The notes under the pieces: generated by a model
What the model saw: the letters and a program-made list of their open reading frames with translations, nothing else
What the model was told of the DNA's origin: nothing
The model's database searches: none
Made by a program: the position numbers and the translations under genes
From: an uncultured Bacteroidota bacterium
Lineage (GTDB): Bacteria > Bacteroidota > Bacteroidia > Bacteroidales > VadinHA17
Direction of reading: 5' to 3'
Length of the DNA: 64,000 nt
Assembly: GCA_903824785.1 (NCBI GenBank)
Contig: CAIJYD010000002.1
Location: 1-64,000 of the forward strand
Part shown: piece by piece, positions 1 through 64,000 of the stretch
Layout: every line of letters begins with the position of its first letter
Numbering within the stretch: the first letter of the stretch is position 1

Positions 1-422
1 AGACGTGAAAGACGTAATTTTGTAAATACCTGATATTTAATTAAATAAAAATTAGGGGGGGTAAAATTAGGTTTTTAGAAACCTAAACATTATATTTGTT
101 TTAAACAACGGCATCGAAAAAATAGTATTTAGAGGTGCCCTTAATTAAACCGGGGTTCCGGCAATTGCTTGTTACGATTTTTAAATTAATAAATCTGTCT
201 GAATATACTTTCTCTTTAAGGAAAAAGAAAGTTCTAAATCTAACGTAAAAATATTATAAAAAATGCAGATTACATATTTTTAACAGTTACAATCAGAATT
301 CCTTATCATAAAGCCGAATAATGAGGCAAACGGACTGATTATTAAGATAAAAAAATATGGTCTTCTGTTTAAAACCGGAAAATTATTCGTTATTTGTATA
401 ATATTTCCTTTTCAGGGCAAAT
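1..422. other. Gene-free left edge of the window
   Basis: No convincing gene is seen in this stretch on either strand. It is very AT-rich, with a run of seven G residues at 55-61 and one exact match to the Bacteroidota -7 element (TATATTTG) at 91-98. That element lies more than 300 bases before the first gene, so its role is unclear. A short open frame around 283-437 has no start codon and reads like chance. Confidence 0.5.
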
Positions 423-983
423 ATGACACTGACTGATTATTACGAAATACTTGGCCTTCCTGCTTCATCTTCAGTTGAAGAGATAAAAAAAGCTTACAGG
501 AAAAAGGCGCGTATATACCACCCCGACATTAATCCATCTCCTGATGCGAAGGATATATTTATATCAATTACCGAAGCCTATGAGTTTCTGATTTCAAATC
601 ACGAAAAGATTCAGACCGATGATGAAGCTTATCAGGAGGCAATGGAAGATTGGAGAAAATACCGGCAGACCAGGTCTCGCAAACGTGCAACAGCATACGC
701 CCGTACATCCTTCGTGACTTTCAAAAATACAAGATTTTATAAAACCACAAGGATCCTGGACGGTACGACAATAATTATCAGTTTTGCCATCTCCATTGCA
801 GTTATTTTTTATACAATTTACGGATATAATTTCAGACTGAGGCACCCAATTCCCGGACTGGAAAAGCCGTCTGTATTCACTTTTATAATGCTGTTAATGG
901 TTGGAGTGACCTTTTTAGTCATCACCATTATCTATCTCCTGGCATATAAAGAGACTATAAAAAAGCAGAAGAAAAAATCATAA
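423..983 (+). CDS. J-domain (DnaJ-like) membrane protein
   Basis: The first 60 residues form a J domain with the diagnostic HPD tripeptide at H33-P34-D35, followed by the conserved helix that ends in AYEFL. J domains stimulate the ATPase of DnaK-type chaperones. There is no Gly/Phe region, zinc finger or client-binding domain, so this is not DnaJ itself. The C-terminal half has a basic stretch (about 75-95) and two hydrophobic segments (about 115-133 and 150-172), which suggests an integral membrane J-protein that recruits DnaK to the inner membrane. It stands alone, about 100 bases before the serpin gene. Its client cannot be read from the sequence. Confidence 0.85.
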
Positions 984-1082
984 GCCATGGCATGGTTTTT
1001 GAAAGATTTCATAAGAAAAACCGATTCTTATAGATTACAGTGAAATTAAGGGACTAATCTCTGCAACTAAAACAAGAATATT

Positions 1083-2330
1083 ATGAAAAAATATACATCA
1101 GGAAACTCATTTCTGATCTTATTCACAATGTCTCTTTTTCTAATTGCCTGTCAGAAAAATCCTGATGAAATCCTCCCTGTTGATCCTGTTCCCCTGAATC
1201 TGACTTCTGAGCAGGTTTTACTTATCGAATCTGAAAATTCCTTTGCATTCGATATTTTCAAAAAAGTTATAGCAAAATCAGGAGAATCCGAGAATATAAT
1301 CATCTCCCCACTCAGTGTTTCTTGCGCCCTTTCAATGGCATTAAACGGAGCAAACGGCGCTACCCGCGACGCTATGCTAGAGGCATTGAAGGTTAACGGG
1401 ATGAGTTGTGATAAAATCAATAATTCATATAAAGATCTCACCAAAGCACTTCTTTCCGTAGATAAACGCGTTCTGATAACCATTGCAAATTCTGTCTGGA
1501 CTGAGAATAACTTTGTTGTTAAAAAACCTTTTTCGGAGACCCTAACAAATTACTACAATACAGAAACAAATTCATTTGAGATATCCGACCCGCTGGCTCC
1601 TGCAAGAATTAACAGCTGGATTGAAAGTAAAACAAACGGGTTAATCAGGAATATGATTCAGGAGCTTAAAAGCAATACAGTAATGCTTCTCATCAATGCC
1701 ATCTATTTTAAAGGAAAATGGAAATCTGAATTTAAAACTGAAAATACTGTTCAGGGAACTTTTTATAAACAAGGAAATGTTTCCGCTGAAGTTCCAGTTA
1801 TGATTCAATCATCCGATTTTGGAATCTATTCAGGTGAAGGTTTTGATATGGCTGAATTTCCATACGGTCAGGGTAATTTTGTTATGGATGTGATTTTACC
1901 TGACGATCGCAACGGGACGGACGCAATCGTTTCATTATTAAGTTCCGGCAATTTCAACGGATGGCTGAATAAGATGCGCACTGCAGATGCAAATGTCCTG
2001 TTTCCACGATTCAAATATGGATTTAAAAAGCAATTGAAAGATGTTCTGACTGATATGGGAATGGGAATTGCCTTTACTGAGAATGCAGATTTTACAAATA
2101 TTTCAGATATAGATCTTCTTATAAATGAGGTGATCCATCAGGCATTTATTGAAACAAATGAAGAAGGAACAGAGGCTGCCGCAGCAACAATTGTTGGTAT
2201 CGGAACAACATCAATGCCTGTAGCTCCGATTGTCTTTAAAATCGATCATCCATTCATTTATATTATAAGGGAGACAACCTCCAATTCCATTCTTTTCATT
2301 GGAAAAGTGGCTGATCCGCTTGCAGAATAA
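1083..2330 (+). CDS. Lipoprotein serpin (serine protease inhibitor)
   Basis: A full-length serpin of 415 residues with a lipoprotein signal peptide: a hydrophobic stretch ends in the lipobox LIAC, with C23 as the lipidated residue. The family fold is evident from the N-terminal serpin helices (SPLSVSCALSMALNGA), the NAIYFKGKW strand and the C-terminal DHPFIYIIRE block. The hinge of the reactive loop, E360-EGTEAAAAT, has the small residues typical of inhibitory serpins. By alignment with antitrypsin the scissile bond is near T376-S377, but the loop appears about three residues longer, so P1 is uncertain. There is no acidic patch after the lipid Cys, so outer-membrane anchoring is a reasonable inference. 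It probably protects the cell surface against serine or cysteine proteases. Confidence 0.93.
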   Translation: MKKYTSGNSFLILFTMSLFLIACQKNPDEILPVDPVPLNLTSEQVLLIESENSFAFDIFKKVIAKSGESENIIISPLSVSCALSMALNGANGATRDAMLEALKVNGMSCDKINNSYKDLTKALLSVDKRVLITIANSVWTENNFVVKKPFSETLTNYYNTETNSFEISDPLAPARINSWIESKTNGLIRNMIQELKSNTVMLLINAIYFKGKWKSEFKTENTVQGTFYKQGNVSAEVPVMIQSSDFGIYSGEGFDMAEFPYGQGNFVMDVILPDDRNGTDAIVSLLSSGNFNGWLNKMRTADANVLFPRFKYGFKKQLKDVLTDMGMGIAFTENADFTNISDIDLLINEVIHQAFIETNEEGTEAAAATIVGIGTTSMPVAPIVFKIDHPFIYIIRETTSNSILFIGKVADPLAE

Positions 2331-2529
2331 GATCAATAATAAATTCCTGAAAACCGGCATTATTTTATATTCTGCTCTGAACTGCGTAACCGGCACGGAT
2401 ATTATTTGTAAAAAGCACAGGGTATAAATCTTTCACCGGCAGTTCTTTACAGTATTTAATACTTATGGAACTCCCGGATCCTGAGAATTCCAAATTTTAA
2501 TTACTTTTAGAACGCTAAATTCTGACCCT

Positions 2530-3450
2530 GTGAAACTATTTCTATTAACTTTTTTTGCCACAATAATATTTCCCGGTATGGCTGAAAAAAATGGTTCAGG
2601 AGATCTTCAATACATAACCCCCAACAAGAAACATCTGTTTTCATTCGGCATTATTGCCGATGTTCAATATGCTGATTACGACGCTGTGGGAACCCGGTTC
2701 TACAGATCATCAACTGAGAAGCTGAGAGAAGCGGTAGCCTCATTCAAAAAAGATTCTGTAAGCTTCATTATTAATCTGGGCGATCTGATTGACCACGATT
2801 ATGTTTCGTTTAAGCCTGTTCTGGATATCATTGGCTCCTCTGCAATTAATGCATATCATGTTGCAGGCAACCACGATTTTTCGGTTGAGAAACGGTTAAA
2901 AAAACGACTCCCTGTTCTGGCTTCATCCAAAGCAGGATACTACTCATTCAGCTATGATAATTTCAGATTCATCTTTCTTAATGGAAATGAGATAAGTACT
3001 TATATATCAAATAATAAAACTGACATTAAAGAGGCAGAAGAGAACTTATCACTGATGAAGGGCAAAGGTGAAGTAAATGCCGTTAACTGGAATGGCGGAT
3101 TCAGCCGTAAACAAATCGACTGGCTTACCGGAGAACTTAATAAAGCTGCTGCTCAAAATGAAAAAGTGTTTTTAATATGCCACTTCCCGGTGTTTCCCGA
3201 AAACGTCCATAATCTTCTTAATTACAAGGAAGTGCTTACAATACTTGAAAATTACGGAAATATCATTGCCTGGTTTAACGGACACAACCATGCCGGCAAT
3301 TATGGAAATTATAATATGACACATTTTGTTACTTTCAAAGGTATGGTTGAGACTGAAAACAGTAATAGCTTTGCAGTTGTTGAAGTATATAAGAATAAGA
3401 TCTGGATAAAAGGTTCAGGAAGGGAGAAAAATCAGATACTTGCCCATTGA
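2530..3450 (+). CDS. Exported ADPRM-like metallophosphoesterase
   Basis: A calcineurin-like phosphoesterase of 306 residues. The metal-site motifs occur in order: D44-V-Q (in place of the usual D-x-H), GDLIDH, GNHDF, the His of CHFPVF, and GHNHAGNYG. The DVQ variant, the FSFGIIADVQ entry, the NGGFSRKQIDWL block and the GMVETENSNSFAVVEVY ending closely resemble the Mn-dependent ADP-ribose/CDP-alcohol diphosphatase family (ADPRM), better known from eukaryotes. I infer hydrolysis of ADP-ribose, CDP-alcohols or similar diphosphates. The start is GTG; the next Met (residue 17) would remove the hydrophobic N-terminus, which looks like a signal peptide. Substrate and export are inferred. Confidence 0.85.
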   Translation: MKLFLLTFFATIIFPGMAEKNGSGDLQYITPNKKHLFSFGIIADVQYADYDAVGTRFYRSSTEKLREAVASFKKDSVSFIINLGDLIDHDYVSFKPVLDIIGSSAINAYHVAGNHDFSVEKRLKKRLPVLASSKAGYYSFSYDNFRFIFLNGNEISTYISNNKTDIKEAEENLSLMKGKGEVNAVNWNGGFSRKQIDWLTGELNKAAAQNEKVFLICHFPVFPENVHNLLNYKEVLTILENYGNIIAWFNGHNHAGNYGNYNMTHFVTFKGMVETENSNSFAVVEVYKNKIWIKGSGREKNQILAH

Positions 3451-3465
3451 ACAACCGCCTGTTAA

Positions 3466-4125
3466 ATCATAAAAGACATTTCGTATATCATCAACCATCT
3501 TGGGGAGGAAAGGGAAAAATATTTCAATGCCATGACTCCTCCGATATTCCAGACGAGCAATTTTGCTTTCAGGAATGTTGAAGAGTTAAGCAAGGCACTA
3601 ACGGATGAATAAAACAATCACCACTATTCAAGGGGAAATAACCCTACAATCGACATCCTATGTAAAAAAATTGCAGCACTGGAGGAGACTGAAGAGGCTC
3701 TGGCCTTTGCCAGCGGCATGGCAGCAATCTCTTCAGCAATTATCTCATTTGTTAATTCAGGAGACCATATTATCTGCGTAAGAAACAATTATACCTGGAC
3801 CAATATGATTATGACCAGGTTTCTTCCACGCTTCGGAGTTGAAACGACATTCGTTGATGGCCGCGATCCGGAAAATTTCAGAAAAGTAATCAGAAAGAAT
3901 ACCAGGGTAATATATCTTGAAAGTCCCAACTCGCTGACATTTGAGCTCCAGGATATTGGCGTCTCCTGGGGCGGGCACGAATCGCTGGTTTTTCCTGCAT
4001 TTTCATTCGATGAAAAGAGACCAAACTATGGCGATACTGATAATCTTATCCGGTTTTATGTTGGCTTGGACGAACCCAGCTCTCTGATAAATGACCTTGA
4101 ACAGGCATTCAGAAAGATCAGCTGA
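3466..4125 (+). pseudogene. Decayed Cys/Met-metabolism PLP enzyme
   Basis: One reading frame spells a broken cystathionine gamma-synthase/lyase-type (fold type I PLP) enzyme. The N-terminal part (TPPIFQTSNFAF) runs into a TAA stop at 3610-3612, directly before the family block NNHHYSRGNNPT, and then continues in the same frame through EEALAFASGMAAISSAI and YLESPNSLTFELQDI. Near 3955-3963 the frame jumps straight to the C-terminal block GVSWGGHESLVFPAF, so well over a hundred residues are missing, including the PLP-binding lysine. No start codon is found after the in-frame stop at 3463-3465. Lack of start, nonsense codon and loss of the catalytic core make it a pseudogene, even though residues from 3718 on remain open. 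Its end overlaps the convergent SiaC-like gene by 8 bases. Confidence 0.88.
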
Positions 4126-4492
4126 TCTTTATAAAATTAAATGGAACATCGAGAACTGACGAAAAGTACTCACCCCGTTCCAGAATATCTTCATCACCAT
4201 CTTCAAAATACCAGTTGAAGACAAACTTTTTATGCTTAAGAGTGACATAGGTTAATTTCTGCAGAAGATGTACAAATATTTTCGCGCTTGCACTGTTGAA
4301 ATATTCAAGATTCATATCCACAATGGTAGTGTCAGCCGGATCCTCAATATACTCTGTTACCCAGTCTTCGACAGGTGTAAAATAATCAGCAACGTTCTCA
4401 TGTATGGAACGTCCTTTGATTCTGATTATCCCTTCAGGACTTAATAAGATCTCAGGTGTATTTTTTGTTTGCGAAATCCTTAACTCCTCCAT
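4118..4492 (-). CDS. SiaC-like (DUF1987) regulatory phosphoprotein
   Basis: A 124-residue single-domain protein of the DUF1987/SiaC family, recognised from the MEELRI start, the PEILLSPEGIIRIKGRS strand pair and the block EYFNSASAKIF. In Pseudomonas, SiaC is phosphorylated on a Thr by SiaB, dephosphorylated by SiaA, and in its free form activates the diguanylate cyclase SiaD. Here the position that I align with that Thr is S67 or S69. No kinase, phosphatase or cyclase gene lies beside it, so it is an orphan in this window. In Bacteroidota such proteins are often found with sensor kinases; the partner here is unknown. Confidence 0.8.
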   Translation of the reverse strand: MEELRISQTKNTPEILLSPEGIIRIKGRSIHENVADYFTPVEDWVTEYIEDPADTTIVDMNLEYFNSASAKIFVHLLQKLTYVTLKHKKFVFNWYFEDGDEDILERGEYFSSVLDVPFNFIKIS

Positions 4493-4620
4493 ATCAAATT
4501 ATTTGACCCGAATTTAATGAATTTATAATTATAAAACACATTGTATTTATTGAATATCTTAAAAAAAGAGGTTCAGAATTGATTTTACAGGCAGGTTTTT
4601 TCTAAAATTTATCATATAAA

Positions 4621-5634
4621 TTAAAGTCTTGCCAGCGGAATTACATCCTGTCCGCAAAACTCACTTCTGAGGTATTTATAGTATCCTGTTATGCCAATCA
4701 TGGCAGCATTATCTGTAGTATATTTTAATTCAGGAAGAAAAAGGTTCCATCCCCTCTTTTCAGCTTCCTCCTTCATCCCGTTTCTTAAGCCGGAGTTTGC
4801 AGAGACCCCTCCTGCAATTCCTATTTCAGTGATCCCTGTTTGCTTTGAAGCCCTGCCCAGTTTCCCGATAAGAATAGTGACTATTACGCTTTGAAGTGAA
4901 GCACAGAGATCAGCTTTATTGTTTTCAATGAAATCAGGATCTTCTTTCAGCCTGTCTCTTAGAAAATAGAGAAAACTTGTTTTTAATCCGCTGAAACTGA
5001 AGTCAAGGCCCTTTACAACAGGCTTTGAAAAGCTAAAGGCATTCTTGTTTCCCTCCATTGCCAGCTTATCGATAAGCGGGCCGGCAGGATAAGGAAATCC
5101 CATCACTTTTCCGCATTTATCAAATGCTTCGCCTGCTGCGTCATCGATGGTATTACCAATTACCTCCATCTCCAGATGGCTCTTCATAACTATAATTCTT
5201 GTATGGCCGCCTGAAACAAGCAGGCATAAGAAGGGGAAAGAGGGCAATCTGTTTGCTTTGTCTTTCTCAAGAATGAAATGTGCCAGAACATGAGCCTGAA
5301 GATGATTTACTTCTATCAGAGGGATATTACGGGCAAGTGCAAAACCTTTTGCAAAAGAAGTTCCAACAAGAAGGGAGCCAAGAAGACCTGGTCCACGGGT
5401 GAATGCAACAGCATTTATATCGCCGGTATTTATTCCTCCTCTTATTATAGCTTCATGTGTAACAGGCACAATATTAGCCTGATGAGCACGAGAAGCCAGT
5501 TCAGGAACAACACCTCCGTAAGACATGTGAATATCCTGATTGGCGATAAGATTTGAAAGAACGCAACCATCACGGATAACGGCAACTGAGGTATCATCGC
5601 ATGACGATTCTATCGCCAAGATTGTAACTGTCAT
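4621..5634 (-). CDS. tsaD: tRNA threonylcarbamoyladenosine transferase TsaD
   Basis: TsaD transfers the threonylcarbamoyl group from TC-AMP to A37 of ANN-decoding tRNAs, making t6A, in a complex with TsaB and TsaE. The 337 residues match the usual family length. Visible hallmarks are the ASKHA nucleotide-fold start ILAIESSCDDTSVAV, the YGGVVPELASRAHQ block, the metal-binding HxxxH in NHLQAHVLAH, the GHTRI loop, and FSFSGLKTS. It is divergent from the tamB homologue, with about 60 bases between the starts; this is a familiar Bacteroidota arrangement. Confidence 0.97.
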   Translation of the reverse strand: MTVTILAIESSCDDTSVAVIRDGCVLSNLIANQDIHMSYGGVVPELASRAHQANIVPVTHEAIIRGGINTGDINAVAFTRGPGLLGSLLVGTSFAKGFALARNIPLIEVNHLQAHVLAHFILEKDKANRLPSFPFLCLLVSGGHTRIIVMKSHLEMEVIGNTIDDAAGEAFDKCGKVMGFPYPAGPLIDKLAMEGNKNAFSFSKPVVKGLDFSFSGLKTSFLYFLRDRLKEDPDFIENNKADLCASLQSVIVTILIGKLGRASKQTGITEIGIAGGVSANSGLRNGMKEEAEKRGWNLFLPELKYTTDNAAMIGITGYYKYLRSEFCGQDVIPLARL

Positions 5635-5696
5635 TTATTCTTTTTTTTTCGGTATATTTTAGGTTATTTTGATAATTGATTTTTTTAACCTTTTCA

Positions 5697-8600
5697 ATGT
5701 TCAAAAATATTAAAAAATCACTTAAGTATTTTATTATTTTTATCGGGGTCATTCTTTTGCTCCCCTCAATTCTTTACCCTGTTTTGCAGATCTCAGCGGT
5801 ACAGACATTTCTTGTGAACAGGGTTACAAATCACTTTTCAAAAGATGTTAAATCAACTGTATCTGCAGGAAGGATTGAGCTTAAATTTTTTAATAAACTC
5901 TCAATTGATGATCTGCTTATCAAAGATCAGAATAATGACACGCTTCTCTATTCCCGGAATTTTATTGCCGCAATCAGATTAATCGATTTTAAACATAAAT
6001 CATTCAGGCTTGGTAGAGTGATTTTAAATAAACCGGTTATTGCATTTATAACTGATTCTACCGGGTTAATGAATCTCACATGGTATCTGAATCTTCTTGC
6101 CAAAGATCCTGCTGACACTTCAAAAAAAGCGAAAATCTCTATCTCAGTTGACCAGTTTGATATTAATGATGCACGGTTTTCTCTCATTAACCATTCCGCC
6201 ACCAAGGGAAAAACAAAAATGGATTTCAATAATCTGAATCTTACAGCAATAAATGGTATTATTGAAGACATTAAGATTCAAAATGACACTACTTCCTTTA
6301 ATATTTACAACCTCGGATTTAAAGAGTCTTCCGGATTTGTCCTGAAAAGAATAAGCAGTTCGGTACTACTTGCAAACCGCAACATATTCCTTAATTCAAC
6401 AAATCTTACCTGCGACAGCAGCATTATCAATATCGCAAAATTTAGTCTGAGTACAGATTCATCTTCATCGTTTAAAAGATTTACCGAAGAGGTTAAGCTT
6501 GATATTGTTTTCGAGAAATCACTCATTAATACTTCTGACCTACAGTATTTTTTACCTGTTGCTCCTGAATTAAATGAATCGGTTTGGTTGTCAGGAAAAA
6601 TATTTGGTACAGTATCGGAACTCAGAGGCCGCAATATTGAATTATCATACAGAGATTACACCTATCTCGATTGCGATTTTGATTTTTCCGGGCTTCCTCA
6701 AATAGAAAATGCTTTTATATACATCGGGGTAAATAACCTTATTACTGATGCCAGGGATATTGAAAAAATAAGAATCCCGGGAAAAGGAAAGATCATTGTT
6801 CCCGAAGTTCTTTACAAGCTTAAAAACATTTCATTTAATGGAAACTTTACCGGGTTTACAACTGATTTTGTTACATACGGAGAGATTAGGACAAGCCGGG
6901 GTAATATCAGTACAGATATCTCCTTCAGGCCTGAGGAGAAAAACAAATACAGGATAAAAGGACTTATAACAGGCAGTAATATTGATCTCGGTGAACTGAC
7001 CGGCAAACAGGAATTGCTTGGCAAACTCAGTATTCAAACAAATGTTGACGGGTATGCCAACTCATTGAAAAAATTTGCTGCAAATCTTACCGGTAAGATC
7101 GATAGCGTGGAAATTAACCGTTATGAGTACAGAAATATTACACTTAATGGATTCTTTACTGAGAAGACTTGGGATGGAAGTGTTAATATCGCTGATAAAA
7201 ATATTAAGTTGGACCTTCTAGGTCTTTTGAATTTTAAAGATACGTTGCCTGAATTTGATTTTACACTTAATGTTGCTGATGCAAACCTTTTTAAACTGAA
7301 TTTTGACAAACTCGATACCACATCGTCTGTAACAATGCTTCTGACATCAAATTTCAGAGGAAATAGTATCGACAACCTCGACGGTGAGATAAAACTTCTG
7401 AATTCCAATTTTGTCAAACATAATAAAAACCTCGAGCTTTACGACTTTTCCATAAAAACCTATAAAGACAAAAATGTTCCTGTACTAAGTCTGCGAACCG
7501 ATTTTGTAGATGCTGATATAAGAGGCAAATATAATTTTGCCACCATAGGGAGCCTTGTCAAAACGTCTCTCTCAACACTGATGCCCTCACAATTCCCCGT
7601 TGGCGAAAAAATCAAAGAAATCAAAACGAATGATTTTTCATTTGAAATTAACTTTAAAAACAGTGATAACATCAATGATTTTTTAAGAACAGGTATACTT
7701 CTTGCTGATAAAAGCTTTATAAAAGGGGATATCTTCCCCGACAGCATTATCAAAATCACCGGAAAATCAAAAATGCTGACTGTAGCCAATAATGTGTTCA
7801 AAGACTTTTCTGTTGACATTAATTTATTGGGCTCCGAACTAGCAGTTGACATTAACAGCTCTGTACTTTCCCTTTTAAGACAATCGGAACTAAAAGATTT
7901 TGCAATAAGGCTGAAAACGAAACCTGACAATTTCCTTTTCACAGTTGACTGGGATAATAAAGATAAAGAGCACAACCGGGGAAATTTCATTGCAAAAGGC
8001 TCAATAGCGAAGAGTAACAGCAAAAACGCAAAAGCTGTTCTTAAAATTGATATTGACTCAACACAGATCTCTTCAAGAAGTAATCTCTGGAATATAAGCC
8101 ACTCAACTATCCTGATTGATTCAAACGCTTATAAAATCAATAAGCTATATATCAGCAATGACGAAAATTATTACCTTATAGATGGTGCCATGTCTGAAGA
8201 CCCTTCCGACACATTACATCTTGAATTCAAGGGCATTGATATTCAACCTCTCAACTATCTTGGAGCGCAGAGTAGTTATAACGACCCGACCAAAATTCCT
8301 CTGAATTTCAAAGGCCGCCTGAATGGTAAAATCCTTCTTAGTGATGTCTACAGGAATTTATTGCTTCAGGGAAATATTCTGATAAACGATTTTTCTCTCC
8401 TTGGCAGCAATTTCGGTAATATTTCAATCGCCTCAGGTTTAGACATAACAAAAAGAGTTGTTAATCTTAAAGCAAGCAATAATCTTCTTGATACCAAGAT
8501 GTTCGATATTGATGGAACATATAATCCCTCAACAAAAAAAATAGAACTAAATGCCAATGCCACCAGGCTACCTGTCGGATTCCTTAATCCGCTTCTTAAA

Positions 8601-10184
8601 GCATTTGCATCAGATATTACCGGAGCTGTCTCAGGAAAACTGAACTTCACGGGAGAACCGGGCAGTATGATACTTAAAGGAGCTGTTCTGGCTGAAAATG
8701 CCTCGATGAAGGTTACTTATCTTCAGACAAAATATAAACTTAACGATACAATCCGTTTCGATAAGAATGGTATTAAATTCAATAACATCAGGCTTTATGA
8801 TGAAAAAGGTAACTTTGCTACTCTCAACGGCGCAGTTAATCATAAGAATTTACGTGAATATAGTGCCGATCTGATAATTAATACAAATGATTGCCTGGTG
8901 CTTAATACAAAGCCCAAGGACAATGAAATGTTTTATGGAACTGCATACTCTTCAGGAGTAACTACCATAAAGACCGGCCCAAATTCTCTTGCATTCGATA
9001 TATCAGCAAAAACAGGAAGAAGCACTAAGTTTTTTGTTCCGCTGAACAGAGGCTTATCTGTCTCAGAGTTTTCTTTCATCAGTTTTGTCGATTCCAATAC
9101 GGCAAAGGAAGGAGAACCTGGCTTTATTGATAAAAAGCCGGCACCGGTAACTTCTAAACAGACAGGAATGGATCTGAATTTCGATCTTGAAGTAACCCCA
9201 GAGGCTGAAGTTCAAATCATTTTCGACTCAAAGGTTGGAGATGTTATGAAAGGACATGGCTCTGGCAATCTGAATATTAACATGAATAAAAAGGGTGATT
9301 TCAAGATATCTGGTGATTATATTATAGAGGACGGCGATTACCTTTTTACTCTCGGGAATATCCTGAATAAATCCTTTAGTGTGGAGAACGGTGGAAAGAT
9401 AATATTTAGCGGAGACGTGTATAATGCTGATATTGATATTAAAGCAATATACAAGCTCAAAGCTTCGCTCTTTGAAATACTGCAGGATGATGCTTATAAG
9501 GATAGAATACCGGTCGAGTGCCAGCTCAATCTCACAGGCAAGCTCTTCAATCCGGTTGTAGGATTCAATATTTATCTTCCGGCTGCTGATGAACAGACAA
9601 GAACCTATCTGCGAAACGCAATATCCACAGAGGAGGAATTAAGCAGGCAGTTCCTTTATCTGCTGGTAATGAATAGCTTTATTGCTGATCCTTCTTCTGC
9701 TGTTTCATCACCTTCATCATCAACCACTACCGGAACATCAGCAATGGCTGTCACAACCACAGAAATGCTTTCTAATCAGCTTAGTAACTGGCTATCGCAG
9801 ATAAGCAACGATTTTGATATCGGATTTGTTTACCGCCCCGGATTTAATCAGATCAATCCCCAGGAGGTTGAAGTTGCGTTATCAACTCAGCTTCTGAATG
9901 ATAAAGTTGTCATTAATGGAAATTTTGATGTAAGAGGAACAGGCAGTGCTTCAGATAATACAAATCAGATCACCGGCGATTTTGATGCTGAAGTAAAGAT
10001 CACTGAGAAGATCAGGTTCAAAGTTTTTAACAGATTTAATAACCCATATACCGGAAAACTGGTTGACTACACTCAGGGTATCGGAATCTTCTTCAAACAG
10101 GATTTCGACAAATTTTCCGACCTTTTCAGGAAAAAAGTCAACTCTGATATAAAAAATGAGGATGAAACGAAGAAAAAAAATTGA
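5697..10184 (+). CDS. tamB: TamB-like translocation/assembly protein (DUF490)
   Basis: A giant 1495-residue protein with one N-terminal membrane anchor (about residues 8-30) and a long beta-rich body. Its C-terminal 400 residues have the TamB/DUF490 character: the GSGNLNINMNKKGDFKISG and GDYLFTLGNILNKSFSV blocks, a FNPVVGFNIYLP motif, a Ser/Thr-rich linker, and a final YTQGIGIFFKQDFD strand. TamB-family proteins bridge inner and outer membranes, and are linked to outer-membrane protein assembly and, more recently, phospholipid transport. I chose the ATG at 5697 because it sits directly before the positively charged anchor; a TTG seven codons upstream (5676) is in frame but less likely. An Omp85/TamA partner is not adjacent; a candidate lies at 47743. 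Confidence 0.9.
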   Translation: MFKNIKKSLKYFIIFIGVILLLPSILYPVLQISAVQTFLVNRVTNHFSKDVKSTVSAGRIELKFFNKLSIDDLLIKDQNNDTLLYSRNFIAAIRLIDFKHKSFRLGRVILNKPVIAFITDSTGLMNLTWYLNLLAKDPADTSKKAKISISVDQFDINDARFSLINHSATKGKTKMDFNNLNLTAINGIIEDIKIQNDTTSFNIYNLGFKESSGFVLKRISSSVLLANRNIFLNSTNLTCDSSIINIAKFSLSTDSSSSFKRFTEEVKLDIVFEKSLINTSDLQYFLPVAPELNESVWLSGKIFGTVSELRGRNIELSYRDYTYLDCDFDFSGLPQIENAFIYIGVNNLITDARDIEKIRIPGKGKIIVPEVLYKLKNISFNGNFTGFTTDFVTYGEIRTSRGNISTDISFRPEEKNKYRIKGLITGSNIDLGELTGKQELLGKLSIQTNVDGYANSLKKFAANLTGKIDSVEINRYEYRNITLNGFFTEKTWDGSVNIADKNIKLDLLGLLNFKDTLPEFDFTLNVADANLFKLNFDKLDTTSSVTMLLTSNFRGNSIDNLDGEIKLLNSNFVKHNKNLELYDFSIKTYKDKNVPVLSLRTDFVDADIRGKYNFATIGSLVKTSLSTLMPSQFPVGEKIKEIKTNDFSFEINFKNSDNINDFLRTGILLADKSFIKGDIFPDSIIKITGKSKMLTVANNVFKDFSVDINLLGSELAVDINSSVLSLLRQSELKDFAIRLKTKPDNFLFTVDWDNKDKEHNRGNFIAKGSIAKSNSKNAKAVLKIDIDSTQISSRSNLWNISHSTILIDSNAYKINKLYISNDENYYLIDGAMSEDPSDTLHLEFKGIDIQPLNYLGAQSSYNDPTKIPLNFKGRLNGKILLSDVYRNLLLQGNILINDFSLLGSNFGNISIASGLDITKRVVNLKASNNLLDTKMFDIDGTYNPSTKKIELNANATRLPVGFLNPLLKAFASDITGAVSGKLNFTGEPGSMILKGAVLAENASMKVTYLQTKYKLNDTIRFDKNGIKFNNIRLYDEKGNFATLNGAVNHKNLREYSADLIINTNDCLVLNTKPKDNEMFYGTAYSSGVTTIKTGPNSLAFDISAKTGRSTKFFVPLNRGLSVSEFSFISFVDSNTAKEGEPGFIDKKPAPVTSKQTGMDLNFDLEVTPEAEVQIIFDSKVGDVMKGHGSGNLNINMNKKGDFKISGDYIIEDGDYLFTLGNILNKSFSVENGGKIIFSGDVYNADIDIKAIYKLKASLFEILQDDAYKDRIPVECQLNLTGKLFNPVVGFNIYLPAADEQTRTYLRNAISTEEELSRQFLYLLVMNSFIADPSSAVSSPSSSTTTGTSAMAVTTTEMLSNQLSNWLSQISNDFDIGFVYRPGFNQINPQEVEVALSTQLLNDKVVINGNFDVRGTGSASDNTNQITGDFDAEVKITEKIRFKVFNRFNNPYTGKLVDYTQGIGIFFKQDFDKFSDLFRKKVNSDIKNEDETKKKN

Positions 10185-10349
10185 CACTCTTTTCGCTCTT
10201 ATCCAACTTCAATGGTTAATAAAATATTTATCATTGTTATTAACCCATGATAATAGAACAGGGTATACTTGCGTTTTTTAATATCTTCGCACTTGAAAAG
10301 ATAATACTGAACTCTTTAATAGATTGAAACATTTAACAAAAAACAGAAT

Positions 10350-11042
10350 ATGGCATTTTTAAATTTCATTTTGCAGGGAAACTCCCTAATGGTTGAGAAA
10401 GCGGGCGCAATGAAACTAACACTTCTTGACCTTACAATAAAAGGGGGATGGGTTATGATTCCTATAATACTTTTGTCGTTCGTGGCAGCATATATCTTTA
10501 TTGAAAGATATTATGTAATCAGAAAAGCCACTAAGGAGGATACCAACTTCATGAACAGGATAAAAGATTATATCCACGACGGAAAGATTGATGCGGCAGT
10601 GGCGTTATGCAAATCGACAGACAGTCCTTCAGCACGAATGGTTGAAAAAGGAATAACCAGGCTGGGCAGACCATTACAGGATATCAGCACAGCAATCGAA
10701 AATGTTGGTAAACTTGAGATTTCCAAACTTGAGAAGGGATTTCCAACTCTTGCCACAATCACCGGTGCAGAGCCCATGCTGGGTTTCCTTGGAACAGTAA
10801 TCGGGATGGTACAGTCCTTCTATGCCATGTCGCAGGCTGGTAACAATATTGAAGTTTCAATGATGTCGGATGGTATTTATACTGCACTGATAACAACTGT
10901 AGCAGGTTTAATAGTTGGTATAATCGGCTATTTCGCATATAATACACTGGTTGTCAGAGTTGAAAAAGTAGTTTTTAATCTTGAAGCTACACTTACTGAG
11001 TTCATGGATATTTTGAACGAACCTATTAAATCAGATCGTTAA
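10350..11042 (+). CDS. exbB: ExbB/TolQ-family proton channel
   Basis: A 230-residue MotA/TolQ/ExbB-family protein with three hydrophobic segments: one at about 31-52 (GGWVMIPIILLSFVAAYIFIERYY), and two after the cytoplasmic domain, at about 135-160 and 175-200. The signature block between the last helices, PMLGFLGTVIGMVQSF then GIYTALITTVAGLIVGI, is clear. It forms the inner-membrane proton-driven motor with the next gene and powers outer-membrane uptake or envelope work. It is one base from exbD and starts a three-gene operon. The preceding 165 bases hold no gene and only a near match to the -7 element (TATCTTCG at 10282-10289). Confidence 0.95.
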   Translation: MAFLNFILQGNSLMVEKAGAMKLTLLDLTIKGGWVMIPIILLSFVAAYIFIERYYVIRKATKEDTNFMNRIKDYIHDGKIDAAVALCKSTDSPSARMVEKGITRLGRPLQDISTAIENVGKLEISKLEKGFPTLATITGAEPMLGFLGTVIGMVQSFYAMSQAGNNIEVSMMSDGIYTALITTVAGLIVGIIGYFAYNTLVVRVEKVVFNLEATLTEFMDILNEPIKSDR

Positions 11043-11043
11043 G

Positions 11044-11436
11044 ATGGCACTCTCCCAACGAAATAAAATCAGTATCAATTTCAGTTCTGTAGGAATGACT
11101 GATGTTGTCTTTAACCTTCTTATATTCTTTATGTTAACTTCAACACTTGTGCATCCTTCTGCTATTAAGCTGCTTCTGCCGAAAGGAAGTACCCAGACCT
11201 CAGCCAAACCACAGACTTCGGTATCAATAACCAGCGACCTCAACTATTATGTTGAACAGCAGCCTGTCGCCTTTGAGCAGCTTGAAGATATTCTGAAACA
11301 AAAACTAGGAAGCGCACCCGACACATATATTGCGGTACATGCAGATAAGAGTGTTCCTTTTGAAAATGTTGTCAAAGTTCTGGATATTGCTCAAAGAAAT
11401 AATTATAAACTGATAATTGCAACCTCCCCAAAATAA
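11044..11436 (+). CDS. exbD: ExbD/TolR-family energy-transducing protein
   Basis: A 130-residue ExbD/TolR protein: a short cytoplasmic N-terminus, one membrane helix (about 19-37, VVFNLLIFFMLTSTLVHPS), and a periplasmic domain ending in the conserved VVKVLDIAQRNNYKLIIAT. The membrane Asp that carries protons in ExbD fits D20 in GMTDVVFNLLIFF. The ATG follows the exbB stop after one base, and the end overlaps the TonB-like gene by 20 bases, so the three are translationally coupled. Confidence 0.95.
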   Translation: MALSQRNKISINFSSVGMTDVVFNLLIFFMLTSTLVHPSAIKLLLPKGSTQTSAKPQTSVSITSDLNYYVEQQPVAFEQLEDILKQKLGSAPDTYIAVHADKSVPFENVVKVLDIAQRNNYKLIIATSPK

Positions 11437-12310
11437 CGACCTTCACAGATTTCCTTCCGAAAGAGGGAAAGGGCTTGCCGGAACTGCAATAATACATCTG
11501 GTATTGTTCATTTTGTTGCTGCTTGTAGGTTTTTCAGTACCTCCGCCTCCTGTTCAGGAAGAGGGGATACTTGTAAATTTCGGAACAGATGAAACCGGCG
11601 TAGGTTTGGTTGAGCCATCGCCACCGGCAGTTCAGGAAACGACCTCACCTCCCCTTCCCTCCCAGACAAAAATAAAAACGGAAGAAGAGCCATTGCTGAC
11701 ACAGAATACTGAAGAGGCACCGGAGGTTAAAAAAACCGATCCTGATGCAGAGAAGAAAAAGACTGAAAAGATTGAAGCCGATAAAAAACAGAGAGAGTTT
11801 ATTGAAAATGAAAGAATAAGAAAAGTACAGGAAGAGATTGAAAGAAAAAGAGTTGAGGCTGAACAGCAGCGCCAGACAGATATAATGAACAGGACAAAAA
11901 ACGCACTGGCTAACTCAAAAAATTCAGGTACAAATTCTACAGGTGAAGGTATTGCCGGAGGGCCGGGAAATCAGGGTGTTGAAACAGGGTCAGTCGATTC
12001 AAAGGTACGGGGTGACGGAAGTGGTCTTGGCGACAAAGGCATTTCGTATGATCTGCAGGGGCGTGGTTTTCAGAAACTGCCCTCTCCCAGATATGATTAT
12101 CAGGGTGAAGGAAGAGTTGTGGTTGAGGTCAGTGTCGACAGGTCAGGAAAAGTTATTCAGGCAGTTCCTGGAAGTAAAGGATCAACTACTCTGGACGAAT
12201 ATCTTCTTAAAGTAGCAAAAGAAGCTGCAATTGAGGCACGTTTTGAAGCGAAACCAGAAGCACCTGCTGTACAGAAAGGTACAATTACCTATAATTTTAT
12301 TCTGAAATAA
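11417..12310 (+). CDS. TonB-like energy transducer
   Basis: A 297-residue protein with the layout of a TonB: a membrane anchor at about 17-38 (LAGTAIIHLVLFILLLLVG), a Pro-rich stretch, a Glu/Lys-rich charged helix (about 90-155), a Gly-rich linker and a C-terminal TonB-type fold with GRVVVEVSVDRSGKV and GTITYNFILK. It would carry ExbB-ExbD energy to outer-membrane receptors. In this frame the stop at 11411-11413 leaves TTG at 11417 as the only usual start before the membrane anchor, and no in-frame ATG precedes that anchor. The gene therefore starts inside exbD and probably relies on coupling. Confidence 0.9.
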   Translation: MQPPQNNDLHRFPSERGKGLAGTAIIHLVLFILLLLVGFSVPPPPVQEEGILVNFGTDETGVGLVEPSPPAVQETTSPPLPSQTKIKTEEEPLLTQNTEEAPEVKKTDPDAEKKKTEKIEADKKQREFIENERIRKVQEEIERKRVEAEQQRQTDIMNRTKNALANSKNSGTNSTGEGIAGGPGNQGVETGSVDSKVRGDGSGLGDKGISYDLQGRGFQKLPSPRYDYQGEGRVVVEVSVDRSGKVIQAVPGSKGSTTLDEYLLKVAKEAAIEARFEAKPEAPAVQKGTITYNFILK

Positions 12311-12340
12311 ATTAATTCAGGAATGATCCTCAAAAAATTC

Positions 12341-12733
12341 CTACATGAGTTGTCTCTCAAATAATTCCCTTACTGCAATTGACAGATTATCAATAAGATT
12401 ATTATCTTTAATTATATAGTCGTCTATACCTTTTCTGGCAAGTTCAAGAACAATCTCGCCTTTCTCCTGACCCGATAACATTATCACCGGAACATTAGGT
12501 TTCAACTCCTTAATCTTATCGAAAGCCTCCATTCCATTCATTAATTTTTTGTTGTTATTCACAAAAAAATAATCAAGAATAATAAGATCAGGGTTTTTTT
12601 CTAATGCTTTCAGACAATCTTCACCATTTTCAAATGCCTCAAGATTGTAACCTTCCGACGTAAAACGTTTAACAACCAACATGTTAATAAACGGATCGTC
12701 ATCTACAATAAAAATATATTTCCTGCTATTCAT
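12341..12733 (-). CDS. Single-domain response regulator
   Basis: The 130 residues are one receiver domain with no output domain. The acidic pair D11-D12, the phospho-acceptor D54 in LIILDYFF, the Ser of VIMLSGQ and the Lys of DDYIIKDN are all present. The acceptor is followed by YFF rather than the usual MP-containing loop. It sits alone and convergent to the TonB-like gene, with no kinase next to it. It may act in a phosphorelay or by protein-protein contact, perhaps with hybrid kinases such as the one at 56563; this is inference. Confidence 0.92.
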   Translation of the reverse strand: MNSRKYIFIVDDDPFINMLVVKRFTSEGYNLEAFENGEDCLKALEKNPDLIILDYFFVNNNKKLMNGMEAFDKIKELKPNVPVIMLSGQEKGEIVLELARKGIDDYIIKDNNLIDNLSIAVRELFERQLM

Positions 12734-12760
12734 CTATAAAACGATTATTATGGCATATTG

Positions 12761-12768
12761 CAAAGTTA
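12761..12768 (-). promoter_or_regulatory. -7 promoter element for the response regulator
   Basis: On the minus strand this reads TAACTTTG, an exact match to the Bacteroidota -7 consensus TAnnTTTG, 27 bases upstream of the regulator's ATG. No clear TTTG -33 element was identified. Confidence 0.5.
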
Positions 12769-12821
12769 AAAAAATAATCCTATTCTTTCTGATAATTATT
12801 TTGCAACTAATTCTGAAATAA

Positions 12822-14102
12822 TTACATCACAAATAGAGGAAAAGACTTCATCATGTTAATCACTTTTTCTCCAACCCTGGCTATAACAGCTTCATTCTCA
12901 ATATTTGAAATAACTTCATCGATAAGATCCACTATCTGCCCCATGTGTTCCTCTTTTAATCCCCTGGTAGTAATTGCCGGTGTTCCAACCCTTAAACCTG
13001 AAGTAAGAAATGGTGAACGGCTATCGAACGGTACCATATTTTTATTTACAGTTATATGAGAAAGGACAAGTGTATTCTCAACTTTTTTGCCGGAAATATC
13101 AGGAAATTTGGTCCTGAGATCAATTAACATCAGATGATTATCAGTTCCGTCTGATATGACTTTATATCCTTTATCCATAAAAGCCTGTGCCATCACAACT
13201 GCATTCCTTTTTAATCTGATCTGATATTCTTTGAATGAAGGGTCGAGAGCTTCTCCGAAAGATACTGCCTTAGAGGCTATTACATGTTCCAGCGGACCTC
13301 CCTGTGTGCCCGGAAAGACAGCTGAGTTCAGAAGCGATGACATCATTCTTACCTCGCCCTTAGGAGTGGCTATACCCCATGGATTTACAAAGTCCTTACC
13401 CATAAGGATTATCCCTCCTCTTGGTCCACGGAGGGTTTTATGGGTTGTTGAAGTAACTATATGAGCATATTTCAGAGGATTATTCAAAAGACCGGCAGCT
13501 ATAAGACCAGCCGGATGTGCCATATCGACCACGAAAATGGCGTCAATCATATCAGCAATCTTCCTCATTCTTTCGTAATCCCACTCGCGCGAATAAGCCG
13601 ACGCCCCTCCTATTATCATCTTTGGCTTCTCCCTGAGTGCAATCTCTTCCATTGCATCATAGTCAACCAGACCGGTTTCCTCCCTTACACTATATGCAAT
13701 CGGCTTATAGAACAGACCTGATGAATTTACAGGCGAACCATGCGAAAGATGCCCTCCGTGTGCCAGGTTCAATCCCATAAAAGTATCGCCCGGCTTAAGA
13801 ACTGTCATAAATACAGCCATATTGGCCTGTGCACCTGAATGAGGCTGTACGTTGGCATATTCTGCATTAAACAGTTGCTTCAGCCTGTCAATTGCAATCT
13901 GCTCCGATTGGTCAACAATCTCGCACCCGCCATAATACCGGTTTCCCGGATAACCTTCAGCATATTTATTTGTCATAACCGACCCCATTGCTTCAAGCAC
14001 TTGAGGACTGACAAAATTTTCGGAAGCAATAAGTTCTATTCCGTTTATCTGGCGCTGACGCTCCTTTTCAATAAGATCAAAAATCACACTATCTCTCTTC
14101 AT
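12822..14102 (-). CDS. glyA: Serine hydroxymethyltransferase
   Basis: GlyA interconverts serine and glycine with tetrahydrofolate and supplies one-carbon units. At 426 residues it has normal length. The PLP-binding lysine is K222 in the signature [13 protein letters not shown]; other family blocks are [11 protein letters not shown] near the start, [10 protein letters not shown], and [11 protein letters not shown]. It lies 20 bases downstream of the CLC gene on the same strand, so it may be co-transcribed with it, although the functions look unrelated. Confidence 0.98.
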
Positions 14103-14122
14103 AATATCATTTTTTAAGGTTT

Positions 14123-15898
14123 CTATTCATCCGAAAATTCAATAAGCAATTCGCGGTAGGTCGAAAAGATCCGCGATTTGGAAATAAATCCTACATAATA
14201 ACCATTATCAAGTACAGGAAGGTTCCATGCACCTGTATTTCTGAAAGCTTCCATCACCGTTTCGATGCTCTCCTTTTTATCGATATAAGATGGAGGAATG
14301 GTCATTAAATCTCTCATATTTGTCGTTTCATACAATTCCTGGTGAAACATAATTTCTCTTACGTCATCAAGCAAAACAACACCCTCCAGAATATTATATT
14401 CGTCAACCACCGGAAAGAGGTTTCTTTTCGACTTGGCGATAATCTTAATCAATTCACCAAGTGAATCTGTTGGCTTGACTTTTTGAAGATCAGTCTCGAT
14501 TTCCTTCTTCCAGTTCATGCGTACCAGCACCGCTTTATCTTTATCATGGGTTATAAGTTCTCCCCTTTTGGCCAATTGCACATGATAAATAGAATGTTTC
14601 TCAAAGCTGCGGGTTGTTATATAGGCAGCTGTTGAAGTTATAATAAGCGGAATAAGTAAATTGTAACCACCTGTTATTTCAGCTATCAGAAATATGGCTG
14701 TAAGCGGAGCATGCATAACACCTGCCATCATACCGGCCATTCCTACAAGAACAAATCTGTTATCAGGCAGATCAACATTTACATACCTTTTTAAAAGACT
14801 TGCAACAAAAAATCCATTTATGCCACCTATAAAAAGGGTTGGTGCAAATATTCCGCCTATACCTCCGGCACCATTGGTTGAACTGCTTGCAACAACTTTA
14901 AGTAAAACAAGACCAAGCATAAAGAGTGTTACCAGGAAAAAACTTTCAGAATATTTATTAAAAATACTATTGCTGAACAGAACATCTGCATTGCCCTGAA
15001 GAAGTGACATAATTGTATCATATCCTTCACCATAAAAGGGAGGGAAGAGATAAATCAACCCGCCAAGAACTATTCCACCAAGGATAAGACGAAGATAAAC
15101 ATTTCTGATTTTTTCATAACTGCCTTCAAGGAATAGTGTCATCTTTGAAAAGTAAAGAGAGATTACGCCGGAAATAATCCCAAGTAAAAGATACCATGGG
15201 ATATTGGAGATGCTGAAAGCCTCTAATATATTAAAATTGAAAAGGACCTTATCTCCCATCAGAAAATAGGCAACTGTTGCTGCTGTAACAGACGAGATCA
15301 GCAGAGGTACTATTGATGAAATAGTAAGATCGAGCATCAGAATCTCCAGTGTAAAAACAATTCCTGCGACAGGAGCCTTGAAAATTCCTGATACAGCACC
15401 CGCTGCACCACAACCTATAAGAAGCGTAATATTCTTATAGTTCATATTAAACAATCGTCCGATTGATGAACCTATTGAAGATCCTGTAAGTACAATAGGC
15501 GCCTCGGCACCAACCGATCCTCCAAAACCGATTGTAAGTGTACTGGCTACAATTGAGGTCCAGGTATTATGAGTCCGCAGATGACTTTTCTTCTTTGAAA
15601 TTGCAAAAAGAATCCTGCTTATACCATGACCTATCTTATCCTTTACGATGTATTTTACAAATAATAAAGTCAGTGCCATCCCAAGAAGCGGGTAAGCCAG
15701 ATAAAGATAACTGCCCGACTCGCTTGTTATTCCGTCAGTAAGTAACTTGTGTGTAAAATGAATTGTGTTTTTCAGGAAAGCCGCCGCCAGAGCACTCAGC
15801 AGACCCACTACAAGACTCAGGAAATAGACTAACTTAACCTGATCAATACCAACAAGCCTTTGATGAAATTTCTTAATAAAATTTCTATTTCTGAACAT
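14123..15898 (-). CDS. CLC-family anion transporter with CBS pair
   Basis: A 591-residue voltage-gated chloride channel family protein. About 430 residues carry the CLC membrane core, with the gating Glu at E132 in [10 protein letters not shown] and the C-terminal-half block [23 protein letters not shown]. Two CBS domains follow (about 460-580) and probably sense nucleotides. Two deviations from E. coli ClC are visible: the Ser-bearing selectivity loop GSGIP reads G90-H-G-I-S, and the internal proton Glu (E203) aligns with I187. The protein may be a passive channel or an exchanger with different coupling; sequence alone does not decide. Confidence 0.93.
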
Positions 15899-15905
15899 AA
15901 TTATG

Positions 15906-15913
15906 CAAATATA
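15906..15913 (-). promoter_or_regulatory. -7 promoter element for the CLC gene
   Basis: On the minus strand this reads TATATTTG, an exact TAnnTTTG match ending 8 bases before the CLC ATG. With that spacing the transcript would be leaderless or nearly so. Confidence 0.5.
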
Positions 15914-15944
15914 AAAACAATACTAAACCTTCATTGTTTTTATT

Positions 15945-15952
15945 TAAGTTTG
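15945..15952 (+). promoter_or_regulatory. -7 promoter element for the M16 peptidase operon
   Basis: TAAGTTTG matches the TAnnTTTG consensus exactly, 60 bases before the first M16 peptidase ATG. It lies back to back with the element for the divergent CLC gene. Confidence 0.45.
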
Positions 15953-16012
15953 TCTTCTGAAAAATCTTTCAGCAACGTACTTGCCCAACAACAATAATTT
16001 GATTAAGACGGT

Positions 16013-17260
16013 ATGATAAATTTCGATCAGTTCACTCTTGATAACGGGTTAAGAGTTCTTGTACACGAGGATAAATCTACCCCTCTCGTTGCAATGAATA
16101 TTCTCTATAATGTCGGCTCAAGGGATGAAGATCCGGATTCCACCGGCCTGGCTCACCTGTTTGAGCATCTTATGTTCGGCGGCTCTGTGAATATACCTGA
16201 TTATGATAAACCATTGCAGATGGTGGGTGGCGAAAACAACGCATTTACCAGCAATGATATCACCAATTACTATCTTACCATTCCTTCAGAAAATATTGAA
16301 ACCGGCTTCTGGCTTGAATCAGACAGGATGCTTGAACTTGATTTTTCACAAAAAAATCTTGATACACAAAAAAATGTTGTTATTGAAGAATTCAATCAAC
16401 GCTATCTGAATCAGCCTTATGGCGATGCCCTTTTGAAAATAAGGCCACTGGCATATAAGGTCCATCCTTACCGCTGGCCAACCATTGGAATGGATATTTC
16501 ACATGTTGAGAATACCAGCCTTGACAAGATAAAAAAATTCTTCTTCTCTCATTACGCTCCCAATAATGCTATCCTTTCCCTGACCGGAAATATAGGATAC
16601 GACCTTGCCGGCAGGCTCACCAGAAAATGGTTTGGCCCTATTGAAAAGAGAGAAGTACAAGCAAGAAACCTCCCTCCGGAACCTGATCAGAATGAAGAGA
16701 GAACAACCACAATTGAAAAAGATCTGCCATCAGATGCGCTTTATAAAGCGTGGCATATTGGGCCAAGAAAAGGTTCTGATTTTTTTACACTCGACCTGAT
16801 AACGGACCTTCTGGCAGGAGGAGAATCAGGAAGGCTCAATACGAAACTGGTAAGGGAGAAGAAATTGTTCAGCGATATAAATGCTTATATTACTTCAGAT
16901 ATAGACCCCGGACTTATTTTCATTCAGGGAAAACTTATGAAAAACATTAACTTTCAGCAGGCAGAAGAAGCTGTAAATGAAGTTATAATGAGCTTAACTG
17001 ATAAAAACGGAATTAAAGACGAAATGGAAAAGGTGAAAAATAAATTTGAATCCTCCACTGTCTTTTCCAATACAAGTATTCTGAATAAAGCCGTTAACCT
17101 TGCATATAATGAACTGCTCGGTAATGCTGAAAATATTAATCTCGAAGTAGATGCTTATAGAAGAATCACCCAGGATATGGTTGTGGAAGCAATCAGGCGA
17201 TACTTTGTCCCTTCAAATTGCAGTACATTATACTATAAATCAACCCGAAAGGATAAATAA
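16013..17260 (+). CDS. M16 zinc metallopeptidase, catalytic subunit
   Basis: A 415-residue insulinase/processing-peptidase family protein with the inverted zinc motif HxxEH (H48-L-F-E51-H52) and the downstream metal ligand region NVVIEEFNQR. No signal peptide is visible, so it is probably cytoplasmic, unless exported by another route. It is followed, with a one-base overlap, by a second M16 gene that lacks the zinc motif. Such pairs form heterodimers in which the first chain cuts and the second completes the substrate chamber, as in mitochondrial processing peptidase. The substrate is unknown. Confidence 0.95.
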   Translation: MINFDQFTLDNGLRVLVHEDKSTPLVAMNILYNVGSRDEDPDSTGLAHLFEHLMFGGSVNIPDYDKPLQMVGGENNAFTSNDITNYYLTIPSENIETGFWLESDRMLELDFSQKNLDTQKNVVIEEFNQRYLNQPYGDALLKIRPLAYKVHPYRWPTIGMDISHVENTSLDKIKKFFFSHYAPNNAILSLTGNIGYDLAGRLTRKWFGPIEKREVQARNLPPEPDQNEERTTTIEKDLPSDALYKAWHIGPRKGSDFFTLDLITDLLAGGESGRLNTKLVREKKLFSDINAYITSDIDPGLIFIQGKLMKNINFQQAEEAVNEVIMSLTDKNGIKDEMEKVKNKFESSTVFSNTSILNKAVNLAYNELLGNAENINLEVDAYRRITQDMVVEAIRRYFVPSNCSTLYYKSTRKDK

Positions 17261-18540
17261 TGAATAGCCTGAAAAGAAAACAGCCACCGGTTTTCGCGGT
17301 TGAAAAGGTAGTTATTCCGGAAGCCGGATTCGTTAAACTGAATAATGGAGTGCCTGTGTTCTGCATTGAAGCAGGAACGGAAGATATAATGCGGCTTGAG
17401 TTTGTATTCCGGGCAGGACAGGTAAAAGAGCCTCTGCCCCTTGTTTCCTCCTCAACTAATATGATGCTTACAGAAGGGTCGCAGAATTACAGCTCCGAAG
17501 AGCTCAACAGATTGCTTGATTTCTACGGAGTTTTTCAAAACTCGTCAGCAAGCAAAGATAATGGAGGAGTTGTTTTCTTTTTTCTGAATAAACATATTGA
17601 GAAAGTGCTGGAACTCAGCCGGGAGATTTTGTTTCGGCCTGTTTTTCCTGAAGAAGAACTCCGGTCGCTGATGAATAAAAGGCTTCAATGGTATCTTGTA
17701 AACAGGGAGAAAGTTCAGAATATCGCAACGGATAACTTTTTTCAATCTGTTTTTGGAAAGGATCATCCATATGGCCGCAATGTGGCCGAAGTTGATTTCG
17801 AAGCCATTAATACTGCCCTTGTAACTGATTTTCACTCAAAGCATTATACGTCTGAAAATATGACTATTATAATATCAGGCAGAATTCATGAAAAAACTAC
17901 TGAGCTTCTTAATACATATTTTGGCGAACCCATTTCAAAGAAAACAGATACCGCAGGTCCGGTGAAAAACCTCAGAGGAGAAACAGGTAAGAAACTGCAT
18001 ACAGATAAACCGGGTGCTGTTCAGTCTGCAATCAGGATAGGGTCTCCTACAATAAACAAGCGTCATCCGGATTATCCGGCACTGAAGATCCTGGATTCTG
18101 TTCTGGGGGGGTATTTTGGCTCCAGACTAATGAAAAACATCCGCGAGGAAAAAGGTTACACTTACGGAATAAGCTCCTCGGTTTCGTCTCTAGATCTTTC
18201 AGGATTCAAATTGATTTCAACCGAAGTAGGGCAGAAAAACCTGCAAAAATCTATCGATGAAATATATAAAGAGATAAGACTTCTCCAGAATGTTCCTGTC
18301 GGGAAAGAAGAGATGAAGGTGGTTCGCAACTATATGTCGGGAGAAATGGTAAGGATGTTCGACGGGCCTTTTGCCCTTGCTGAAAGTTTTAAGGCAGTAT
18401 GGGAATTCGGACTCGACAACAGCTACTATCACACTCTGGCGGAAAAAATTAAAACTATTGAGCCGGATGAAATAACTGAGATAGCCCGGACGTATTATAA
18501 TATCGACGATCTTTATGAAATCACTGTTGGTTCTGAATGA
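17260..18540 (+). CDS. M16 peptidase, non-catalytic partner subunit
   Basis: A 426-residue M16-family protein without HxxEH at the expected place (the corresponding region reads SSSTNMMLTEGSQNY). It keeps the C-terminal-half signature with the Arg/Tyr pair, GGYFGSRLMKNIREEKGYTYG, which in M16 enzymes binds substrate. It overlaps the catalytic subunit by one base and the next gene by four (ATGA), which supports a tightly coupled set. Role as an inactive half of a heterodimer is inferred from family knowledge. Confidence 0.93.
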   Translation: MNSLKRKQPPVFAVEKVVIPEAGFVKLNNGVPVFCIEAGTEDIMRLEFVFRAGQVKEPLPLVSSSTNMMLTEGSQNYSSEELNRLLDFYGVFQNSSASKDNGGVVFFFLNKHIEKVLELSREILFRPVFPEEELRSLMNKRLQWYLVNREKVQNIATDNFFQSVFGKDHPYGRNVAEVDFEAINTALVTDFHSKHYTSENMTIIISGRIHEKTTELLNTYFGEPISKKTDTAGPVKNLRGETGKKLHTDKPGAVQSAIRIGSPTINKRHPDYPALKILDSVLGGYFGSRLMKNIREEKGYTYGISSSVSSLDLSGFKLISTEVGQKNLQKSIDEIYKEIRLLQNVPVGKEEMKVVRNYMSGEMVRMFDGPFALAESFKAVWEFGLDNSYYHTLAEKIKTIEPDEITEIARTYYNIDDLYEITVGSE

Positions 18541-20021
18541 ATAAAAAGTATTTTAATATTATTCTGTTTTTATTTTGTTCCTGGCCTGTATGCATTATTG
18601 GTCAGATCGATATCCGGAATACAAAACCTGTAATGAAACTGGTTTCAGTTCAGCCTGCAACCGGATTTACCGAAATAAGCTGGGAGTCAGTGCCTTCTTC
18701 AGCTGTTGCCGGCTACAGGGCACTATATTATGATTCAGGCTCCAGAGGGTTTTTCCGGTTCCAGACCTTGTCGGATCCCTCCATATTGAATTGTATCGAT
18801 TACTCCCGCATCGCAACACATTCCAGTCAGACTTATGCAATTGAAGCAATAGATGCCGCAGATAATTTCGGAAAACTCTCTGAAAGCCTGAGTACAATAT
18901 TTTCGGTAGTGAAAGCCGATACCTGCAACAAAAAAATTACCATTTCATGGAATAAAGCTTTCTCTTCCCCGAAGAAAGTTACTGGCTATTCCATTATGAT
19001 GCGTTCCAATGCTGGCAGTTTCAGACTTGCAGGGGATGTAAGCCCCAATGATACCAGCTTTACTTTAAGCGATTTTACAACCGATTCTTATTATTGTTTC
19101 TATATTAAGGCAAACCTTGAAGGAGGAACCTTTTCCACCTCAAATGAAGCTTGTCTGACAACCACTATGCAGAGGCCTCCCGATTGGATTAATGCCGATT
19201 ATGCTACTGTAAATCCGGATAACAAAATCGATCTCTCCTTTACTTTCGATCCATTCTCTGAAATCAAACAATTCAGGATGGAAAGAAGAAGAGGTTTATC
19301 AGGTCAGTTCAAAGAGATAGGAAAACCTGTTTCCTCAAGTGGGTCTGTCCTGTTTACTGATATAAAACCTAGTACCGATACAGTTTATTATTACAGGCTT
19401 TCAGCAATAAACAACTGCGGTATTCCAATTACTGTATCAAACACATCCTCAAATATTGTCGTATCACTCAACAGAACCGGAGATGATCTTAACCTCTTGT
19501 GGAACAGCTATAAAAACTGGAATGGAATTATCTCTTCCTACAACGTATTTATCAACACAGGAAATGGCTTTGAGGAAAAAGCAGCGCTGCTGGCTATTGA
19601 TACTACCTTTGTCGTTGGCTATAAGGATATTATGTACAGAGTAACAGGTAATGAAGTCTGCTTTTACATAACTGCATCTGAAAATTCCAATCCTCATGGG
19701 ATCTCAGGACAAAGCCGTTCAGCAACAGTTTGTACAGCTTCAACAGAGGTAATAACAGTCCCAAATGTTTTTACACCGAATAACGACCTTTTAAATGATT
19801 TGTTCAGGCCGGTATTATCTTTTACACCACTCGATTATCATTTAATAATCAGTAACAGGCAGGGAAAAACTCTGTTTGAAACAAGAGATTTTCTGGCTGA
19901 ATGGGATGGTTTTCAAAACGGCGACCCTCAGCCACAGGGGGTCTGCTTATGGTTTCTAAAGGTCACAACTCCTTCCGGAAAGAGTATTACCAGAACCGGA
20001 ACAATCACAATTATTAAATAG
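18537..20021 (+). CDS. Secreted protein with type IX (type B) sorting domain
   Basis: A 494-residue exported protein: signal peptide (about 1-22), several fibronectin-III-like beta modules (for example TEISWESVPSSAVAGYRALY and NKKITISWNKAF), and a C-terminal gliding-motility-type domain with the hallmark VPNVFTPNNDLLNDLFRP, then LIISNRQGKTLFE and a WDG turn. That domain is the type B signal for export through the type IX secretion system. It shares ATGA with the upstream M16 subunit, an odd partner for a cytoplasmic peptidase pair. Ligand and function are unknown. Confidence 0.9.
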   Translation: MNKKYFNIILFLFCSWPVCIIGQIDIRNTKPVMKLVSVQPATGFTEISWESVPSSAVAGYRALYYDSGSRGFFRFQTLSDPSILNCIDYSRIATHSSQTYAIEAIDAADNFGKLSESLSTIFSVVKADTCNKKITISWNKAFSSPKKVTGYSIMMRSNAGSFRLAGDVSPNDTSFTLSDFTTDSYYCFYIKANLEGGTFSTSNEACLTTTMQRPPDWINADYATVNPDNKIDLSFTFDPFSEIKQFRMERRRGLSGQFKEIGKPVSSSGSVLFTDIKPSTDTVYYYRLSAINNCGIPITVSNTSSNIVVSLNRTGDDLNLLWNSYKNWNGIISSYNVFINTGNGFEEKAALLAIDTTFVVGYKDIMYRVTGNEVCFYITASENSNPHGISGQSRSATVCTASTEVITVPNVFTPNNDLLNDLFRPVLSFTPLDYHLIISNRQGKTLFETRDFLAEWDGFQNGDPQPQGVCLWFLKVTTPSGKSITRTGTITIIK

Positions 20022-20103
20022 TTTTCCTGAACTGGAAAGATTCAACTTTGCACCTCCCGTTTATCAATATTCATTTTTGCGAACAACTATAGGGAGGAAA
20101 AGT

Positions 20104-20111
20104 TATCTTTG
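20104..20111 (+). promoter_or_regulatory. -7 promoter element for rel
   Basis: TATCTTTG, an exact TAnnTTTG match. A TTTG at 20076-20079 could be a -33 element, but the spacing of 24 bases is longer than usual. The element covers the in-frame TTG at 20109, which argues for the downstream ATG at 20145 as the true rel start. Confidence 0.55.
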
Positions 20112-20144
20112 TATCTTGCACAAAAAGGTGCTGCAACGCTATTT

Positions 20145-22391
20145 ATGGGTAATAAGGATATTTTTGATGATGAAGATAAAATCACTATTCAGGCTGAATA
20201 TGATGCTCTTGTAAATAATCTTCTCCGTTGTAATAAGGAAGGCGACAGGGAGCTGATAGATAAAGCTTTCAAAGTTGCCAATGAGGCTCACTGGAACATG
20301 CGAAGAAAATCCGGGGAGCCATATATAATTCATCCTATTTCAGTAGCCAAGATAGTAAACCAGGAGATCGGTCTCGGAGCAAGGTCAATTGCAGTTGCAC
20401 TTCTTCACGATGTTGTGGAAGATACTGACTATTCGCTTGAAGATGTTGAAAGAAATTTTGATCCGAAGATTGCATCGCTGATCGATGGACTAACAAAAAT
20501 ATCAGGTACTTACAATAAGGAAAATTCCTCCTCCCTGCAGGCTGAAAATTTTCGGAAAATGCTTCTGACACTTTCCGACGACCTCAGGGTCATCCTCATT
20601 AAAATTGCTGACCGCCTGCATAATATGAGGACACTCAATTCGATGCCTGAGCATAAAAAGATGAAAGTTGCCGGGGAGACTATTTTCCTGTATGCTCCTC
20701 TCGCTCACAGGCTTGGATTATATGCCATCAAAAGTGAACTGGAAGACCTCAGCTTCAAATTCAGACAACAGCAGATCTATGAAGAGATTACCTCAAAGCT
20801 TAAGCATAGCGAGAAAAAGTATGTAGCCCTCATAAACAAGTTCTCTCTTCCTTTAATTGAGAAGCTTACAGAGGCCGGAATGATATTTGATATAAGCGGA
20901 AGGCCTAAATCCATCTTTTCAATCTGGAAAAAGATGCAGGCGAAAAATGTTCCTTTTGAAGAGATCTATGATGTTCTTGCTGTAAGAATAGTATTTGAGC
21001 CCATGGCTGGTGTTCCGGAGAAAACCCAGTGCTGGAATATCTATTCCATCATAACTGATTCGTATATGCCTAAGCCCGACAGGCTACGCGATTGGGTAAG
21101 CCGCCCAAAACCAAATGGTTACGAAGCATTGCATGTAACCGTTATGGGCCCTGAAGGTAAGTGGGTGGAAGTCCAGATCAGGAGCCAGCGGATGGATGAG
21201 ATTGCTGAGAAAGGTTATGCTGCTCACTGGAGGTATAAAGGTGATGAAGCCCCTGAAAGCGAGCTGGATAAATGGATAAAAAAAATCCGCCTGATGCTCG
21301 AGAACCCTCATGAAGACCCGATAGAGTTTCTTGATGAGTTTAAAATGAATCTGTTCTCCTCAGAAATAATGGTTTTTACACCAAAAGGATTTCTTGTCAG
21401 TCTGCCCAAAGGTGCATCAGCTCTCGATTTTGCCTATGAGATCCACACCGAAGTTGGAAATAAAGCTATTGGCGCAAAGATAAACTATAAGCTGAATCCC
21501 ATTAACTCAATTCTCATGAGCGGCGATCAGGTTGAGATTATTACCTCCGAGATAGCTAAACCCGAAAGAGAATGGCTCTCCTTCGTGAGAACTTCAAAAG
21601 CCAAGGAGGCCATAAAGAATTCATTGAAAACCGATTCTAAAGACAGCATTCAGAACGGAGTAGAAATACTTGAGAGTAAACTAAAAGAGCTTGGATTAAG
21701 TTCAAACGCCGAAATCCTTAAGAAGCTGCTTTTAGCCTATGAAGTATTAAATAAGGATGAACTATACTCCGGCATTGGACTTGGAAGTATAAATCTCGAT
21801 GATCTGAAGAAAATTGTAAAGAAGAATCCATCGAAGAATGTCATCAAATACTGGGAGCTAAAACTTATTGGTTCCAGAAAAGAGAAAAAAGATGCTGATG
21901 TTGTTCAGGAGAAAATTGATACCAGCGTCCCATTTCTTCTCAGAGAGAATGTAGACAATGCAGAACAATCTTATGAAATAGCCAAATGCTGCAGTCCTAT
22001 ACCCGGCGATGAGGTTACCGGCTATCACTCACCTGAAGGGACAATTATCATCCATAAACCCAAATGCCCTGTTGCGATACGTATTATGTCGAACGAAGGC
22101 AACAGGATTATAGCTGTCAAATGGGCTATCCATAAACTGGTCTCTTTCCTTGCCAGGATAAGCATGACCGGAATTGACCGGATCGGACTTGTAAATGACA
22201 TTACAAATATTATCTCATCTGAACTTAAAGTAAATATGACCCGGATAAATATTTCAGTTCAGAACGGTATTTTTGAAGGGACAATTGATCTGTTTGTTCA
22301 CCATACAAAAGACCTGAATAATCTGATATTGAAAATTTCAAATATAAATGGAATTGAAAATGTTAAAAGAGTCGAAGATTTCGTAAAATAA
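20145..22391 (+). CDS. Bifunctional (p)ppGpp synthetase/hydrolase (Rel/SpoT)
   Basis: A long RelA/SpoT homologue (748 residues from the ATG chosen here). The N-terminal HD hydrolase looks intact (IIHPISVAKI, LLHDVVEDT, KIADRLHNMRTL). The synthetase follows (GRPKSIFSIWKKM, YDVLAVRIVFE, VEVQIRS), then a TGS domain (MVFTPKGFLVSLPKGASALDFAYEIH), a conserved Cys-containing region (KCCSPIPGDEV) and a C-terminal ACT domain. Both activities are therefore expected, making this the main stringent-response enzyme. A TTG at 20109 is also in frame, but lies in the promoter element. The following fur and purA genes are a common neighbourhood in this phylum. Confidence 0.96.
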   Translation: MGNKDIFDDEDKITIQAEYDALVNNLLRCNKEGDRELIDKAFKVANEAHWNMRRKSGEPYIIHPISVAKIVNQEIGLGARSIAVALLHDVVEDTDYSLEDVERNFDPKIASLIDGLTKISGTYNKENSSSLQAENFRKMLLTLSDDLRVILIKIADRLHNMRTLNSMPEHKKMKVAGETIFLYAPLAHRLGLYAIKSELEDLSFKFRQQQIYEEITSKLKHSEKKYVALINKFSLPLIEKLTEAGMIFDISGRPKSIFSIWKKMQAKNVPFEEIYDVLAVRIVFEPMAGVPEKTQCWNIYSIITDSYMPKPDRLRDWVSRPKPNGYEALHVTVMGPEGKWVEVQIRSQRMDEIAEKGYAAHWRYKGDEAPESELDKWIKKIRLMLENPHEDPIEFLDEFKMNLFSSEIMVFTPKGFLVSLPKGASALDFAYEIHTEVGNKAIGAKINYKLNPINSILMSGDQVEIITSEIAKPEREWLSFVRTSKAKEAIKNSLKTDSKDSIQNGVEILESKLKELGLSSNAEILKKLLLAYEVLNKDELYSGIGLGSINLDDLKKIVKKNPSKNVIKYWELKLIGSRKEKKDADVVQEKIDTSVPFLLRENVDNAEQSYEIAKCCSPIPGDEVTGYHSPEGTIIIHKPKCPVAIRIMSNEGNRIIAVKWAIHKLVSFLARISMTGIDRIGLVNDITNIISSELKVNMTRINISVQNGIFEGTIDLFVHHTKDLNNLILKISNINGIENVKRVEDFVK

Positions 22392-22434
22392 TTCTTCATC
22401 CTGCCTCAACTCACAATATCCGGGAAAAAATTCA

Positions 22435-22442
22435 TATTTTTG
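22435..22442 (+). promoter_or_regulatory. -7 promoter element for the Fur-family gene
   Basis: TATTTTTG, an exact TAnnTTTG match, 25 bases upstream of the ATG at 22467. No -33 TTTG is evident. Confidence 0.5.
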
Positions 22443-22466
22443 CTATTATTTTAAATCAGACCATTT

Positions 22467-22916
22467 ATGATTAGTGACGATACAAGGATTACAGTAAAAC
22501 AGATCTTTACTGAATACCTTGAGAAAAGAGGACACAGGAAAACACCGGAGAGATATGCTATTCTGGATGAGATTTATTCACGTACAGGTCATTTCGATAT
22601 TGAATCGCTTTATATCTTCATGAAGAATAAAAACTACAGGGTAAGCCGTGCCACATTGTATAATACCATAGAACTGCTTCTCGACTGCAGCCTGGTAATA
22701 AAGCATCAGTTTGGTAAAAACATTGCCCAGTTTGAGAAGGCATACCAATGCGCACAACACGATCATCTTATTGATATTGAGACAGGCAGGGTAACAGAAT
22801 TCTGCGACCCACGAATCCACGAGATTATTAAAACAGCCAGCGAATTACATAACTTCTCTCCACTATATCATTCACTATATATCTACGGACATTCTACTGA
22901 AAAAGATAAAAAATAA
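22467..22916 (+). CDS. Fur-family metalloregulator, CxxC-less
   Basis: A 149-residue Fur/PerR-type repressor: a winged-helix N-terminus ([43 protein letters not shown]) and a dimerisation domain with [18 protein letters not shown]. In classic Fur the segment after HDHLI carries CxxCG for a structural zinc; here it reads DIETG, so that zinc site is absent or different. Putative regulatory metal ligands (His residues of GHFD and QHDH) remain. It probably controls iron, zinc or peroxide genes; the metal cannot be told from the sequence. It lies between rel and an envelope gene. Confidence 0.9.
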
Positions 22917-23044
22917 TTCGCTAAAGCACTCATTTAAACTAACGACCGATTGAAAACTAATTTTTATTAAAAATTTTGGTTTAGTGAAGTAATCTGGATA
23001 TGAATTTTTTGAGAATTGAATGTAAAATCCCAACTATTTTTAGT

Positions 23045-23923
23045 ATGAAAACCCTAAAAAAACTCCATCCGGTATTGGTCATATTCCTATTTATATGCAG
23101 TAACTTTGCCGGTTTCGCACAGGATACAACAAATGTCAGCGATCAGCAGAAGAGGACTTTCATAGTAACAAAAAACGATGGAACTGAATACGTCGGAGTA
23201 CTGATCAGTCAGGATGAAAGAGAGGTCTTGCTGGAAACAAAAAGCATCGGAAGATTATATATTCCAAAGCACGAAATAAAATCGATTCACGAACTTACTG
23301 CCGATGATATCAAAGCCGGCACTATTCCGGGAAATAATGTCTTCTCCACAAGATATTTTCTTACCACCAATGGCTTGAGGATGAAAAAGGGTGACAGTTA
23401 TGCAATTATGCATTACTATGGGCCAGAAATCCAGTTCAGTGTTTCAGATGGATTGACCGTAGGAGCTATGACAACCTGGGTTGCCATGCCTATTGTTTTG
23501 TCGGCCAAAACATCATTTAGTGCAAATGAAAATCTTCATTTCGGAATTGGCCTTCTTGCAGGTACATTAAGCTGGGCAAACTGGGGAACTATTGGTGCTT
23601 TACCTTATGGCTCAGTAACTTATGGAAATTCCAGAAACAACATAAGTTTATCGGGTGGCTATGCTATTGTTACAGGAGATAATGTTTCAGGAAGCGCACC
23701 TCTTTTTTCAGTCGGATGCCTTGTAAGAATAACCGATAAGGTCTCTTTTGTAGGTGATTCCTTCCTCTATTTCGGTAACGAAACCTTTAGTATTTTTGTG
23801 CCCGGGATCAGAGTTTCAAAAAGAGCTGACAGAGCCTTCCAGATAGGATTTGCTGCTGTCTCTTCCGGAGGAGATATGGCTCCTGTTCCAATTCCTATTG
23901 TCAGCTGGTTTATTAAAATTTAA
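23045..23923 (+). CDS. Exported beta-rich envelope protein, unknown function
   Basis: I do not recognise a named family. From the ATG at 23045 the 292 residues begin with a typical signal peptide (MKTLKKLHPVLVIFLF, cut after GFAQ); an upstream in-frame ATG at 23000 would add 15 residues before it. Residues about 35-80 look like a small beta-barrel module (TKNDGTEYVGVLISQDE, IGRLYIPKHEIKSI). The rest alternates polar and hydrophobic residues with many Gly and aromatic positions, as in outer-membrane beta-barrels. It sits between the Fur-family regulator and purA, and could be a Fur target, but nothing shows that directly. Confidence 0.8.
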   Translation: MKTLKKLHPVLVIFLFICSNFAGFAQDTTNVSDQQKRTFIVTKNDGTEYVGVLISQDEREVLLETKSIGRLYIPKHEIKSIHELTADDIKAGTIPGNNVFSTRYFLTTNGLRMKKGDSYAIMHYYGPEIQFSVSDGLTVGAMTTWVAMPIVLSAKTSFSANENLHFGIGLLAGTLSWANWGTIGALPYGSVTYGNSRNNISLSGGYAIVTGDNVSGSAPLFSVGCLVRITDKVSFVGDSFLYFGNETFSIFVPGIRVSKRADRAFQIGFAAVSSGGDMAPVPIPIVSWFIKI

Positions 23924-24001
23924 TTTATCCGGCAGACTCAACCGTTAAAAATATTTTCTTACCTTACAGCATAATTATTTAATTGCTGAAACATATATAA
24001 C

Positions 24002-25267
24002 ATGAACATAGACATACTATTAGGACTGCAATGGGGCGATGAAGGAAAAGGAAAGATTGTTGATGTTTTAAGTCCTGTGTACGATGTTGTAGCTCGTTTT
24101 CAGGGCGGACCAAATGCCGGGCATTCTCTCGAGTTCAATAACGTTAAACATGTACTGCACCTAATTCCTTCGGGTATATTTCATCCTGAAAAGCTGAATA
24201 TTATCGGAAATGGAGTAGTAATTGATCCCGCTGTATTTAAAAAAGAGATTGAAGGTCTCGGTCCTTCCGTGGATGAACTCATAAAACGCCTGGTTATTTC
24301 AACAAGGGCGAATCTTATTCTTCCAAGCCACAGAATGCTTGATGCTGCTTATGAGGCACATAAAGGAAACAGCAAAATCGGATCAACACTCAAAGGTATC
24401 GGACCTGCATATACTGATAAAGTAAGCCGGAATGGACTGAGAATAGGTGACATAATGCGCAATAATTTCCGTGAACTTTATGCTGACCATCTTAATACCC
24501 ATCTCGCAATTCTCAGGAATTATGATTTCAAATTCGACCTGGAAGAATATGAAAAAGGGTGGTTTGAAGGAATTGAGATGTTGAAAAAATTCCGGATGGT
24601 CAATACCGAGTACCTTGTGAATGAACTTGCAGGAAAAGGGAAAAGAATACTTGCCGAAGGAGCACAGGGAACAATGCTTGACGTGGATTTTGGATCGTAT
24701 CCGTTTGTTACATCATCTAATACTATAAGCGCTGGCGCCTGCACCGGTCTGGGCATTTCACCAAAACTTACCGGTGAGATCTTCGGTATCTTCAAAGCAT
24801 ATTGCACAAGAGTTGGAAGCGGACCTTTTCCTACTGAGCTCAATGATGAGACAGGTACATTGCTGAGAAATATCGGTCGCGAATTCGGTTCTACAACAGG
24901 CCGGCCAAGACGATGCGGATGGATCGATCTTCCTGCTCTGAAATATTCAATAATGATAAATGGCGTTACAAAGCTTTTTATGACTAAAGCCGATGTTATG
25001 TCGGGGTTTAAGACAGTGAGACTATGCACATCATATAAAACTGAAGGCATAGAATGTCTGGAAATACCATTCAGCAACGACACACCCATTGAACCTGTTT
25101 ATACCGATATGCCGGGCTGGGATGATGATATCTCGGGAATCAGAGATTTCAATAAACTTCCCCAGGCTCTGAAAAACTATATCGAATTTATCGAACAGCA
25201 AACAAAGGTACCAATCACATTGGTATCAGTAGGGCCCGACAGGAACGAGACAATATTCAGAAAATAG
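24002..25267 (+). CDS. purA: Adenylosuccinate synthetase
   Basis: PurA joins IMP and aspartate using GTP, the first committed step to AMP. The 421 residues begin with the P-loop LGLQWGDEGKGKIVD and continue with GGPNAGH, the IGPAYTDKVSRNGLR block, EGAQGTMLDVDFGSYPFVTSSN and TTGRPRRCGWIDLPALKYS. Length is normal for the family. It ends two bases before the convergent SPOR lipoprotein. Confidence 0.98.
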   Translation: MNIDILLGLQWGDEGKGKIVDVLSPVYDVVARFQGGPNAGHSLEFNNVKHVLHLIPSGIFHPEKLNIIGNGVVIDPAVFKKEIEGLGPSVDELIKRLVISTRANLILPSHRMLDAAYEAHKGNSKIGSTLKGIGPAYTDKVSRNGLRIGDIMRNNFRELYADHLNTHLAILRNYDFKFDLEEYEKGWFEGIEMLKKFRMVNTEYLVNELAGKGKRILAEGAQGTMLDVDFGSYPFVTSSNTISAGACTGLGISPKLTGEIFGIFKAYCTRVGSGPFPTELNDETGTLLRNIGREFGSTTGRPRRCGWIDLPALKYSIMINGVTKLFMTKADVMSGFKTVRLCTSYKTEGIECLEIPFSNDTPIEPVYTDMPGWDDDISGIRDFNKLPQALKNYIEFIEQQTKVPITLVSVGPDRNETIFRK

Positions 25268-25269
25268 AA

Positions 25270-25737
25270 TTATTGCTGGGCAAAGATCCAGGAATCAGGA
25301 TTAACTGTATCCTGAAACTCTTTCAGACGGTTAAATGCTTTTCTGAAACTCTCGTGACCTTCAGCTGAAACAAGTTCAAACTTGCTGCCTTCAACCTTAA
25401 GTATTCTGGTGTTATACCCTTTATTCCTGTAAGCCTCAGCAAGGCCTTTGGCATTCTCGGGTGTAATGAAACTTCCAATAATAATATTGTACTTCAATCT
25501 GCTTTCCGCAGCAAGACGTTCATCTTCGGCAGTTTTTTCAGATTCAATTCTGGCGGTTTCAATTGCAGCTAACTTTTCCTGAATAGTTCGGAGTGAATCA
25601 GCTACCCTAATACTGTCTTGTCTGGCATGTAAAAGTGCACTGGTTTTTTTAGCTGAAGAGCCTCCCTTTTTAAAATATTTGCAACCAGGCAGAACAATAA
25701 GCAGACCTATTAAAACTATTGCCGATAAATGTCTCAT
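25270..25737 (-). CDS. SPOR-domain lipoprotein
   Basis: A 155-residue lipoprotein with a signal peptide ending in the lipobox LPGC (C19), a Lys/Ser-rich linker, a charged helix (about 38-75) and a C-terminal SPOR domain (about 83-153: YNIIIGSFITPENAKGLAEAY, then YNTRILKVEGSKFELVSAEG). SPOR domains bind glycan strands stripped of stem peptides, as found at division septa, so a role in cell-wall turnover or division is likely. Confidence 0.9.
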   Translation of the reverse strand: MRHLSAIVLIGLLIVLPGCKYFKKGGSSAKKTSALLHARQDSIRVADSLRTIQEKLAAIETARIESEKTAEDERLAAESRLKYNIIIGSFITPENAKGLAEAYRNKGYNTRILKVEGSKFELVSAEGHESFRKAFNRLKEFQDTVNPDSWIFAQQ

Positions 25738-25794
25738 AATAAATTATTTAAAATTAACTATAAATATGTTGCACCTATTTCACGATCTGATAAT

Positions 25795-25802
25795 CAAAGG
25801 TA
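25795..25802 (-). promoter_or_regulatory. -7 promoter element for the SPOR lipoprotein
   Basis: On the minus strand this reads TACCTTTG, an exact TAnnTTTG match 57 bases upstream of the lipoprotein ATG. Confidence 0.4.
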
Positions 25803-25916
25803 ATAACTATTGAATAAAAATCCAAATGATAAAATTATCCCTGACAGATATCATAATGCTGCGGATTTTGTATATTCGGCATATTAAAAATACCAGTAAT
25901 CATTAAACCTTAGTAA

Positions 25917-27830
25917 ATGAAATCCTTAATCCAGTTCTTCGAAGAAAGCGTTGAAAAGTTCAGTAATAATGTTTATCTCTGGGAAAAACCTAATGATAAA
26001 TATGAAGGTACAACATACGGCGAAACCCGAAAGCAGGTATATGAGTTTGCTGCAGGACTGATTAAGCTGGGAATTAAAAAAGGAGACAGAATCAGCCTGA
26101 TCTCCGAAGGACGAAACAGCTGGGTTATAGGTGAAATGGGAATTCTGTACGCTGGTGCAGTTAATGTGCCGTTATCTGTAAAACTTAATCCCGATGAGAT
26201 AAAATTCAGGATCAGCCATTCAGGTTCAAGAATGATTCTGGTTTCATCAATTCAGGCACAAAAATTAAAACATGTAATCGGAGAATGCCCCGGCATTGAA
26301 AAAATTATTCATTTCGACACTCAGGAAGAGTATGCCGGCAATGAAATACATTTCAATGAAGTCAGAAAAATTGGTAGGGAATGGCTCGACATCCCAGGAA
26401 ATATGACAGAGTTTGAAGAATTATTCAAGAGCCTCACTCCTTCCGATTTCGCAAATATCTGCTATACATCAGGCACCACTGCAGACCCAAAGGGTATCAT
26501 CCTCACTCATGGAAATTATGTTACCAACGTCTATCAGTCATATAGCCTGATGGATATCCCTGCATTCTATAAAACACTTCTGATTCTCCCATGGGATCAC
26601 TCGTTCGGACATACCTGCGGAATATTCGCCTTTATGGGAAAAGGTGCAAGTATAGCTTCAGTAAAATCGGGGAAAACACCCATGGAGACTCTGCGAAATC
26701 TGCCTTCATGCCTTAAGGAGATAAAACCAAATCTGCTGATGAGCGTTCCTGCTATCGCCAAAAACTTCAGAAAAAATATTGAAAAAGGAATAAAAGAAAA
26801 AGGAAAACTGATTGAAATGCTCTTTAATCATGCACTCAATATCTCCTATTCATACAACAAAGAGGGCTGGAACAGAGGAGTAGGATTACAAAGACTTAAA
26901 AAGCCTCTGCTGAACCTTTATGATAAGATACTTTTCAGTAAGATACGTGAAGGTTATGGAGGAGAACTTGACTTTTTCATTGGCGGTGGCGCCCTTCTCG
27001 ACATTGAGCTGCAAAGATTTTTTTATGCATTGGGAATACCAATGTTCCAGGGATATGGATTAAGCGAAGCCTCTCCTGTTATCTCTTCCAATTCTGCCAG
27101 CAGACATAAACTCGGATCATCAGGAGTGCTGATAAATAACATGGATCTCAAAATTTGCGACGATGACGGCAACGAGTTACCTGCAGGACAGAAAGGTGAA
27201 ATTGTAATCAGAGGCGGAAATGTGATGCACGGGTACTGGAAAAATGACTCCGCAACAAAAGAGAGTATCAAAGATGGCTGGCTTTATACCGGCGATATGG
27301 GTTATATGAGCGAAGATGGATTCCTTTATGTGCTTGGCAGGTTCAAAAGCCTTCTTATTGCAGATGACGGAGAAAAATTCAGCCCTGAAGGTATTGAAGA
27401 AGCTATCTCCGAACAATCGAAATACATTGACCAATGCATGCTTTATAATAATCAGAAGCCTTATACCGTTGCTCTCGTTGTACCAAACCAACATGCCCTT
27501 AAATTATTTCTTGAAGAAAAAGACCTTACCGCAGACTCGGACGAGGGAATACGTGTTGTAATTAACCTGATTGAAAGCGAGGTAAATGAGTACCGTACCA
27601 ATGGCAGATTCGGAAATATGTTTCCTCAGCGATGGCTTCCTGTTGCAATTGGAATTCTGGAGGAGAGCTTTACAGAAGATAACGGGCTGATGAACTCAAC
27701 CATGAAAATTGTAAGAGGAAAAATCATGGACAGATATCAGGGCTTGATAGACTATTTGTATACTCCTGATGCTAAGGCTGTTACAAATGAGAGAAATGTA
27801 GATGAGGTTGAGAAAATGAAACTCGGTTAA
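25917..27830 (+). CDS. AMP-forming long-chain acyl-CoA synthetase
   Basis: A 637-residue ANL-superfamily enzyme that activates a carboxylic acid with ATP and CoA. The adenylation signature YTSGTTADPKGIILTHGN, the GYGLSEASPV block, the YTGDMGYMSEDGFLYVLGR hinge motif and a C-terminal swinging domain are present. Length and the insert after residue 250 resemble the bacterial FadD15/long-chain group rather than acetyl-CoA synthetases. No beta-oxidation genes adjoin it, so it may serve phospholipid recycling or anaerobic fatty-acid activation. The final catalytic Lys is not obvious by eye near the C-terminus (I see ENGLMNSTMKIVRGKI-like residues). Confidence 0.93.
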   Translation: MKSLIQFFEESVEKFSNNVYLWEKPNDKYEGTTYGETRKQVYEFAAGLIKLGIKKGDRISLISEGRNSWVIGEMGILYAGAVNVPLSVKLNPDEIKFRISHSGSRMILVSSIQAQKLKHVIGECPGIEKIIHFDTQEEYAGNEIHFNEVRKIGREWLDIPGNMTEFEELFKSLTPSDFANICYTSGTTADPKGIILTHGNYVTNVYQSYSLMDIPAFYKTLLILPWDHSFGHTCGIFAFMGKGASIASVKSGKTPMETLRNLPSCLKEIKPNLLMSVPAIAKNFRKNIEKGIKEKGKLIEMLFNHALNISYSYNKEGWNRGVGLQRLKKPLLNLYDKILFSKIREGYGGELDFFIGGGALLDIELQRFFYALGIPMFQGYGLSEASPVISSNSASRHKLGSSGVLINNMDLKICDDDGNELPAGQKGEIVIRGGNVMHGYWKNDSATKESIKDGWLYTGDMGYMSEDGFLYVLGRFKSLLIADDGEKFSPEGIEEAISEQSKYIDQCMLYNNQKPYTVALVVPNQHALKLFLEEKDLTADSDEGIRVVINLIESEVNEYRTNGRFGNMFPQRWLPVAIGILEESFTEDNGLMNSTMKIVRGKIMDRYQGLIDYLYTPDAKAVTNERNVDEVEKMKLG

Positions 27831-27852
27831 TCAGTTCTGAAGAAGAAAACTC

Positions 27853-28407
27853 CTAAATAACTATCAACCTGCTCTTGAAGGGTAAAAATGTCATGAAATC
27901 GGCATGATGAACAATATATGCCTCGGTAGTTCTTTTAACAAGATCGCCTTCATGAGCATGGGCCGCAATAATATGACATACCTCAGGTTGTACTCCGCAC
28001 TCCTCTGCCAGCGACACACCGGAAAACGGATGGCGAAGGTATTGTCCGTATTTTCCCTGTACAGCAGTCCCGTTTTTATCAAGCTCATATTCAAGTAATT
28101 TACCTACATCTGCAAGTATCGCCCCCGAAATAAGAACATCCATATTCACCGGAAGATCATTACTAAAGAACTCATTCATCTTTTCGCCACTTGCTTTTGC
28201 AATATGCACCACGCATCTTTTATGAGCCATAAAGCTTACTTTCAGATCGGGGCCGCAAAGAAGTGTAAACGGAATCCTTTCCAGATCATCAGCAGTCAGG
28301 ACACTTCTCTCAAGAGCAATCTCCCATGTTTTTGAAGTTTTTTCCCTGAGTGAATTATCTATGATCCACTCAAGTTCCGGCCAAAGTTTTTTTATCTGCT
28401 CATTCAT
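27853..28407 (-). CDS. HD-domain protein with altered metal motif
   Basis: A 184-residue protein with the helical layout of HD phosphohydrolases: an early His (H62 or H68 in AHKRCVVHIAKAS), HPFSGVSLAEECGV (H126), CHIIAAHAHEGD and a late Asp in IVHHADF. The namesake HD dyad is, however, A99-D100 in ILADVGK, where the family usually has LLHDIGK. Metal binding and catalysis may be weakened, or use another ligand. It is convergent with the acyl-CoA synthetase and 12 bases downstream of the dehydrogenase gene on the same strand. The substrate is unknown. Confidence 0.82.
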   Translation of the reverse strand: MNEQIKKLWPELEWIIDNSLREKTSKTWEIALERSVLTADDLERIPFTLLCGPDLKVSFMAHKRCVVHIAKASGEKMNEFFSNDLPVNMDVLISGAILADVGKLLEYELDKNGTAVQGKYGQYLRHPFSGVSLAEECGVQPEVCHIIAAHAHEGDLVKRTTEAYIVHHADFMTFLPFKSRLIVI

Positions 28408-28419
28408 TTTTAAAACTCT

Positions 28420-29619
28420 TTATTGTTTTATTCTGGAAATGATTGCATCGGTCATTGCGGAAGTTGAAGCAGCTCCGTTCTTAATAACCTCAGCGCTACC
28501 AGACATTTTCATCATATCATATGTTTTTACTTTCCCCTCTTCTATCACTTCAGCAATGGCCTTACGGATCTTTAATGAAATGTTTTTCTCTCCCATATAG
28601 TCAAGCATCATACAGGCCGACTCAATCATTGCAATTGGATTTACAATTGAGACTTCATAATCAGCATATTTCGGGGCAGAACCGTGTGTTGGCTCAAATA
28701 CTGCAATCCCGTCAGCGGAAAACTGCGCACTGCAGGCAAATCCGAGTCCGCCAATAAGCCCCGCAAATGCATCAGAAGCAATATCACCAAACATATTACC
28801 TGCTACGATAACCCCGTAATCTTCCGGATTCTTAGTCAGCCACATCATCTGGGCATCTATATTGGTATTCACCAGTTTTATCTGCGGAAAAGAATTTTTC
28901 TGAATATCCTTGGCCAGTTTCCACATCAGTCCCGATGTTTCTCTGATAACATTTGGCTTCTCACACAGAGTAACTGAATCATAGCCGAATTTAACAGCAT
29001 ATTCAAATGCTGCAACAAGAATCCTCATGGTGGCTTTCCGGGTAAAGATCCTTGTTGATACTGATAGCTCATCCACAGGAACATCACCAAAGTTTTCTTT
29101 GAACTTTGGATGTGTCATCAGCGCCTGGTAAACCTGCGCCGGAGGATTGGTCCACTCCACTCCCGAATAGAGACATTCTGTATTCTGACGGAATATTACA
29201 ACATCAACAAGGGGTTCATCAATTGTATTATCTTTTCCCCGTCTGACAAAATTCAGAGGATTACCTTTATATGATTTACATGGCCGTACACAAATATCAA
29301 GATTAAACAACTGCCGCAAACCAACTATCGGGCTTGAGTAGACAAATCCCTTTCCCTGAAGGTCAGGATTAAGAGCGGCTTTTGCCTCGTCATTGGGTTT
29401 TGAAGTTATTGCCCCAAAAAGAGCAATCTTATGTTTTTTAAGAAGCTCTATTGTCCTTACAGGAAGAGGATTACCTTCCCTGCACCAGTATTCCCAGCCA
29501 ATATCTCCGTGCACATAATCTGCCTCAAATCCTGCTGCATCAAGTACTCTGACAGCCTCCCTGAGTACCACTTCACCAATCCCGTCTCCGGGTAATGTAA
29601 CAATAACAGGTTTTTTCAT
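28420..29619 (-). CDS. Isocitrate/isopropylmalate dehydrogenase family enzyme
   Basis: A beta-decarboxylating dehydrogenase of 399 residues: LPGDGIGEVV at the N-terminus, the substrate Arg regions (LDICVRPCKSYKG, TECLYSGVEW, STRIFTRKATMRI), the metal-binding NMFGDIASDAFAGLIGGLG and the nucleotide loop EPTHGSAPKYA. In Bacteroidota this branch is usually annotated as isocitrate dehydrogenase, but homoisocitrate or other 2-hydroxy-acid use cannot be excluded. No leuC/leuD genes adjoin it, which argues against leucine synthesis. I place the start at the ATG at 29619, directly before KKPVIVTLPG; a TTG at 29655 is in frame. Confidence 0.9.
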   Translation of the reverse strand: MKKPVIVTLPGDGIGEVVLREAVRVLDAAGFEADYVHGDIGWEYWCREGNPLPVRTIELLKKHKIALFGAITSKPNDEAKAALNPDLQGKGFVYSSPIVGLRQLFNLDICVRPCKSYKGNPLNFVRRGKDNTIDEPLVDVVIFRQNTECLYSGVEWTNPPAQVYQALMTHPKFKENFGDVPVDELSVSTRIFTRKATMRILVAAFEYAVKFGYDSVTLCEKPNVIRETSGLMWKLAKDIQKNSFPQIKLVNTNIDAQMMWLTKNPEDYGVIVAGNMFGDIASDAFAGLIGGLGFACSAQFSADGIAVFEPTHGSAPKYADYEVSIVNPIAMIESACMMLDYMGEKNISLKIRKAIAEVIEEGKVKTYDMMKMSGSAEVIKNGAASTSAMTDAIISRIKQ

Positions 29620-29737
29620 ATTGAAGGTTTTTATTACGCAGTTTTTGTAACTCAATTGTAAAAATAGTCATTTTTCTGCAGTCAATAAAAAATATGAGTA
29701 ATTTAAATATCAGTCCTTATAAGTGAAAAAAAAACTT

Positions 29738-29745
29738 TAGATTTG
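29738..29745 (+). promoter_or_regulatory. -7 promoter element for pepD
   Basis: TAGATTTG, an exact TAnnTTTG match, 28 bases upstream of the pepD ATG. Confidence 0.5.
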
Positions 29746-29772
29746 TAGGTTAAGTGATATTTTAAAATAGTT

Positions 29773-31233
29773 ATGAGCACTTTTAATAAGCTGAATCCGG
29801 CACCTGTATGGGAATATTTCGAGGAGATATGCAGAATACCACGTATCTCTAAAAATGAAGAGAAGATAAGATTGTACCTTCTTGAATTTGCTGAAAAAAA
29901 CAATCTTGAAGCTAAAGAAGATGCTGTTGGAAATATACTGATTACAAAACCACCTTTCCCGGGAATGGAGAACAGAAAAACAGTTGTGCTTCAAAGCCAT
30001 ATGGATATGGTTGGAGAGAAAAATGCTGATTATGAGCATGACTGGGATAATGATCCGATAATACCTCTGAAAAAAGAAGGCTGGATAACGGCCAGAGGGA
30101 CAACTCTTGGAGCAGACGATGGAATAGGTATTGCAGCTCAGATGGCCATTCTTACTGATAATAAACTTCAGTCAGGAAAAATAGAATGCCTTTTCACAGT
30201 TGATGAGGAAACAGGAATGACTGGAGTGATAAATCTCAAATCTGATTTTTTTACCGGAAAAACACTATTAAACCTTGATTCAGAGGACGAGGGAATACTT
30301 TTTATCGGCTGTGCAGGTGGCATGGATACTGTTGGTACAATGAGCTATAATCCTGTTCCTGTTAAAAATGGATCTTCTGCCTATGAATTATCGGTTACCG
30401 GTTTGCACGGCGGACATTCAGGTGATGAAATTCATAAAGGTTATGGAAACTCTGTGAAAATAATAACACGACTGATCAGCCATATTTCCGGCAAACATAA
30501 AACATCCATTTCCGGTTTTGATGGAGGTAATCTGAGAAATGGCATACCACGGGAAGCTTTTGCAACAATTGTTATTGATGAAGAGGTTACCGTATCTGTC
30601 AGGAATCTGGCTGATGAGTTTTTCACAATTGTAAAAACTGAGCTCGGAAATCTGGAAAAAGAGTTAAATATTTCAGTAAAAAAAGCAGATCTTCCTTCTT
30701 TTGTCATGGATGAAGAGAATCAGAAAAAATTCCTCAATGCAATAACCTGCTGCCCTCATGGTGTTTTAGCCTGGTCAAAGGATATGGCAGACCTTGTTGA
30801 GACATCTACAAACCTTGCATCAGCCAAATTCAGTGAAAACAATACGATAAAGATTGTTACAACACAGAGGAGTTCAGTTGAATCATCAAAGCATGATGCC
30901 TGCCAAAGGGTTGAGTCGTGCCTTAAACTTGCCGGGGCAGAAGTTGTTCATTCTGACGGATATCCGGGTTGGAAACCGGATCTTGCATCAGCCATACTCG
31001 GAATTACCCGAAAATCATACCTTGGGTTATTTGGAAAAGAGCCAATGGTTAAAGCAATTCATGCCGGTCTGGAATGCGGCCTTATCGGTGAAAAGGTTAA
31101 AGATCTGGATATGATATCTTTTGGTCCAACCATTAGAGGAGCCCATACGCCCGAAGAGATGATTGAAACAGTCACTGTAGCAATGTTCTGGGAGCTGCTT
31201 ATTGATGTAATCAGGAATATGCCGGCTAAATAG
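29773..31233 (+). CDS. pepD: Aminoacyl-histidine dipeptidase (M20 family)
   Basis: A 486-residue M20 metallopeptidase of the PepD (cytosol non-specific dipeptidase) group, which cleaves Xaa-His and other dipeptides. Zinc ligands appear in order: LQSHMDMVGEKN, GADDGIGIA, VDEETGMTG and the late AIHAGLECG. The long lid domain between them (GLHGGHSGDEIHKG onward) is typical. It has no signal peptide, so it is cytoplasmic. It is convergent with the rubredoxin gene, with a gap of six bases. Confidence 0.95.
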   Translation: MSTFNKLNPAPVWEYFEEICRIPRISKNEEKIRLYLLEFAEKNNLEAKEDAVGNILITKPPFPGMENRKTVVLQSHMDMVGEKNADYEHDWDNDPIIPLKKEGWITARGTTLGADDGIGIAAQMAILTDNKLQSGKIECLFTVDEETGMTGVINLKSDFFTGKTLLNLDSEDEGILFIGCAGGMDTVGTMSYNPVPVKNGSSAYELSVTGLHGGHSGDEIHKGYGNSVKIITRLISHISGKHKTSISGFDGGNLRNGIPREAFATIVIDEEVTVSVRNLADEFFTIVKTELGNLEKELNISVKKADLPSFVMDEENQKKFLNAITCCPHGVLAWSKDMADLVETSTNLASAKFSENNTIKIVTTQRSSVESSKHDACQRVESCLKLAGAEVVHSDGYPGWKPDLASAILGITRKSYLGLFGKEPMVKAIHAGLECGLIGEKVKDLDMISFGPTIRGAHTPEEMIETVTVAMFWELLIDVIRNMPAK

Positions 31234-31239
31234 CAGAAG

Positions 31240-31401
31240 TTAATCGTATTCCAGGAACTCATCTTTCCCTGCTCCGCAAACCGGACAAATATAATCATCA
31301 GGCAAATCGATGAAAGCAATTCCCGATTCAATTTCCGCAGACATATCTCCCCGCTCAGGGTCATAAACATATCCGCAGATAACACATTTGAATTTTTCCA
31401 T
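31240..31401 (-). CDS. Rubredoxin
   Basis: A 53-residue rubredoxin found by reading the minus strand. Two iron-binding knuckles, [11 protein letters not shown] near the start and [11 protein letters not shown] near the end, with the aromatic and acidic residues typical of the fold (for example [14 protein letters not shown]), leave no doubt. It carries one electron at an Fe(Cys)4 centre, often for oxygen or superoxide detoxification in anaerobes. Its ATG lies 11 bases after the citF stop, so it is probably the last gene of the same transcript. The spacing between knuckles and the length are normal. Confidence 0.95.
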
Positions 31402-31412
31402 AATAACTATTC

Positions 31413-32969
31413 TCAGGATTTTATTTTTCTGATAACATCAATAACAGTTCCATCTACCCACTTTACAGCCGCAACAATATCCTCTTCAAATACCGGTTTT
31501 TGCGGTTTTCCGCAGATCTTTTCAGCTTCATCCTTCAGCTCCCCGATTGTTTTCAAGGGAAGTCCGCTACCTTTTACACTCTCAATAAGATCCTGCCGGA
31601 GCGGATTAATGGCAATTCCTCTTTCAGTTATGATAACATCAATAAGCTCACCCGGGCCACAAAGTGTTGTCACTTCATCAACAATGACCGGTATCCTGTC
31701 GCGGAACAGGGGGATTGGCAGTATAACATTCCGGGCATGCAGACAGTTCTGCCAGCCACCAATTCCATGCAGAAGATAACCGTCGGAATGAGTTACAACA
31801 TTTCCGTTGAAATTCAGGTCCACCTCAGTTGCTCCAAGTATCATAATATCCATCATACTTGTAAGGTTTCCTTTTGAATGGTAATTATATGCATTAAAAA
31901 CAGAATATGGTATATGACCCGGATTATTATCAATTGACCTTACAGACTCAAGATCAAATGCCTGGGCATCGAGGATAAAATCCATCTGCCCATCCGTTAA
32001 CATCTCAACCATATATTTTGTACTTCCTCCGAAACCGAATTTCGATTTCCATCCTTTATTTTTCATAATGCGGTGTACAAACACAGCGATAGCCAAAGAT
32101 GTTCCGCCAGCTCCGGCCTGCATCGTTACACCATTTTTCAGGATCCCCGATTTCTCAAGAAATGAAGCCGTCATCTCTGCGATCAGAAGCCGGTCAGGGC
32201 TGTTTGTTACACGGGTAGTCCCTGAAACAATTTTTTCGGGTACTCCTATCTTATCAACAACCACCACATAATCAACATAAATGCCTTCAATCTCCATCGG
32301 AAAACAGGGAAAATCTATGAGGTTATCTGTTACCACAATGACCTTACCTGCATACATTGAATCGGCTTTTGCATAACCTATTACTCCGCATGCTGACGTT
32401 CCGCCTGTACCTTTTGCATTTCCAAAGGAATCAGCAGTTGGAGCGGTAAGAACTGCTATATCAATCTTAACCTCTCCGTCCTGGATTGCCTGAACACGAC
32501 CACCGTGAGATCGCAGGACTGCAGTTCCCTTCATCCTTCCTTCAGAAACATACCTGCCCAAAGGTCCGTTCATGCTTCCCTCTATCCTGTTAATAGTCCC
32601 GTCGTTCAGATAACTGATAACAGGATCATTGCAGGGGAAAGAGGCAGAAGGAAACCATACCAGATCTTTCACCTTCATTTCTGAGGCCAGCTCAAATACT
32701 TTATTGCTGACAAGATCCCCGTCCCTCAGATGATGATGTGTGGAGATTGTCATCCCGTCGCAAAGGCCACATTTACGAAGAGCTTCCGCCAGGGATGATA
32801 CTACCTTATTGCCATCGTCAGGATAGTCAGAGCAAGTTGGTATCGGAGGAGAATATTTTCTTCCGTCAGGCCTGTGATTCCCGACTCCTTTAAAAGGAAT
32901 AGCAGGCTGGCCGTTTATCTCAAGAGGAACAGGCCTGCCGGCAGCATTTATTACGGTTTTGACAGCCAT
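31413..32969 (-). CDS. citF: Citrate lyase alpha subunit (citrate CoA-transferase)
   Basis: A 518-residue CitF: it swaps acetyl for citryl on the acyl carrier domain of citrate lyase. Family blocks include NHRPDGRKY near the N-terminus, [44 protein letters not shown] and [15 protein letters not shown]-like sequence in the second CoA-transferase half. I take the ATG at 32969 ([15 protein letters not shown]), 17 bases after the citDE stop; an ATG at 33020 is in frame but would overlap that gene by 34 bases. No citC, citX or citG accessory gene is in the window. Confidence 0.95.
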
Positions 32970-32986
32970 ATCTTTCTTATAAATTC

Positions 32987-34216
32987 TTAAATAATTTCCG
33001 TTGTTAAATCCTCTTTCCATCCGGCAGGAATACGACCAAGACTTATTGCAAGAGTAATAGTTTTCTGAGCCCTGGCAACAACCGGGGGGTCGATCATTTT
33101 TGAGCCAAGTGCCACTACTCCCAGCCCTTGTTCCCGTGCTTTTTCAAATGCAAGAACTATCTTTTTCGACTTTTCTATTTCAGCTTCATCAGGTGCAAAT
33201 CCCTCCCGGATAACAGCGATCTGACGAGGATGAATACACCCCATGCCTTCAAAGCCCAGCGATTTTGAAGTTAAGACATTCTTCTTCAGCCCCTCCATAT
33301 CGGCAACATCTGAAAACACTGAATCGATAGGTTGTATACCTGCCGCCTTTGCAGCAACGACAAGCCTGGTTCTGGCGTAAAACGATTCCATCCCCTCTGC
33401 TGTTCTGGGCACACCAAGGTCGGCAGTATAATCTTCCAGGCCCAGAGCCAGCGCCACAATATTCTCCGATGCCCTGGCAATGTCATAAGAGTTCTCTACT
33501 CCGATGGCACTTTCAATTATAGGCATTAGGTAAATTATATTACCTGAATTGTGTTTTTTAAGAATGGATTTAATCTCGTTATCAACCAATTTAACATAAT
33601 CAGCACTTTCGCATTTTGGAATCAGAATGAGATTTGTATTATAAGGAACAACAAAATGAAGATCCGCCAGCCCCCTTTCGCCCTGATTTATCCTTACCAT
33701 TCTTTCAGCACCAAAGAAGTTTACCTGATGCAAGGCATTTCTTACCAGTATTCTGGCTTCATCCTTCTTCTCAGGTGCAACAGAATCTTCCAGGTCAAGA
33801 ATAATACCATCGGCAGAATGCAATCCGGCATTGATCATAAGGCCGGGAGCATTACCGGGCAGGTAGAGACGTGTAAAACGAAACCGGTGACGGGTAGTGG
33901 AATAACAATTTTCACTGATGAACTCAGGCAGGAAATTGAGATTTGTGCTGATCAGTTTTTTTACTGCCGATTCGAGACGGGCAGCAATCACAAACGGAAG
34001 AGCACCTGAATCATTGATCTTTACCAGAGCATTTCTGACACCAAAGAATTCAAGAATCTCTTTAGTTAAACTTATTATTGAGTCGCCATAAAGGACTTTT
34101 ACCTTCGAGATCAAATCAACAATTATTCCGCCTCCGGTCTTTAGCTCAAGACAAATCTCGCAATCGGATCTGACTTTTGGACCGGAATTGCCCGTAAAAG
34201 CTATAGTCCCTTTCAT
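32987..34216 (-). CDS. Fused citrate lyase acyl carrier (CitD) and beta subunit (CitE)
   Basis: Residues 1 to about 95 match CitD, the acyl carrier protein of citrate lyase: VRSDCEICLEL fits the SxDVMxRI site, with S17 as the likely attachment point of the phosphoribosyl-dephospho-CoA group, and FGVRNALVKINDSGALPFVIAARLE is the conserved C-terminal helix region. From about 110 onward it is CitE (HpcH/HpaI fold): RLYLPGNAPGLM, DGIILDLEDSVAPEKKDEAR, PIIESAIGVEN and GFEGMGCIHPRQI. CitE cleaves citryl-thioester to oxaloacetate and acetyl-thioester. The carrier and its lyase are normally separate chains; here they are one 409-residue polypeptide upstream of citF. Confidence 0.92.
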   Translation of the reverse strand: MKGTIAFTGNSGPKVRSDCEICLELKTGGGIIVDLISKVKVLYGDSIISLTKEILEFFGVRNALVKINDSGALPFVIAARLESAVKKLISTNLNFLPEFISENCYSTTRHRFRFTRLYLPGNAPGLMINAGLHSADGIILDLEDSVAPEKKDEARILVRNALHQVNFFGAERMVRINQGERGLADLHFVVPYNTNLILIPKCESADYVKLVDNEIKSILKKHNSGNIIYLMPIIESAIGVENSYDIARASENIVALALGLEDYTADLGVPRTAEGMESFYARTRLVVAAKAAGIQPIDSVFSDVADMEGLKKNVLTSKSLGFEGMGCIHPRQIAVIREGFAPDEAEIEKSKKIVLAFEKAREQGLGVVALGSKMIDPPVVARAQKTITLAISLGRIPAGWKEDLTTEII

Positions 34217-34247
34217 CTTAATTTATGTTTGGTTTAGCAGTACAAAC

Positions 34248-34658
34248 CTATTTATTTCTGTTTTCACAAATCTCAATAAGCACTCCGGAGGCAGATTTCG
34301 GATGCAAAAAAGCAATATCAAGACCTTCCGCACCTTTTCGGGGTTTGGAATCAATCAGTTTCACCCCCATATCTGCGGCATGAACCAGTTGCTCTTCAAT
34401 ATTTTCCACCGCAAAAGCAATATGATGAATTCCTTCGCCTTTTTTCTCAATGAATTTTCCAACAGGACCGTCCGGATCAGTTGATTCAAGCAACTCTATT
34501 TTTGTTTGTCCAACCATGAAAAAAGCTGTCCGTACCTTCTGCTCTGCTACCTCTTCAATATTATAGCATTTCAGGCCAAAAACTTTTTCATAGAAACCTA
34601 TTGCTTCATCAAGGTTACTTACAGCAATTCCAATATGTTCAATATGTGATGGTTTCAT
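34248..34658 (-). CDS. mce: Methylmalonyl-CoA epimerase
   Basis: A 136-residue VOC-fold protein: IEHIGIAVSNLDEAIGFYEKVFGL, then RTAFFMVGQTKIELLESTDPDGPV, GEGIHHIAFAVENIE and the closing SGVLIEICE. The metal ligands (His of IEHIG, Glu of KIELLE, His of GIHHIAF, Glu of IEICE) are in place. It interconverts R- and S-methylmalonyl-CoA in propionate formation or degradation. The ATG at 34667 is an alternative three codons upstream. It lies 31 bases before citDE, but no mutase or carboxylase gene is in the window. Confidence 0.95.
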   Translation of the reverse strand: MKPSHIEHIGIAVSNLDEAIGFYEKVFGLKCYNIEEVAEQKVRTAFFMVGQTKIELLESTDPDGPVGKFIEKKGEGIHHIAFAVENIEEQLVHAADMGVKLIDSKPRKGAEGLDIAFLHPKSASGVLIEICENRNK

Positions 34659-34781
34659 CAATATCAATATCAGTTTAAATTATTATAACAAATTTAGTTT
34701 ATTGCCTGAATCTTCAGGAGACAAATATCATGTTTTTATGATTTTTCCTCCAGTATCAGGAATCAGATGAGGAAATTCTTA

Positions 34782-36341
34782 TCAGAAAGGGAATTCAACA
34801 GGTGTTTTTATTTCAGATTCTACATTAACCGGTTTTTTAGCAGCCACATGTACCGCATTCCCATCCACAAATATTGCTTTATAAGGAACTGTAGGACATG
34901 AATACTCGCAATGGCCGCAGCCGATACAGATATCCTGTGTAACTTCCGGAATCACGAGGTTCCCTTCATAAGGAATCATGTGAACTGCTTTTGTAGGACA
35001 ACTTTCAGAACAGGCACCACAGGCTGTTTTTTCAGTTTTTACAATACAGTTATCTTTTATAAAAATAGCCTTTCCGAGCTGGGTAAGCTTTTTAGCCTCA
35101 AGCACCAGCGGGTGTAATGCATAAGTTGGACAAATCTCGGTACAGATAGTACAGTTATAGGTGCAGAAACTTTTATGATAATCCATAACCGGTTGCATCA
35201 TACCTGAAATTCCATATTGTTTGAATGCCGGTTTCAGAACACCGTTTGGGCAGGCACTTATGCAGAGGGAGCAGGCAGTACAGTTTTTATTAAACTCTTC
35301 GATCCCTGTTCCTCCCGGAGGGCATACCGGTAAAGTCCTGTTTTCTTTCACTGTTGAGTCCTTCTTGGGCTTAGGGGCGATCTTCTCCTGACCGTTTGTT
35401 ACATTGGAGATCCCCAGCAGTGCCAGCATCGATCCTGCAATTACTTTTCTCTTATTCTCATCCGTTTTATGAACACTCTTTTTCAGTCGGACAATGCCAT
35501 AAGAGAGTGCTTTCTGCTGACATACATTCAAACAATTAAAACACTCCACACATCTGGTAACATCCACATCGTGCTTAAGAAAGTCGATGCAGGATGATTT
35601 GCAACCAAGAGAGCATCTCCCGCATCTTGTACAGGCAGTTTCATCAAACCTTATTCTAAGAATTGAAATTTTGGAAAGTAGTCCGAGGAGTGTCCCGAGA
35701 GGGCATACCATATTGCAATAGAGCCTGCCTTTTGTTAATGAAAGTGTTCCTACAAGAAGGAAAAATGCAACAGGAATAGCATATGCAATTAATGAGAAAC
35801 CAACAACCGGAACATTGCTAAGTGTATAAACATCAAACCGGCCAAGTATTCCGGCTAAAAAATTATTTATTACCAATGCTCCCGGCCTGGCAAAATAGGT
35901 CATAAACCGCCCGAAAATACTATAAGGATCCAGAAGGATAATCATATAAGTACCCCAGGTCATGGTTACAATAAGAGTTATTGCAAGGAGAGAATATCTT
36001 AAAACTGTAAATGGTCTCTTAAAGCCATACCGTCTGAATTTTCTCCTGAGCCTCCCGCCAATACGACTGAAAAGATCCTGTCCGATTCCAAGGGGGCAAA
36101 AGAAAGAACAGTAAGTACGACCGGTAAGTAAGGTAAGAACAAGGACCACAAGAAAACCTGCGGCCGCAAATACTCTGAGATCAATGAATTTGATTGCCGA
36201 AGGAACAAATTGCAGAAACAGAATTATGTTGAAATATTCAGTTGGAATAAGAGATTTGAAATCTACAAAGACCAGGAAAAAACAGATAAAAAAAAGTGTT
36301 GAAAATACTATTCGGATTCTTCTAAGTACAGGTGACCTCAT
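34782..36341 (-). CDS. Membrane polyferredoxin (NapH/CcoG-like)
   Basis: A 519-residue integral membrane iron-sulfur protein. The N-terminal part has about five hydrophobic segments with two CxxxCPLG motifs (SFFCPLG and CNMVCPLG), as in NapH-type quinol-linked proteins. The C-terminal half is packed with Cys motifs for about six clusters: CTRCGRCSLGC, CVECFNCLNVC, CTACSLCISACP, CTYNCTICTEICP, CGACSESCP and CIGCGHCEYSCP. It should move electrons between the membrane and soluble carriers. The DUF362 gene lies six bases upstream on the same strand, so the two very likely work together. Confidence 0.9.
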   Translation of the reverse strand: MRSPVLRRIRIVFSTLFFICFFLVFVDFKSLIPTEYFNIILFLQFVPSAIKFIDLRVFAAAGFLVVLVLTLLTGRTYCSFFCPLGIGQDLFSRIGGRLRRKFRRYGFKRPFTVLRYSLLAITLIVTMTWGTYMIILLDPYSIFGRFMTYFARPGALVINNFLAGILGRFDVYTLSNVPVVGFSLIAYAIPVAFFLLVGTLSLTKGRLYCNMVCPLGTLLGLLSKISILRIRFDETACTRCGRCSLGCKSSCIDFLKHDVDVTRCVECFNCLNVCQQKALSYGIVRLKKSVHKTDENKRKVIAGSMLALLGISNVTNGQEKIAPKPKKDSTVKENRTLPVCPPGGTGIEEFNKNCTACSLCISACPNGVLKPAFKQYGISGMMQPVMDYHKSFCTYNCTICTEICPTYALHPLVLEAKKLTQLGKAIFIKDNCIVKTEKTACGACSESCPTKAVHMIPYEGNLVIPEVTQDICIGCGHCEYSCPTVPYKAIFVDGNAVHVAAKKPVNVESEIKTPVEFPF

Positions 36342-36347
36342 CAGGTA

Positions 36348-37268
36348 TTACATTTTAATTCTTTTAATATTCAGGGAATCCAGATTCATGTTTCCAAGGC
36401 CCATTTTATGAGCTATCGGAATATATTCGATCTTTTCCACGGCAACGCCAAGCATTTTTGCTCCTGCAGCATCTCCGGCAACCCAGTCGGTTGTGAGTAT
36501 CTGTGACTTCATTAAAACTACATCCTCTTTTGAAACTCCCTGAGGGCCATGTTTTACCATAACATTGTAACAATCAATGACATTAAGTGCGGGCTTCCTT
36601 TCATACAAAGCAAAATCAGCGATGCACTGGTTAAGATTATTAGAATGCCAGTAGCCTCTGTTCCAGACCAGCCCCATAGTATTTTTAAGACAGCAGGTCA
36701 TTCGCGTTGATTCATGATTTTTAAGCACCGGGACATTTATAAATACATCTGTCTCAAGAAGAAGCTGATGAACTTTGGCACTCTGGAGCCTTACTCCTCC
36801 CGGGATCTCTATCTGCTGATAATAACTTTCAGAATTGCCAGGTACTACTTTTGCTCCTGCTGATTTGGCAGCCCTCTCAATTCCTGAGTTTTTATAACAA
36901 TTTACCCAGTTATCAAGACTATGGTCAAAAACATATACCTCTTTTGCACCCGCTTTAAAACAATGTTCAATAATTCTTTTTACAAGAAGGGGATTGGTAT
37001 TTGCAGCCATTTCAGGTATTACATCCCAACCCATATTGGGCTTTATCAGTACTTTTTGTCCTTTTTTTACAAAAGCACCCATGCCACCAAGCTCCTGAAT
37101 TCCGAGGTCGAACATTGCATCAGGGTTACCCCCCATTACAGCAACCAAATCGTATTTGGCCGATAGAGGAGTTGATGCCCAGAGCTTATCATATCCACCA
37201 AGACTCAAGGCTGCTCCCGCTGCTACACCTGCACCAACTGATGTTTTAAAAAAATCTCTTCTTTTCAT
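36348..37268 (-). CDS. Tat-exported DUF362 protein
   Basis: A 306-residue DUF362-family protein with a twin-arginine signal (RRDFF at residues 3-7, then a Gly/Ala-rich hydrophobic stretch). Family blocks include KKGQKVLIKPNMGWD, VINVPVLKNHESTRMTCCLKNTMG and HGPQGVSKEDV. Proteins of this family are often linked to iron-sulfur proteins, but have no settled function. A Tat signal implies folding with a cofactor before export. It is followed after six bases by the polyferredoxin gene, so I infer a periplasmic partner for that membrane redox protein. It is probably the first gene of the six-gene run. Confidence 0.88.
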   Translation of the reverse strand: MKRRDFFKTSVGAGVAAGAALSLGGYDKLWASTPLSAKYDLVAVMGGNPDAMFDLGIQELGGMGAFVKKGQKVLIKPNMGWDVIPEMAANTNPLLVKRIIEHCFKAGAKEVYVFDHSLDNWVNCYKNSGIERAAKSAGAKVVPGNSESYYQQIEIPGGVRLQSAKVHQLLLETDVFINVPVLKNHESTRMTCCLKNTMGLVWNRGYWHSNNLNQCIADFALYERKPALNVIDCYNVMVKHGPQGVSKEDVVLMKSQILTTDWVAGDAAGAKMLGVAVEKIEYIPIAHKMGLGNMNLDSLNIKRIKM

Positions 37269-37745
37269 TTCCTTATAGTGCTTGCTTATTTATTAAATTA
37301 TGCAATAAGTGCGGAAAATTAATATTTTTTTTTAATTATCTGTTGAGTATTGAAAGAACTCCGCCGGCAGTAAGGGTTTAAACCCGGCTATTTAAGTGCG
37401 AAGAGTACCTAAATTATTCCTTTCAAAAGCTTTTCGCAAATACTTTTAGTCAAATAACTTGTCTGTTAAAAGATATGATAATCAACATTATACAATAATA
37501 ATACTACTAATAAAAAGAAATATCCATTTGGTTTATCAGAGTTGTCACGAGCTATAGTCAGAAAATAAAAGCTTTTGAGTGCTTCACAATTTTTAACATT
37601 TTTTATATATGACAGGAAGTGGCAACCTGAGTTAAATAGTATATTAGCAACCGGTAATCAGGTGGTTCGGGTTTCATTAAAACAGCTGAACATTAGTATT
37701 CCTGAATTGTTTTAAATATTAATACAACCTCATTAAACTTAAATT
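37269..37745. other. Long intergenic region between divergent operons
   Basis: About 480 bases separate the divergent DUF362 and larC genes. I see no open frame worth calling. A perfect 12-base palindrome, GGGTTTAAACCC, lies at 37374-37385 and could be an operator. No exact TAnnTTTG element was found close to either start. Both promoters probably lie here; the size leaves room for regulatory sites or a small RNA, but nothing more can be shown. Confidence 0.45.
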
Positions 37746-38918
37746 ATGAAAATTATATATTACGATTGTTTTTCCGGAATTAGTGGAGATATGAATCTGG
37801 GCGCTATGATCGATCTGGGCGTTGATAAAAAATATCTTACTGATGAACTTGATAAGCTTAACCTCAAAGGGTGGGAACTTATTGCGGTAAAGGATCAGCG
37901 GCATGGAATAAGCGGAATAAAAGTTACTGTCAAGCAGACGCGGCATGAGCATGCCCACAGACACCTTTCAGACATTGAAAAGATTGTAAATAATTCAACT
38001 CTCGACAATAAAACGAAGGAATTAAGCATGAAAATCTTCATGAAGATTGCGGTTGCGGAAGCCCTGGTACATGGGATCTCGATCGACCGTGTTCATTTTC
38101 ATGAAGTTGGCGCCATCGATTCAATTATTGATGTTGTAGGCGCTGCCATATGCTATAATAAACTGAATGTTGACGGCGTACATGTGTCAACTGTAGAGCT
38201 CGGAAGCGGGTTTGTAAAATGCGACCATGGGAAACTACCAGTTCCTGCACCTGCAACTGTTGAGATAATTAAAGGTATTCCTGTAAAAAAAGGAGGCGTG
38301 GACTTTGAAGCTATAACCCCGACAGGAGCTGCAATCCTGGCCGCTCTGGGAACTGATTTCAGTCCTGATCTCCGCATTAAAATAGAAAAAACAGCTTACG
38401 GTGTAGGTCAGAAAGATCCTCACGATGTGCCTAACCTGTTAAGAGTATTCCTCGGTGAAACTGTTTCAGATTCAGATTCAGGTCACGATGCGCTTCTGCT
38501 TGAATGTAACATCGATGATATGAATCCAGAGTTTTTCGAATATATATCCGACAGACTTTTCAAGGCAGGCGCATCTGATGTCTTCTATTCAAATATTATG
38601 ATGAAAAAGGGAAGACCCGGGATTATGCTCAGTGTTATCTGCGAAAATGAACTGGCTGATGTTGTAAAAAACATTATTTTTTCTGAGTCCACTTCACTAG
38701 GCATCAGAACATTCCCTTTCAGGAAGGATACTCTGGTGCGAAAATTCGAAACCCTTAAAACTGTTTATGGAGATGTTACCGTTAAAAGGTCATTTCATAA
38801 AGAGAAAGAGGTTTCGTGCAAACCCGAATATGACCAGTGCAGGCAGATAGCAGCAGAAAAAGGAATTCCTGTAAAAGAGGTGTATAATAATATAATGGCA
38901 TCAATCATTAATCACTGA
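37746..38918 (+). CDS. larC: Nickel-pincer cofactor nickel insertase LarC
   Basis: LarC inserts nickel into the pincer cofactor in a CTP-dependent step. The 390 residues start with YYDCFSGISGDMNLGAMIDLG and include the His-rich TRHEHAHRHLSDIEKIV, VHFHEVGAIDSIIDVVGAA, PTGAAILAAL, and the C-terminal half with LLECNIDDMNPEFFEY and MKKGRPGIMLSVIC. In Lactobacillus plantarum the protein is split as larC1/larC2 and joined by ribosomal frameshifting; here it is one continuous frame. It is the first gene of a larC-larE-larB operon. Confidence 0.96.
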   Translation: MKIIYYDCFSGISGDMNLGAMIDLGVDKKYLTDELDKLNLKGWELIAVKDQRHGISGIKVTVKQTRHEHAHRHLSDIEKIVNNSTLDNKTKELSMKIFMKIAVAEALVHGISIDRVHFHEVGAIDSIIDVVGAAICYNKLNVDGVHVSTVELGSGFVKCDHGKLPVPAPATVEIIKGIPVKKGGVDFEAITPTGAAILAALGTDFSPDLRIKIEKTAYGVGQKDPHDVPNLLRVFLGETVSDSDSGHDALLLECNIDDMNPEFFEYISDRLFKAGASDVFYSNIMMKKGRPGIMLSVICENELADVVKNIIFSESTSLGIRTFPFRKDTLVRKFETLKTVYGDVTVKRSFHKEKEVSCKPEYDQCRQIAAEKGIPVKEVYNNIMASIINH

Positions 38919-38956
38919 GATAAACTTAAAAAAGGTATAAAAACAATAACAATCAG

Positions 38957-39760
38957 ATGACAGATACTAAATCGGCAAAATTAAATTCCATTCTCAAAGA
39001 ATTAGATTCATTTGTTGTTGCATTTTCAGGAGGCGTTGACAGCTCTTTCCTCTTATACCGTGCTCATAATGTAAGAAAATCAAATATAATAGCTGTCACT
39101 ATAAGGACGCCATATATTCCTGCCCGCGAAATAAATGAAGCAATTGAGTTTACCAAAACCTATGGAATAACCCATAAAATTCTGGATATCGAGTTCCCGG
39201 AGCTGATACGGACTAACCCCATTGAAAGATGCTATCTCTGTAAAAAAACTCTTTTCCGCGAATTACTGAACTTTGCAAAGGAAAATAATTACAGATATAT
39301 TATCGACGGAACAAACCATGATGACACCAGGGATTTCAGGCCGGGGATGAAAGCTTTGAAGGAAATGGGAATAAGAAGCCCGCTTTTGGAGGCTGGCCTT
39401 ACAAAAAAAGATATAAGGGAATTGTCTAGGAGTGATGATCTGGCTATATGGGATAAACCGGCAATGGCTTGCCTACTGACAAGAATTCCCTACGATACAG
39501 AGATATTGGCAGGTACTCTCAGAATGGTGGAACAGGCTGAAAACATGCTGTTTGAAAATGGCTATCCGGGTACAAGAGTAAGAGTACACGGAGATGTTGC
39601 AAGAATTGAGTGCCTTCCTGGCTATATTGAGAAGATTATTCATGATCCCGACAAAGAACATATCATAACCAATCTGAAAAAAATAGGATTCAGATACGTA
39701 TCTTTGGACCTTGAAGGTTACAGAACAGGTAGTTCAAACCCTGAAATGAAAGAATTATGA
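38957..39760 (+). CDS. larE: Sacrificial sulfur transferase LarE
   Basis: LarE gives sulfur to the pyridinium precursor of the nickel-pincer cofactor. The 267 residues have the PP-loop FSGGVDSSFLLYR, the ERCYLCKKTLF block, and WDKPAMACLLTRIPYDTEI. The Cys at residue 172 in that last block matches the sacrificial Cys of Lactobacillus LarE, so this is probably the single-Cys, self-consuming type rather than the cluster type. Its end overlaps larB by four bases (ATGA). Confidence 0.95.
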   Translation: MTDTKSAKLNSILKELDSFVVAFSGGVDSSFLLYRAHNVRKSNIIAVTIRTPYIPAREINEAIEFTKTYGITHKILDIEFPELIRTNPIERCYLCKKTLFRELLNFAKENNYRYIIDGTNHDDTRDFRPGMKALKEMGIRSPLLEAGLTKKDIRELSRSDDLAIWDKPAMACLLTRIPYDTEILAGTLRMVEQAENMLFENGYPGTRVRVHGDVARIECLPGYIEKIIHDPDKEHIITNLKKIGFRYVSLDLEGYRTGSSNPEMKEL

Positions 39761-40506
39761 ATGTAAAGGAAGTTGAAAAACTGCTTATCGAAGTCAGGTC
39801 CGGAGAAACAACCATAGAAAAAGCTCTGGAAGTACTTAAGAATTTCCCATATACCGATCTGGGATTTGCAAGAATCGACCATCACCGTGAAATGCGTACA
39901 GGTTATCCTGAAATAATTTACTGTGCAGGTAAAACTGTCGATCAGGTAAAAGAGATATTCAGGGTAATGTCGGAAAGAGAAAATAATGTCATTGGAACAA
40001 GAGCCAGCCTGGAAATGTATGAAGCAGTGAGAAGTATTATACCGGATGCTGTCCATTACTCAATGGCTAGAATTATCTCAGTCCAGAAGAAAAAACCTGT
40101 TCCGGTCAAGAGCAGAATCGCGATAATAACTGCAGGAACATCAGACATGCCTGTTGCAGAGGAAGCAGCTATCACAGCTGAACTCCTCGGCAATGATGTA
40201 CTGAGAATTTATGATGCAGGTGTAGCCGGAATACACAGGCTGGTTGACAAGTTACCAGATATAAGGAGCTGCAGAGTAGTTGTTGTTATTGCAGGAATGG
40301 AAGGAGCCCTCGCCAGTGTGGTTGGCGGACTTGTAGATAAGCCGGTAATTGCGGTCCCTACCAGCGTCGGATATGGAGCTAATTTCGGAGGCATCTCCGC
40401 CCTGCTTGCAATGCTAACCAGTTGTTCAACAGGAGTTACTGTTGTTAACATTGATAATGGATTCGGAGCCGGATTCTCAGCGAGCATGATTAACAGGATG
40501 GAGTGA
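39757..40506 (+). CDS. larB: Nickel-pincer cofactor carboxylase/hydrolase LarB
   Basis: LarB carboxylates and hydrolyses nicotinic acid adenine dinucleotide, the first step to the pincer cofactor. The 249 residues show the AIR-carboxylase-like C-terminal half: IAIITAGTSDMPVAEEAA, DAGVAGIHRL, VVVIAGMEGALASVVGGLV and AVPTSVGYGANFGGISALLAMLTSC. The N-terminal half has FARIDHHREMRTGYPEIIYC. With larC and larE it completes the known cofactor pathway. Confidence 0.96.
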   Translation: MNVKEVEKLLIEVRSGETTIEKALEVLKNFPYTDLGFARIDHHREMRTGYPEIIYCAGKTVDQVKEIFRVMSERENNVIGTRASLEMYEAVRSIIPDAVHYSMARIISVQKKKPVPVKSRIAIITAGTSDMPVAEEAAITAELLGNDVLRIYDAGVAGIHRLVDKLPDIRSCRVVVVIAGMEGALASVVGGLVDKPVIAVPTSVGYGANFGGISALLAMLTSCSTGVTVVNIDNGFGAGFSASMINRME

Positions 40507-40517
40507 TTCTCTTCAAA

Positions 40518-41123
40518 ATGAGGGAGAAAATACTGATTTCCACAGCCTATTTACCGACTGTTGAATACTTTTCATTAATTGCAAAAGCCGGTGAAGTAAT
40601 CGTAGAGAGAGAGGAGAATTATCTGAAACAAACCTATAGGAACAGATGCTATATCCTTTCAGCCCACGGACCCCAGCTTCTGTCAGTCCCGGTTTACCTT
40701 GGCAGCTTACACAAAACTCCGGTAAAAGATATCCGCATCGATTATTCTAAAAGATGGCAGCAGGTGCATCTGAGGGCAATTACCGCTTCTTATAAATCAT
40801 CGCCCTATTTTGATTATTACTTCGAAGATATTGAAAGAGTTATCTCACAAGACTCTAAATTCCTGTTAGAGCTGAATATGAAACTGACTGAATCTGTTCT
40901 TGAAATACTTAAGATAAATAAACCTGTTTCATATACCACTGTTTTTGAGCCTGTTGAAGATTCAGAAAATGATTTCAGATATAAAATTAAGCCTAAGGCA
41001 GAATCTTGTTTTACTGAAAAGGAGTATATTCAGGTATTTAATAATGGTACCGGATTTGTTCCACGCCTGAGCATTCTCGACCTTATTTTTAATATCGGAC
41101 CAGATGCTGTAAGTTTTCTTTAA
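40518..41123 (+). CDS. WbqC-family protein
   Basis: About 201 residues from the ATG chosen here; a GTG at 40503 that overlaps the larB stop is also in frame. The start KILISTAYLPTVEYFSLIAKAGEVIVE, the YRNRCYILSAHGPQLLSVPV block and DIRIDYSKRWQQVHLRAITASYKSSPYFDYY identify the WbqC family, whose members are found in O-antigen clusters and may act on amino sugars; its biochemistry is poorly known. It directly follows larB, so it may be co-transcribed with the lar genes, although no link in function is evident. Confidence 0.85.
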   Translation: MREKILISTAYLPTVEYFSLIAKAGEVIVEREENYLKQTYRNRCYILSAHGPQLLSVPVYLGSLHKTPVKDIRIDYSKRWQQVHLRAITASYKSSPYFDYYFEDIERVISQDSKFLLELNMKLTESVLEILKINKPVSYTTVFEPVEDSENDFRYKIKPKAESCFTEKEYIQVFNNGTGFVPRLSILDLIFNIGPDAVSFL

Positions 41124-41216
41124 AAGTTATTTCGCTTAAAAAACTCCGAAAGTTGCCAAAACAGATAACAACGAAATCAGACAACCGTTTTCTCCAAAGG
41201 CACTAAAGTCCTAATA

Positions 41217-42704
41217 TCAGAACTTATACCCAACAGTTATTGTGAACATATTTCTCACAGTATTTAAGCTTGCTATTGCCGGATCAAAACTGGTATCAAG
41301 AGCATACAATACATATTTCTGTGTGCTCCTGTAACTTGTGAATGCGAAGTCTATTGAAACATTTTGTTCCCTGTATCCTGCTCCCAAAGAGAATGAGCTG
41401 AAATCAAGATTTTCATTATCCTCTCCCGGTTTGAATGCTTTACCATAATAACCATAACCGGTACGGAGATACAGCTTATCTATTCTGAATTCACCTCCAA
41501 GCCTTATGTTGCTTGCAGATTTCAGGCTGTTCTTGATATTAAGATTCTTCTCACTGTAATCGAAGTTATCCCCTGTCTCTGAAAACCGTGCAATACTATA
41601 ATCAACAAACTCATAATCGGCACTTAACAGAGCGAATTTCTTAACCTGAAATGCGACACCCGTCAATACTCTGAATGGAGTTGTAAGAGCATAGTTATAT
41701 CTTGCTGGATCATTTGAAAATTCATATTTACCACCATCAGTAAAGTTTGAAGTAAGGTTCTCATAGAAATATTCATTTATTCTGTAAAAGGTCGGTGAAT
41801 GAAATGCCAGACCTATCCGCAGTGTTTCGATTGGCTTAATAATTGCACCAATCTTAAGAGAATAACCTGTACCAGTATTTTCAAAATGGTCGGTGTAGGT
41901 AAAGTTCTCAAATTTTGAAGGAAGGTTGGCTGAAGTTGACTCGAGGTGTTCGTAGTTGCTGGTATATTTCAGTTTGCTTATTCCCAGTGTTGCTCCGAAA
42001 TAGATTTTATTCGAATAATTTCCTCCAATAGAGAGAGCATGTTCACCTGTGTAGCCCTCGTTTGAAACGAGTCTTCTTACGGTCTGACCATATTGAGAAG
42101 GCGGGTTATCGCCGTAATTTGAGAAGACAGTTCCATAACTAAGTCTTGAACCCGGAAGCGAATCAATAACATAGGCATCATAAGCCATCCTGGCGTCGGG
42201 CACATTATCCCCGAGCTCATTATTATACCAGCCATTGCTTATTCCTGCCCAGTAGTCTGCCATAGAACTGGTGTTGCTAACACCCTGAATTCTCATACTC
42301 TGACTAAGATTATTGGTTTTATTAAATGAATAACCTATATTGAGTGTTATGAGGCCGGTTTCATTGCTGTTGGAGATAATGTTGCTTACAATACCTACCT
42401 GTCCAAGATTAAAATTGTACAGATAATCGGAAGTAATTCCATTAAAACCTGCCGAGGTATTGATATGGAACAGCTGTGGAGATATGGAGAGTTCTGAAGA
42501 TCTGAAAACGCCCAGACCTGCCGGGTTCTGACTTAATGATGAAAGATCTGCCCCAAGAGCTGTAAAGGCACCACCCATCGACATGAACCTTGCAGTGCCA
42601 CCATAGAATACCTGTGAGTATCTTAATGCATCATCAACATTCTGGGAAAAAACCCCGGAAAGAAGAATGAATGCTGCCAGTATTATTAAACTTATCCGTT
42701 TCAT
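41217..42704 (-). CDS. FadL/OmpP1-like outer-membrane protein
   Basis: A 495-residue protein with a signal peptide (cut after GVFSQ) and the FadL-family N-terminus: GGTARFMSMGGAFTALGADLSSLSQNPAGLG, where the NPA box is diagnostic. The rest is beta-barrel-like and ends in a strand with a terminal Phe (TITVGYKF), as outer-membrane barrels do. FadL-type barrels import hydrophobic compounds; in Bacteroidota related barrels also serve the type IX system (PorV). It lies about 80 bases downstream of the Ser-rich surface protein gene on the same strand, so a shared transcript is possible. Confidence 0.9.
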   Translation of the reverse strand: MKRISLIILAAFILLSGVFSQNVDDALRYSQVFYGGTARFMSMGGAFTALGADLSSLSQNPAGLGVFRSSELSISPQLFHINTSAGFNGITSDYLYNFNLGQVGIVSNIISNSNETGLITLNIGYSFNKTNNLSQSMRIQGVSNTSSMADYWAGISNGWYNNELGDNVPDARMAYDAYVIDSLPGSRLSYGTVFSNYGDNPPSQYGQTVRRLVSNEGYTGEHALSIGGNYSNKIYFGATLGISKLKYTSNYEHLESTSANLPSKFENFTYTDHFENTGTGYSLKIGAIIKPIETLRIGLAFHSPTFYRINEYFYENLTSNFTDGGKYEFSNDPARYNYALTTPFRVLTGVAFQVKKFALLSADYEFVDYSIARFSETGDNFDYSEKNLNIKNSLKSASNIRLGGEFRIDKLYLRTGYGYYGKAFKPGEDNENLDFSSFSLGAGYREQNVSIDFAFTSYRSTQKYVLYALDTSFDPAIASLNTVRNMFTITVGYKF

Positions 42705-42786
42705 ATTTTTTTATTTTTTCAGTAAAACTATCCCTGCACTCTTTAAATGGAATGAACTATTTTGAGAAAAATGAGTGTTATTAAAC

Positions 42787-44187
42787 CTATCTCCTGCCCG
42801 ATGAAGAACCTGATGAAGAACGGGAATCAGAACCTGAGGAACCAGAGGAACCAGAGGAACCTGAAGAACCGGAAGAGCCTGATGATGACCCGGATGAATA
42901 CCCTGAAGAATAGGAACTTCTCGATTCAGAACCGGATGATCTGTTAGAGGAACCGGAGGAATAGCCCGATCCGCTTTCAGAACTTCTTCTTGCCGGAACA
43001 GAATAGTGAACTGCACCGCTGGAAGGAGAAACAGCTCTTCTCTGTTCACTGTTAACAGAAGAATTGTTTCTCGAATTATTTGATGAGTTCTGGTAAGATC
43101 CCTGATTTGAAGGATTTCTGACAGACCCTGAATTATTATATACCCTTGTGTTACCACCGTCACTGTTTCTGTTAATGCCCGAGTTAGCTCCGTCTGATAC
43201 CCTGCTGTTGTTATATGATGGACGTGTGCTCATTCGCGGATTACTGTAACTCGGAGTATATGATCTGTTGGTGGTATTATATTCAGGCCTCATATTGGCT
43301 GACCTCTGTGTTCCGGGATTTGTCTGACTATTTGCTCCTTTTACCGGCTCCTGGTTCAGTTTCCTTCCGGTACTGGTTGCAGGTTGCTGTGAAATGGCAT
43401 CAGATGAAACCGCTCTGCGCTGACCGCCAGAGACTGCAGCAGATTCTGAGGAAGGTCTGCCAGAATTGGCTCCTGTAGAAAGATAACCATCCCTTCGTGC
43501 TGATCCTGAAGGGGAAACATAGCCGTTCCACCTTGACGAGAGGGTACTTGGTCTTTCTTTTCTTCCATATTGAACCGAAGTTTTGGAGTCATTATAGAAA
43601 TAACTTCCTCCGTATCCGCTTCCGTATCCGCCACCGTAATAACCGCCATAATACCCTCCATACATATTTCCGTAATAACCATTGTTATAGAAGTCATAAT
43701 AACCTCCGTAACTGAAAGGATTGTAATAAAATGGATTGTATCTGTTGTAGAAAGGTGAATATCCTCCGAATCCAAAACCATATCCCATCGAAGGGTAGTA
43801 GAAGTCTGAATAGAATGGATCGCTCCAGTAAGGATCAAAATAATTTCCATGAAATCTTCTCAACCTTGATGAATATGAGTAATTATCATAATTATCATAA
43901 CCACCGTTATAGTCGTAGTTATTCAGAACTGCCTGATTATCATAACCTAATGCACCCTGATACTGATCTGAGATAAGGGTATCGGAAGCATAAACATTAT
44001 CATAATAGTTTTCAGTTGGTAAATTTCCCTCTGCAATCTGCTCATTGACAGGCGGGCTGGCTTTAGTTACAGGTTTGTCTGAAGCTAAATAGTAAAGATC
44101 ATCGTACTCTGCTCCTGTATAAAGGCTTGATGAACATGAGCCCAGAGTCAGAAGTAAAAGAACTGATATGTAAGATAATGCTTTCAT
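42787..44187 (-). CDS. Tyr/Gly- and Ser-rich lipoprotein, unknown function
   Basis: No named family is recognised. The 466 residues start with a lipoprotein signal ending in GSC (C18). Residues 90-200 are Tyr-, Gly-, Asn- and Phe-rich (GYGFGFGGYSPFYNRYNPFYY, many YGG repeats), like an adhesive or amyloid-like segment. Residues 200-380 are basic and polar (Arg, Ser, Asn). The last 80 are almost pure Ser/Gly with scattered Arg, ending GRR. The SRLRRFHGNY segment is echoed as SRINRFHKSY in the next gene upstream, so the two look like diverged paralogues. A surface or matrix role is likely; the reverse-strand open frames here are by-products of low complexity. Confidence 0.75.
   Translation of the reverse strand: MKALSYISVLLLLTLGSCSSSLYTGAEYDDLYYLASDKPVTKASPPVNEQIAEGNLPTENYYDNVYASDTLISDQYQGALGYDNQAVLNNYDYNGGYDNYDNYSYSSRLRRFHGNYFDPYWSDPFYSDFYYPSMGYGFGFGGYSPFYNRYNPFYYNPFSYGGYYDFYNNGYYGNMYGGYYGGYYGGGYGSGYGGSYFYNDSKTSVQYGRKERPSTLSSRWNGYVSPSGSARRDGYLSTGANSGRPSSESAAVSGGQRRAVSSDAISQQPATSTGRKLNQEPVKGANSQTNPGTQRSANMRPEYNTTNRSYTPSYSNPRMSTRPSYNNSRVSDGANSGINRNSDGGNTRVYNNSGSVRNPSNQGSYQNSSNNSRNNSSVNSEQRRAVSPSSGAVHYSVPARRSSESGSGYSSGSSNRSSGSESRSSYSSGYSSGSSSGSSGSSGSSGSSGSSGSDSRSSSGSSSGRR
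42830..42883. repeat. Six imperfect 9-base tandem repeats
   Basis: Six units of the form GAACCNGAG-like follow one another (two are identical). On the minus strand they encode the SSG-rich tail of the lipoprotein. Unit length is a multiple of three, so gain or loss of units would change tail length without a frameshift. Confidence 0.85.
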
Positions 44188-44334
44188 TTTTGATATCCTT
44201 TTTTTATACTTATAAGCAAATATTATACCAAAGAAACAAAATTCTGAATTAACTATTTTCAGATTCCTTAAAGATAACCGTTTTATTGATAAGGAACAGA
44301 GAGCTCATGGCTATATTCTTGTTTATTGGCTTTT

Positions 44335-45351
44335 TTACCGCCTCCTGGTTGATTTCTCACTTGAGGAGGATGAAGAAGAAGATTTTGATTCACTTTTTGA
44401 TTCACTTTTCGCTGATCTGCTGCTCTCGCGTACGGCAGATTTTTCTGATCGTGCGGGGGATGACCTTCGGGCAGATGAAGCTGCTGTTCCTGATGGAGTT
44501 GAACTTCTTTCATTACGTGAGACATTGGTTCTTTCGCTGCTGCGGCCGCTGTTTACATTCTGAATCCGGTTACTGCTCCCCCTGGTTGTCTCAACTGACC
44601 TGCGTGTAGGGGTAGTGTTTGTTTCCCTGATTACAGGAGTGCTGGTACTTCTGTCGGCTTCCCTTCTAAAACTATTTCCTGTTGACGGTTCGGGCTTGAT
44701 ATCGGATCTTCTTCCCGAACTGTTACCTGTTGAAGGATATGTTGTCGAAGAATTTCTTTCTGAAGAGTTTTTATAGCTGCTTCTGCCTGAATTAGATGGC
44801 TGTCTGTAATCGCTGCGATCATTGTAATTGTTATGATTGTTATAATAATTGTTGTAATTATTGTAATTGTTGTGATGATTATTCCCGTTCCATCCGTAGA
44901 ATTCGTTGTGCCACCTGTTTCTTGTTCTGAAAATTACTAAAGGTGTATGCCAGTTATTGAAATAAAAACCGGTATTCCCGAAGTAAAAAGAGTTTTCGAA
45001 ATATGGATTATAAAACCTGTCATTCCCGTAATAATAGCTGTAAGATGGGTAGCTGAAAGAAAATCCGAGCCCAATGCCTCCTCCATAAATACTTATTCCC
45101 CATGAATCGGGCTGATAATTATACCAATATGCATCTGTAAATACAGGTGAATAATAACTGAAGGCTGAATAAGATTTATGAAACCTGTTTATCCGGGATG
45201 AAAAATAATAATCATAATCATCGTAATAATTATTTACTATTACCCGCGCCTCATCATTTCTGAACTCCTGCTTTCCGTGAACCTGGGCTTTTACGGTTAA
45301 TCCGGTAAGAAGTATTCCAGTCAGAATTCCGATAGTGTATTTTGCTTTCAT
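44335..45351 (-). CDS. Exported Tyr-rich/Ser-rich protein, paralogue of the next gene
   Basis: Not a recognised family. The 338 residues begin with a signal peptide (cut after TVKAQ), then a Tyr/Phe/Gly-rich region (about 50-165) with FSSRINRFHKSY, GGGIGLGFSFSYPSYSYYYG and Asn/Tyr runs (HHNNYNNYNNYYNNHNNY). A Ser/Arg/Thr-rich tail follows, ending in a poly-Ser stretch and TRRR. Composition, order of regions and the SR-RFH motif match the downstream lipoprotein, so a duplication followed by divergence is likely. This copy lacks the lipobox. A clear AGGAGG lies six bases before the ATG, unusual here. Confidence 0.75.
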   Translation of the reverse strand: MKAKYTIGILTGILLTGLTVKAQVHGKQEFRNDEARVIVNNYYDDYDYYFSSRINRFHKSYSAFSYYSPVFTDAYWYNYQPDSWGISIYGGGIGLGFSFSYPSYSYYYGNDRFYNPYFENSFYFGNTGFYFNNWHTPLVIFRTRNRWHNEFYGWNGNNHHNNYNNYNNYYNNHNNYNDRSDYRQPSNSGRSSYKNSSERNSSTTYPSTGNSSGRRSDIKPEPSTGNSFRREADRSTSTPVIRETNTTPTRRSVETTRGSSNRIQNVNSGRSSERTNVSRNERSSTPSGTAASSARRSSPARSEKSAVRESSRSAKSESKSESKSSSSSSSSEKSTRRR

Positions 45352-45357
45352 GATAAA

Positions 45358-45363
45358 CCTCCT
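45358..45363 (-). promoter_or_regulatory. Strong Shine-Dalgarno site
   Basis: On the minus strand the sequence reads AGGAGG with a six-base spacer to the ATG at 45351-45349. Nearly all other genes in the window lack such a site, as is usual for Bacteroidota, so this one stands out and fixes the start. Confidence 0.75.
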
Positions 45364-45396
45364 TTTCTTTTATTACCGATAACTGAACTTTTTATT

Positions 45397-45404
45397 TATT
45401 TTTG
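45397..45404 (+). promoter_or_regulatory. -7 promoter element for proS
   Basis: TATTTTTG, an exact TAnnTTTG match, 47 bases upstream of the proS ATG. Confidence 0.5.
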
Positions 45405-45451
45405 CGCAATCTATTTCTTTAAATCTAATTAATCAAATACCATACCAAAAA

Positions 45452-46927
45452 ATGGCGAAGTTTTTAACTAACAGGGAAGAAAATTACTCACAATGGTATA
45501 ACGATCTGGTTACCAAGGCCGATCTGGCTGAAAACTCTGCAGTAAGAGGATGCATGATAATTAAACCTTATGGTTATGCAATATGGGAAAAGATTCAGGC
45601 AGAACTCGACAGGCTGTTTAAAGAGACAGGTCACGTTAATGCATATTTCCCATTATTCATTCCAAAATCTTTTTTCAGCAAGGAAGCTGCCCATGTAGAA
45701 GGTTTTGCAAAGGAATGTGCTGTAGTTACTCACTACCGCCTTAAAAATGATGAAAATGGAAAAGGTATTGTAGTTGATCCTGCTGCAAAACTTGAAGAAG
45801 AGCTCATAATCCGCCCCACTTCAGAAACAATTATCTGGCACTCTTATAAAAACTGGATTCAGTCATACAGAGATCTTCCTATTCTGATTAACCAGTGGGC
45901 AAATGTTGTCAGATGGGAAATGCGCACACGTCTGTTCCTGAGAACAACGGAATTCCTCTGGCAGGAGGGTCATACTGCACATGCTACCAGGGAAGAGGCG
46001 ATTGAAGAGACCGAAAAGATGATAAATGTTTATGCCGGTTTTGCAGAAAACTCAATGGCTCTTCCTGTAATAAAAGGATCAAAGTCTGAAAATGAAAGGT
46101 TTGCAGGTGCTCTTGACACATATGCCATTGAAGCTCTCATGCAGGACGGAAAAGCCTTGCAGGCCGGCACCAGCCATTTCCTCGGACAGAATTTTGCCAA
46201 AGCATTCGATGTGCAGTTTACAGACAGAACAGGCAAACTGGATTATGTATGGGCTACCTCATGGGGCGTTTCCACAAGACTTATGGGTGCACTTATTATG
46301 GCCCATTCCGACAACCAGGGACTGGTTCTTCCTCCGAAACTTGCTCCTATACAGGTTGTTATAATTCCGATTTATAAAAACGAAGAACAGCTTGCAGCCC
46401 TCTCTGAAACTGTAAATAAAATTAAAAAGGATCTCGTCGCCCAGGGGATCTCTGTTAAATATGATGACCGTGATAATAATAAGCCGGGATGGAAATTTGC
46501 TGATTATGAACTGAAAGGTGTTCCTGTTCGTCTGGCTATAGGTCAACGCGACCTGGAAAATAAAACAATTGAAGTTGCCCGCCGCGATAATCTCACCAAA
46601 GAGACTATTTCCATTGATTCCGTAAGTGAGCATATTCCAAAACTCCTCGAGGATATACAAACCAACATTTATAATAAAGCACTTAAATTCAGAAAGGAAA
46701 ATACTTATTATGTTGATAAATGGGATGATTTTCTAAAAATTCTGGATAATCAGGGTGGTTTTATTATGGCTCATTGGGATGGAACTGTTGAAACCGAAGA
46801 GAAGATAAAGGAGGAGACAAAAGCAACAATCAGATGCATTCCGTTCGACACCCCTGATGAGGATGGGAAATGTATATACTCCGGGAAACCATCAAAAAGA
46901 AGAGTACTCTTTGCAAGGTCATATTGA
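45452..46927 (+). CDS. proS: Prolyl-tRNA synthetase (archaeal/eukaryote-like type)
   Basis: ProS charges tRNA-Pro. At 491 residues, and without the editing-domain insertion of the bacterial type, it is the shorter archaeal/eukaryote-like form common in Bacteroidota. Class II motifs are seen in [41 protein letters not shown] (motif 2 region), [12 protein letters not shown] and the later [14 protein letters not shown] and [20 protein letters not shown]. The C-terminal anticodon-binding domain and a final Cys-containing domain follow. A terminator lies just after the stop. Confidence 0.97.
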
Positions 46928-46943
46928 TTTTATAAATATTAAG

Positions 46944-46977
46944 AAGGGGGCATTCAACAATATGTCCCTTTTTTTTT
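46944..46977 (+). terminator. Rho-independent terminator after proS
   Basis: A ten-pair stem (AAGGGGGCAT with ATGTCCCTTT, two G-U pairs) with an eight-base loop is followed by a run of nine or so T residues, about 17 bases after the proS stop. Confidence 0.85.
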
Positions 46978-47032
46978 GTCCTGAATTATTACTATTTTAG
47001 ACGCCTGTATATCATTTAATACAACTCTTGTT

Positions 47033-47743
47033 ATGTCCGATCTGAATGAAAAGAAACTGGCAATAATTGGAACTCTTAAAGAAAAATCCATACTTAAGCA
47101 AAAGGTTTTTGATAATACGCTGGAAGCTTTCAGCGGTGTAAAGGAAGTGCTTAAGGGTTTGTCAAAAGATGTAAATACTAATTTGTCGGGGCTGGATGGA
47201 AGAGTGAGACTTGAATATACAGACAGAAGCAATTTTGATGCTCAGATAAAAATCGCCGGCGATATCCTGCTTTTCAGCATGCACTCAAATATCTTTCAGT
47301 TCGACAGGGAGCATCCTGCATGGAAGACGCCCTATATTCAGAAAAATAAGTACAATGCCTACTCCGGGATAATAAATATTTACAATTTTCTCGCCGATTC
47401 TTTTAAATATTCAAGGCTTGATGATCTGGGATACCTCATTGCCAGGATCTTTATCAATCACGAAAAACAATATTTTGTTGAAGGAAAAAGACAGATGGGG
47501 ATGCTCTTTACTAATTATGGAAGTGAAGAGATCAGCAAGGAATCGCTACAGGTAATTATCTCCACCGCAATTCAATATGCTTTAGAGTTTGATCTTCTTG
47601 TTCCTCCGTATGATGCTGTGAAAATTGCAACGGTAGGTCAGGCTGAGACAAAAATCCAGCACTCAAAACTGATTACCGGAAAACGTCTTGGATTCCAGTT
47701 TAATTCCGATGATGTATTGATAAGCAATCCCATGGAAACCTGA
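47033..47743 (+). CDS. Conserved-looking protein of unknown function
   Basis: I do not recognise this 236-residue protein. It has no signal peptide or membrane segment, so it is probably cytoplasmic. It begins with a Lys/Glu-rich helical region (to about residue 55), then a mixed alpha/beta stretch with NFDAQIKIAGDILLFSMHSNIFQF, AYSGIINIYNFLADSFKYSR, LGYLIARIFINHEKQYFVEGKRQMG and VGQAETKIQHSKLITGKRLGF. Its stop overlaps the start of the Omp85-like gene by one base (TGATG), which suggests coordinated expression. Function is unknown. Confidence 0.82.
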   Translation: MSDLNEKKLAIIGTLKEKSILKQKVFDNTLEAFSGVKEVLKGLSKDVNTNLSGLDGRVRLEYTDRSNFDAQIKIAGDILLFSMHSNIFQFDREHPAWKTPYIQKNKYNAYSGIINIYNFLADSFKYSRLDDLGYLIARIFINHEKQYFVEGKRQMGMLFTNYGSEEISKESLQVIISTAIQYALEFDLLVPPYDAVKIATVGQAETKIQHSKLITGKRLGFQFNSDDVLISNPMET

Positions 47744-49683
47744 TGTTAAAGTTTCAAAAAAAATACAGGAGTTCGTTCAGGCCTTTGATCATTCTGGCAC
47801 TTCTGTTTTTTTACAACTTTGCCTATTCTCAAAACCTGCCGGGAAATAACACTTTAATAAGACTTGCACCCTGCACTTCAATTCAGATCAGGAACAGAAT
47901 CTCTTTTTTCCCAAAAGAAACCTTCATTAAACTTCCCTCATCTCTGATACCTGAAAATAAATTCAGGAAAGATAAAGATCTCATTTTCTTTGATTCCCTG
48001 AAGATCAGAGCATCAAAAAAACCACTGACCAAAAAACTTTACGACTTTGTTATTATCTCACCTTCCCCATCCGGCACAAAACAGATAACATCTACAAGCG
48101 ATGCCGGTTACGTCGGTTATTCCGGAAAAACAATCAGAAATATTGAAGTCAGAAGACTTAACGTGTTCGGTGTAAATATTGATAATCCGATTGCATCAAA
48201 TCCTAAAAAATTTGAAGATATTTTAAATAAAACACACGTTAATACAAATGAGAATATTATAAGGAAGAATCTTCTTTTCACAAAAGGCGATACAATCTCT
48301 CCACTTACATTAAGTGATAATGAAAGAATTTTAAGGAATCTTTCATTTATTAACGATGCAAGAATAATTATTGTTCCGGTTTCGGATTATGAGGCTGATA
48401 TTGTTGTTCTCACAAAAGATGTTTATTCATTAGGCGGCGCATACAGTTACAAGGGGCTTAAAAAAGGTGCCGTTTCTCTCTTTGAAAAAAATGTTTTAGG
48501 GATTGGTCATGAAATTGGGTTTGTAATGCCTTTTGATGCTGACTCAGCCGGTTCTCCCGGGTTTGGTGCTCATTACCTTATCAATAATATCAGGAAATCA
48601 TTCATTAACCTGAATCTCTTTTACTTTAACGGACTTGGAACTGAATCCTACGGCATCAGCCTGAACAGGAGTCTTGTAAGTGCAACTACAAAGTATGCTG
48701 GGGGATTCTCTTTCAGACAAGTATCTACCACAGAAGATCTTGATACTCTGCCTGTTCCCGAACCGCTTAAATACAATTTGCAGGATTACTGGCTGTCACG
48801 CTCTTTTTTGCTGAATAAGGAAGCAGTATCAAGAATTATTATCGGAGTACGTTATACCAACAATAATGTATTTGACCGGCCATTTATCCTGCCCGATTCT
48901 TATTATTCTCTTCAGAAATACAAGATATTGCTGGGCTCTGCAGCGTTTTCAATCCAGAAATATTACAAGACCAATCTTATATACAGTTATGGACGAACTG
49001 AAGATATTCCTTACGGAGGATTAGTTAAAATTACTGCCGGAAGAGAGATAAATGAATTCAGGAACCGTACATACCTCGGAGCAGAGATTGCATTGGGTAA
49101 GTCAATAAAATCTCTTGGCTATTTCTATACCTCTGCAGGGCTTTCCGCCTTTAGCAGCACCAACGGGACAGAGCAGGGGATCTTGTCGTTAAGCACAAAA
49201 TATTTTTCAAACCTGATTACGGCCGGAAATAAAATGATGCGTAATTTTGTATATATCAATTATACCCGTGGCTTTGACAGGCACACCGATGAGTTTCTGA
49301 GATTTACTAAGGATAATGGCTTTTCCGGTATCCGGAACGATACTGTAAGCGGAACACAAAGAGTGGAGTTAAGTCTTGAATCGGTAATATTCAGCCTATT
49401 TAATCTATATGGCTTCCGGTTTGCATTCTTCGGTTTCACCGATATTTCCTTCCTTTCGGGTACAAATGAGATCATCAAAAACGGCTATGCACTTTCAGGT
49501 ATCGGGCTGGGATTCAGAGTCAGAAACGATAATATGGTCTTTAATACATTACAGATCCGAATTGGTTTCTTTCCCAATCCTCCAACTTATTCAAAAATCA
49601 ATTCAATTCTTATCTCAGGAGAACAATTACTGAGTCCCGAAAATTTTGATTCAGGTCCTCCGTCAATAATTCCATACAGGTAA
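47743..49683 (+). CDS. Omp85-like outer-membrane protein with POTRA-type region
   Basis: A 646-residue protein with a signal peptide (cut after FAYSQ). About residues 130-220 look like POTRA modules: RNIEVRRLNVFGVNI, LLFTKGDTISPLTLSDNERILRNLSFINDARIIIVPV and VVLTKDVYSLGG. The remaining 400 residues alternate as in a 16-strand barrel, with FEKNVLGIGHEIGFVMPFDADS near the start of the barrel. It belongs broadly with BamA/TamA-type proteins, but no exact family is recognised, and the end (IPYR) lacks the terminal aromatic. It could be the TamA-side partner of the TamB homologue, or a dedicated exporter linked to its upstream neighbour. Confidence 0.8.
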   Translation: MLKFQKKYRSSFRPLIILALLFFYNFAYSQNLPGNNTLIRLAPCTSIQIRNRISFFPKETFIKLPSSLIPENKFRKDKDLIFFDSLKIRASKKPLTKKLYDFVIISPSPSGTKQITSTSDAGYVGYSGKTIRNIEVRRLNVFGVNIDNPIASNPKKFEDILNKTHVNTNENIIRKNLLFTKGDTISPLTLSDNERILRNLSFINDARIIIVPVSDYEADIVVLTKDVYSLGGAYSYKGLKKGAVSLFEKNVLGIGHEIGFVMPFDADSAGSPGFGAHYLINNIRKSFINLNLFYFNGLGTESYGISLNRSLVSATTKYAGGFSFRQVSTTEDLDTLPVPEPLKYNLQDYWLSRSFLLNKEAVSRIIIGVRYTNNNVFDRPFILPDSYYSLQKYKILLGSAAFSIQKYYKTNLIYSYGRTEDIPYGGLVKITAGREINEFRNRTYLGAEIALGKSIKSLGYFYTSAGLSAFSSTNGTEQGILSLSTKYFSNLITAGNKMMRNFVYINYTRGFDRHTDEFLRFTKDNGFSGIRNDTVSGTQRVELSLESVIFSLFNLYGFRFAFFGFTDISFLSGTNEIIKNGYALSGIGLGFRVRNDNMVFNTLQIRIGFFPNPPTYSKINSILISGEQLLSPENFDSGPPSIIPYR

Positions 49684-49744
49684 TGAACAAAACAAATAAT
49701 TTTTTGTCCTATATTTAGTTTATTAACATTAATTCAAAAAAAAA

Positions 49745-50377
49745 ATGGCGGTTTTAGTTGGAAAAAAAGCACCGGGATTTTCTGCACCTGCAGTAATAAA
49801 TGGCGGTGAAATTGTCGAAGGTTTCTCGCTTGAGCAATACCTTGGAAAAAAGTTTGTTGTCTTCTTCTTCTATCCTGCAGATTTTACTTTTGTCTGCCCT
49901 ACCGAACTTCTTGCTTTTCAGGAAAGAATTAAGGAATTCGATGAAAGAAATGTTGTAGTAGTTGCATGCTCGGTTGATTCTCATTTTTCTCATTGGAAAT
50001 GGCTTCAGACCGATCTTAAGGATGGCGGAATAAAGGGTGTTAAATACCCTATTGTTGCTGACCTTGCAAAGACTATCTCAGAAAACTATGATGTCCTCGC
50101 CGGAAACTATGAATATTCAGATGATGGCGATGTTACGTTCAATGGCACGCCAATGGCTTACAGAGGCTTGTTCCTGATTGACAAAAACGGTATTGTCAGA
50201 CATCAGACAGTTAACGATATGCCTTTGGGAAGAAGCGTCTCCGAGACTCTCAGAATGGTTGATGCTCTCCAGTTCTTTGAAGAGAATGGCGAAGTATGTC
50301 CGGCCGACTGGCATAAAGGAGAAAAAGCCATGAAGGCTACACAGGAAGGTGTGTCAGAATACCTCTCCAGAAAATAG
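49745..50377 (+). CDS. 2-Cys peroxiredoxin (AhpC/Prx1 type)
   Basis: A 210-residue peroxiredoxin that reduces hydrogen peroxide and organic peroxides. The peroxidatic Cys is C51 in FYPADFTFVCPTE, and the resolving Cys is C185 in GEVCPADWHKG, so it is a typical 2-Cys enzyme. The catalytic Thr (T48) and the Arg of the later part are in place. No AhpF gene adjoins, so its reductant is probably thioredoxin or a soluble reductase. A strong terminator follows. Confidence 0.96.
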   Translation: MAVLVGKKAPGFSAPAVINGGEIVEGFSLEQYLGKKFVVFFFYPADFTFVCPTELLAFQERIKEFDERNVVVVACSVDSHFSHWKWLQTDLKDGGIKGVKYPIVADLAKTISENYDVLAGNYEYSDDGDVTFNGTPMAYRGLFLIDKNGIVRHQTVNDMPLGRSVSETLRMVDALQFFEENGEVCPADWHKGEKAMKATQEGVSEYLSRK

Positions 50378-50395
50378 TTTATTCAGAATTTAATG

Positions 50396-50430
50396 AAAAG
50401 GTATCCCAGGAAAGGATACCTTTTTCTATT
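50396..50430 (+). terminator. Rho-independent terminator after the peroxiredoxin
   Basis: A perfect eleven-pair stem (AAAAGGTATCC with GGATACCTTTT) around a seven-base loop, followed by a T-rich tail. It abuts the promoter element of tilS. Confidence 0.88.
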
Positions 50431-50434
50431 TTTG
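50427..50434 (+). promoter_or_regulatory. -7 promoter element for tilS
   Basis: TATTTTTG, an exact TAnnTTTG match, ending only seven bases before the first tilS ATG. The transcript would begin at or very near the start codon, so it should be leaderless or start at the second Met. Confidence 0.5.
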
Positions 50435-50441
50435 CATTTCA

Positions 50442-51782
50442 ATGCCACATAATATGCTGAATGAATTCAAGATATTTATTACTGAGAACAAACTGGTAAA
50501 ACCCGGCGACAGAGTTTTACTTGCAGTCAGCGGAGGCATCGATTCAATGACAATGGCTCACCTCTTCCTCAGGCTGGGATACAAAACAGCTATAGCCCAC
50601 TGCAACTTCTCCCTGAGAGCAGAAGAATCTGACAAGGATGAAGCCATGGTTCACAGTTACGCCGATCAGAATAATATACCTTTCCACTCGATCCGCTTTG
50701 CAACAAAAGCTTTCGCGAAAAAGGAGGGAATGTCTGTTCAGATGGCGGCAAGGGATTTGAGATACAACTGGTTCGAAGTTATCAGACAAGAAAATAATTA
50801 TGATTCCGTTGCAGTGGCACATAACCTTAACGATAATATTGAAACCTTTATAATAAATCTCACCAGAGGTACCGGAATTACAGGCTTAACCGGAATCAAA
50901 CCCTGCAGCAACAATATAATCCGTCCTTTGCTTTTTGCTACAAGGAATAGTATTACCGACTACTGCAACAGACATCAGATAATCTTTCGCGAAGACAGAT
51001 CAAATGCTGATACAAAATATACCAGAAATAAAATAAGGCACCTGGTGATTCCAGTGCTTAAAGAGATTAACCCATCTGTTGAAAATACATTGAGAGAGAC
51101 TGCCGGAAGATTCACAGAGATAAGCGAGATAGTTTCAGAATATATTTCAGCGATAAGGAAAAGTGTATCGGAGGAAAAAGGAGTTTTGACAACATTCAGT
51201 ATCAGCAGTGTTAAAAATTACCTGCATAACAAAACAGTGTTATATGAACTGTTTAAACCATTTGGTATAAATAATGTACAGCTGAACGACCTGATAAAAG
51301 TAACAGTAGGTAAAACAGGGGGCCAGATATTTACTGCCTCTCACAGAATCATCAAAAACAGAAAAGAGTTAATCGCAGCTCCAAAAGTTACAAACGGTGA
51401 AACACTCTTCTACGTCAGGAATATTACAGAGCTGAGGAAGGTACAGAATATATCTTCAGCCAGCTACGCCGATGTTACCGGAAAGTTCATAATTCCTTCT
51501 GATCCTTTAACAGCATGCCTCGATACTGAAAAAATATCATTCCCAATGATTATCAGGAAATGGAAAACCGGAGATCATTTCTATCCGCTCGGGATGGAAC
51601 ATAAGAAAAAGCTGAGTGATTATTTTATCGACAGTAAATATTCACAGATTGATAAGGAAAATATTCTGATCCTTGAATCAGCTGGAGAAATTGCCTGGGT
51701 TATCGGAGACCGGATAGATAACAGGGTAAAATTAACGTCAACTACTACCAAAGCACTGGTAATTAAAACAATAAGGCATTAA
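50442..51782 (+). CDS. tilS: tRNA(Ile)-lysidine synthase
   Basis: TilS changes the wobble cytidine of tRNA-Ile(CAU) to lysidine, so that it reads AUA as isoleucine. The 446 residues hold the PP-loop LLAVSGGIDSMTMAHLF, AHCNFSLRAEESDKDE, the AHNLNDNIETFIINLTRGTGITGLTGI signature, and the C-terminal domain with WKTGDHFYPLGMEHKKKLSDYFID. A second in-frame ATG lies four codons in (50454); given the promoter position, either could be used. Confidence 0.96.
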   Translation: MPHNMLNEFKIFITENKLVKPGDRVLLAVSGGIDSMTMAHLFLRLGYKTAIAHCNFSLRAEESDKDEAMVHSYADQNNIPFHSIRFATKAFAKKEGMSVQMAARDLRYNWFEVIRQENNYDSVAVAHNLNDNIETFIINLTRGTGITGLTGIKPCSNNIIRPLLFATRNSITDYCNRHQIIFREDRSNADTKYTRNKIRHLVIPVLKEINPSVENTLRETAGRFTEISEIVSEYISAIRKSVSEEKGVLTTFSISSVKNYLHNKTVLYELFKPFGINNVQLNDLIKVTVGKTGGQIFTASHRIIKNRKELIAAPKVTNGETLFYVRNITELRKVQNISSASYADVTGKFIIPSDPLTACLDTEKISFPMIIRKWKTGDHFYPLGMEHKKKLSDYFIDSKYSQIDKENILILESAGEIAWVIGDRIDNRVKLTSTTTKALVIKTIRH

Positions 51783-51801
51783 GGTATTGATTTTTACCTG
51801 T

Positions 51802-52800
51802 TTACAAATCGCTCCTTTTCCCGTGAATTCCCCTGTCAACCAGAATAAGGTCGGCCATGGCTATTGCGGTTGCAGCCTCAACGATAACCGGCATACGCAA
51901 TGCAATGCAGGTATCGTGCCTGCCCTTCACTTTAAGAGTGGTCATTTTACCTTCAGAAAAATTAAAGGTGGTCTGATCAACTCCCGTTGATGAGGTTGGC
52001 TTTACAACAACATTGAATAATATTTCGTTTCCATTGGTTATTCCTCCATTTATTCCACCGGCATTATTTGAAGCTGTTGCACCTTTGCTGTTAACAAACG
52101 GATCATTATGCTCTGAACCCCGCATAGTGGCTGCAGCAAATCCGGCACCAAATTCAATTCCTTTTATAGCGGGTATTGAAAAAACAATATGACTTACGGC
52201 AGATTCAAAAGAATAGAAGAATGGTTCTCCCACGGCTTGTGGAGGGGTTTTCACCCTGCACTCAATAATACCTCCGATAGTATCATTCAAGGCTATGGCA
52301 TCATCAACAGCTTTCTCAATATCAGCCGAGCCTCCCGCAGAAATAAGTTTTGCAGATATTTCAGCCGGTCCGGCTATCTTTTTTGCAATAACACCTGCAG
52401 CAACCAGGCCCCAAGTAATTCTTCCTGAAAAATGACCGCTTCCACGCATATCTGAGAAACCTGAATATTTAATCTGAGAAACAAAGTCGGCATGTCCCGG
52501 ACGGGGAACCTGCCTGAATTCATCATAATCAGAAGATATTTTATCGCTGTTTCGTGTAATCAGAGTAACAGGAGCACCTGTAGTTACTCCGTTAAATACT
52601 CCGCTAAGTATCTCCGGAAGATCCGGTTCATGTCGCTTTGTGGTACCCTTGCCCCCGCTCTGACGCCGTTTTAGATCTGCAGTAAAATCCTCAGGCTTAA
52701 TTTGTAAACCTGCCGGACAACCGTCAATTACCACCCCGATTGCGGGTCCATGCGATTCGCCGAAAAGAGAAACCCTGAAAACAACTCCGAAAGAATTCAT
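51802..52800 (-). CDS. aroC: Chorismate synthase
   Basis: AroC makes chorismate from EPSP, with reduced FMN as cofactor: the last shikimate step. Blocks of the family are FRVSLFGESHGPAIGVVIDGCPAG at the start, RRQSGGKGTTKRHEPD, PRPGHADFVSQIKYSGFSDMRGSGHFSGRIT and GGINGGITNGNEI. The 332 residues are slightly shorter than E. coli AroC. It lies eight bases after aroB on the same strand, forming an aroB-aroC operon. Confidence 0.97.
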   Translation of the reverse strand: MNSFGVVFRVSLFGESHGPAIGVVIDGCPAGLQIKPEDFTADLKRRQSGGKGTTKRHEPDLPEILSGVFNGVTTGAPVTLITRNSDKISSDYDEFRQVPRPGHADFVSQIKYSGFSDMRGSGHFSGRITWGLVAAGVIAKKIAGPAEISAKLISAGGSADIEKAVDDAIALNDTIGGIIECRVKTPPQAVGEPFFYSFESAVSHIVFSIPAIKGIEFGAGFAAATMRGSEHNDPFVNSKGATASNNAGGINGGITNGNEILFNVVVKPTSSTGVDQTTFNFSEGKMTTLKVKGRHDTCIALRMPVIVEAATAIAMADLILVDRGIHGKRSDL

Positions 52801-52808
52801 AATTTATG

Positions 52809-53843
52809 TTATTTATCTCTGAATCTTTTATAAAAATCTATCACTTCACTTACCGAAACTTTTTTTACGACTGCTTTGCCAATTCCCTCGGTAAAAACAA
52901 AATTTATATCACTCCCTGCCTTCTTCTTATCGTGGCTGATAAGTTTTTCGATCATATCATCCGGAATATCATGTTTATCAAGTAACCCGAATCTTAGCAA
53001 AAGGTTTACGATTCTGGTTTTCTCCTCCAGGCTGATTAACCCCTTTTCAAACGAAAAATCTGTAGCAAGTTCCATCCCTGAAGCGACGGCAAAGCCATGC
53101 TTTACAGATTTTTGCAATTCAACAGCATGCCCGTAAGTATGTCCGAAATTAAGAATGCGCCTGAGACCTGTTTCCCGCTCATCTTCAGAAACAACTGCTG
53201 CCTTAAAATTAACTGATTTAGCTACCAGCTGAGTAAGCAGATCGCTATTCCTATTTATTATTTCATCAAAATTCTTTTCAATAAGATCAAATAAATCCCT
53301 ATCACCGATAACCGCCGTTTTAATCAGCTCTGCCAGACCCGACAGATACTCCTGATCATTAAGGGTAATCAGCATTGCCGGATCACAAAGAACAAAATCA
53401 GGCTGCCTGATTATGCCAAGCATATTTTTGGTACTTCCCAGGTTAACTCCGTTTTTGCCGCCTGTGCTTGCATCAACCTGCGATAATAAACTGGTTGAAA
53501 CATAGCCACATCCGATACCCCTCATATAGATTGAAGAGAGGAATCCGGCTAAATCGCAAACCACTCCTCCTCCTATTGCAAGAATAAAACCTGTACGGTC
53601 GATTCCGGATTCAAGGAGTTTTTCTGCAAGCCTTTCTACTACTTCAAGCTTCTTGCTTCCTTCCCCTGGCGTTACCGTTAAAACCGGAAAATCCGGAAAT
53701 CGGTCACCATACAGACGGCTTATATTTTCATCCGTTATTATCACTACACCTTTTTCAGGAAGTAGCCTGCTTACAGATTCCCATTTTTCACCTACCCATA
53801 TTTCGGAGCGTGAAAACGGCGTATTTATAATTATTTTTTCCAA
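52809..53843 (-). CDS. aroB: 3-dehydroquinate synthase
   Basis: AroB converts DAHP to 3-dehydroquinate, the second shikimate step, with NAD and a metal. The 344 residues show the dinucleotide loop LAIGGGVVCDLAGFLSSIYMRG, STSLLSQVDASTGGKNGVNLG, the metal-binding Glu/His region with LNFGHTYGHAVE, and KHGFAVASGM. It is the first gene of aroB-aroC. Confidence 0.97.
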   Translation of the reverse strand: MEKIIINTPFSRSEIWVGEKWESVSRLLPEKGVVIITDENISRLYGDRFPDFPVLTVTPGEGSKKLEVVERLAEKLLESGIDRTGFILAIGGGVVCDLAGFLSSIYMRGIGCGYVSTSLLSQVDASTGGKNGVNLGSTKNMLGIIRQPDFVLCDPAMLITLNDQEYLSGLAELIKTAVIGDRDLFDLIEKNFDEIINRNSDLLTQLVAKSVNFKAAVVSEDERETGLRRILNFGHTYGHAVELQKSVKHGFAVASGMELATDFSFEKGLISLEEKTRIVNLLLRFGLLDKHDIPDDMIEKLISHDKKKAGSDINFVFTEGIGKAVVKKVSVSEVIDFYKRFRDK

Positions 53844-53922
53844 TTGAATAAACTATTGATTGCTAAAGATAAATAATCTGTGAATAATTCAACCCAAATG
53901 CCCTTAAAACAGGAACCCAAAA

Positions 53923-55797
53923 TTATTTTTCGCTAAGCTCCAGCCACCTCATCTCTTTGTCATCCAAAGCCTTTACGATCTCTCCATGCCTTATTGATTT
54001 TGAATATAAATCCTCTGGAGTTAAAGAACCTATGCTCATTTGCGATTCAATAAGGTTTCTTTCAGCTTCAAGATTCTGGATCTCAGCTGAAAGTAATTCA
54101 AACTCCTTTTTTTCTTTAAAGGAGATGCCCTGTTTTTTCTCCTTTTTAACAGCAGCCCCTGGAACCACATCAGAACCCGGGTTTTTTGAAACTTTTAGGA
54201 TGGCAGCTTCTCTTTCTGCATCTTCCTGCTTTTCTCTGAGCTGGGTATAATTTCCGGGAAAATCCTTTATTATGCCATCTCCCTTGTATTCAAATATATG
54301 ATCAACAACCTTATCCATAAAGTACCTGTCGTGCGACACAACTATAACACAACCTTTGAAACCGGCCAGATATTCCTCAAGAACATTCAGTGTAAGTATA
54401 TCGAGATCATTGGTTGGTTCATCGAGGATAAGAAAATTGGGATTCCTCATAAGAACAGTAAGCAGGTATAAGCGCCGTTTTTCACCACCCGATAATTTAC
54501 GGATCAAAGTATATTGCTTTTCAGGAGGAAAGAGAAAATAATTCATGAATTGTGTTATGGAGAGAACTGTTCCATCGCTGATGACAACCCTTTCTGCTAT
54601 ATTCTTAACAGCATCAATAACTGTCATATCATCGTCGAATTCAATACCCTGCTGCCTGTAATACCCAAAGACAATTGTTTCTCCCCTTTCGACAGTGCCG
54701 GTATCAGGTGTCGTAAGTCCGGTTATAATATTCAGAAGGGTGGTTTTTCCTGTGCCGTTGCGACCTATAAGACCAGCCTTTTCAAACCTGCTGAAATTGT
54801 AAGTGAAGTCAGCAAGAACCACCTTTTCGTCATATGATTTTGACACATTCTTAATCTCAAGGATTTTTTTTCCCATCCTCGAAATATTCACATTGATATT
54901 GACACTTTTTTCTTCGGTTTTGTTTGCAGCCCTCTCCTTAATATCATAGAACGACTCCACCCTCGATTTTGCTTTATGACGCCTTGCTTTAGGCATTCGC
55001 CGCATCCATTCCAGCTCGGTCTTAAGAAGGTTTTTGGCTTTCTCTGTATTCATCCTGGATGATGACTCCCTGCTCTCTTTTTTCTCAAGGAAATACTCAT
55101 AATTACCCTCATACCTGTACAGTTCATTATCAGCAAGTTCCAGTATAACATTACAGACCCTGTCAAGAAAATACCTGTCATGAGTAACCATCAGAAGAGT
55201 TTTGTTTGTCTTTATAAGATACTCTTCAAGCCATTCGATCATATCAAGGTCAAGGTGGTTTGTTGGCTCGTCAAGTATAAGAAGATCAGCATCTTCCACG
55301 AGTACCTTTGCAAGGGCAACTCTTTTCTTTTGACCGCCGGAAAGTGTCCCGACAACCGCATTAAGATCTGTGAGTTTTAATTTGAAAAGAATCTGCTTAA
55401 CAGCAACTTCATAATCCCACGCTTTAAGATCATCCATATGCTGAATTGCAATCTGCAGCATTTCAGGTGTGGCTGAGATAAGGCATTTTTCATATTCCCT
55501 GATTACCCTTACAAGCTCGCTCTCTGTTGAAAAGAGTTCATCGATTATCCTGTTTGATTCATTCAGTTCGGGGGATTGCCGAAGGTAGGCTGTACTCAGA
55601 TCGCGCTTAATGCTAAGAGCACCTTCATCAGGATTCTCCTTACCTGCAAGGATCTCGAGCAGTGAGGATTTTCCGGCTCCATTTATGGCAATAAGGGCCA
55701 CTTTGTCATCCTTGTTGATGTTCAGGCTAATATTTTCGAAAAGAAGATGATCCCCTATGCTTCGGGCTATATTATCAGCCTGCAGGTAACTTATCAT
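53923..55797 (-). CDS. ABC-F family ATPase (Uup-like)
   Basis: A 624-residue soluble protein with two ABC domains and no membrane segment. Domain one has NGAGKSSLLEIL and the signature LSGGQKKRVALAKVL; domain two has GRNGTGKTTLLNII and LSGGEKRRLYLLTVL. A linker lies between them (about 240-320) and a C-terminal coiled coil (about 545-624), as in Uup. ABC-F proteins act on the ribosome during translation; Uup is linked to ribosome assembly and transposon excision. Resistance-type ABC-F cannot be excluded, but the long coiled-coil tail favours Uup. Confidence 0.9.
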   Translation of the reverse strand: MISYLQADNIARSIGDHLLFENISLNINKDDKVALIAINGAGKSSLLEILAGKENPDEGALSIKRDLSTAYLRQSPELNESNRIIDELFSTESELVRVIREYEKCLISATPEMLQIAIQHMDDLKAWDYEVAVKQILFKLKLTDLNAVVGTLSGGQKKRVALAKVLVEDADLLILDEPTNHLDLDMIEWLEEYLIKTNKTLLMVTHDRYFLDRVCNVILELADNELYRYEGNYEYFLEKKESRESSSRMNTEKAKNLLKTELEWMRRMPKARRHKAKSRVESFYDIKERAANKTEEKSVNINVNISRMGKKILEIKNVSKSYDEKVVLADFTYNFSRFEKAGLIGRNGTGKTTLLNIITGLTTPDTGTVERGETIVFGYYRQQGIEFDDDMTVIDAVKNIAERVVISDGTVLSITQFMNYFLFPPEKQYTLIRKLSGGEKRRLYLLTVLMRNPNFLILDEPTNDLDILTLNVLEEYLAGFKGCVIVVSHDRYFMDKVVDHIFEYKGDGIIKDFPGNYTQLREKQEDAEREAAILKVSKNPGSDVVPGAAVKKEKKQGISFKEKKEFELLSAEIQNLEAERNLIESQMSIGSLTPEDLYSKSIRHGEIVKALDDKEMRWLELSEK

Positions 55798-55814
55798 AAA
55801 TTATCAATATTGTG

Positions 55815-55822
55815 CAAAGATA
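55815..55822 (-). promoter_or_regulatory. -7 promoter element for the ABC-F gene
   Basis: On the minus strand this reads TATCTTTG, an exact TAnnTTTG match, 17 bases upstream of the ATG at 55797. Confidence 0.55.
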
Positions 55823-55862
55823 AAAAGTGTTACCTTTCCGACACTATAATATTTATGTTACT

Positions 55863-56510
55863 ATGACTATCAGGGAAAGATTTGACCTGACTATTAATTA
55901 TTTCCTTATCAACAACCCTGTTGCGGAAACAGAACTTATCTATCGTGATCCGTTTGAACTAATCGTAGCCGTAATCCTGTCGGCACAATGTACCGATAAG
56001 AGAGTCAATATCATAACACCTCCTTTACTTGAAAAATACCCTGATGCCGTGTCGATGGCTGATGCTGAGCCTGAAGATATTTTCGGTTATATCAGATCAT
56101 GTACTTATCCCAATAACAAGGCAAAACATCTTTCCGGAATGTCAAAGATGCTGGTAAAAGAGTTCGGAGGAATAGTACCCTCCGATCCGGAGTTGCTTCA
56201 ACGATTGCCAGGCGTAGGAAGGAAAACGGCCAACGTTGTAGCTTCAGTTATTTTTAAAAAGCCGGTAATGGCAGTTGACACACATGTTTTCAGGGTCTCA
56301 AAAAGGATCGGTCTGGTAATAAATGCAAAAACGCCTCTTCAGGCCGAACTTCAGCTTTCAAAAAACATTCCTTCCGGATTAATTCCTGATGCTCATCACT
56401 GGTTCATTCTTCACGGAAGGTATGTTTGCAAGGCAAGAAATCCACTCTGCAACGATTGCGGGCTTAAAATATTCTGTAAATATTACTTAAACAGAGGAAA
56501 AATGGAATAA
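55863..56510 (+). CDS. nth: Endonuclease III
   Basis: A DNA glycosylase/AP lyase for oxidised pyrimidines. From the ATG at 55863 it has 215 residues; the GTG at 55827 adds 12 residues that do not resemble the family. The helix-hairpin-helix LPGVGRKTANVV carries the catalytic lysine K121, the catalytic aspartate is D139 in AVDTHVFRV, and the 4Fe-4S loop is C189-x6-C196-x2-C199-x5-C205. All key residues are present and positions match E. coli Nth within one residue. Confidence 0.96.
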   Translation: MTIRERFDLTINYFLINNPVAETELIYRDPFELIVAVILSAQCTDKRVNIITPPLLEKYPDAVSMADAEPEDIFGYIRSCTYPNNKAKHLSGMSKMLVKEFGGIVPSDPELLQRLPGVGRKTANVVASVIFKKPVMAVDTHVFRVSKRIGLVINAKTPLQAELQLSKNIPSGLIPDAHHWFILHGRYVCKARNPLCNDCGLKIFCKYYLNRGKME

Positions 56511-56562
56511 TATGCAAAGAAAAACAATAAATATATTAACCTTAATCCGGAATTAGGCAATA

Positions 56563-59500
56563 ATGACTATTTTTAAAAAGTTTTTGAAAATCCCAGAACA
56601 TATGGATTATAAACAACAGCATAATGATTTACTTTTAGCTAACAGGCAACTGAAGAAGGAGCTTGCTTTGTTACAATCTGAAAATCAGGGGAAAAATGAG
56701 GTTGAAAGCGATATGATATTCAGAGTATTCAACTCAGCCTCATATCTGATGGCTATCAGTAAATTAGATACCGGCCAGTATGTCGATGTAAATGACGCAT
56801 TTCTGAAGGCACTTGGCTATAAAACTGAAGAGATTATCGGGCGTACCTCTGATGATCTACAGATTTTTGCAGACCTTGAGGATAGTAACAAGTATTTCAA
56901 GCTGATTGCCAAACTGAAAAAAATAAAAGACTATGCTGTAACACTGAGAACAAAAAGTGGTGAAGAGAAGCCGTATCTTTTCTCAGCTGAAACAGTGAAA
57001 CTTGAAAATGAATTATACCTGCTTACCATTTATAACGAAATTGACATTTCAAAAAATAAAATGATAAGTGAGAGTCATGGAGTTGTTCTTGATGAAATTT
57101 TTGAAACTGTCAGCAGCTATCTGGCCCTTTTCAGTATAGGTGAAGATAACAGAATTTATATCATCGATTTAAACAGGAAAGTGGAAGATGTTGAATTCAT
57201 CAAAAAGAGCGAGGTAATTGGAAAATGCATCGATGACACCCCACTAACTTATCGCCGCAAACTTATCGAACTCCTTCACCATCTTAGAATAACAGGTGAA
57301 CCTCATAAGCTTTCAACCTCTGTGAAGGGAGATGATTCCGAAGGTTATTATATGGGGTTTATTCTGACTTCAGGAAATTTTGTTGTTACATGGGAGCCTG
57401 GAAACCTGCAGAAAAGACTTGATAAGATACACAAACAAAGTCTGGTCTTTGAAAAGTTTGCCGAATTGCTTCCGGAAATGGTCTTTGAACTTGATCTTTC
57501 AGGAAAAATCTTATACAGTAATCAGCGATGCCTCGATTTCTACGGTTATTCAAAAGCTGATATTAAAAAAGGTATTTCACTTGAAGTGTTCTTTCCTGAC
57601 AACAGCAAGGAAATGATCAGAAACCTAAAAGCGTTGAAATCGCCGGGGGAAATTTCAAACAGTGAATATTATGTAAATAAAAAAGACGGAAGTTTCGTTC
57701 CTGTAGTTACCCATTCATTCGGAACATTTATTGATGACAGAATTATAGGTTACAGGGGTACTATAACTGATATAAGTACTCAGAAAAATTATGAGAATCA
57801 GATAAACAGGGAAAAGGCATTTCTTGAACAGATGTATAATTCTACACCTGCAGCTATTGTAATTACAGACTATGATGGAATTATTTCAATGGTCAACAGA
57901 GAATTCACAAATCTGTTCGGCTATTCTCCTGAGGAGGCAATAGATAAAAATATTTATGACCTTATTGTACCTGACGATGTGAGAAAAGAGGCGATAAGAA
58001 ATAATATTATTGTTTCGATGAATCATAAGGAGGAGGTACAAACAATTAGAAAAGACAAAACAGGAAAAAGAATTCACGTCACGCTGGTTGCCACCGGAGT
58101 AGAAATTAATAATGAGATAGGTGCATATCTGAGCATTTACAGTGATATTACCATTGAAAGAAAAAACCAGCTTCTTCAGGAGATCTTATTCAATATCTCA
58201 ACTGCTGCTCTTAAACAGTCTGAGATCAAAGAAATATACCCCACCATTGTACAGGAGTTAAGTAAGATCTGGGATACAAATAATTTTTTTATTGCCCTGT
58301 ATGATGAGGCTACAGAAACACTCTCATTGCCTTTCTTCGCCGATGAAAGGGACAGTTTTAAGGAGATTCCTGCCGATAAAACTATAACCCGTTGGGTTAT
58401 AAGGGAGAACAAATCGGTACTGCTCAAGGAAAATGACATGCTGGCTCTTGAAGCGAACGGATCTATTGACCTTATCGGAGCACCATGTAAAGTATGGATG
58501 GGTGTACCTTTAAAAGCTGAAAGCAAAACTATCGGAGTAATGTGTCTCCAGGATTATCACGATGAGAATAAGTTTTCGAATGAAGATCTTTCTGTACTGG
58601 ATTTCATTGCAAATCAGATTGCAATAGCACTTCAGAGAAGAATTATGCTCGACAATCTTATTACTGCACGTCAGAAAGCTGAAGATGCTGCTCAGACAAA
58701 ACAGCTCTTCATGTCGACAATGAGTCATGAAATAAGGACTCCTCTGAATGAAGTTATAGGTATTACCAATCTGCTGCTCCAGAGTAATCCGCGTGAGGAT
58801 CAGATGGATTATATCAATACACTGAAATTTTCAGGAAACCATCTTCTTACCCTGGTAAATGATGTTCTCGATTACAATAAAATGGATTCCGGGAAAATCA
58901 TCTTCGAGGAAACTCAATTCAATCTCAGCGAATTCCTCGAAGAGATAATGAGATCCTATTCATTCCGGTCAAAAGCAAAACGACTTGATTTTGATATTAA
59001 AAAAGGAAATAATCTCCCAACTGAAGTTATAGGCGATCCTATCCGACTCAATCAGATTCTCTCGAACCTGCTTTCAAATGCTCTTAAATTCACAAGCAAA
59101 GGAAGTATAACCCTTACTGTAAATGAATTGCAACGTACCGGCAAACAGTCAAAAATAGAATTTATTGTCTATGATACAGGAATAGGCATTCCAAAAGATA
59201 AACAATCTGAGATCTTTGAAAGTTTTACACAGGCTTCCCCAGATACCACAAGACACTTCGGAGGTACAGGACTCGGTCTGGCTATCTGTAAAAAACTGGT
59301 TGAACAAATGGGTGGCTCAATCACTATTGAAAGCGAACTGGGCAAAGGGTCAACATTCAGTTTTGCAATGTCATTCGGAATTTCTGAAAAAGTAGCAGGA
59401 ACAGTACAGACAGCTTCATTACCTGATAGTTATGCCGGGCTTGAAGGAAAAAAGATTCTTGTAGCGGAGGATAATAAGATAAACTTTTTTGTGGCCAATA

Positions 59501-59814
59501 AATTCCTTGTCGGGTGGGGTGTGAAAGTCACACATGCCGAAAACGGGCAATTAGCACTTGATTGTCTTGAAAAGGATGATTTTGATTTGGTACTCATGGA
59601 CTTGCACATGCCCGTGATGGATGGCATTGAAGCAACAAGAATTATAAGAAAATCAGAAAAGAAAAGAATAAGGGAGATTCCTGTTATTGCACTAACAGCA
59701 GCTATTATGTCTGAAAACAATGATAAAATTGAGGACCTTAATATCAGCGATTATGTCCTTAAACCTTTCAGACCTCATGATTTGTTCGAACGGATTCTTA
59801 AGTTTGTAAAATAA
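56563..59814 (+). CDS. Hybrid sensor histidine kinase with PAS and GAF domains
   Basis: A 1083-residue soluble kinase with no membrane segment. Order of domains: short coiled coil (15-50), PAS (about 50-165), a PAS-like region (about 175-285), PAS (about 300-410), PAS (about 415-535), GAF (about 540-700), then a histidine kinase core with H722 in FMSTMSHEIRTPLNE, ATPase boxes (NLLSNALKFT, DTGIGIPKDKQ, GGTGLGLAICKKLVEQMGG), and a C-terminal receiver domain with D1013 in LVLMDLHMPVMDG. It should sense a cytoplasmic signal, possibly redox or a small ligand. No HPt or response regulator lies beside it. Confidence 0.95.
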   Translation: MTIFKKFLKIPEHMDYKQQHNDLLLANRQLKKELALLQSENQGKNEVESDMIFRVFNSASYLMAISKLDTGQYVDVNDAFLKALGYKTEEIIGRTSDDLQIFADLEDSNKYFKLIAKLKKIKDYAVTLRTKSGEEKPYLFSAETVKLENELYLLTIYNEIDISKNKMISESHGVVLDEIFETVSSYLALFSIGEDNRIYIIDLNRKVEDVEFIKKSEVIGKCIDDTPLTYRRKLIELLHHLRITGEPHKLSTSVKGDDSEGYYMGFILTSGNFVVTWEPGNLQKRLDKIHKQSLVFEKFAELLPEMVFELDLSGKILYSNQRCLDFYGYSKADIKKGISLEVFFPDNSKEMIRNLKALKSPGEISNSEYYVNKKDGSFVPVVTHSFGTFIDDRIIGYRGTITDISTQKNYENQINREKAFLEQMYNSTPAAIVITDYDGIISMVNREFTNLFGYSPEEAIDKNIYDLIVPDDVRKEAIRNNIIVSMNHKEEVQTIRKDKTGKRIHVTLVATGVEINNEIGAYLSIYSDITIERKNQLLQEILFNISTAALKQSEIKEIYPTIVQELSKIWDTNNFFIALYDEATETLSLPFFADERDSFKEIPADKTITRWVIRENKSVLLKENDMLALEANGSIDLIGAPCKVWMGVPLKAESKTIGVMCLQDYHDENKFSNEDLSVLDFIANQIAIALQRRIMLDNLITARQKAEDAAQTKQLFMSTMSHEIRTPLNEVIGITNLLLQSNPREDQMDYINTLKFSGNHLLTLVNDVLDYNKMDSGKIIFEETQFNLSEFLEEIMRSYSFRSKAKRLDFDIKKGNNLPTEVIGDPIRLNQILSNLLSNALKFTSKGSITLTVNELQRTGKQSKIEFIVYDTGIGIPKDKQSEIFESFTQASPDTTRHFGGTGLGLAICKKLVEQMGGSITIESELGKGSTFSFAMSFGISEKVAGTVQTASLPDSYAGLEGKKILVAEDNKINFFVANKFLVGWGVKVTHAENGQLALDCLEKDDFDLVLMDLHMPVMDGIEATRIIRKSEKKRIREIPVIALTAAIMSENNDKIEDLNISDYVLKPFRPHDLFERILKFVK

Positions 59815-59882
59815 AAAAGAGAAAATCAGCTCTAAGAAATCAACCCTGTCTTCCTCACAAATGGCTGAAAATGGAATTTTGC

Positions 59883-61085
59883 CTACTTAATACAATTGTT
59901 GCTGATAAACCCGGATGCCTTCTTATTTCCCATGCTGAAAGATTTCCGGAAATCGTGACAGGCGTCATCTACTCTTCCTGAATTCAGCAAAGCAATACCC
60001 TTATTAAGCCATATATCAGAATTGCCCGGTTTCAGATCGAGCGACATGCTGTAATCTTTTATTGCCCAATCCCACGATTTTGAGATGAAATAGGCATCAC
60101 CCCTGTCAATGTAACAATCGGGGTCGTTGGGATGAATTTTAAGATTGGTTGAAAAATATTCAATCGCTTTGAGATTGTCGCCTGAAACAGCTTCCAACTT
60201 ACCGGCAAGGCTGATGGCAGCTTTATTCCCGGAATAAATTTCAAGATATTTTTCTATATCATCCAAAGCCTTATCGGTTTCTCCGGTTTTTTTATAACAT
60301 TCTGCCCTGAGTATCAAAAGGCCGGCATCTGGTACTCCTGAGTCAATAAGTTGTGAATAGGTAACAGAGGCTCCGGCGTAATTGGACAGACCCGATTGCG
60401 CTTTGGCAAGAACCCTCAGATATTTTTCCCTGCCACGGTCTGACTCATCCAACCCTGATATAATACTTATAACCTCAGAATATTTACCTGACGAAAGATA
60501 GATTAAAGCTTCAGGATAGAAAATATCTTCATTGTCGGGGTAATTTTTCTTAATCCCATTAAGAACAACCTCAGCCTCCACTTTTTTTCCTGAGGCGAGG
60601 CAATATTCAATTTCCGAAATACCTTTTTCAATTGGGCTGTACCACTCCTTTTTCCAGAACTGACGCCACTCCGTTTTGTTTTCAACTGAACCGAAAGCAG
60701 GATCAAGCATAATCTCTTTTTCGCCTTTTCTGAAAGAGGAATTCAAATTCAGTTCAAGATGGTAAAGTGATGTTGAGGCATCACCTTTGAGTGCATATAT
60801 CCTCGACAGACCATACTCGCCGGAGGAGGCAGCTATTTTATTTGCTTCGTTATAATCGCTTATCGCTCCGGAATAATCTCCTATTTCAATTTTTGCCTCA
60901 GCCCTTCCTGTATACAACCGGTACTCTCTCATCTCGTTCACAATGCCATTAAGCAGATTAATTGCCTGATCAGGCTTACCTGTTTCTGTAAATGCCTTAG
61001 CCTTAAAAATATAATCAGACACTTCCTGGCAATAACCATTCTGTGTTATAACAAATATCAAAAAGAGAATCAGAGTTTTTTTCAT
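59883..61085 (-). CDS. Exported TPR-repeat protein
   Basis: A 400-residue protein with a signal peptide (cut after GYCQ) and about eight tetratricopeptide-like repeats (for example AEAKIEIGDYSGAISDYNEANKIA, DPDCYIDRGDAYFISKSWDWAIKDYSMSLDLKP, DIWLNKGIALLNSGRVDDACHDFRKSF). TPRs form binding surfaces for partner proteins. Its gene starts 19 bases after the type IX cargo gene on the same strand, so the two may be co-transcribed. Similar TPR proteins occur among type IX accessory proteins, but this specific role is a guess. Confidence 0.9.
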   Translation of the reverse strand: MKKTLILFLIFVITQNGYCQEVSDYIFKAKAFTETGKPDQAINLLNGIVNEMREYRLYTGRAEAKIEIGDYSGAISDYNEANKIAASSGEYGLSRIYALKGDASTSLYHLELNLNSSFRKGEKEIMLDPAFGSVENKTEWRQFWKKEWYSPIEKGISEIEYCLASGKKVEAEVVLNGIKKNYPDNEDIFYPEALIYLSSGKYSEVISIISGLDESDRGREKYLRVLAKAQSGLSNYAGASVTYSQLIDSGVPDAGLLILRAECYKKTGETDKALDDIEKYLEIYSGNKAAISLAGKLEAVSGDNLKAIEYFSTNLKIHPNDPDCYIDRGDAYFISKSWDWAIKDYSMSLDLKPGNSDIWLNKGIALLNSGRVDDACHDFRKSFSMGNKKASGFISNNCIK

Positions 61086-61104
61086 TTCAGATAGTTCTTC
61101 AAAA

Positions 61105-63738
61105 TCATTTTGTTTCCTGAATATTCAACTTTGCATTTTCTTCAGTAATAACATGAACAAAGCCCGACAGATGGAAATGCTCCAACCCCGAGATCCGTCT
61201 TTCATACACGTCGCACTGATAAAAATAGACTCCCGGGGAAACAATTTTTCCTTTATATGTCCCATCCCAGTTGATTCTGGGTTCTTCAGTACTGAAAAGC
61301 AATAATCCGTTCCTGTTAAAAATACTGAAATCAATCTTATCAACAAGCCCTGAGGTTTTTGCAACCAGTCTGTCATTTATATCATCACCGTTTGGAGTAA
61401 AAACATTGGGGATCTCATAAAAGTTGCAGGAATCGATACAGATCATCAGCGACTTCACGCTTTCATTTCCAAATAGATCAACCGATGAAATTGCATAGCA
61501 TCCTGCAATAATATCATCAGGCTGATTAAGCCAGTGCTTGTAAGAAAAGAGATTTTTGTCATTAATTGTTGCGAGGAGGGCAAGAGTTTCTTCAGATGTC
61601 TTTTTATAATAAATCTTGTAACCAGAAATATCTTCAAAACAAAGAGGATCGGTTAGTGACCAGGAGATTGTATTATAAAGGCTATCGCATTTGCTTGTTA
61701 CATTTATCAGAGGAGGGCACGGAGGTTCATTATCAACAGGCGTTGTAAAGACAATCTCAGAGAGGTTCGTCAGATTCTTTGGCATGTTATCGGCAAGGTA
61801 GCCACCGGATGACCTGACATAATAGTGATACTGCAAACCATTTTCAAGGACGGCATCAGTAAACGCCAGCTGATTTGTAGACCCTACGGAATCATACAAC
61901 ATTGTTTTTTCATTAAGCCTGAAAAAATCGTACCTGTTATTAATCCACGGAACATTGCGGCTTATAGTAAACCGGGCTTTCCTGTCACCGGGGCTGACAG
62001 CCAGAAACAGAGATGAACCGAACGCAGGCTCTCCTATGAGGAATCTGTTTCCTGGTGCATTATTCCAAAGCTCAATCTTATAAATATAACCTCTTGACTG
62101 AGTGTTGATTAATGTATCAACGAGTATTGTATCGTTCAGATCAGCAGTAATAATCGATTTAATCTGCAGATAGTTCGTACCTCCCACTCCATCCGCTCTG
62201 GAAATAATATATTCATAAGGTCCATTTGCCGGAATTGTATCGAGTTTGTCGGGTTTCTTCCAGGAAATATAGATCGACCCTTTAACGGCATCTGTATTCC
62301 TGACGCTGACATTTTTAATAACAGGCACGCCTGAGACAAGCGTCGAAGTGATTTCATTCGAGGCTTTGCTTTCAGTTCCGTTGGGATATACAGAAACAAT
62401 TCTATAAGTATATTCCTTTCCGAACTGCAATCCTTGTCCATTATCAGAATCTGAATATGAAACAGCTGAGCTGCCATCGACATAACCAACTTTTTCAAAG
62501 CCGGTTGATGCGGGTATTCCTGAAGTACAGGAATCAGGTACGAAAGTGGTTGGTCCTTCCCTTCTGTAAATACTAAACCCTGAAATCACAGTGGTTCCAT
62601 ATCCTGACCAGGTAAGCCTGATCAGCTTGCCCTCCGGCACAGCATTTTTTATTGCAGGTGAGGGGCCAAGAACCTTGATTTTCATGTTATCAATATCCGA
62701 AAGCTTAAGCTCGTGGTTATAGTCATCGGATTTAAAGATGATATTATACGGCTGATTTCGCACAGCCTCATGACACGGGATCCATCTGAAACGTGATGAT
62801 GCATAACCTGCAACCGAATCAACTTTAGTAAAACGGGCAGGACAGTTAACAAGGCTGAATACCCCCGAAGTTGCTTTGAGGGTTAAGCTGTCTAAATTGG
62901 CATCAGTTGCAGTAAAGAGAAAGTCAACAGTATCACCCACTTCAGCGCAATAATCAGAAAGAGGGCCGTTTACGGGAGGTTTATTATTTGTATTGTAAAC
63001 ATCAATTTGCATGTCACGTTCAACTGATCCTATTTTTTTACCATTTCGCCACTCCTGAATCTCCATTGCCACATTAAATGTTCCGGTATCAGCAGGGGTA
63101 TCCCAGATAAGGTCCCCGGTTATCGGATCAACAGTAATTGATTTTGTTGCAGGAGGCAGGGTATAGTTCTCAATAGGTTTGCCATCTTCCCGTGTGCAAA
63201 CTGTAAGCACATATGAAAGACTGTCGCCATCCGGATCGAATGCTGCAGGATTATGAATAAACACATAGCCAAATGCTGCTTTATCATAAGGAGGGTTAAG
63301 CAGAACAGGAGTGCTGTTGCGTCCCATTGCGGCATTAACAATCAGAATTGTGGACATTGAAAAAACCACATTCACTGAATTCGGAATATTTTTAACTCCT
63401 GCATTCCTGTTCGGATCCTGAACCACAATCTTGTACACTCCCGGTCCAGGATAAGTATGAATTAATTTATAAACATTTCTTCTGTAAAAATTTGGAAGGG
63501 AAAGGATGCTTACTCTCGGAGCTGTTGAAATTGTATTGTCGCCCCATTCAACATCAAGAGTTTGTCTGTCTGCAAAACTTAATGAATAGGTAAAGGTCGT
63601 AATGGTAATCTCATAAGTGAGGTCAGACAACTGAACATATGTAATCTCCCCTGCTCTGTTATGTGTTGCATTCAGGGTAATAAAACAGAATGAAACTAAA
63701 ACCAGCAAAAAGAATTTTCTCAATAAATGATTTTTCAC
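61105..63738 (-). CDS. Large secreted protein with type IX (type B) sorting domain
   Basis: An 877-residue exported protein. A signal peptide (about 1-24) is followed by PKD/cadherin-like modules (THNRAGEITYVQLSDLTYEI, GDSLSYVLTV, VGDTVDFLFTATDAN), several fibronectin-III-like repeats (IRLTWSGYGTTVISGFSIYR, KGSIYISWKKPDK), and the C-terminal gliding-motility-type domain with YEIPNVFTPNGDDINDRL, IFNRNGLLLF and WDGTYKGK. That domain directs type IX export and surface attachment. It shares this architecture with the 494-residue protein at 18537. A role in adhesion or motility is plausible, but not shown. Confidence 0.92.
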   Translation of the reverse strand: MKNHLLRKFFLLVLVSFCFITLNATHNRAGEITYVQLSDLTYEITITTFTYSLSFADRQTLDVEWGDNTISTAPRVSILSLPNFYRRNVYKLIHTYPGPGVYKIVVQDPNRNAGVKNIPNSVNVVFSMSTILIVNAAMGRNSTPVLLNPPYDKAAFGYVFIHNPAAFDPDGDSLSYVLTVCTREDGKPIENYTLPPATKSITVDPITGDLIWDTPADTGTFNVAMEIQEWRNGKKIGSVERDMQIDVYNTNNKPPVNGPLSDYCAEVGDTVDFLFTATDANLDSLTLKATSGVFSLVNCPARFTKVDSVAGYASSRFRWIPCHEAVRNQPYNIIFKSDDYNHELKLSDIDNMKIKVLGPSPAIKNAVPEGKLIRLTWSGYGTTVISGFSIYRREGPTTFVPDSCTSGIPASTGFEKVGYVDGSSAVSYSDSDNGQGLQFGKEYTYRIVSVYPNGTESKASNEITSTLVSGVPVIKNVSVRNTDAVKGSIYISWKKPDKLDTIPANGPYEYIISRADGVGGTNYLQIKSIITADLNDTILVDTLINTQSRGYIYKIELWNNAPGNRFLIGEPAFGSSLFLAVSPGDRKARFTISRNVPWINNRYDFFRLNEKTMLYDSVGSTNQLAFTDAVLENGLQYHYYVRSSGGYLADNMPKNLTNLSEIVFTTPVDNEPPCPPLINVTSKCDSLYNTISWSLTDPLCFEDISGYKIYYKKTSEETLALLATINDKNLFSYKHWLNQPDDIIAGCYAISSVDLFGNESVKSLMICIDSCNFYEIPNVFTPNGDDINDRLVAKTSGLVDKIDFSIFNRNGLLLFSTEEPRINWDGTYKGKIVSPGVYFYQCDVYERRISGLEHFHLSGFVHVITEENAKLNIQETK

Positions 63739-64000
63739 TCTCTTAATATTTTTTACAAAAAATTGTTCATTTTTACCGGAAGTCAGCCTTAACTGTTCTT
63801 CAAATTTGTCTACCTTTTAAAACCCTCATATTTGATCGGTTATTATGCAGCCTCTTCATTGCCGGGTGATAAAACCATTCTGAAAAGAACCGATTCCAAC
63901 AATGTTTTTCTCGTCCAGCTTGATGTTACTACATCAAAAATCAGACCAATCCCTGATCGTCTTTTATACTCACCCTGTCTTTAAGATACTGTACCGAACC
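63739..64000. other. Right edge; possible remnant of a coding sequence
   Basis: No complete gene is seen. On the plus strand one frame is open from about 63793 to a TAA near 63984 and has codon use like the real genes (it reads, in part, YYAASSLPGDKTILKR then NNVFLVQLDVTTSKI). It has no convincing start codon and I recognise no family. It may be a decayed gene fragment or chance. Confidence 0.3.

Follow-up and report, generated by a model that had tools for sequence, protein, structure and literature searches.

Two adjoining genes in a window of 64,000 nucleotides from an uncultured Bacteroidota bacterium (contig CAIJYD010000002.1, positions 1 to 64,000) encode proteins A and B, which, as read from their sequences, are exported members of a family without a name, here called family X. 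They lie directly upstream of a gene for an outer-membrane barrel with a predicted FadL fold, and the pairing of X with this barrel recurs with one exception in the phylum regions inspected, which suggests that X and the barrel make up an undescribed two-part outer-membrane system of a major phylum. What seems to be new is this pair with its disordered, Arg-tipped partner; pairs of a barrel and a lipoprotein are themselves of a known kind, and much of the distinctive outer-membrane work of Bacteroidota, that is, nutrient uptake, BAM and type 9 secretion, is done by such pairs. Across the phylum sample, the second protein of the pair carries no Pfam or NCBIfam name, is predicted to be disordered and has a selected Arg tip, and if the partnership is real, an unassigned role in the outer membrane of a phylum that is prominent in both gut and sea becomes directly testable. 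A search of the open-access literature, with most subscription papers outside its scope, returned no description of an X-plus-barrel pair with a disordered Arg-tipped partner, and the initial annotation's view of the locus as a good candidate for new biology is upheld.

Genes A and B and the build of family X

The features of the locus, with the basis of each in brackets, are as follows.

41217..42704, minus strand: outer-membrane barrel with a FadL fold, encoded as the partner of X (PF03349; model; fold match)
42787..44187, minus strand: protein A, family X lipoprotein, 466 aa (ORF list)
42790..42804, minus strand: SSGRR at the C-terminus of A (sequence; family C-terminus statistics)
43852..43872, minus strand: SSRLRRF in A, the first seven residues of SSRLRRFH, which starts at residue 106 (sequence)
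43975..43983, minus strand: DTL in A (residues 69-71), candidate O-glycosylation motif, found in 28/28 own-genus A proteins examined (motif scan)
44089..44109, minus strand: EYDDLYY in A, close to the anchor; no other N-terminal motif of family X is as well conserved (family comparison)
44119..44136, minus strand: lipid-anchor Cys of A with its following residues, CSSSLY, the acidic surface-export signal being absent (position in A; family survey)
44335..45351, minus strand: protein B, family X, 338 aa, Sec signal, no lipobox (ORF list)
44338..44352, minus strand: STRRR at the C-terminus of B (sequence; family C-terminus statistics)
45079..45156, minus strand: conserved aromatic block of B, YYSPVFTDAYWYNYQPDSWGISIYGG (family comparison)
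45178..45201, minus strand: SSRINRFH in B, residues 51-58 (sequence)
45452..46927, plus strand: proS, proline-tRNA ligase, divergent neighbour (TIGR00408)

The initial annotation had described two adjoining genes that share one plan, one of them a lipoprotein and the other not, next to a FadL-like barrel, and the open reading frames, motifs and motif order were all found in place. Both proteins run from a signal through an SR-RFH motif, an aromatic/Gly-rich stretch and an Arg/Ser region to a Ser tail, which ends in GRR in A and in RRR in B, and both are rich in Y, G, N and S. Protein A carries the lipobox LGS|C at residues 15-18, with the Cys at residue 18 (by eye), while B has a plain Sec signal that ends in KAQ. 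The barrel gene lies downstream of A on the same strand and matches PF03349 with 44.9 bits (E 7e-12; gathering cut-off 29.7), a second search giving 40.4 bits. The intergenic gaps calculated from the coordinates are 147 nt from B to A and 82 nt from A to the barrel, short enough to be consistent with a single transcript. A promoter and terminator scan of the locus found fewer sites than in shuffled sequence, and Rfam gave no match within 41000-47000.

Relatives of A were found in 35 of the 36 own-genus genomes, own genome counted, and those of B in 28, one of them across merely 37 residues; B was not found in the other eight genomes, two of which are 97-98% complete. The dN/dS values of A were 0.14-0.32 in eight close pairs, and those of B were 0.15-0.28 in seven of eight pairs (one pair was saturated). 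Some sequences occur in more than one pair, and the values are thus not independent. Both genes are under purifying selection, and drifted sequence lacking homologues, the outcome that would have undone the earlier description, is excluded by these own-genus relatives together with dN/dS values of 0.14-0.32.

Aligned directly, A and B gave low-complexity matches only (E 0.026). Their kinship is supported by their shared position and by relatives in which one gene combines segments like those of A and B: X proteins of other families of the order (L028, L029) unite the lipobox, DDVYY, SSRIRRF or SARLRRF, the aromatic block and a Ser tail ending in RR. A and B probably arose by duplication within the lineage of the window. 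Neither had a match in Pfam, NCBIfam or PHROG, in agreement with the earlier remark that no function had been described. When 22 family members were searched against named families, three families were hit by one member each (E 0.006-0.013), and sequence searches of X against the PDB gave two weak matches, ActH and GCN5.

The characteristics of family X were then assayed on 127 proteins, a set that leaves out L177, L172, L179 and L208 (partial), as well as L225, which has no X, and L237, L241 and L256, in which X lies in another frame or with a run of N; removal of six redundant members gave 121 non-redundant ones. The charge per residue of these 121 was -0.08, +0.06 and +0.12 in the first, second and last thirds, respectively, Tyr made up 18% of the first third, and Ser 32% of the last. 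X is thus acidic and Tyr-rich on its N side and Arg/Ser-rich on its C side. The last residue was Arg or Lys in 102/121 members, whereas shuffling of the final 30-60 residues gave 17-19 and never more than 34 in 2000 shuffles. Both of the two terminal residues were basic in 76/121, compared with 2.5-2.8 in shuffles; the last residue was non-basic in 19/121. A basic C-terminus so far above the shuffles indicates that the Arg tip is a selected feature. The AlphaFold model of A, built with 52 aligned sequences, showed no fold past the signal helix, its pLDDT averaging 42.5, so that A is predicted to be intrinsically disordered, a prediction that covers A and draws on a low pLDDT that may also reflect a poor model.

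A lipobox was present in 105/127 members by a simple pattern and in about 113 by eye; about 12/127 carried a Sec signal without a lipobox, and two were ambiguous. Outside the class of the window, the lipobox GCYTQ is frequent. Because B and about 12/127 members have no lipobox, the anchor is not required. In surface lipoproteins, two or more of the six residues that follow the Cys are acidic (PMC12578637), a rule that derives from other lipoproteins and may fail in some classes. The Cys of A is followed by SSSLYT, with no acidic residue, and none of the 105 X lipoproteins (0/105) carried the acidic signal. Accordingly, the surface location proposed in the initial annotation is not borne out, and X probably faces the periplasm.

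Pairing of family X with the barrel

The neighborhood of the barrel gene was compared at the levels of the order, the named genomes and the phylum. In the order, the barrel had a match in 23 other-genus genomes, 20 of which were used (all but G036, G044 and G046). In each of the 20, X immediately preceded the barrel in the same orientation (20/20). X occurs as a single copy in these regions, which belong to other families, and six of the 20 carry X despite giving no match to the N-terminal X profile, which matched 136/198 order genomes. The divergent neighbor proS adjoins the pair in 12 of the 20 regions, and among the other eight, L142 has no upstream stretch. Since proS varies while the pair stays, it is probably a bystander outside the system.

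A scan of named genomes provided the best 80 loci, mostly Bacteroidales with some labelled Flavobacteriales, of which five were dropped as too close to a contig end. X was found upstream of the barrel in all 75 usable loci, 65 by a strict tail rule and ten by eye, one of the latter after a frame check. Tandem X genes were scored in 8/75 loci, each with at least 49% barrel identity to the window, by a rule that may miss some. Five loci with 54-66% barrel identity (L144, L145, L147, L148 and L152) were left unscored by the tandem rule.

In the phylum sample, 40 of the 80 genomes with the barrel were inspected by eye, and X was upstream in 39 of these, the sole exception being L225, which has the barrel without X. 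Three of the phylum regions (L244, L258 and L260) have a second lipoprotein gene between X and the barrel. The gap between X and the barrel had a median of 80 nt (64 loci), and X and the barrel are therefore probably on one transcript. These results demonstrate that the pairing is constant and that X is a conserved family.

Possible working of the pair and its alternatives

Our preferred reading, to which, mechanism included, we give about an even chance, is that A and B are disordered exported partners serving one particular FadL-fold barrel. A would be anchored by its lipid, with the inner leaflet of the outer membrane as the likeliest site, and B would be a soluble periplasmic protein. Docking at the barrel or beneath it may fall to the acidic, anchored DDxYY segment; the segment rich in Tyr, Gly and Asn, presumed flexible, sticky and multivalent, may meet cargo or the barrel itself; and the cationic Arg/Ser arm, tipped by a conserved pair of Arg residues, could extend to and bind an acidic partner, for which the barrel rim, peptidoglycan, LPS core and cargo are candidates. 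RcsF, too, is a lipoprotein with a disordered part that works with an outer-membrane barrel, but it senses stress and contains a folded domain.

Several observations count against a partnership. Adjacency may reflect co-regulation only; L225 has the barrel without X, and B was not found in 8/36 own-genus genomes; B and about 12/127 members have no lipobox, and 19/121 end without a basic residue.

Co-regulation is the only role left to the barrel if X is a structural tether or spacer, its lipid end in the outer membrane and its cationic Arg/Ser arm with the Arg pair attached to peptidoglycan or to some other acidic layer of the envelope. Such a role would suit a lipid-anchored protein predicted to face the periplasm, with a long arm predicted to be disordered and a charge gradient that leads to a conserved basic end. 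However, the barrel stays beside X while other neighbors vary, which is beyond what co-regulation needs, and the members without a lipobox would be unable to tether by lipid; this explanation is considered rather unlikely.

The chances are poorer still for a part of X and the barrel in a polysaccharide or exopolymer export route, which was raised by a small YjbH/GfcD-like barrel: 27 phylum genomes have it, and in 22 of them it lies no more than 5 kb from the FadL-fold barrel. The match of the small barrel to PF06082 (YjbH/GfcD) was weak (E 4e-7), above the cut-off in one of four tested, and spans about 100 of the 658 profile positions. Further, all 27 small-barrel matches were outside the class of the window, none was in its own genome, and the barrel of the window has the fold of FadL, not that of a polymer exporter.

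The initial annotation had called A and B surface proteins and likened them to low-complexity adhesive or fibre-forming proteins. On this reading they would be extracellular adhesins or fibre-formers with glycosylated Ser tails, and self-assembly would fall to the aromatic/Gly-rich stretch. The abundance of Y, G, N and S and the predicted disorder of A agree with this, but the acidic surface signal is absent from the X lipoproteins, and X is constantly paired with one barrel over the phylum sample, unlike variable adhesins. In addition, the O-glycosylation motif D-S/T-hydrophobic occurred once in the C-terminal thirds of the 121 proteins, compared with 12.5 times in shuffles, and 72 times in the N-terminal thirds, compared with 51 in shuffles (highest value 71 among 200). 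One such motif lies in A (DTL at 69, outside the tail) and none in B. The near-absence of the motif from the C-terminal thirds makes glycosylation of the Ser tails by that system unlikely; glycosylation of another kind may occur. In all, extracellular adhesins or fibres are judged improbable.

The barrel among FadL-fold proteins

The barrel shares the fold of FadL/OmpP1/TodX (PF03349) and passes the Pfam cut-off of that family. Its AlphaFold model had a pLDDT of 82, and by VIA comparison it aligned with E. coli FadL (3pgs_A) with a Z of 34.1 and an rmsd of 3.7 over 366 residues, at about 14% identity, with BamG at Z 31-32.5 and with PorV at Z 26. To our knowledge, FadL has no lipoprotein partner in its operon. 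PorV of type 9 secretion also has a FadL fold, and the barrel matched its curated family NF033709 weakly (E 4e-6, 26.8 bits), far under the cut-off of 90 bits.

The barrel was present in 58 of 60 related genomes and in 24 of 25 genera; of the 118 genomes of the phylum sample, 80 had it at E<=1e-15. At that threshold 38 phylum genomes had no barrel, and in the 20 of these listed the FMO protein, a marker of green sulfur bacteria, was looked for and found in 14. The FMO-negative ones were G254, G258, G272, G274, G290 and G330, two of them in the class of the window; FMO was absent from five barrel-bearing control genomes. Chlorobiota are reported to be without BamG, BamH, SusCD and SprA (PMC12611786), and the gap in the barrel's distribution resembles this pattern, a likeness that is suggestive only.

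As a more specific function, X and the barrel might form a putative carrier that brings lipoproteins, or other cargo with a lipid, to the outer leaflet of Bacteroidota cells, the lateral opening passing the acyl chains and X being the flexible periplasmic receptor arm; we regard this as highly improbable. The surface-lipoprotein flippase is described as unresolved and probably essential (PMC12578637). Set beside this idea, 14 of the 20 listed barrel-less genomes belong to green sulfur bacteria and the other six do not.

BamG is a FadL-fold essential BAM subunit of Bacteroidota described in 2025 (PMC12578637 and PMC12611786). Like BamG and BamH, our pair joins a FadL-fold barrel with a lipoprotein, is widespread in the phylum and is missing from the green sulfur bacteria tested. 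By contrast, BamH is reported there as a folded surface lipoprotein, whereas A is predicted to be disordered and has no surface signal, and the locus numbers of bamG and bamH given in the same texts are far apart, whereas X and the barrel adjoin.

The top Foldseek match of the barrel model was 9hiv_F, the BamG chain of B. thetaiotaomicron. BamG is marked by an N-terminal tail of about ten extra residues through the lateral opening; fold alignments of the barrel begin at model residue 23 for BamG and PorV and at residue 27 or later for FadL. A profile of 21 order-wide barrel orthologues searched against the PDB found TbuX (8e-8), a FadL homologue (7e-6) and, weakly, PorV (0.07), while none of the BamG chains (9hiv, 9hjm and 9n2d) appeared at E<=10. 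The BAM entries 9hj3, 9hiv, 9n2d and 9hjm are present in the PDB set, as BamA of the own genome (L263) matches their BamA chains. The presence of BamG chains in the set follows from the stated contents of these entries. Because the same profile reaches the best match of every listed phylum genome at <=8e-33 (threshold 1e-15) yet misses BamG, the barrel represents a separate FadL-fold family, not orthologous to BamG by profile search.

Thus, that the barrel is BamG was rejected on sequence, structure alone being unable to decide, and that it is this essential BAM subunit with X as an accessory BAM lipoprotein is scarcely credible: the Foldseek match, the wide distribution and the shared absence from green sulfur bacteria speak for it, but the profile finds TbuX and no BamG chain, the VIA scores to FadL are slightly above those to BamG, and X is not named among the BAM subunits in the parts consulted of PMC12578637 and PMC12611786. 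That X might bind EL3, a Tyr-rich loop of BamA (PMC12578637), was also considered and is not general, no such Tyr-rich stretch being seen in BamA of the own genome, by eye and without alignment.

Besides the barrel of the pair, the own genome has another PF03349 gene elsewhere (L122), which had no match in the PDB by phmmer. Searches of the barrel against PHROG gave one weak match, and those against a viral fold library gave generic porin-like matches. A further gene of the own genome, L297, reads by eye as PorV.

Genes accompanying the Arg-tipped family and the FadL-fold barrel

In the phylum sample, additional genes were found beside the pair formed by the unnamed family of exported, Arg-tipped proteins and the FadL-fold outer-membrane barrel. 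Four examples, in fetched barrel regions (L numbers) numbered by their own coordinates, were as follows:

L243, 2506-3276: small conserved barrel with weak YjbH/GfcD likeness, near the pair
L260, 1628-2389: small conserved barrel with weak YjbH/GfcD likeness, near the pair
L244, 3831-4379: second lipoprotein gene between the pair, outside the window's class
L258, 3620-4297: second lipoprotein gene between the pair, outside the window's class

The small barrel was located near the pair in 22 of the 27 sampled genomes carrying it (L243, L260 and relatives), all of which lie outside the window's class. Both intervening lipoproteins carry a haem c-like CxxCH motif and an Arg-rich end; in the family profile search, that of L258 produced only weak matches, including cytochrome c profiles, and that of L244 produced none.

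Repeats in the tail-coding DNA

Short tandem repeats (9-24 nt) were found at 42805-42882, the stretch coding for the Ser/Gly tail of A, the family's lipoprotein in the window, so slippage may change the length of this tail.

Other genes of the window

The following genes were also noted in the window:

47743-49683: gene for a protein of 646 aa that matches BamA weakly and in part (TIGR03303; E 1e-6, ~100 positions) and may be a BamA/TamA-type barrel
18537-20021 and 61105-63738: proteins whose C-terminal ends, with NVFTPN..., which we take to be the type B motif, read like type B sorting domains of type 9 secretion
37746-40506: genes reading as LarC, LarE and LarB of the nickel-pincer cofactor pathway, LarB confirmed by NCBIfam and the other two assigned by eye
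1083-2330: apparent bacterial serpin with a lipoprotein signal, judged by eye only

In the same genome, the gene L297 reads as PorV, a FadL-fold protein of type 9 secretion.
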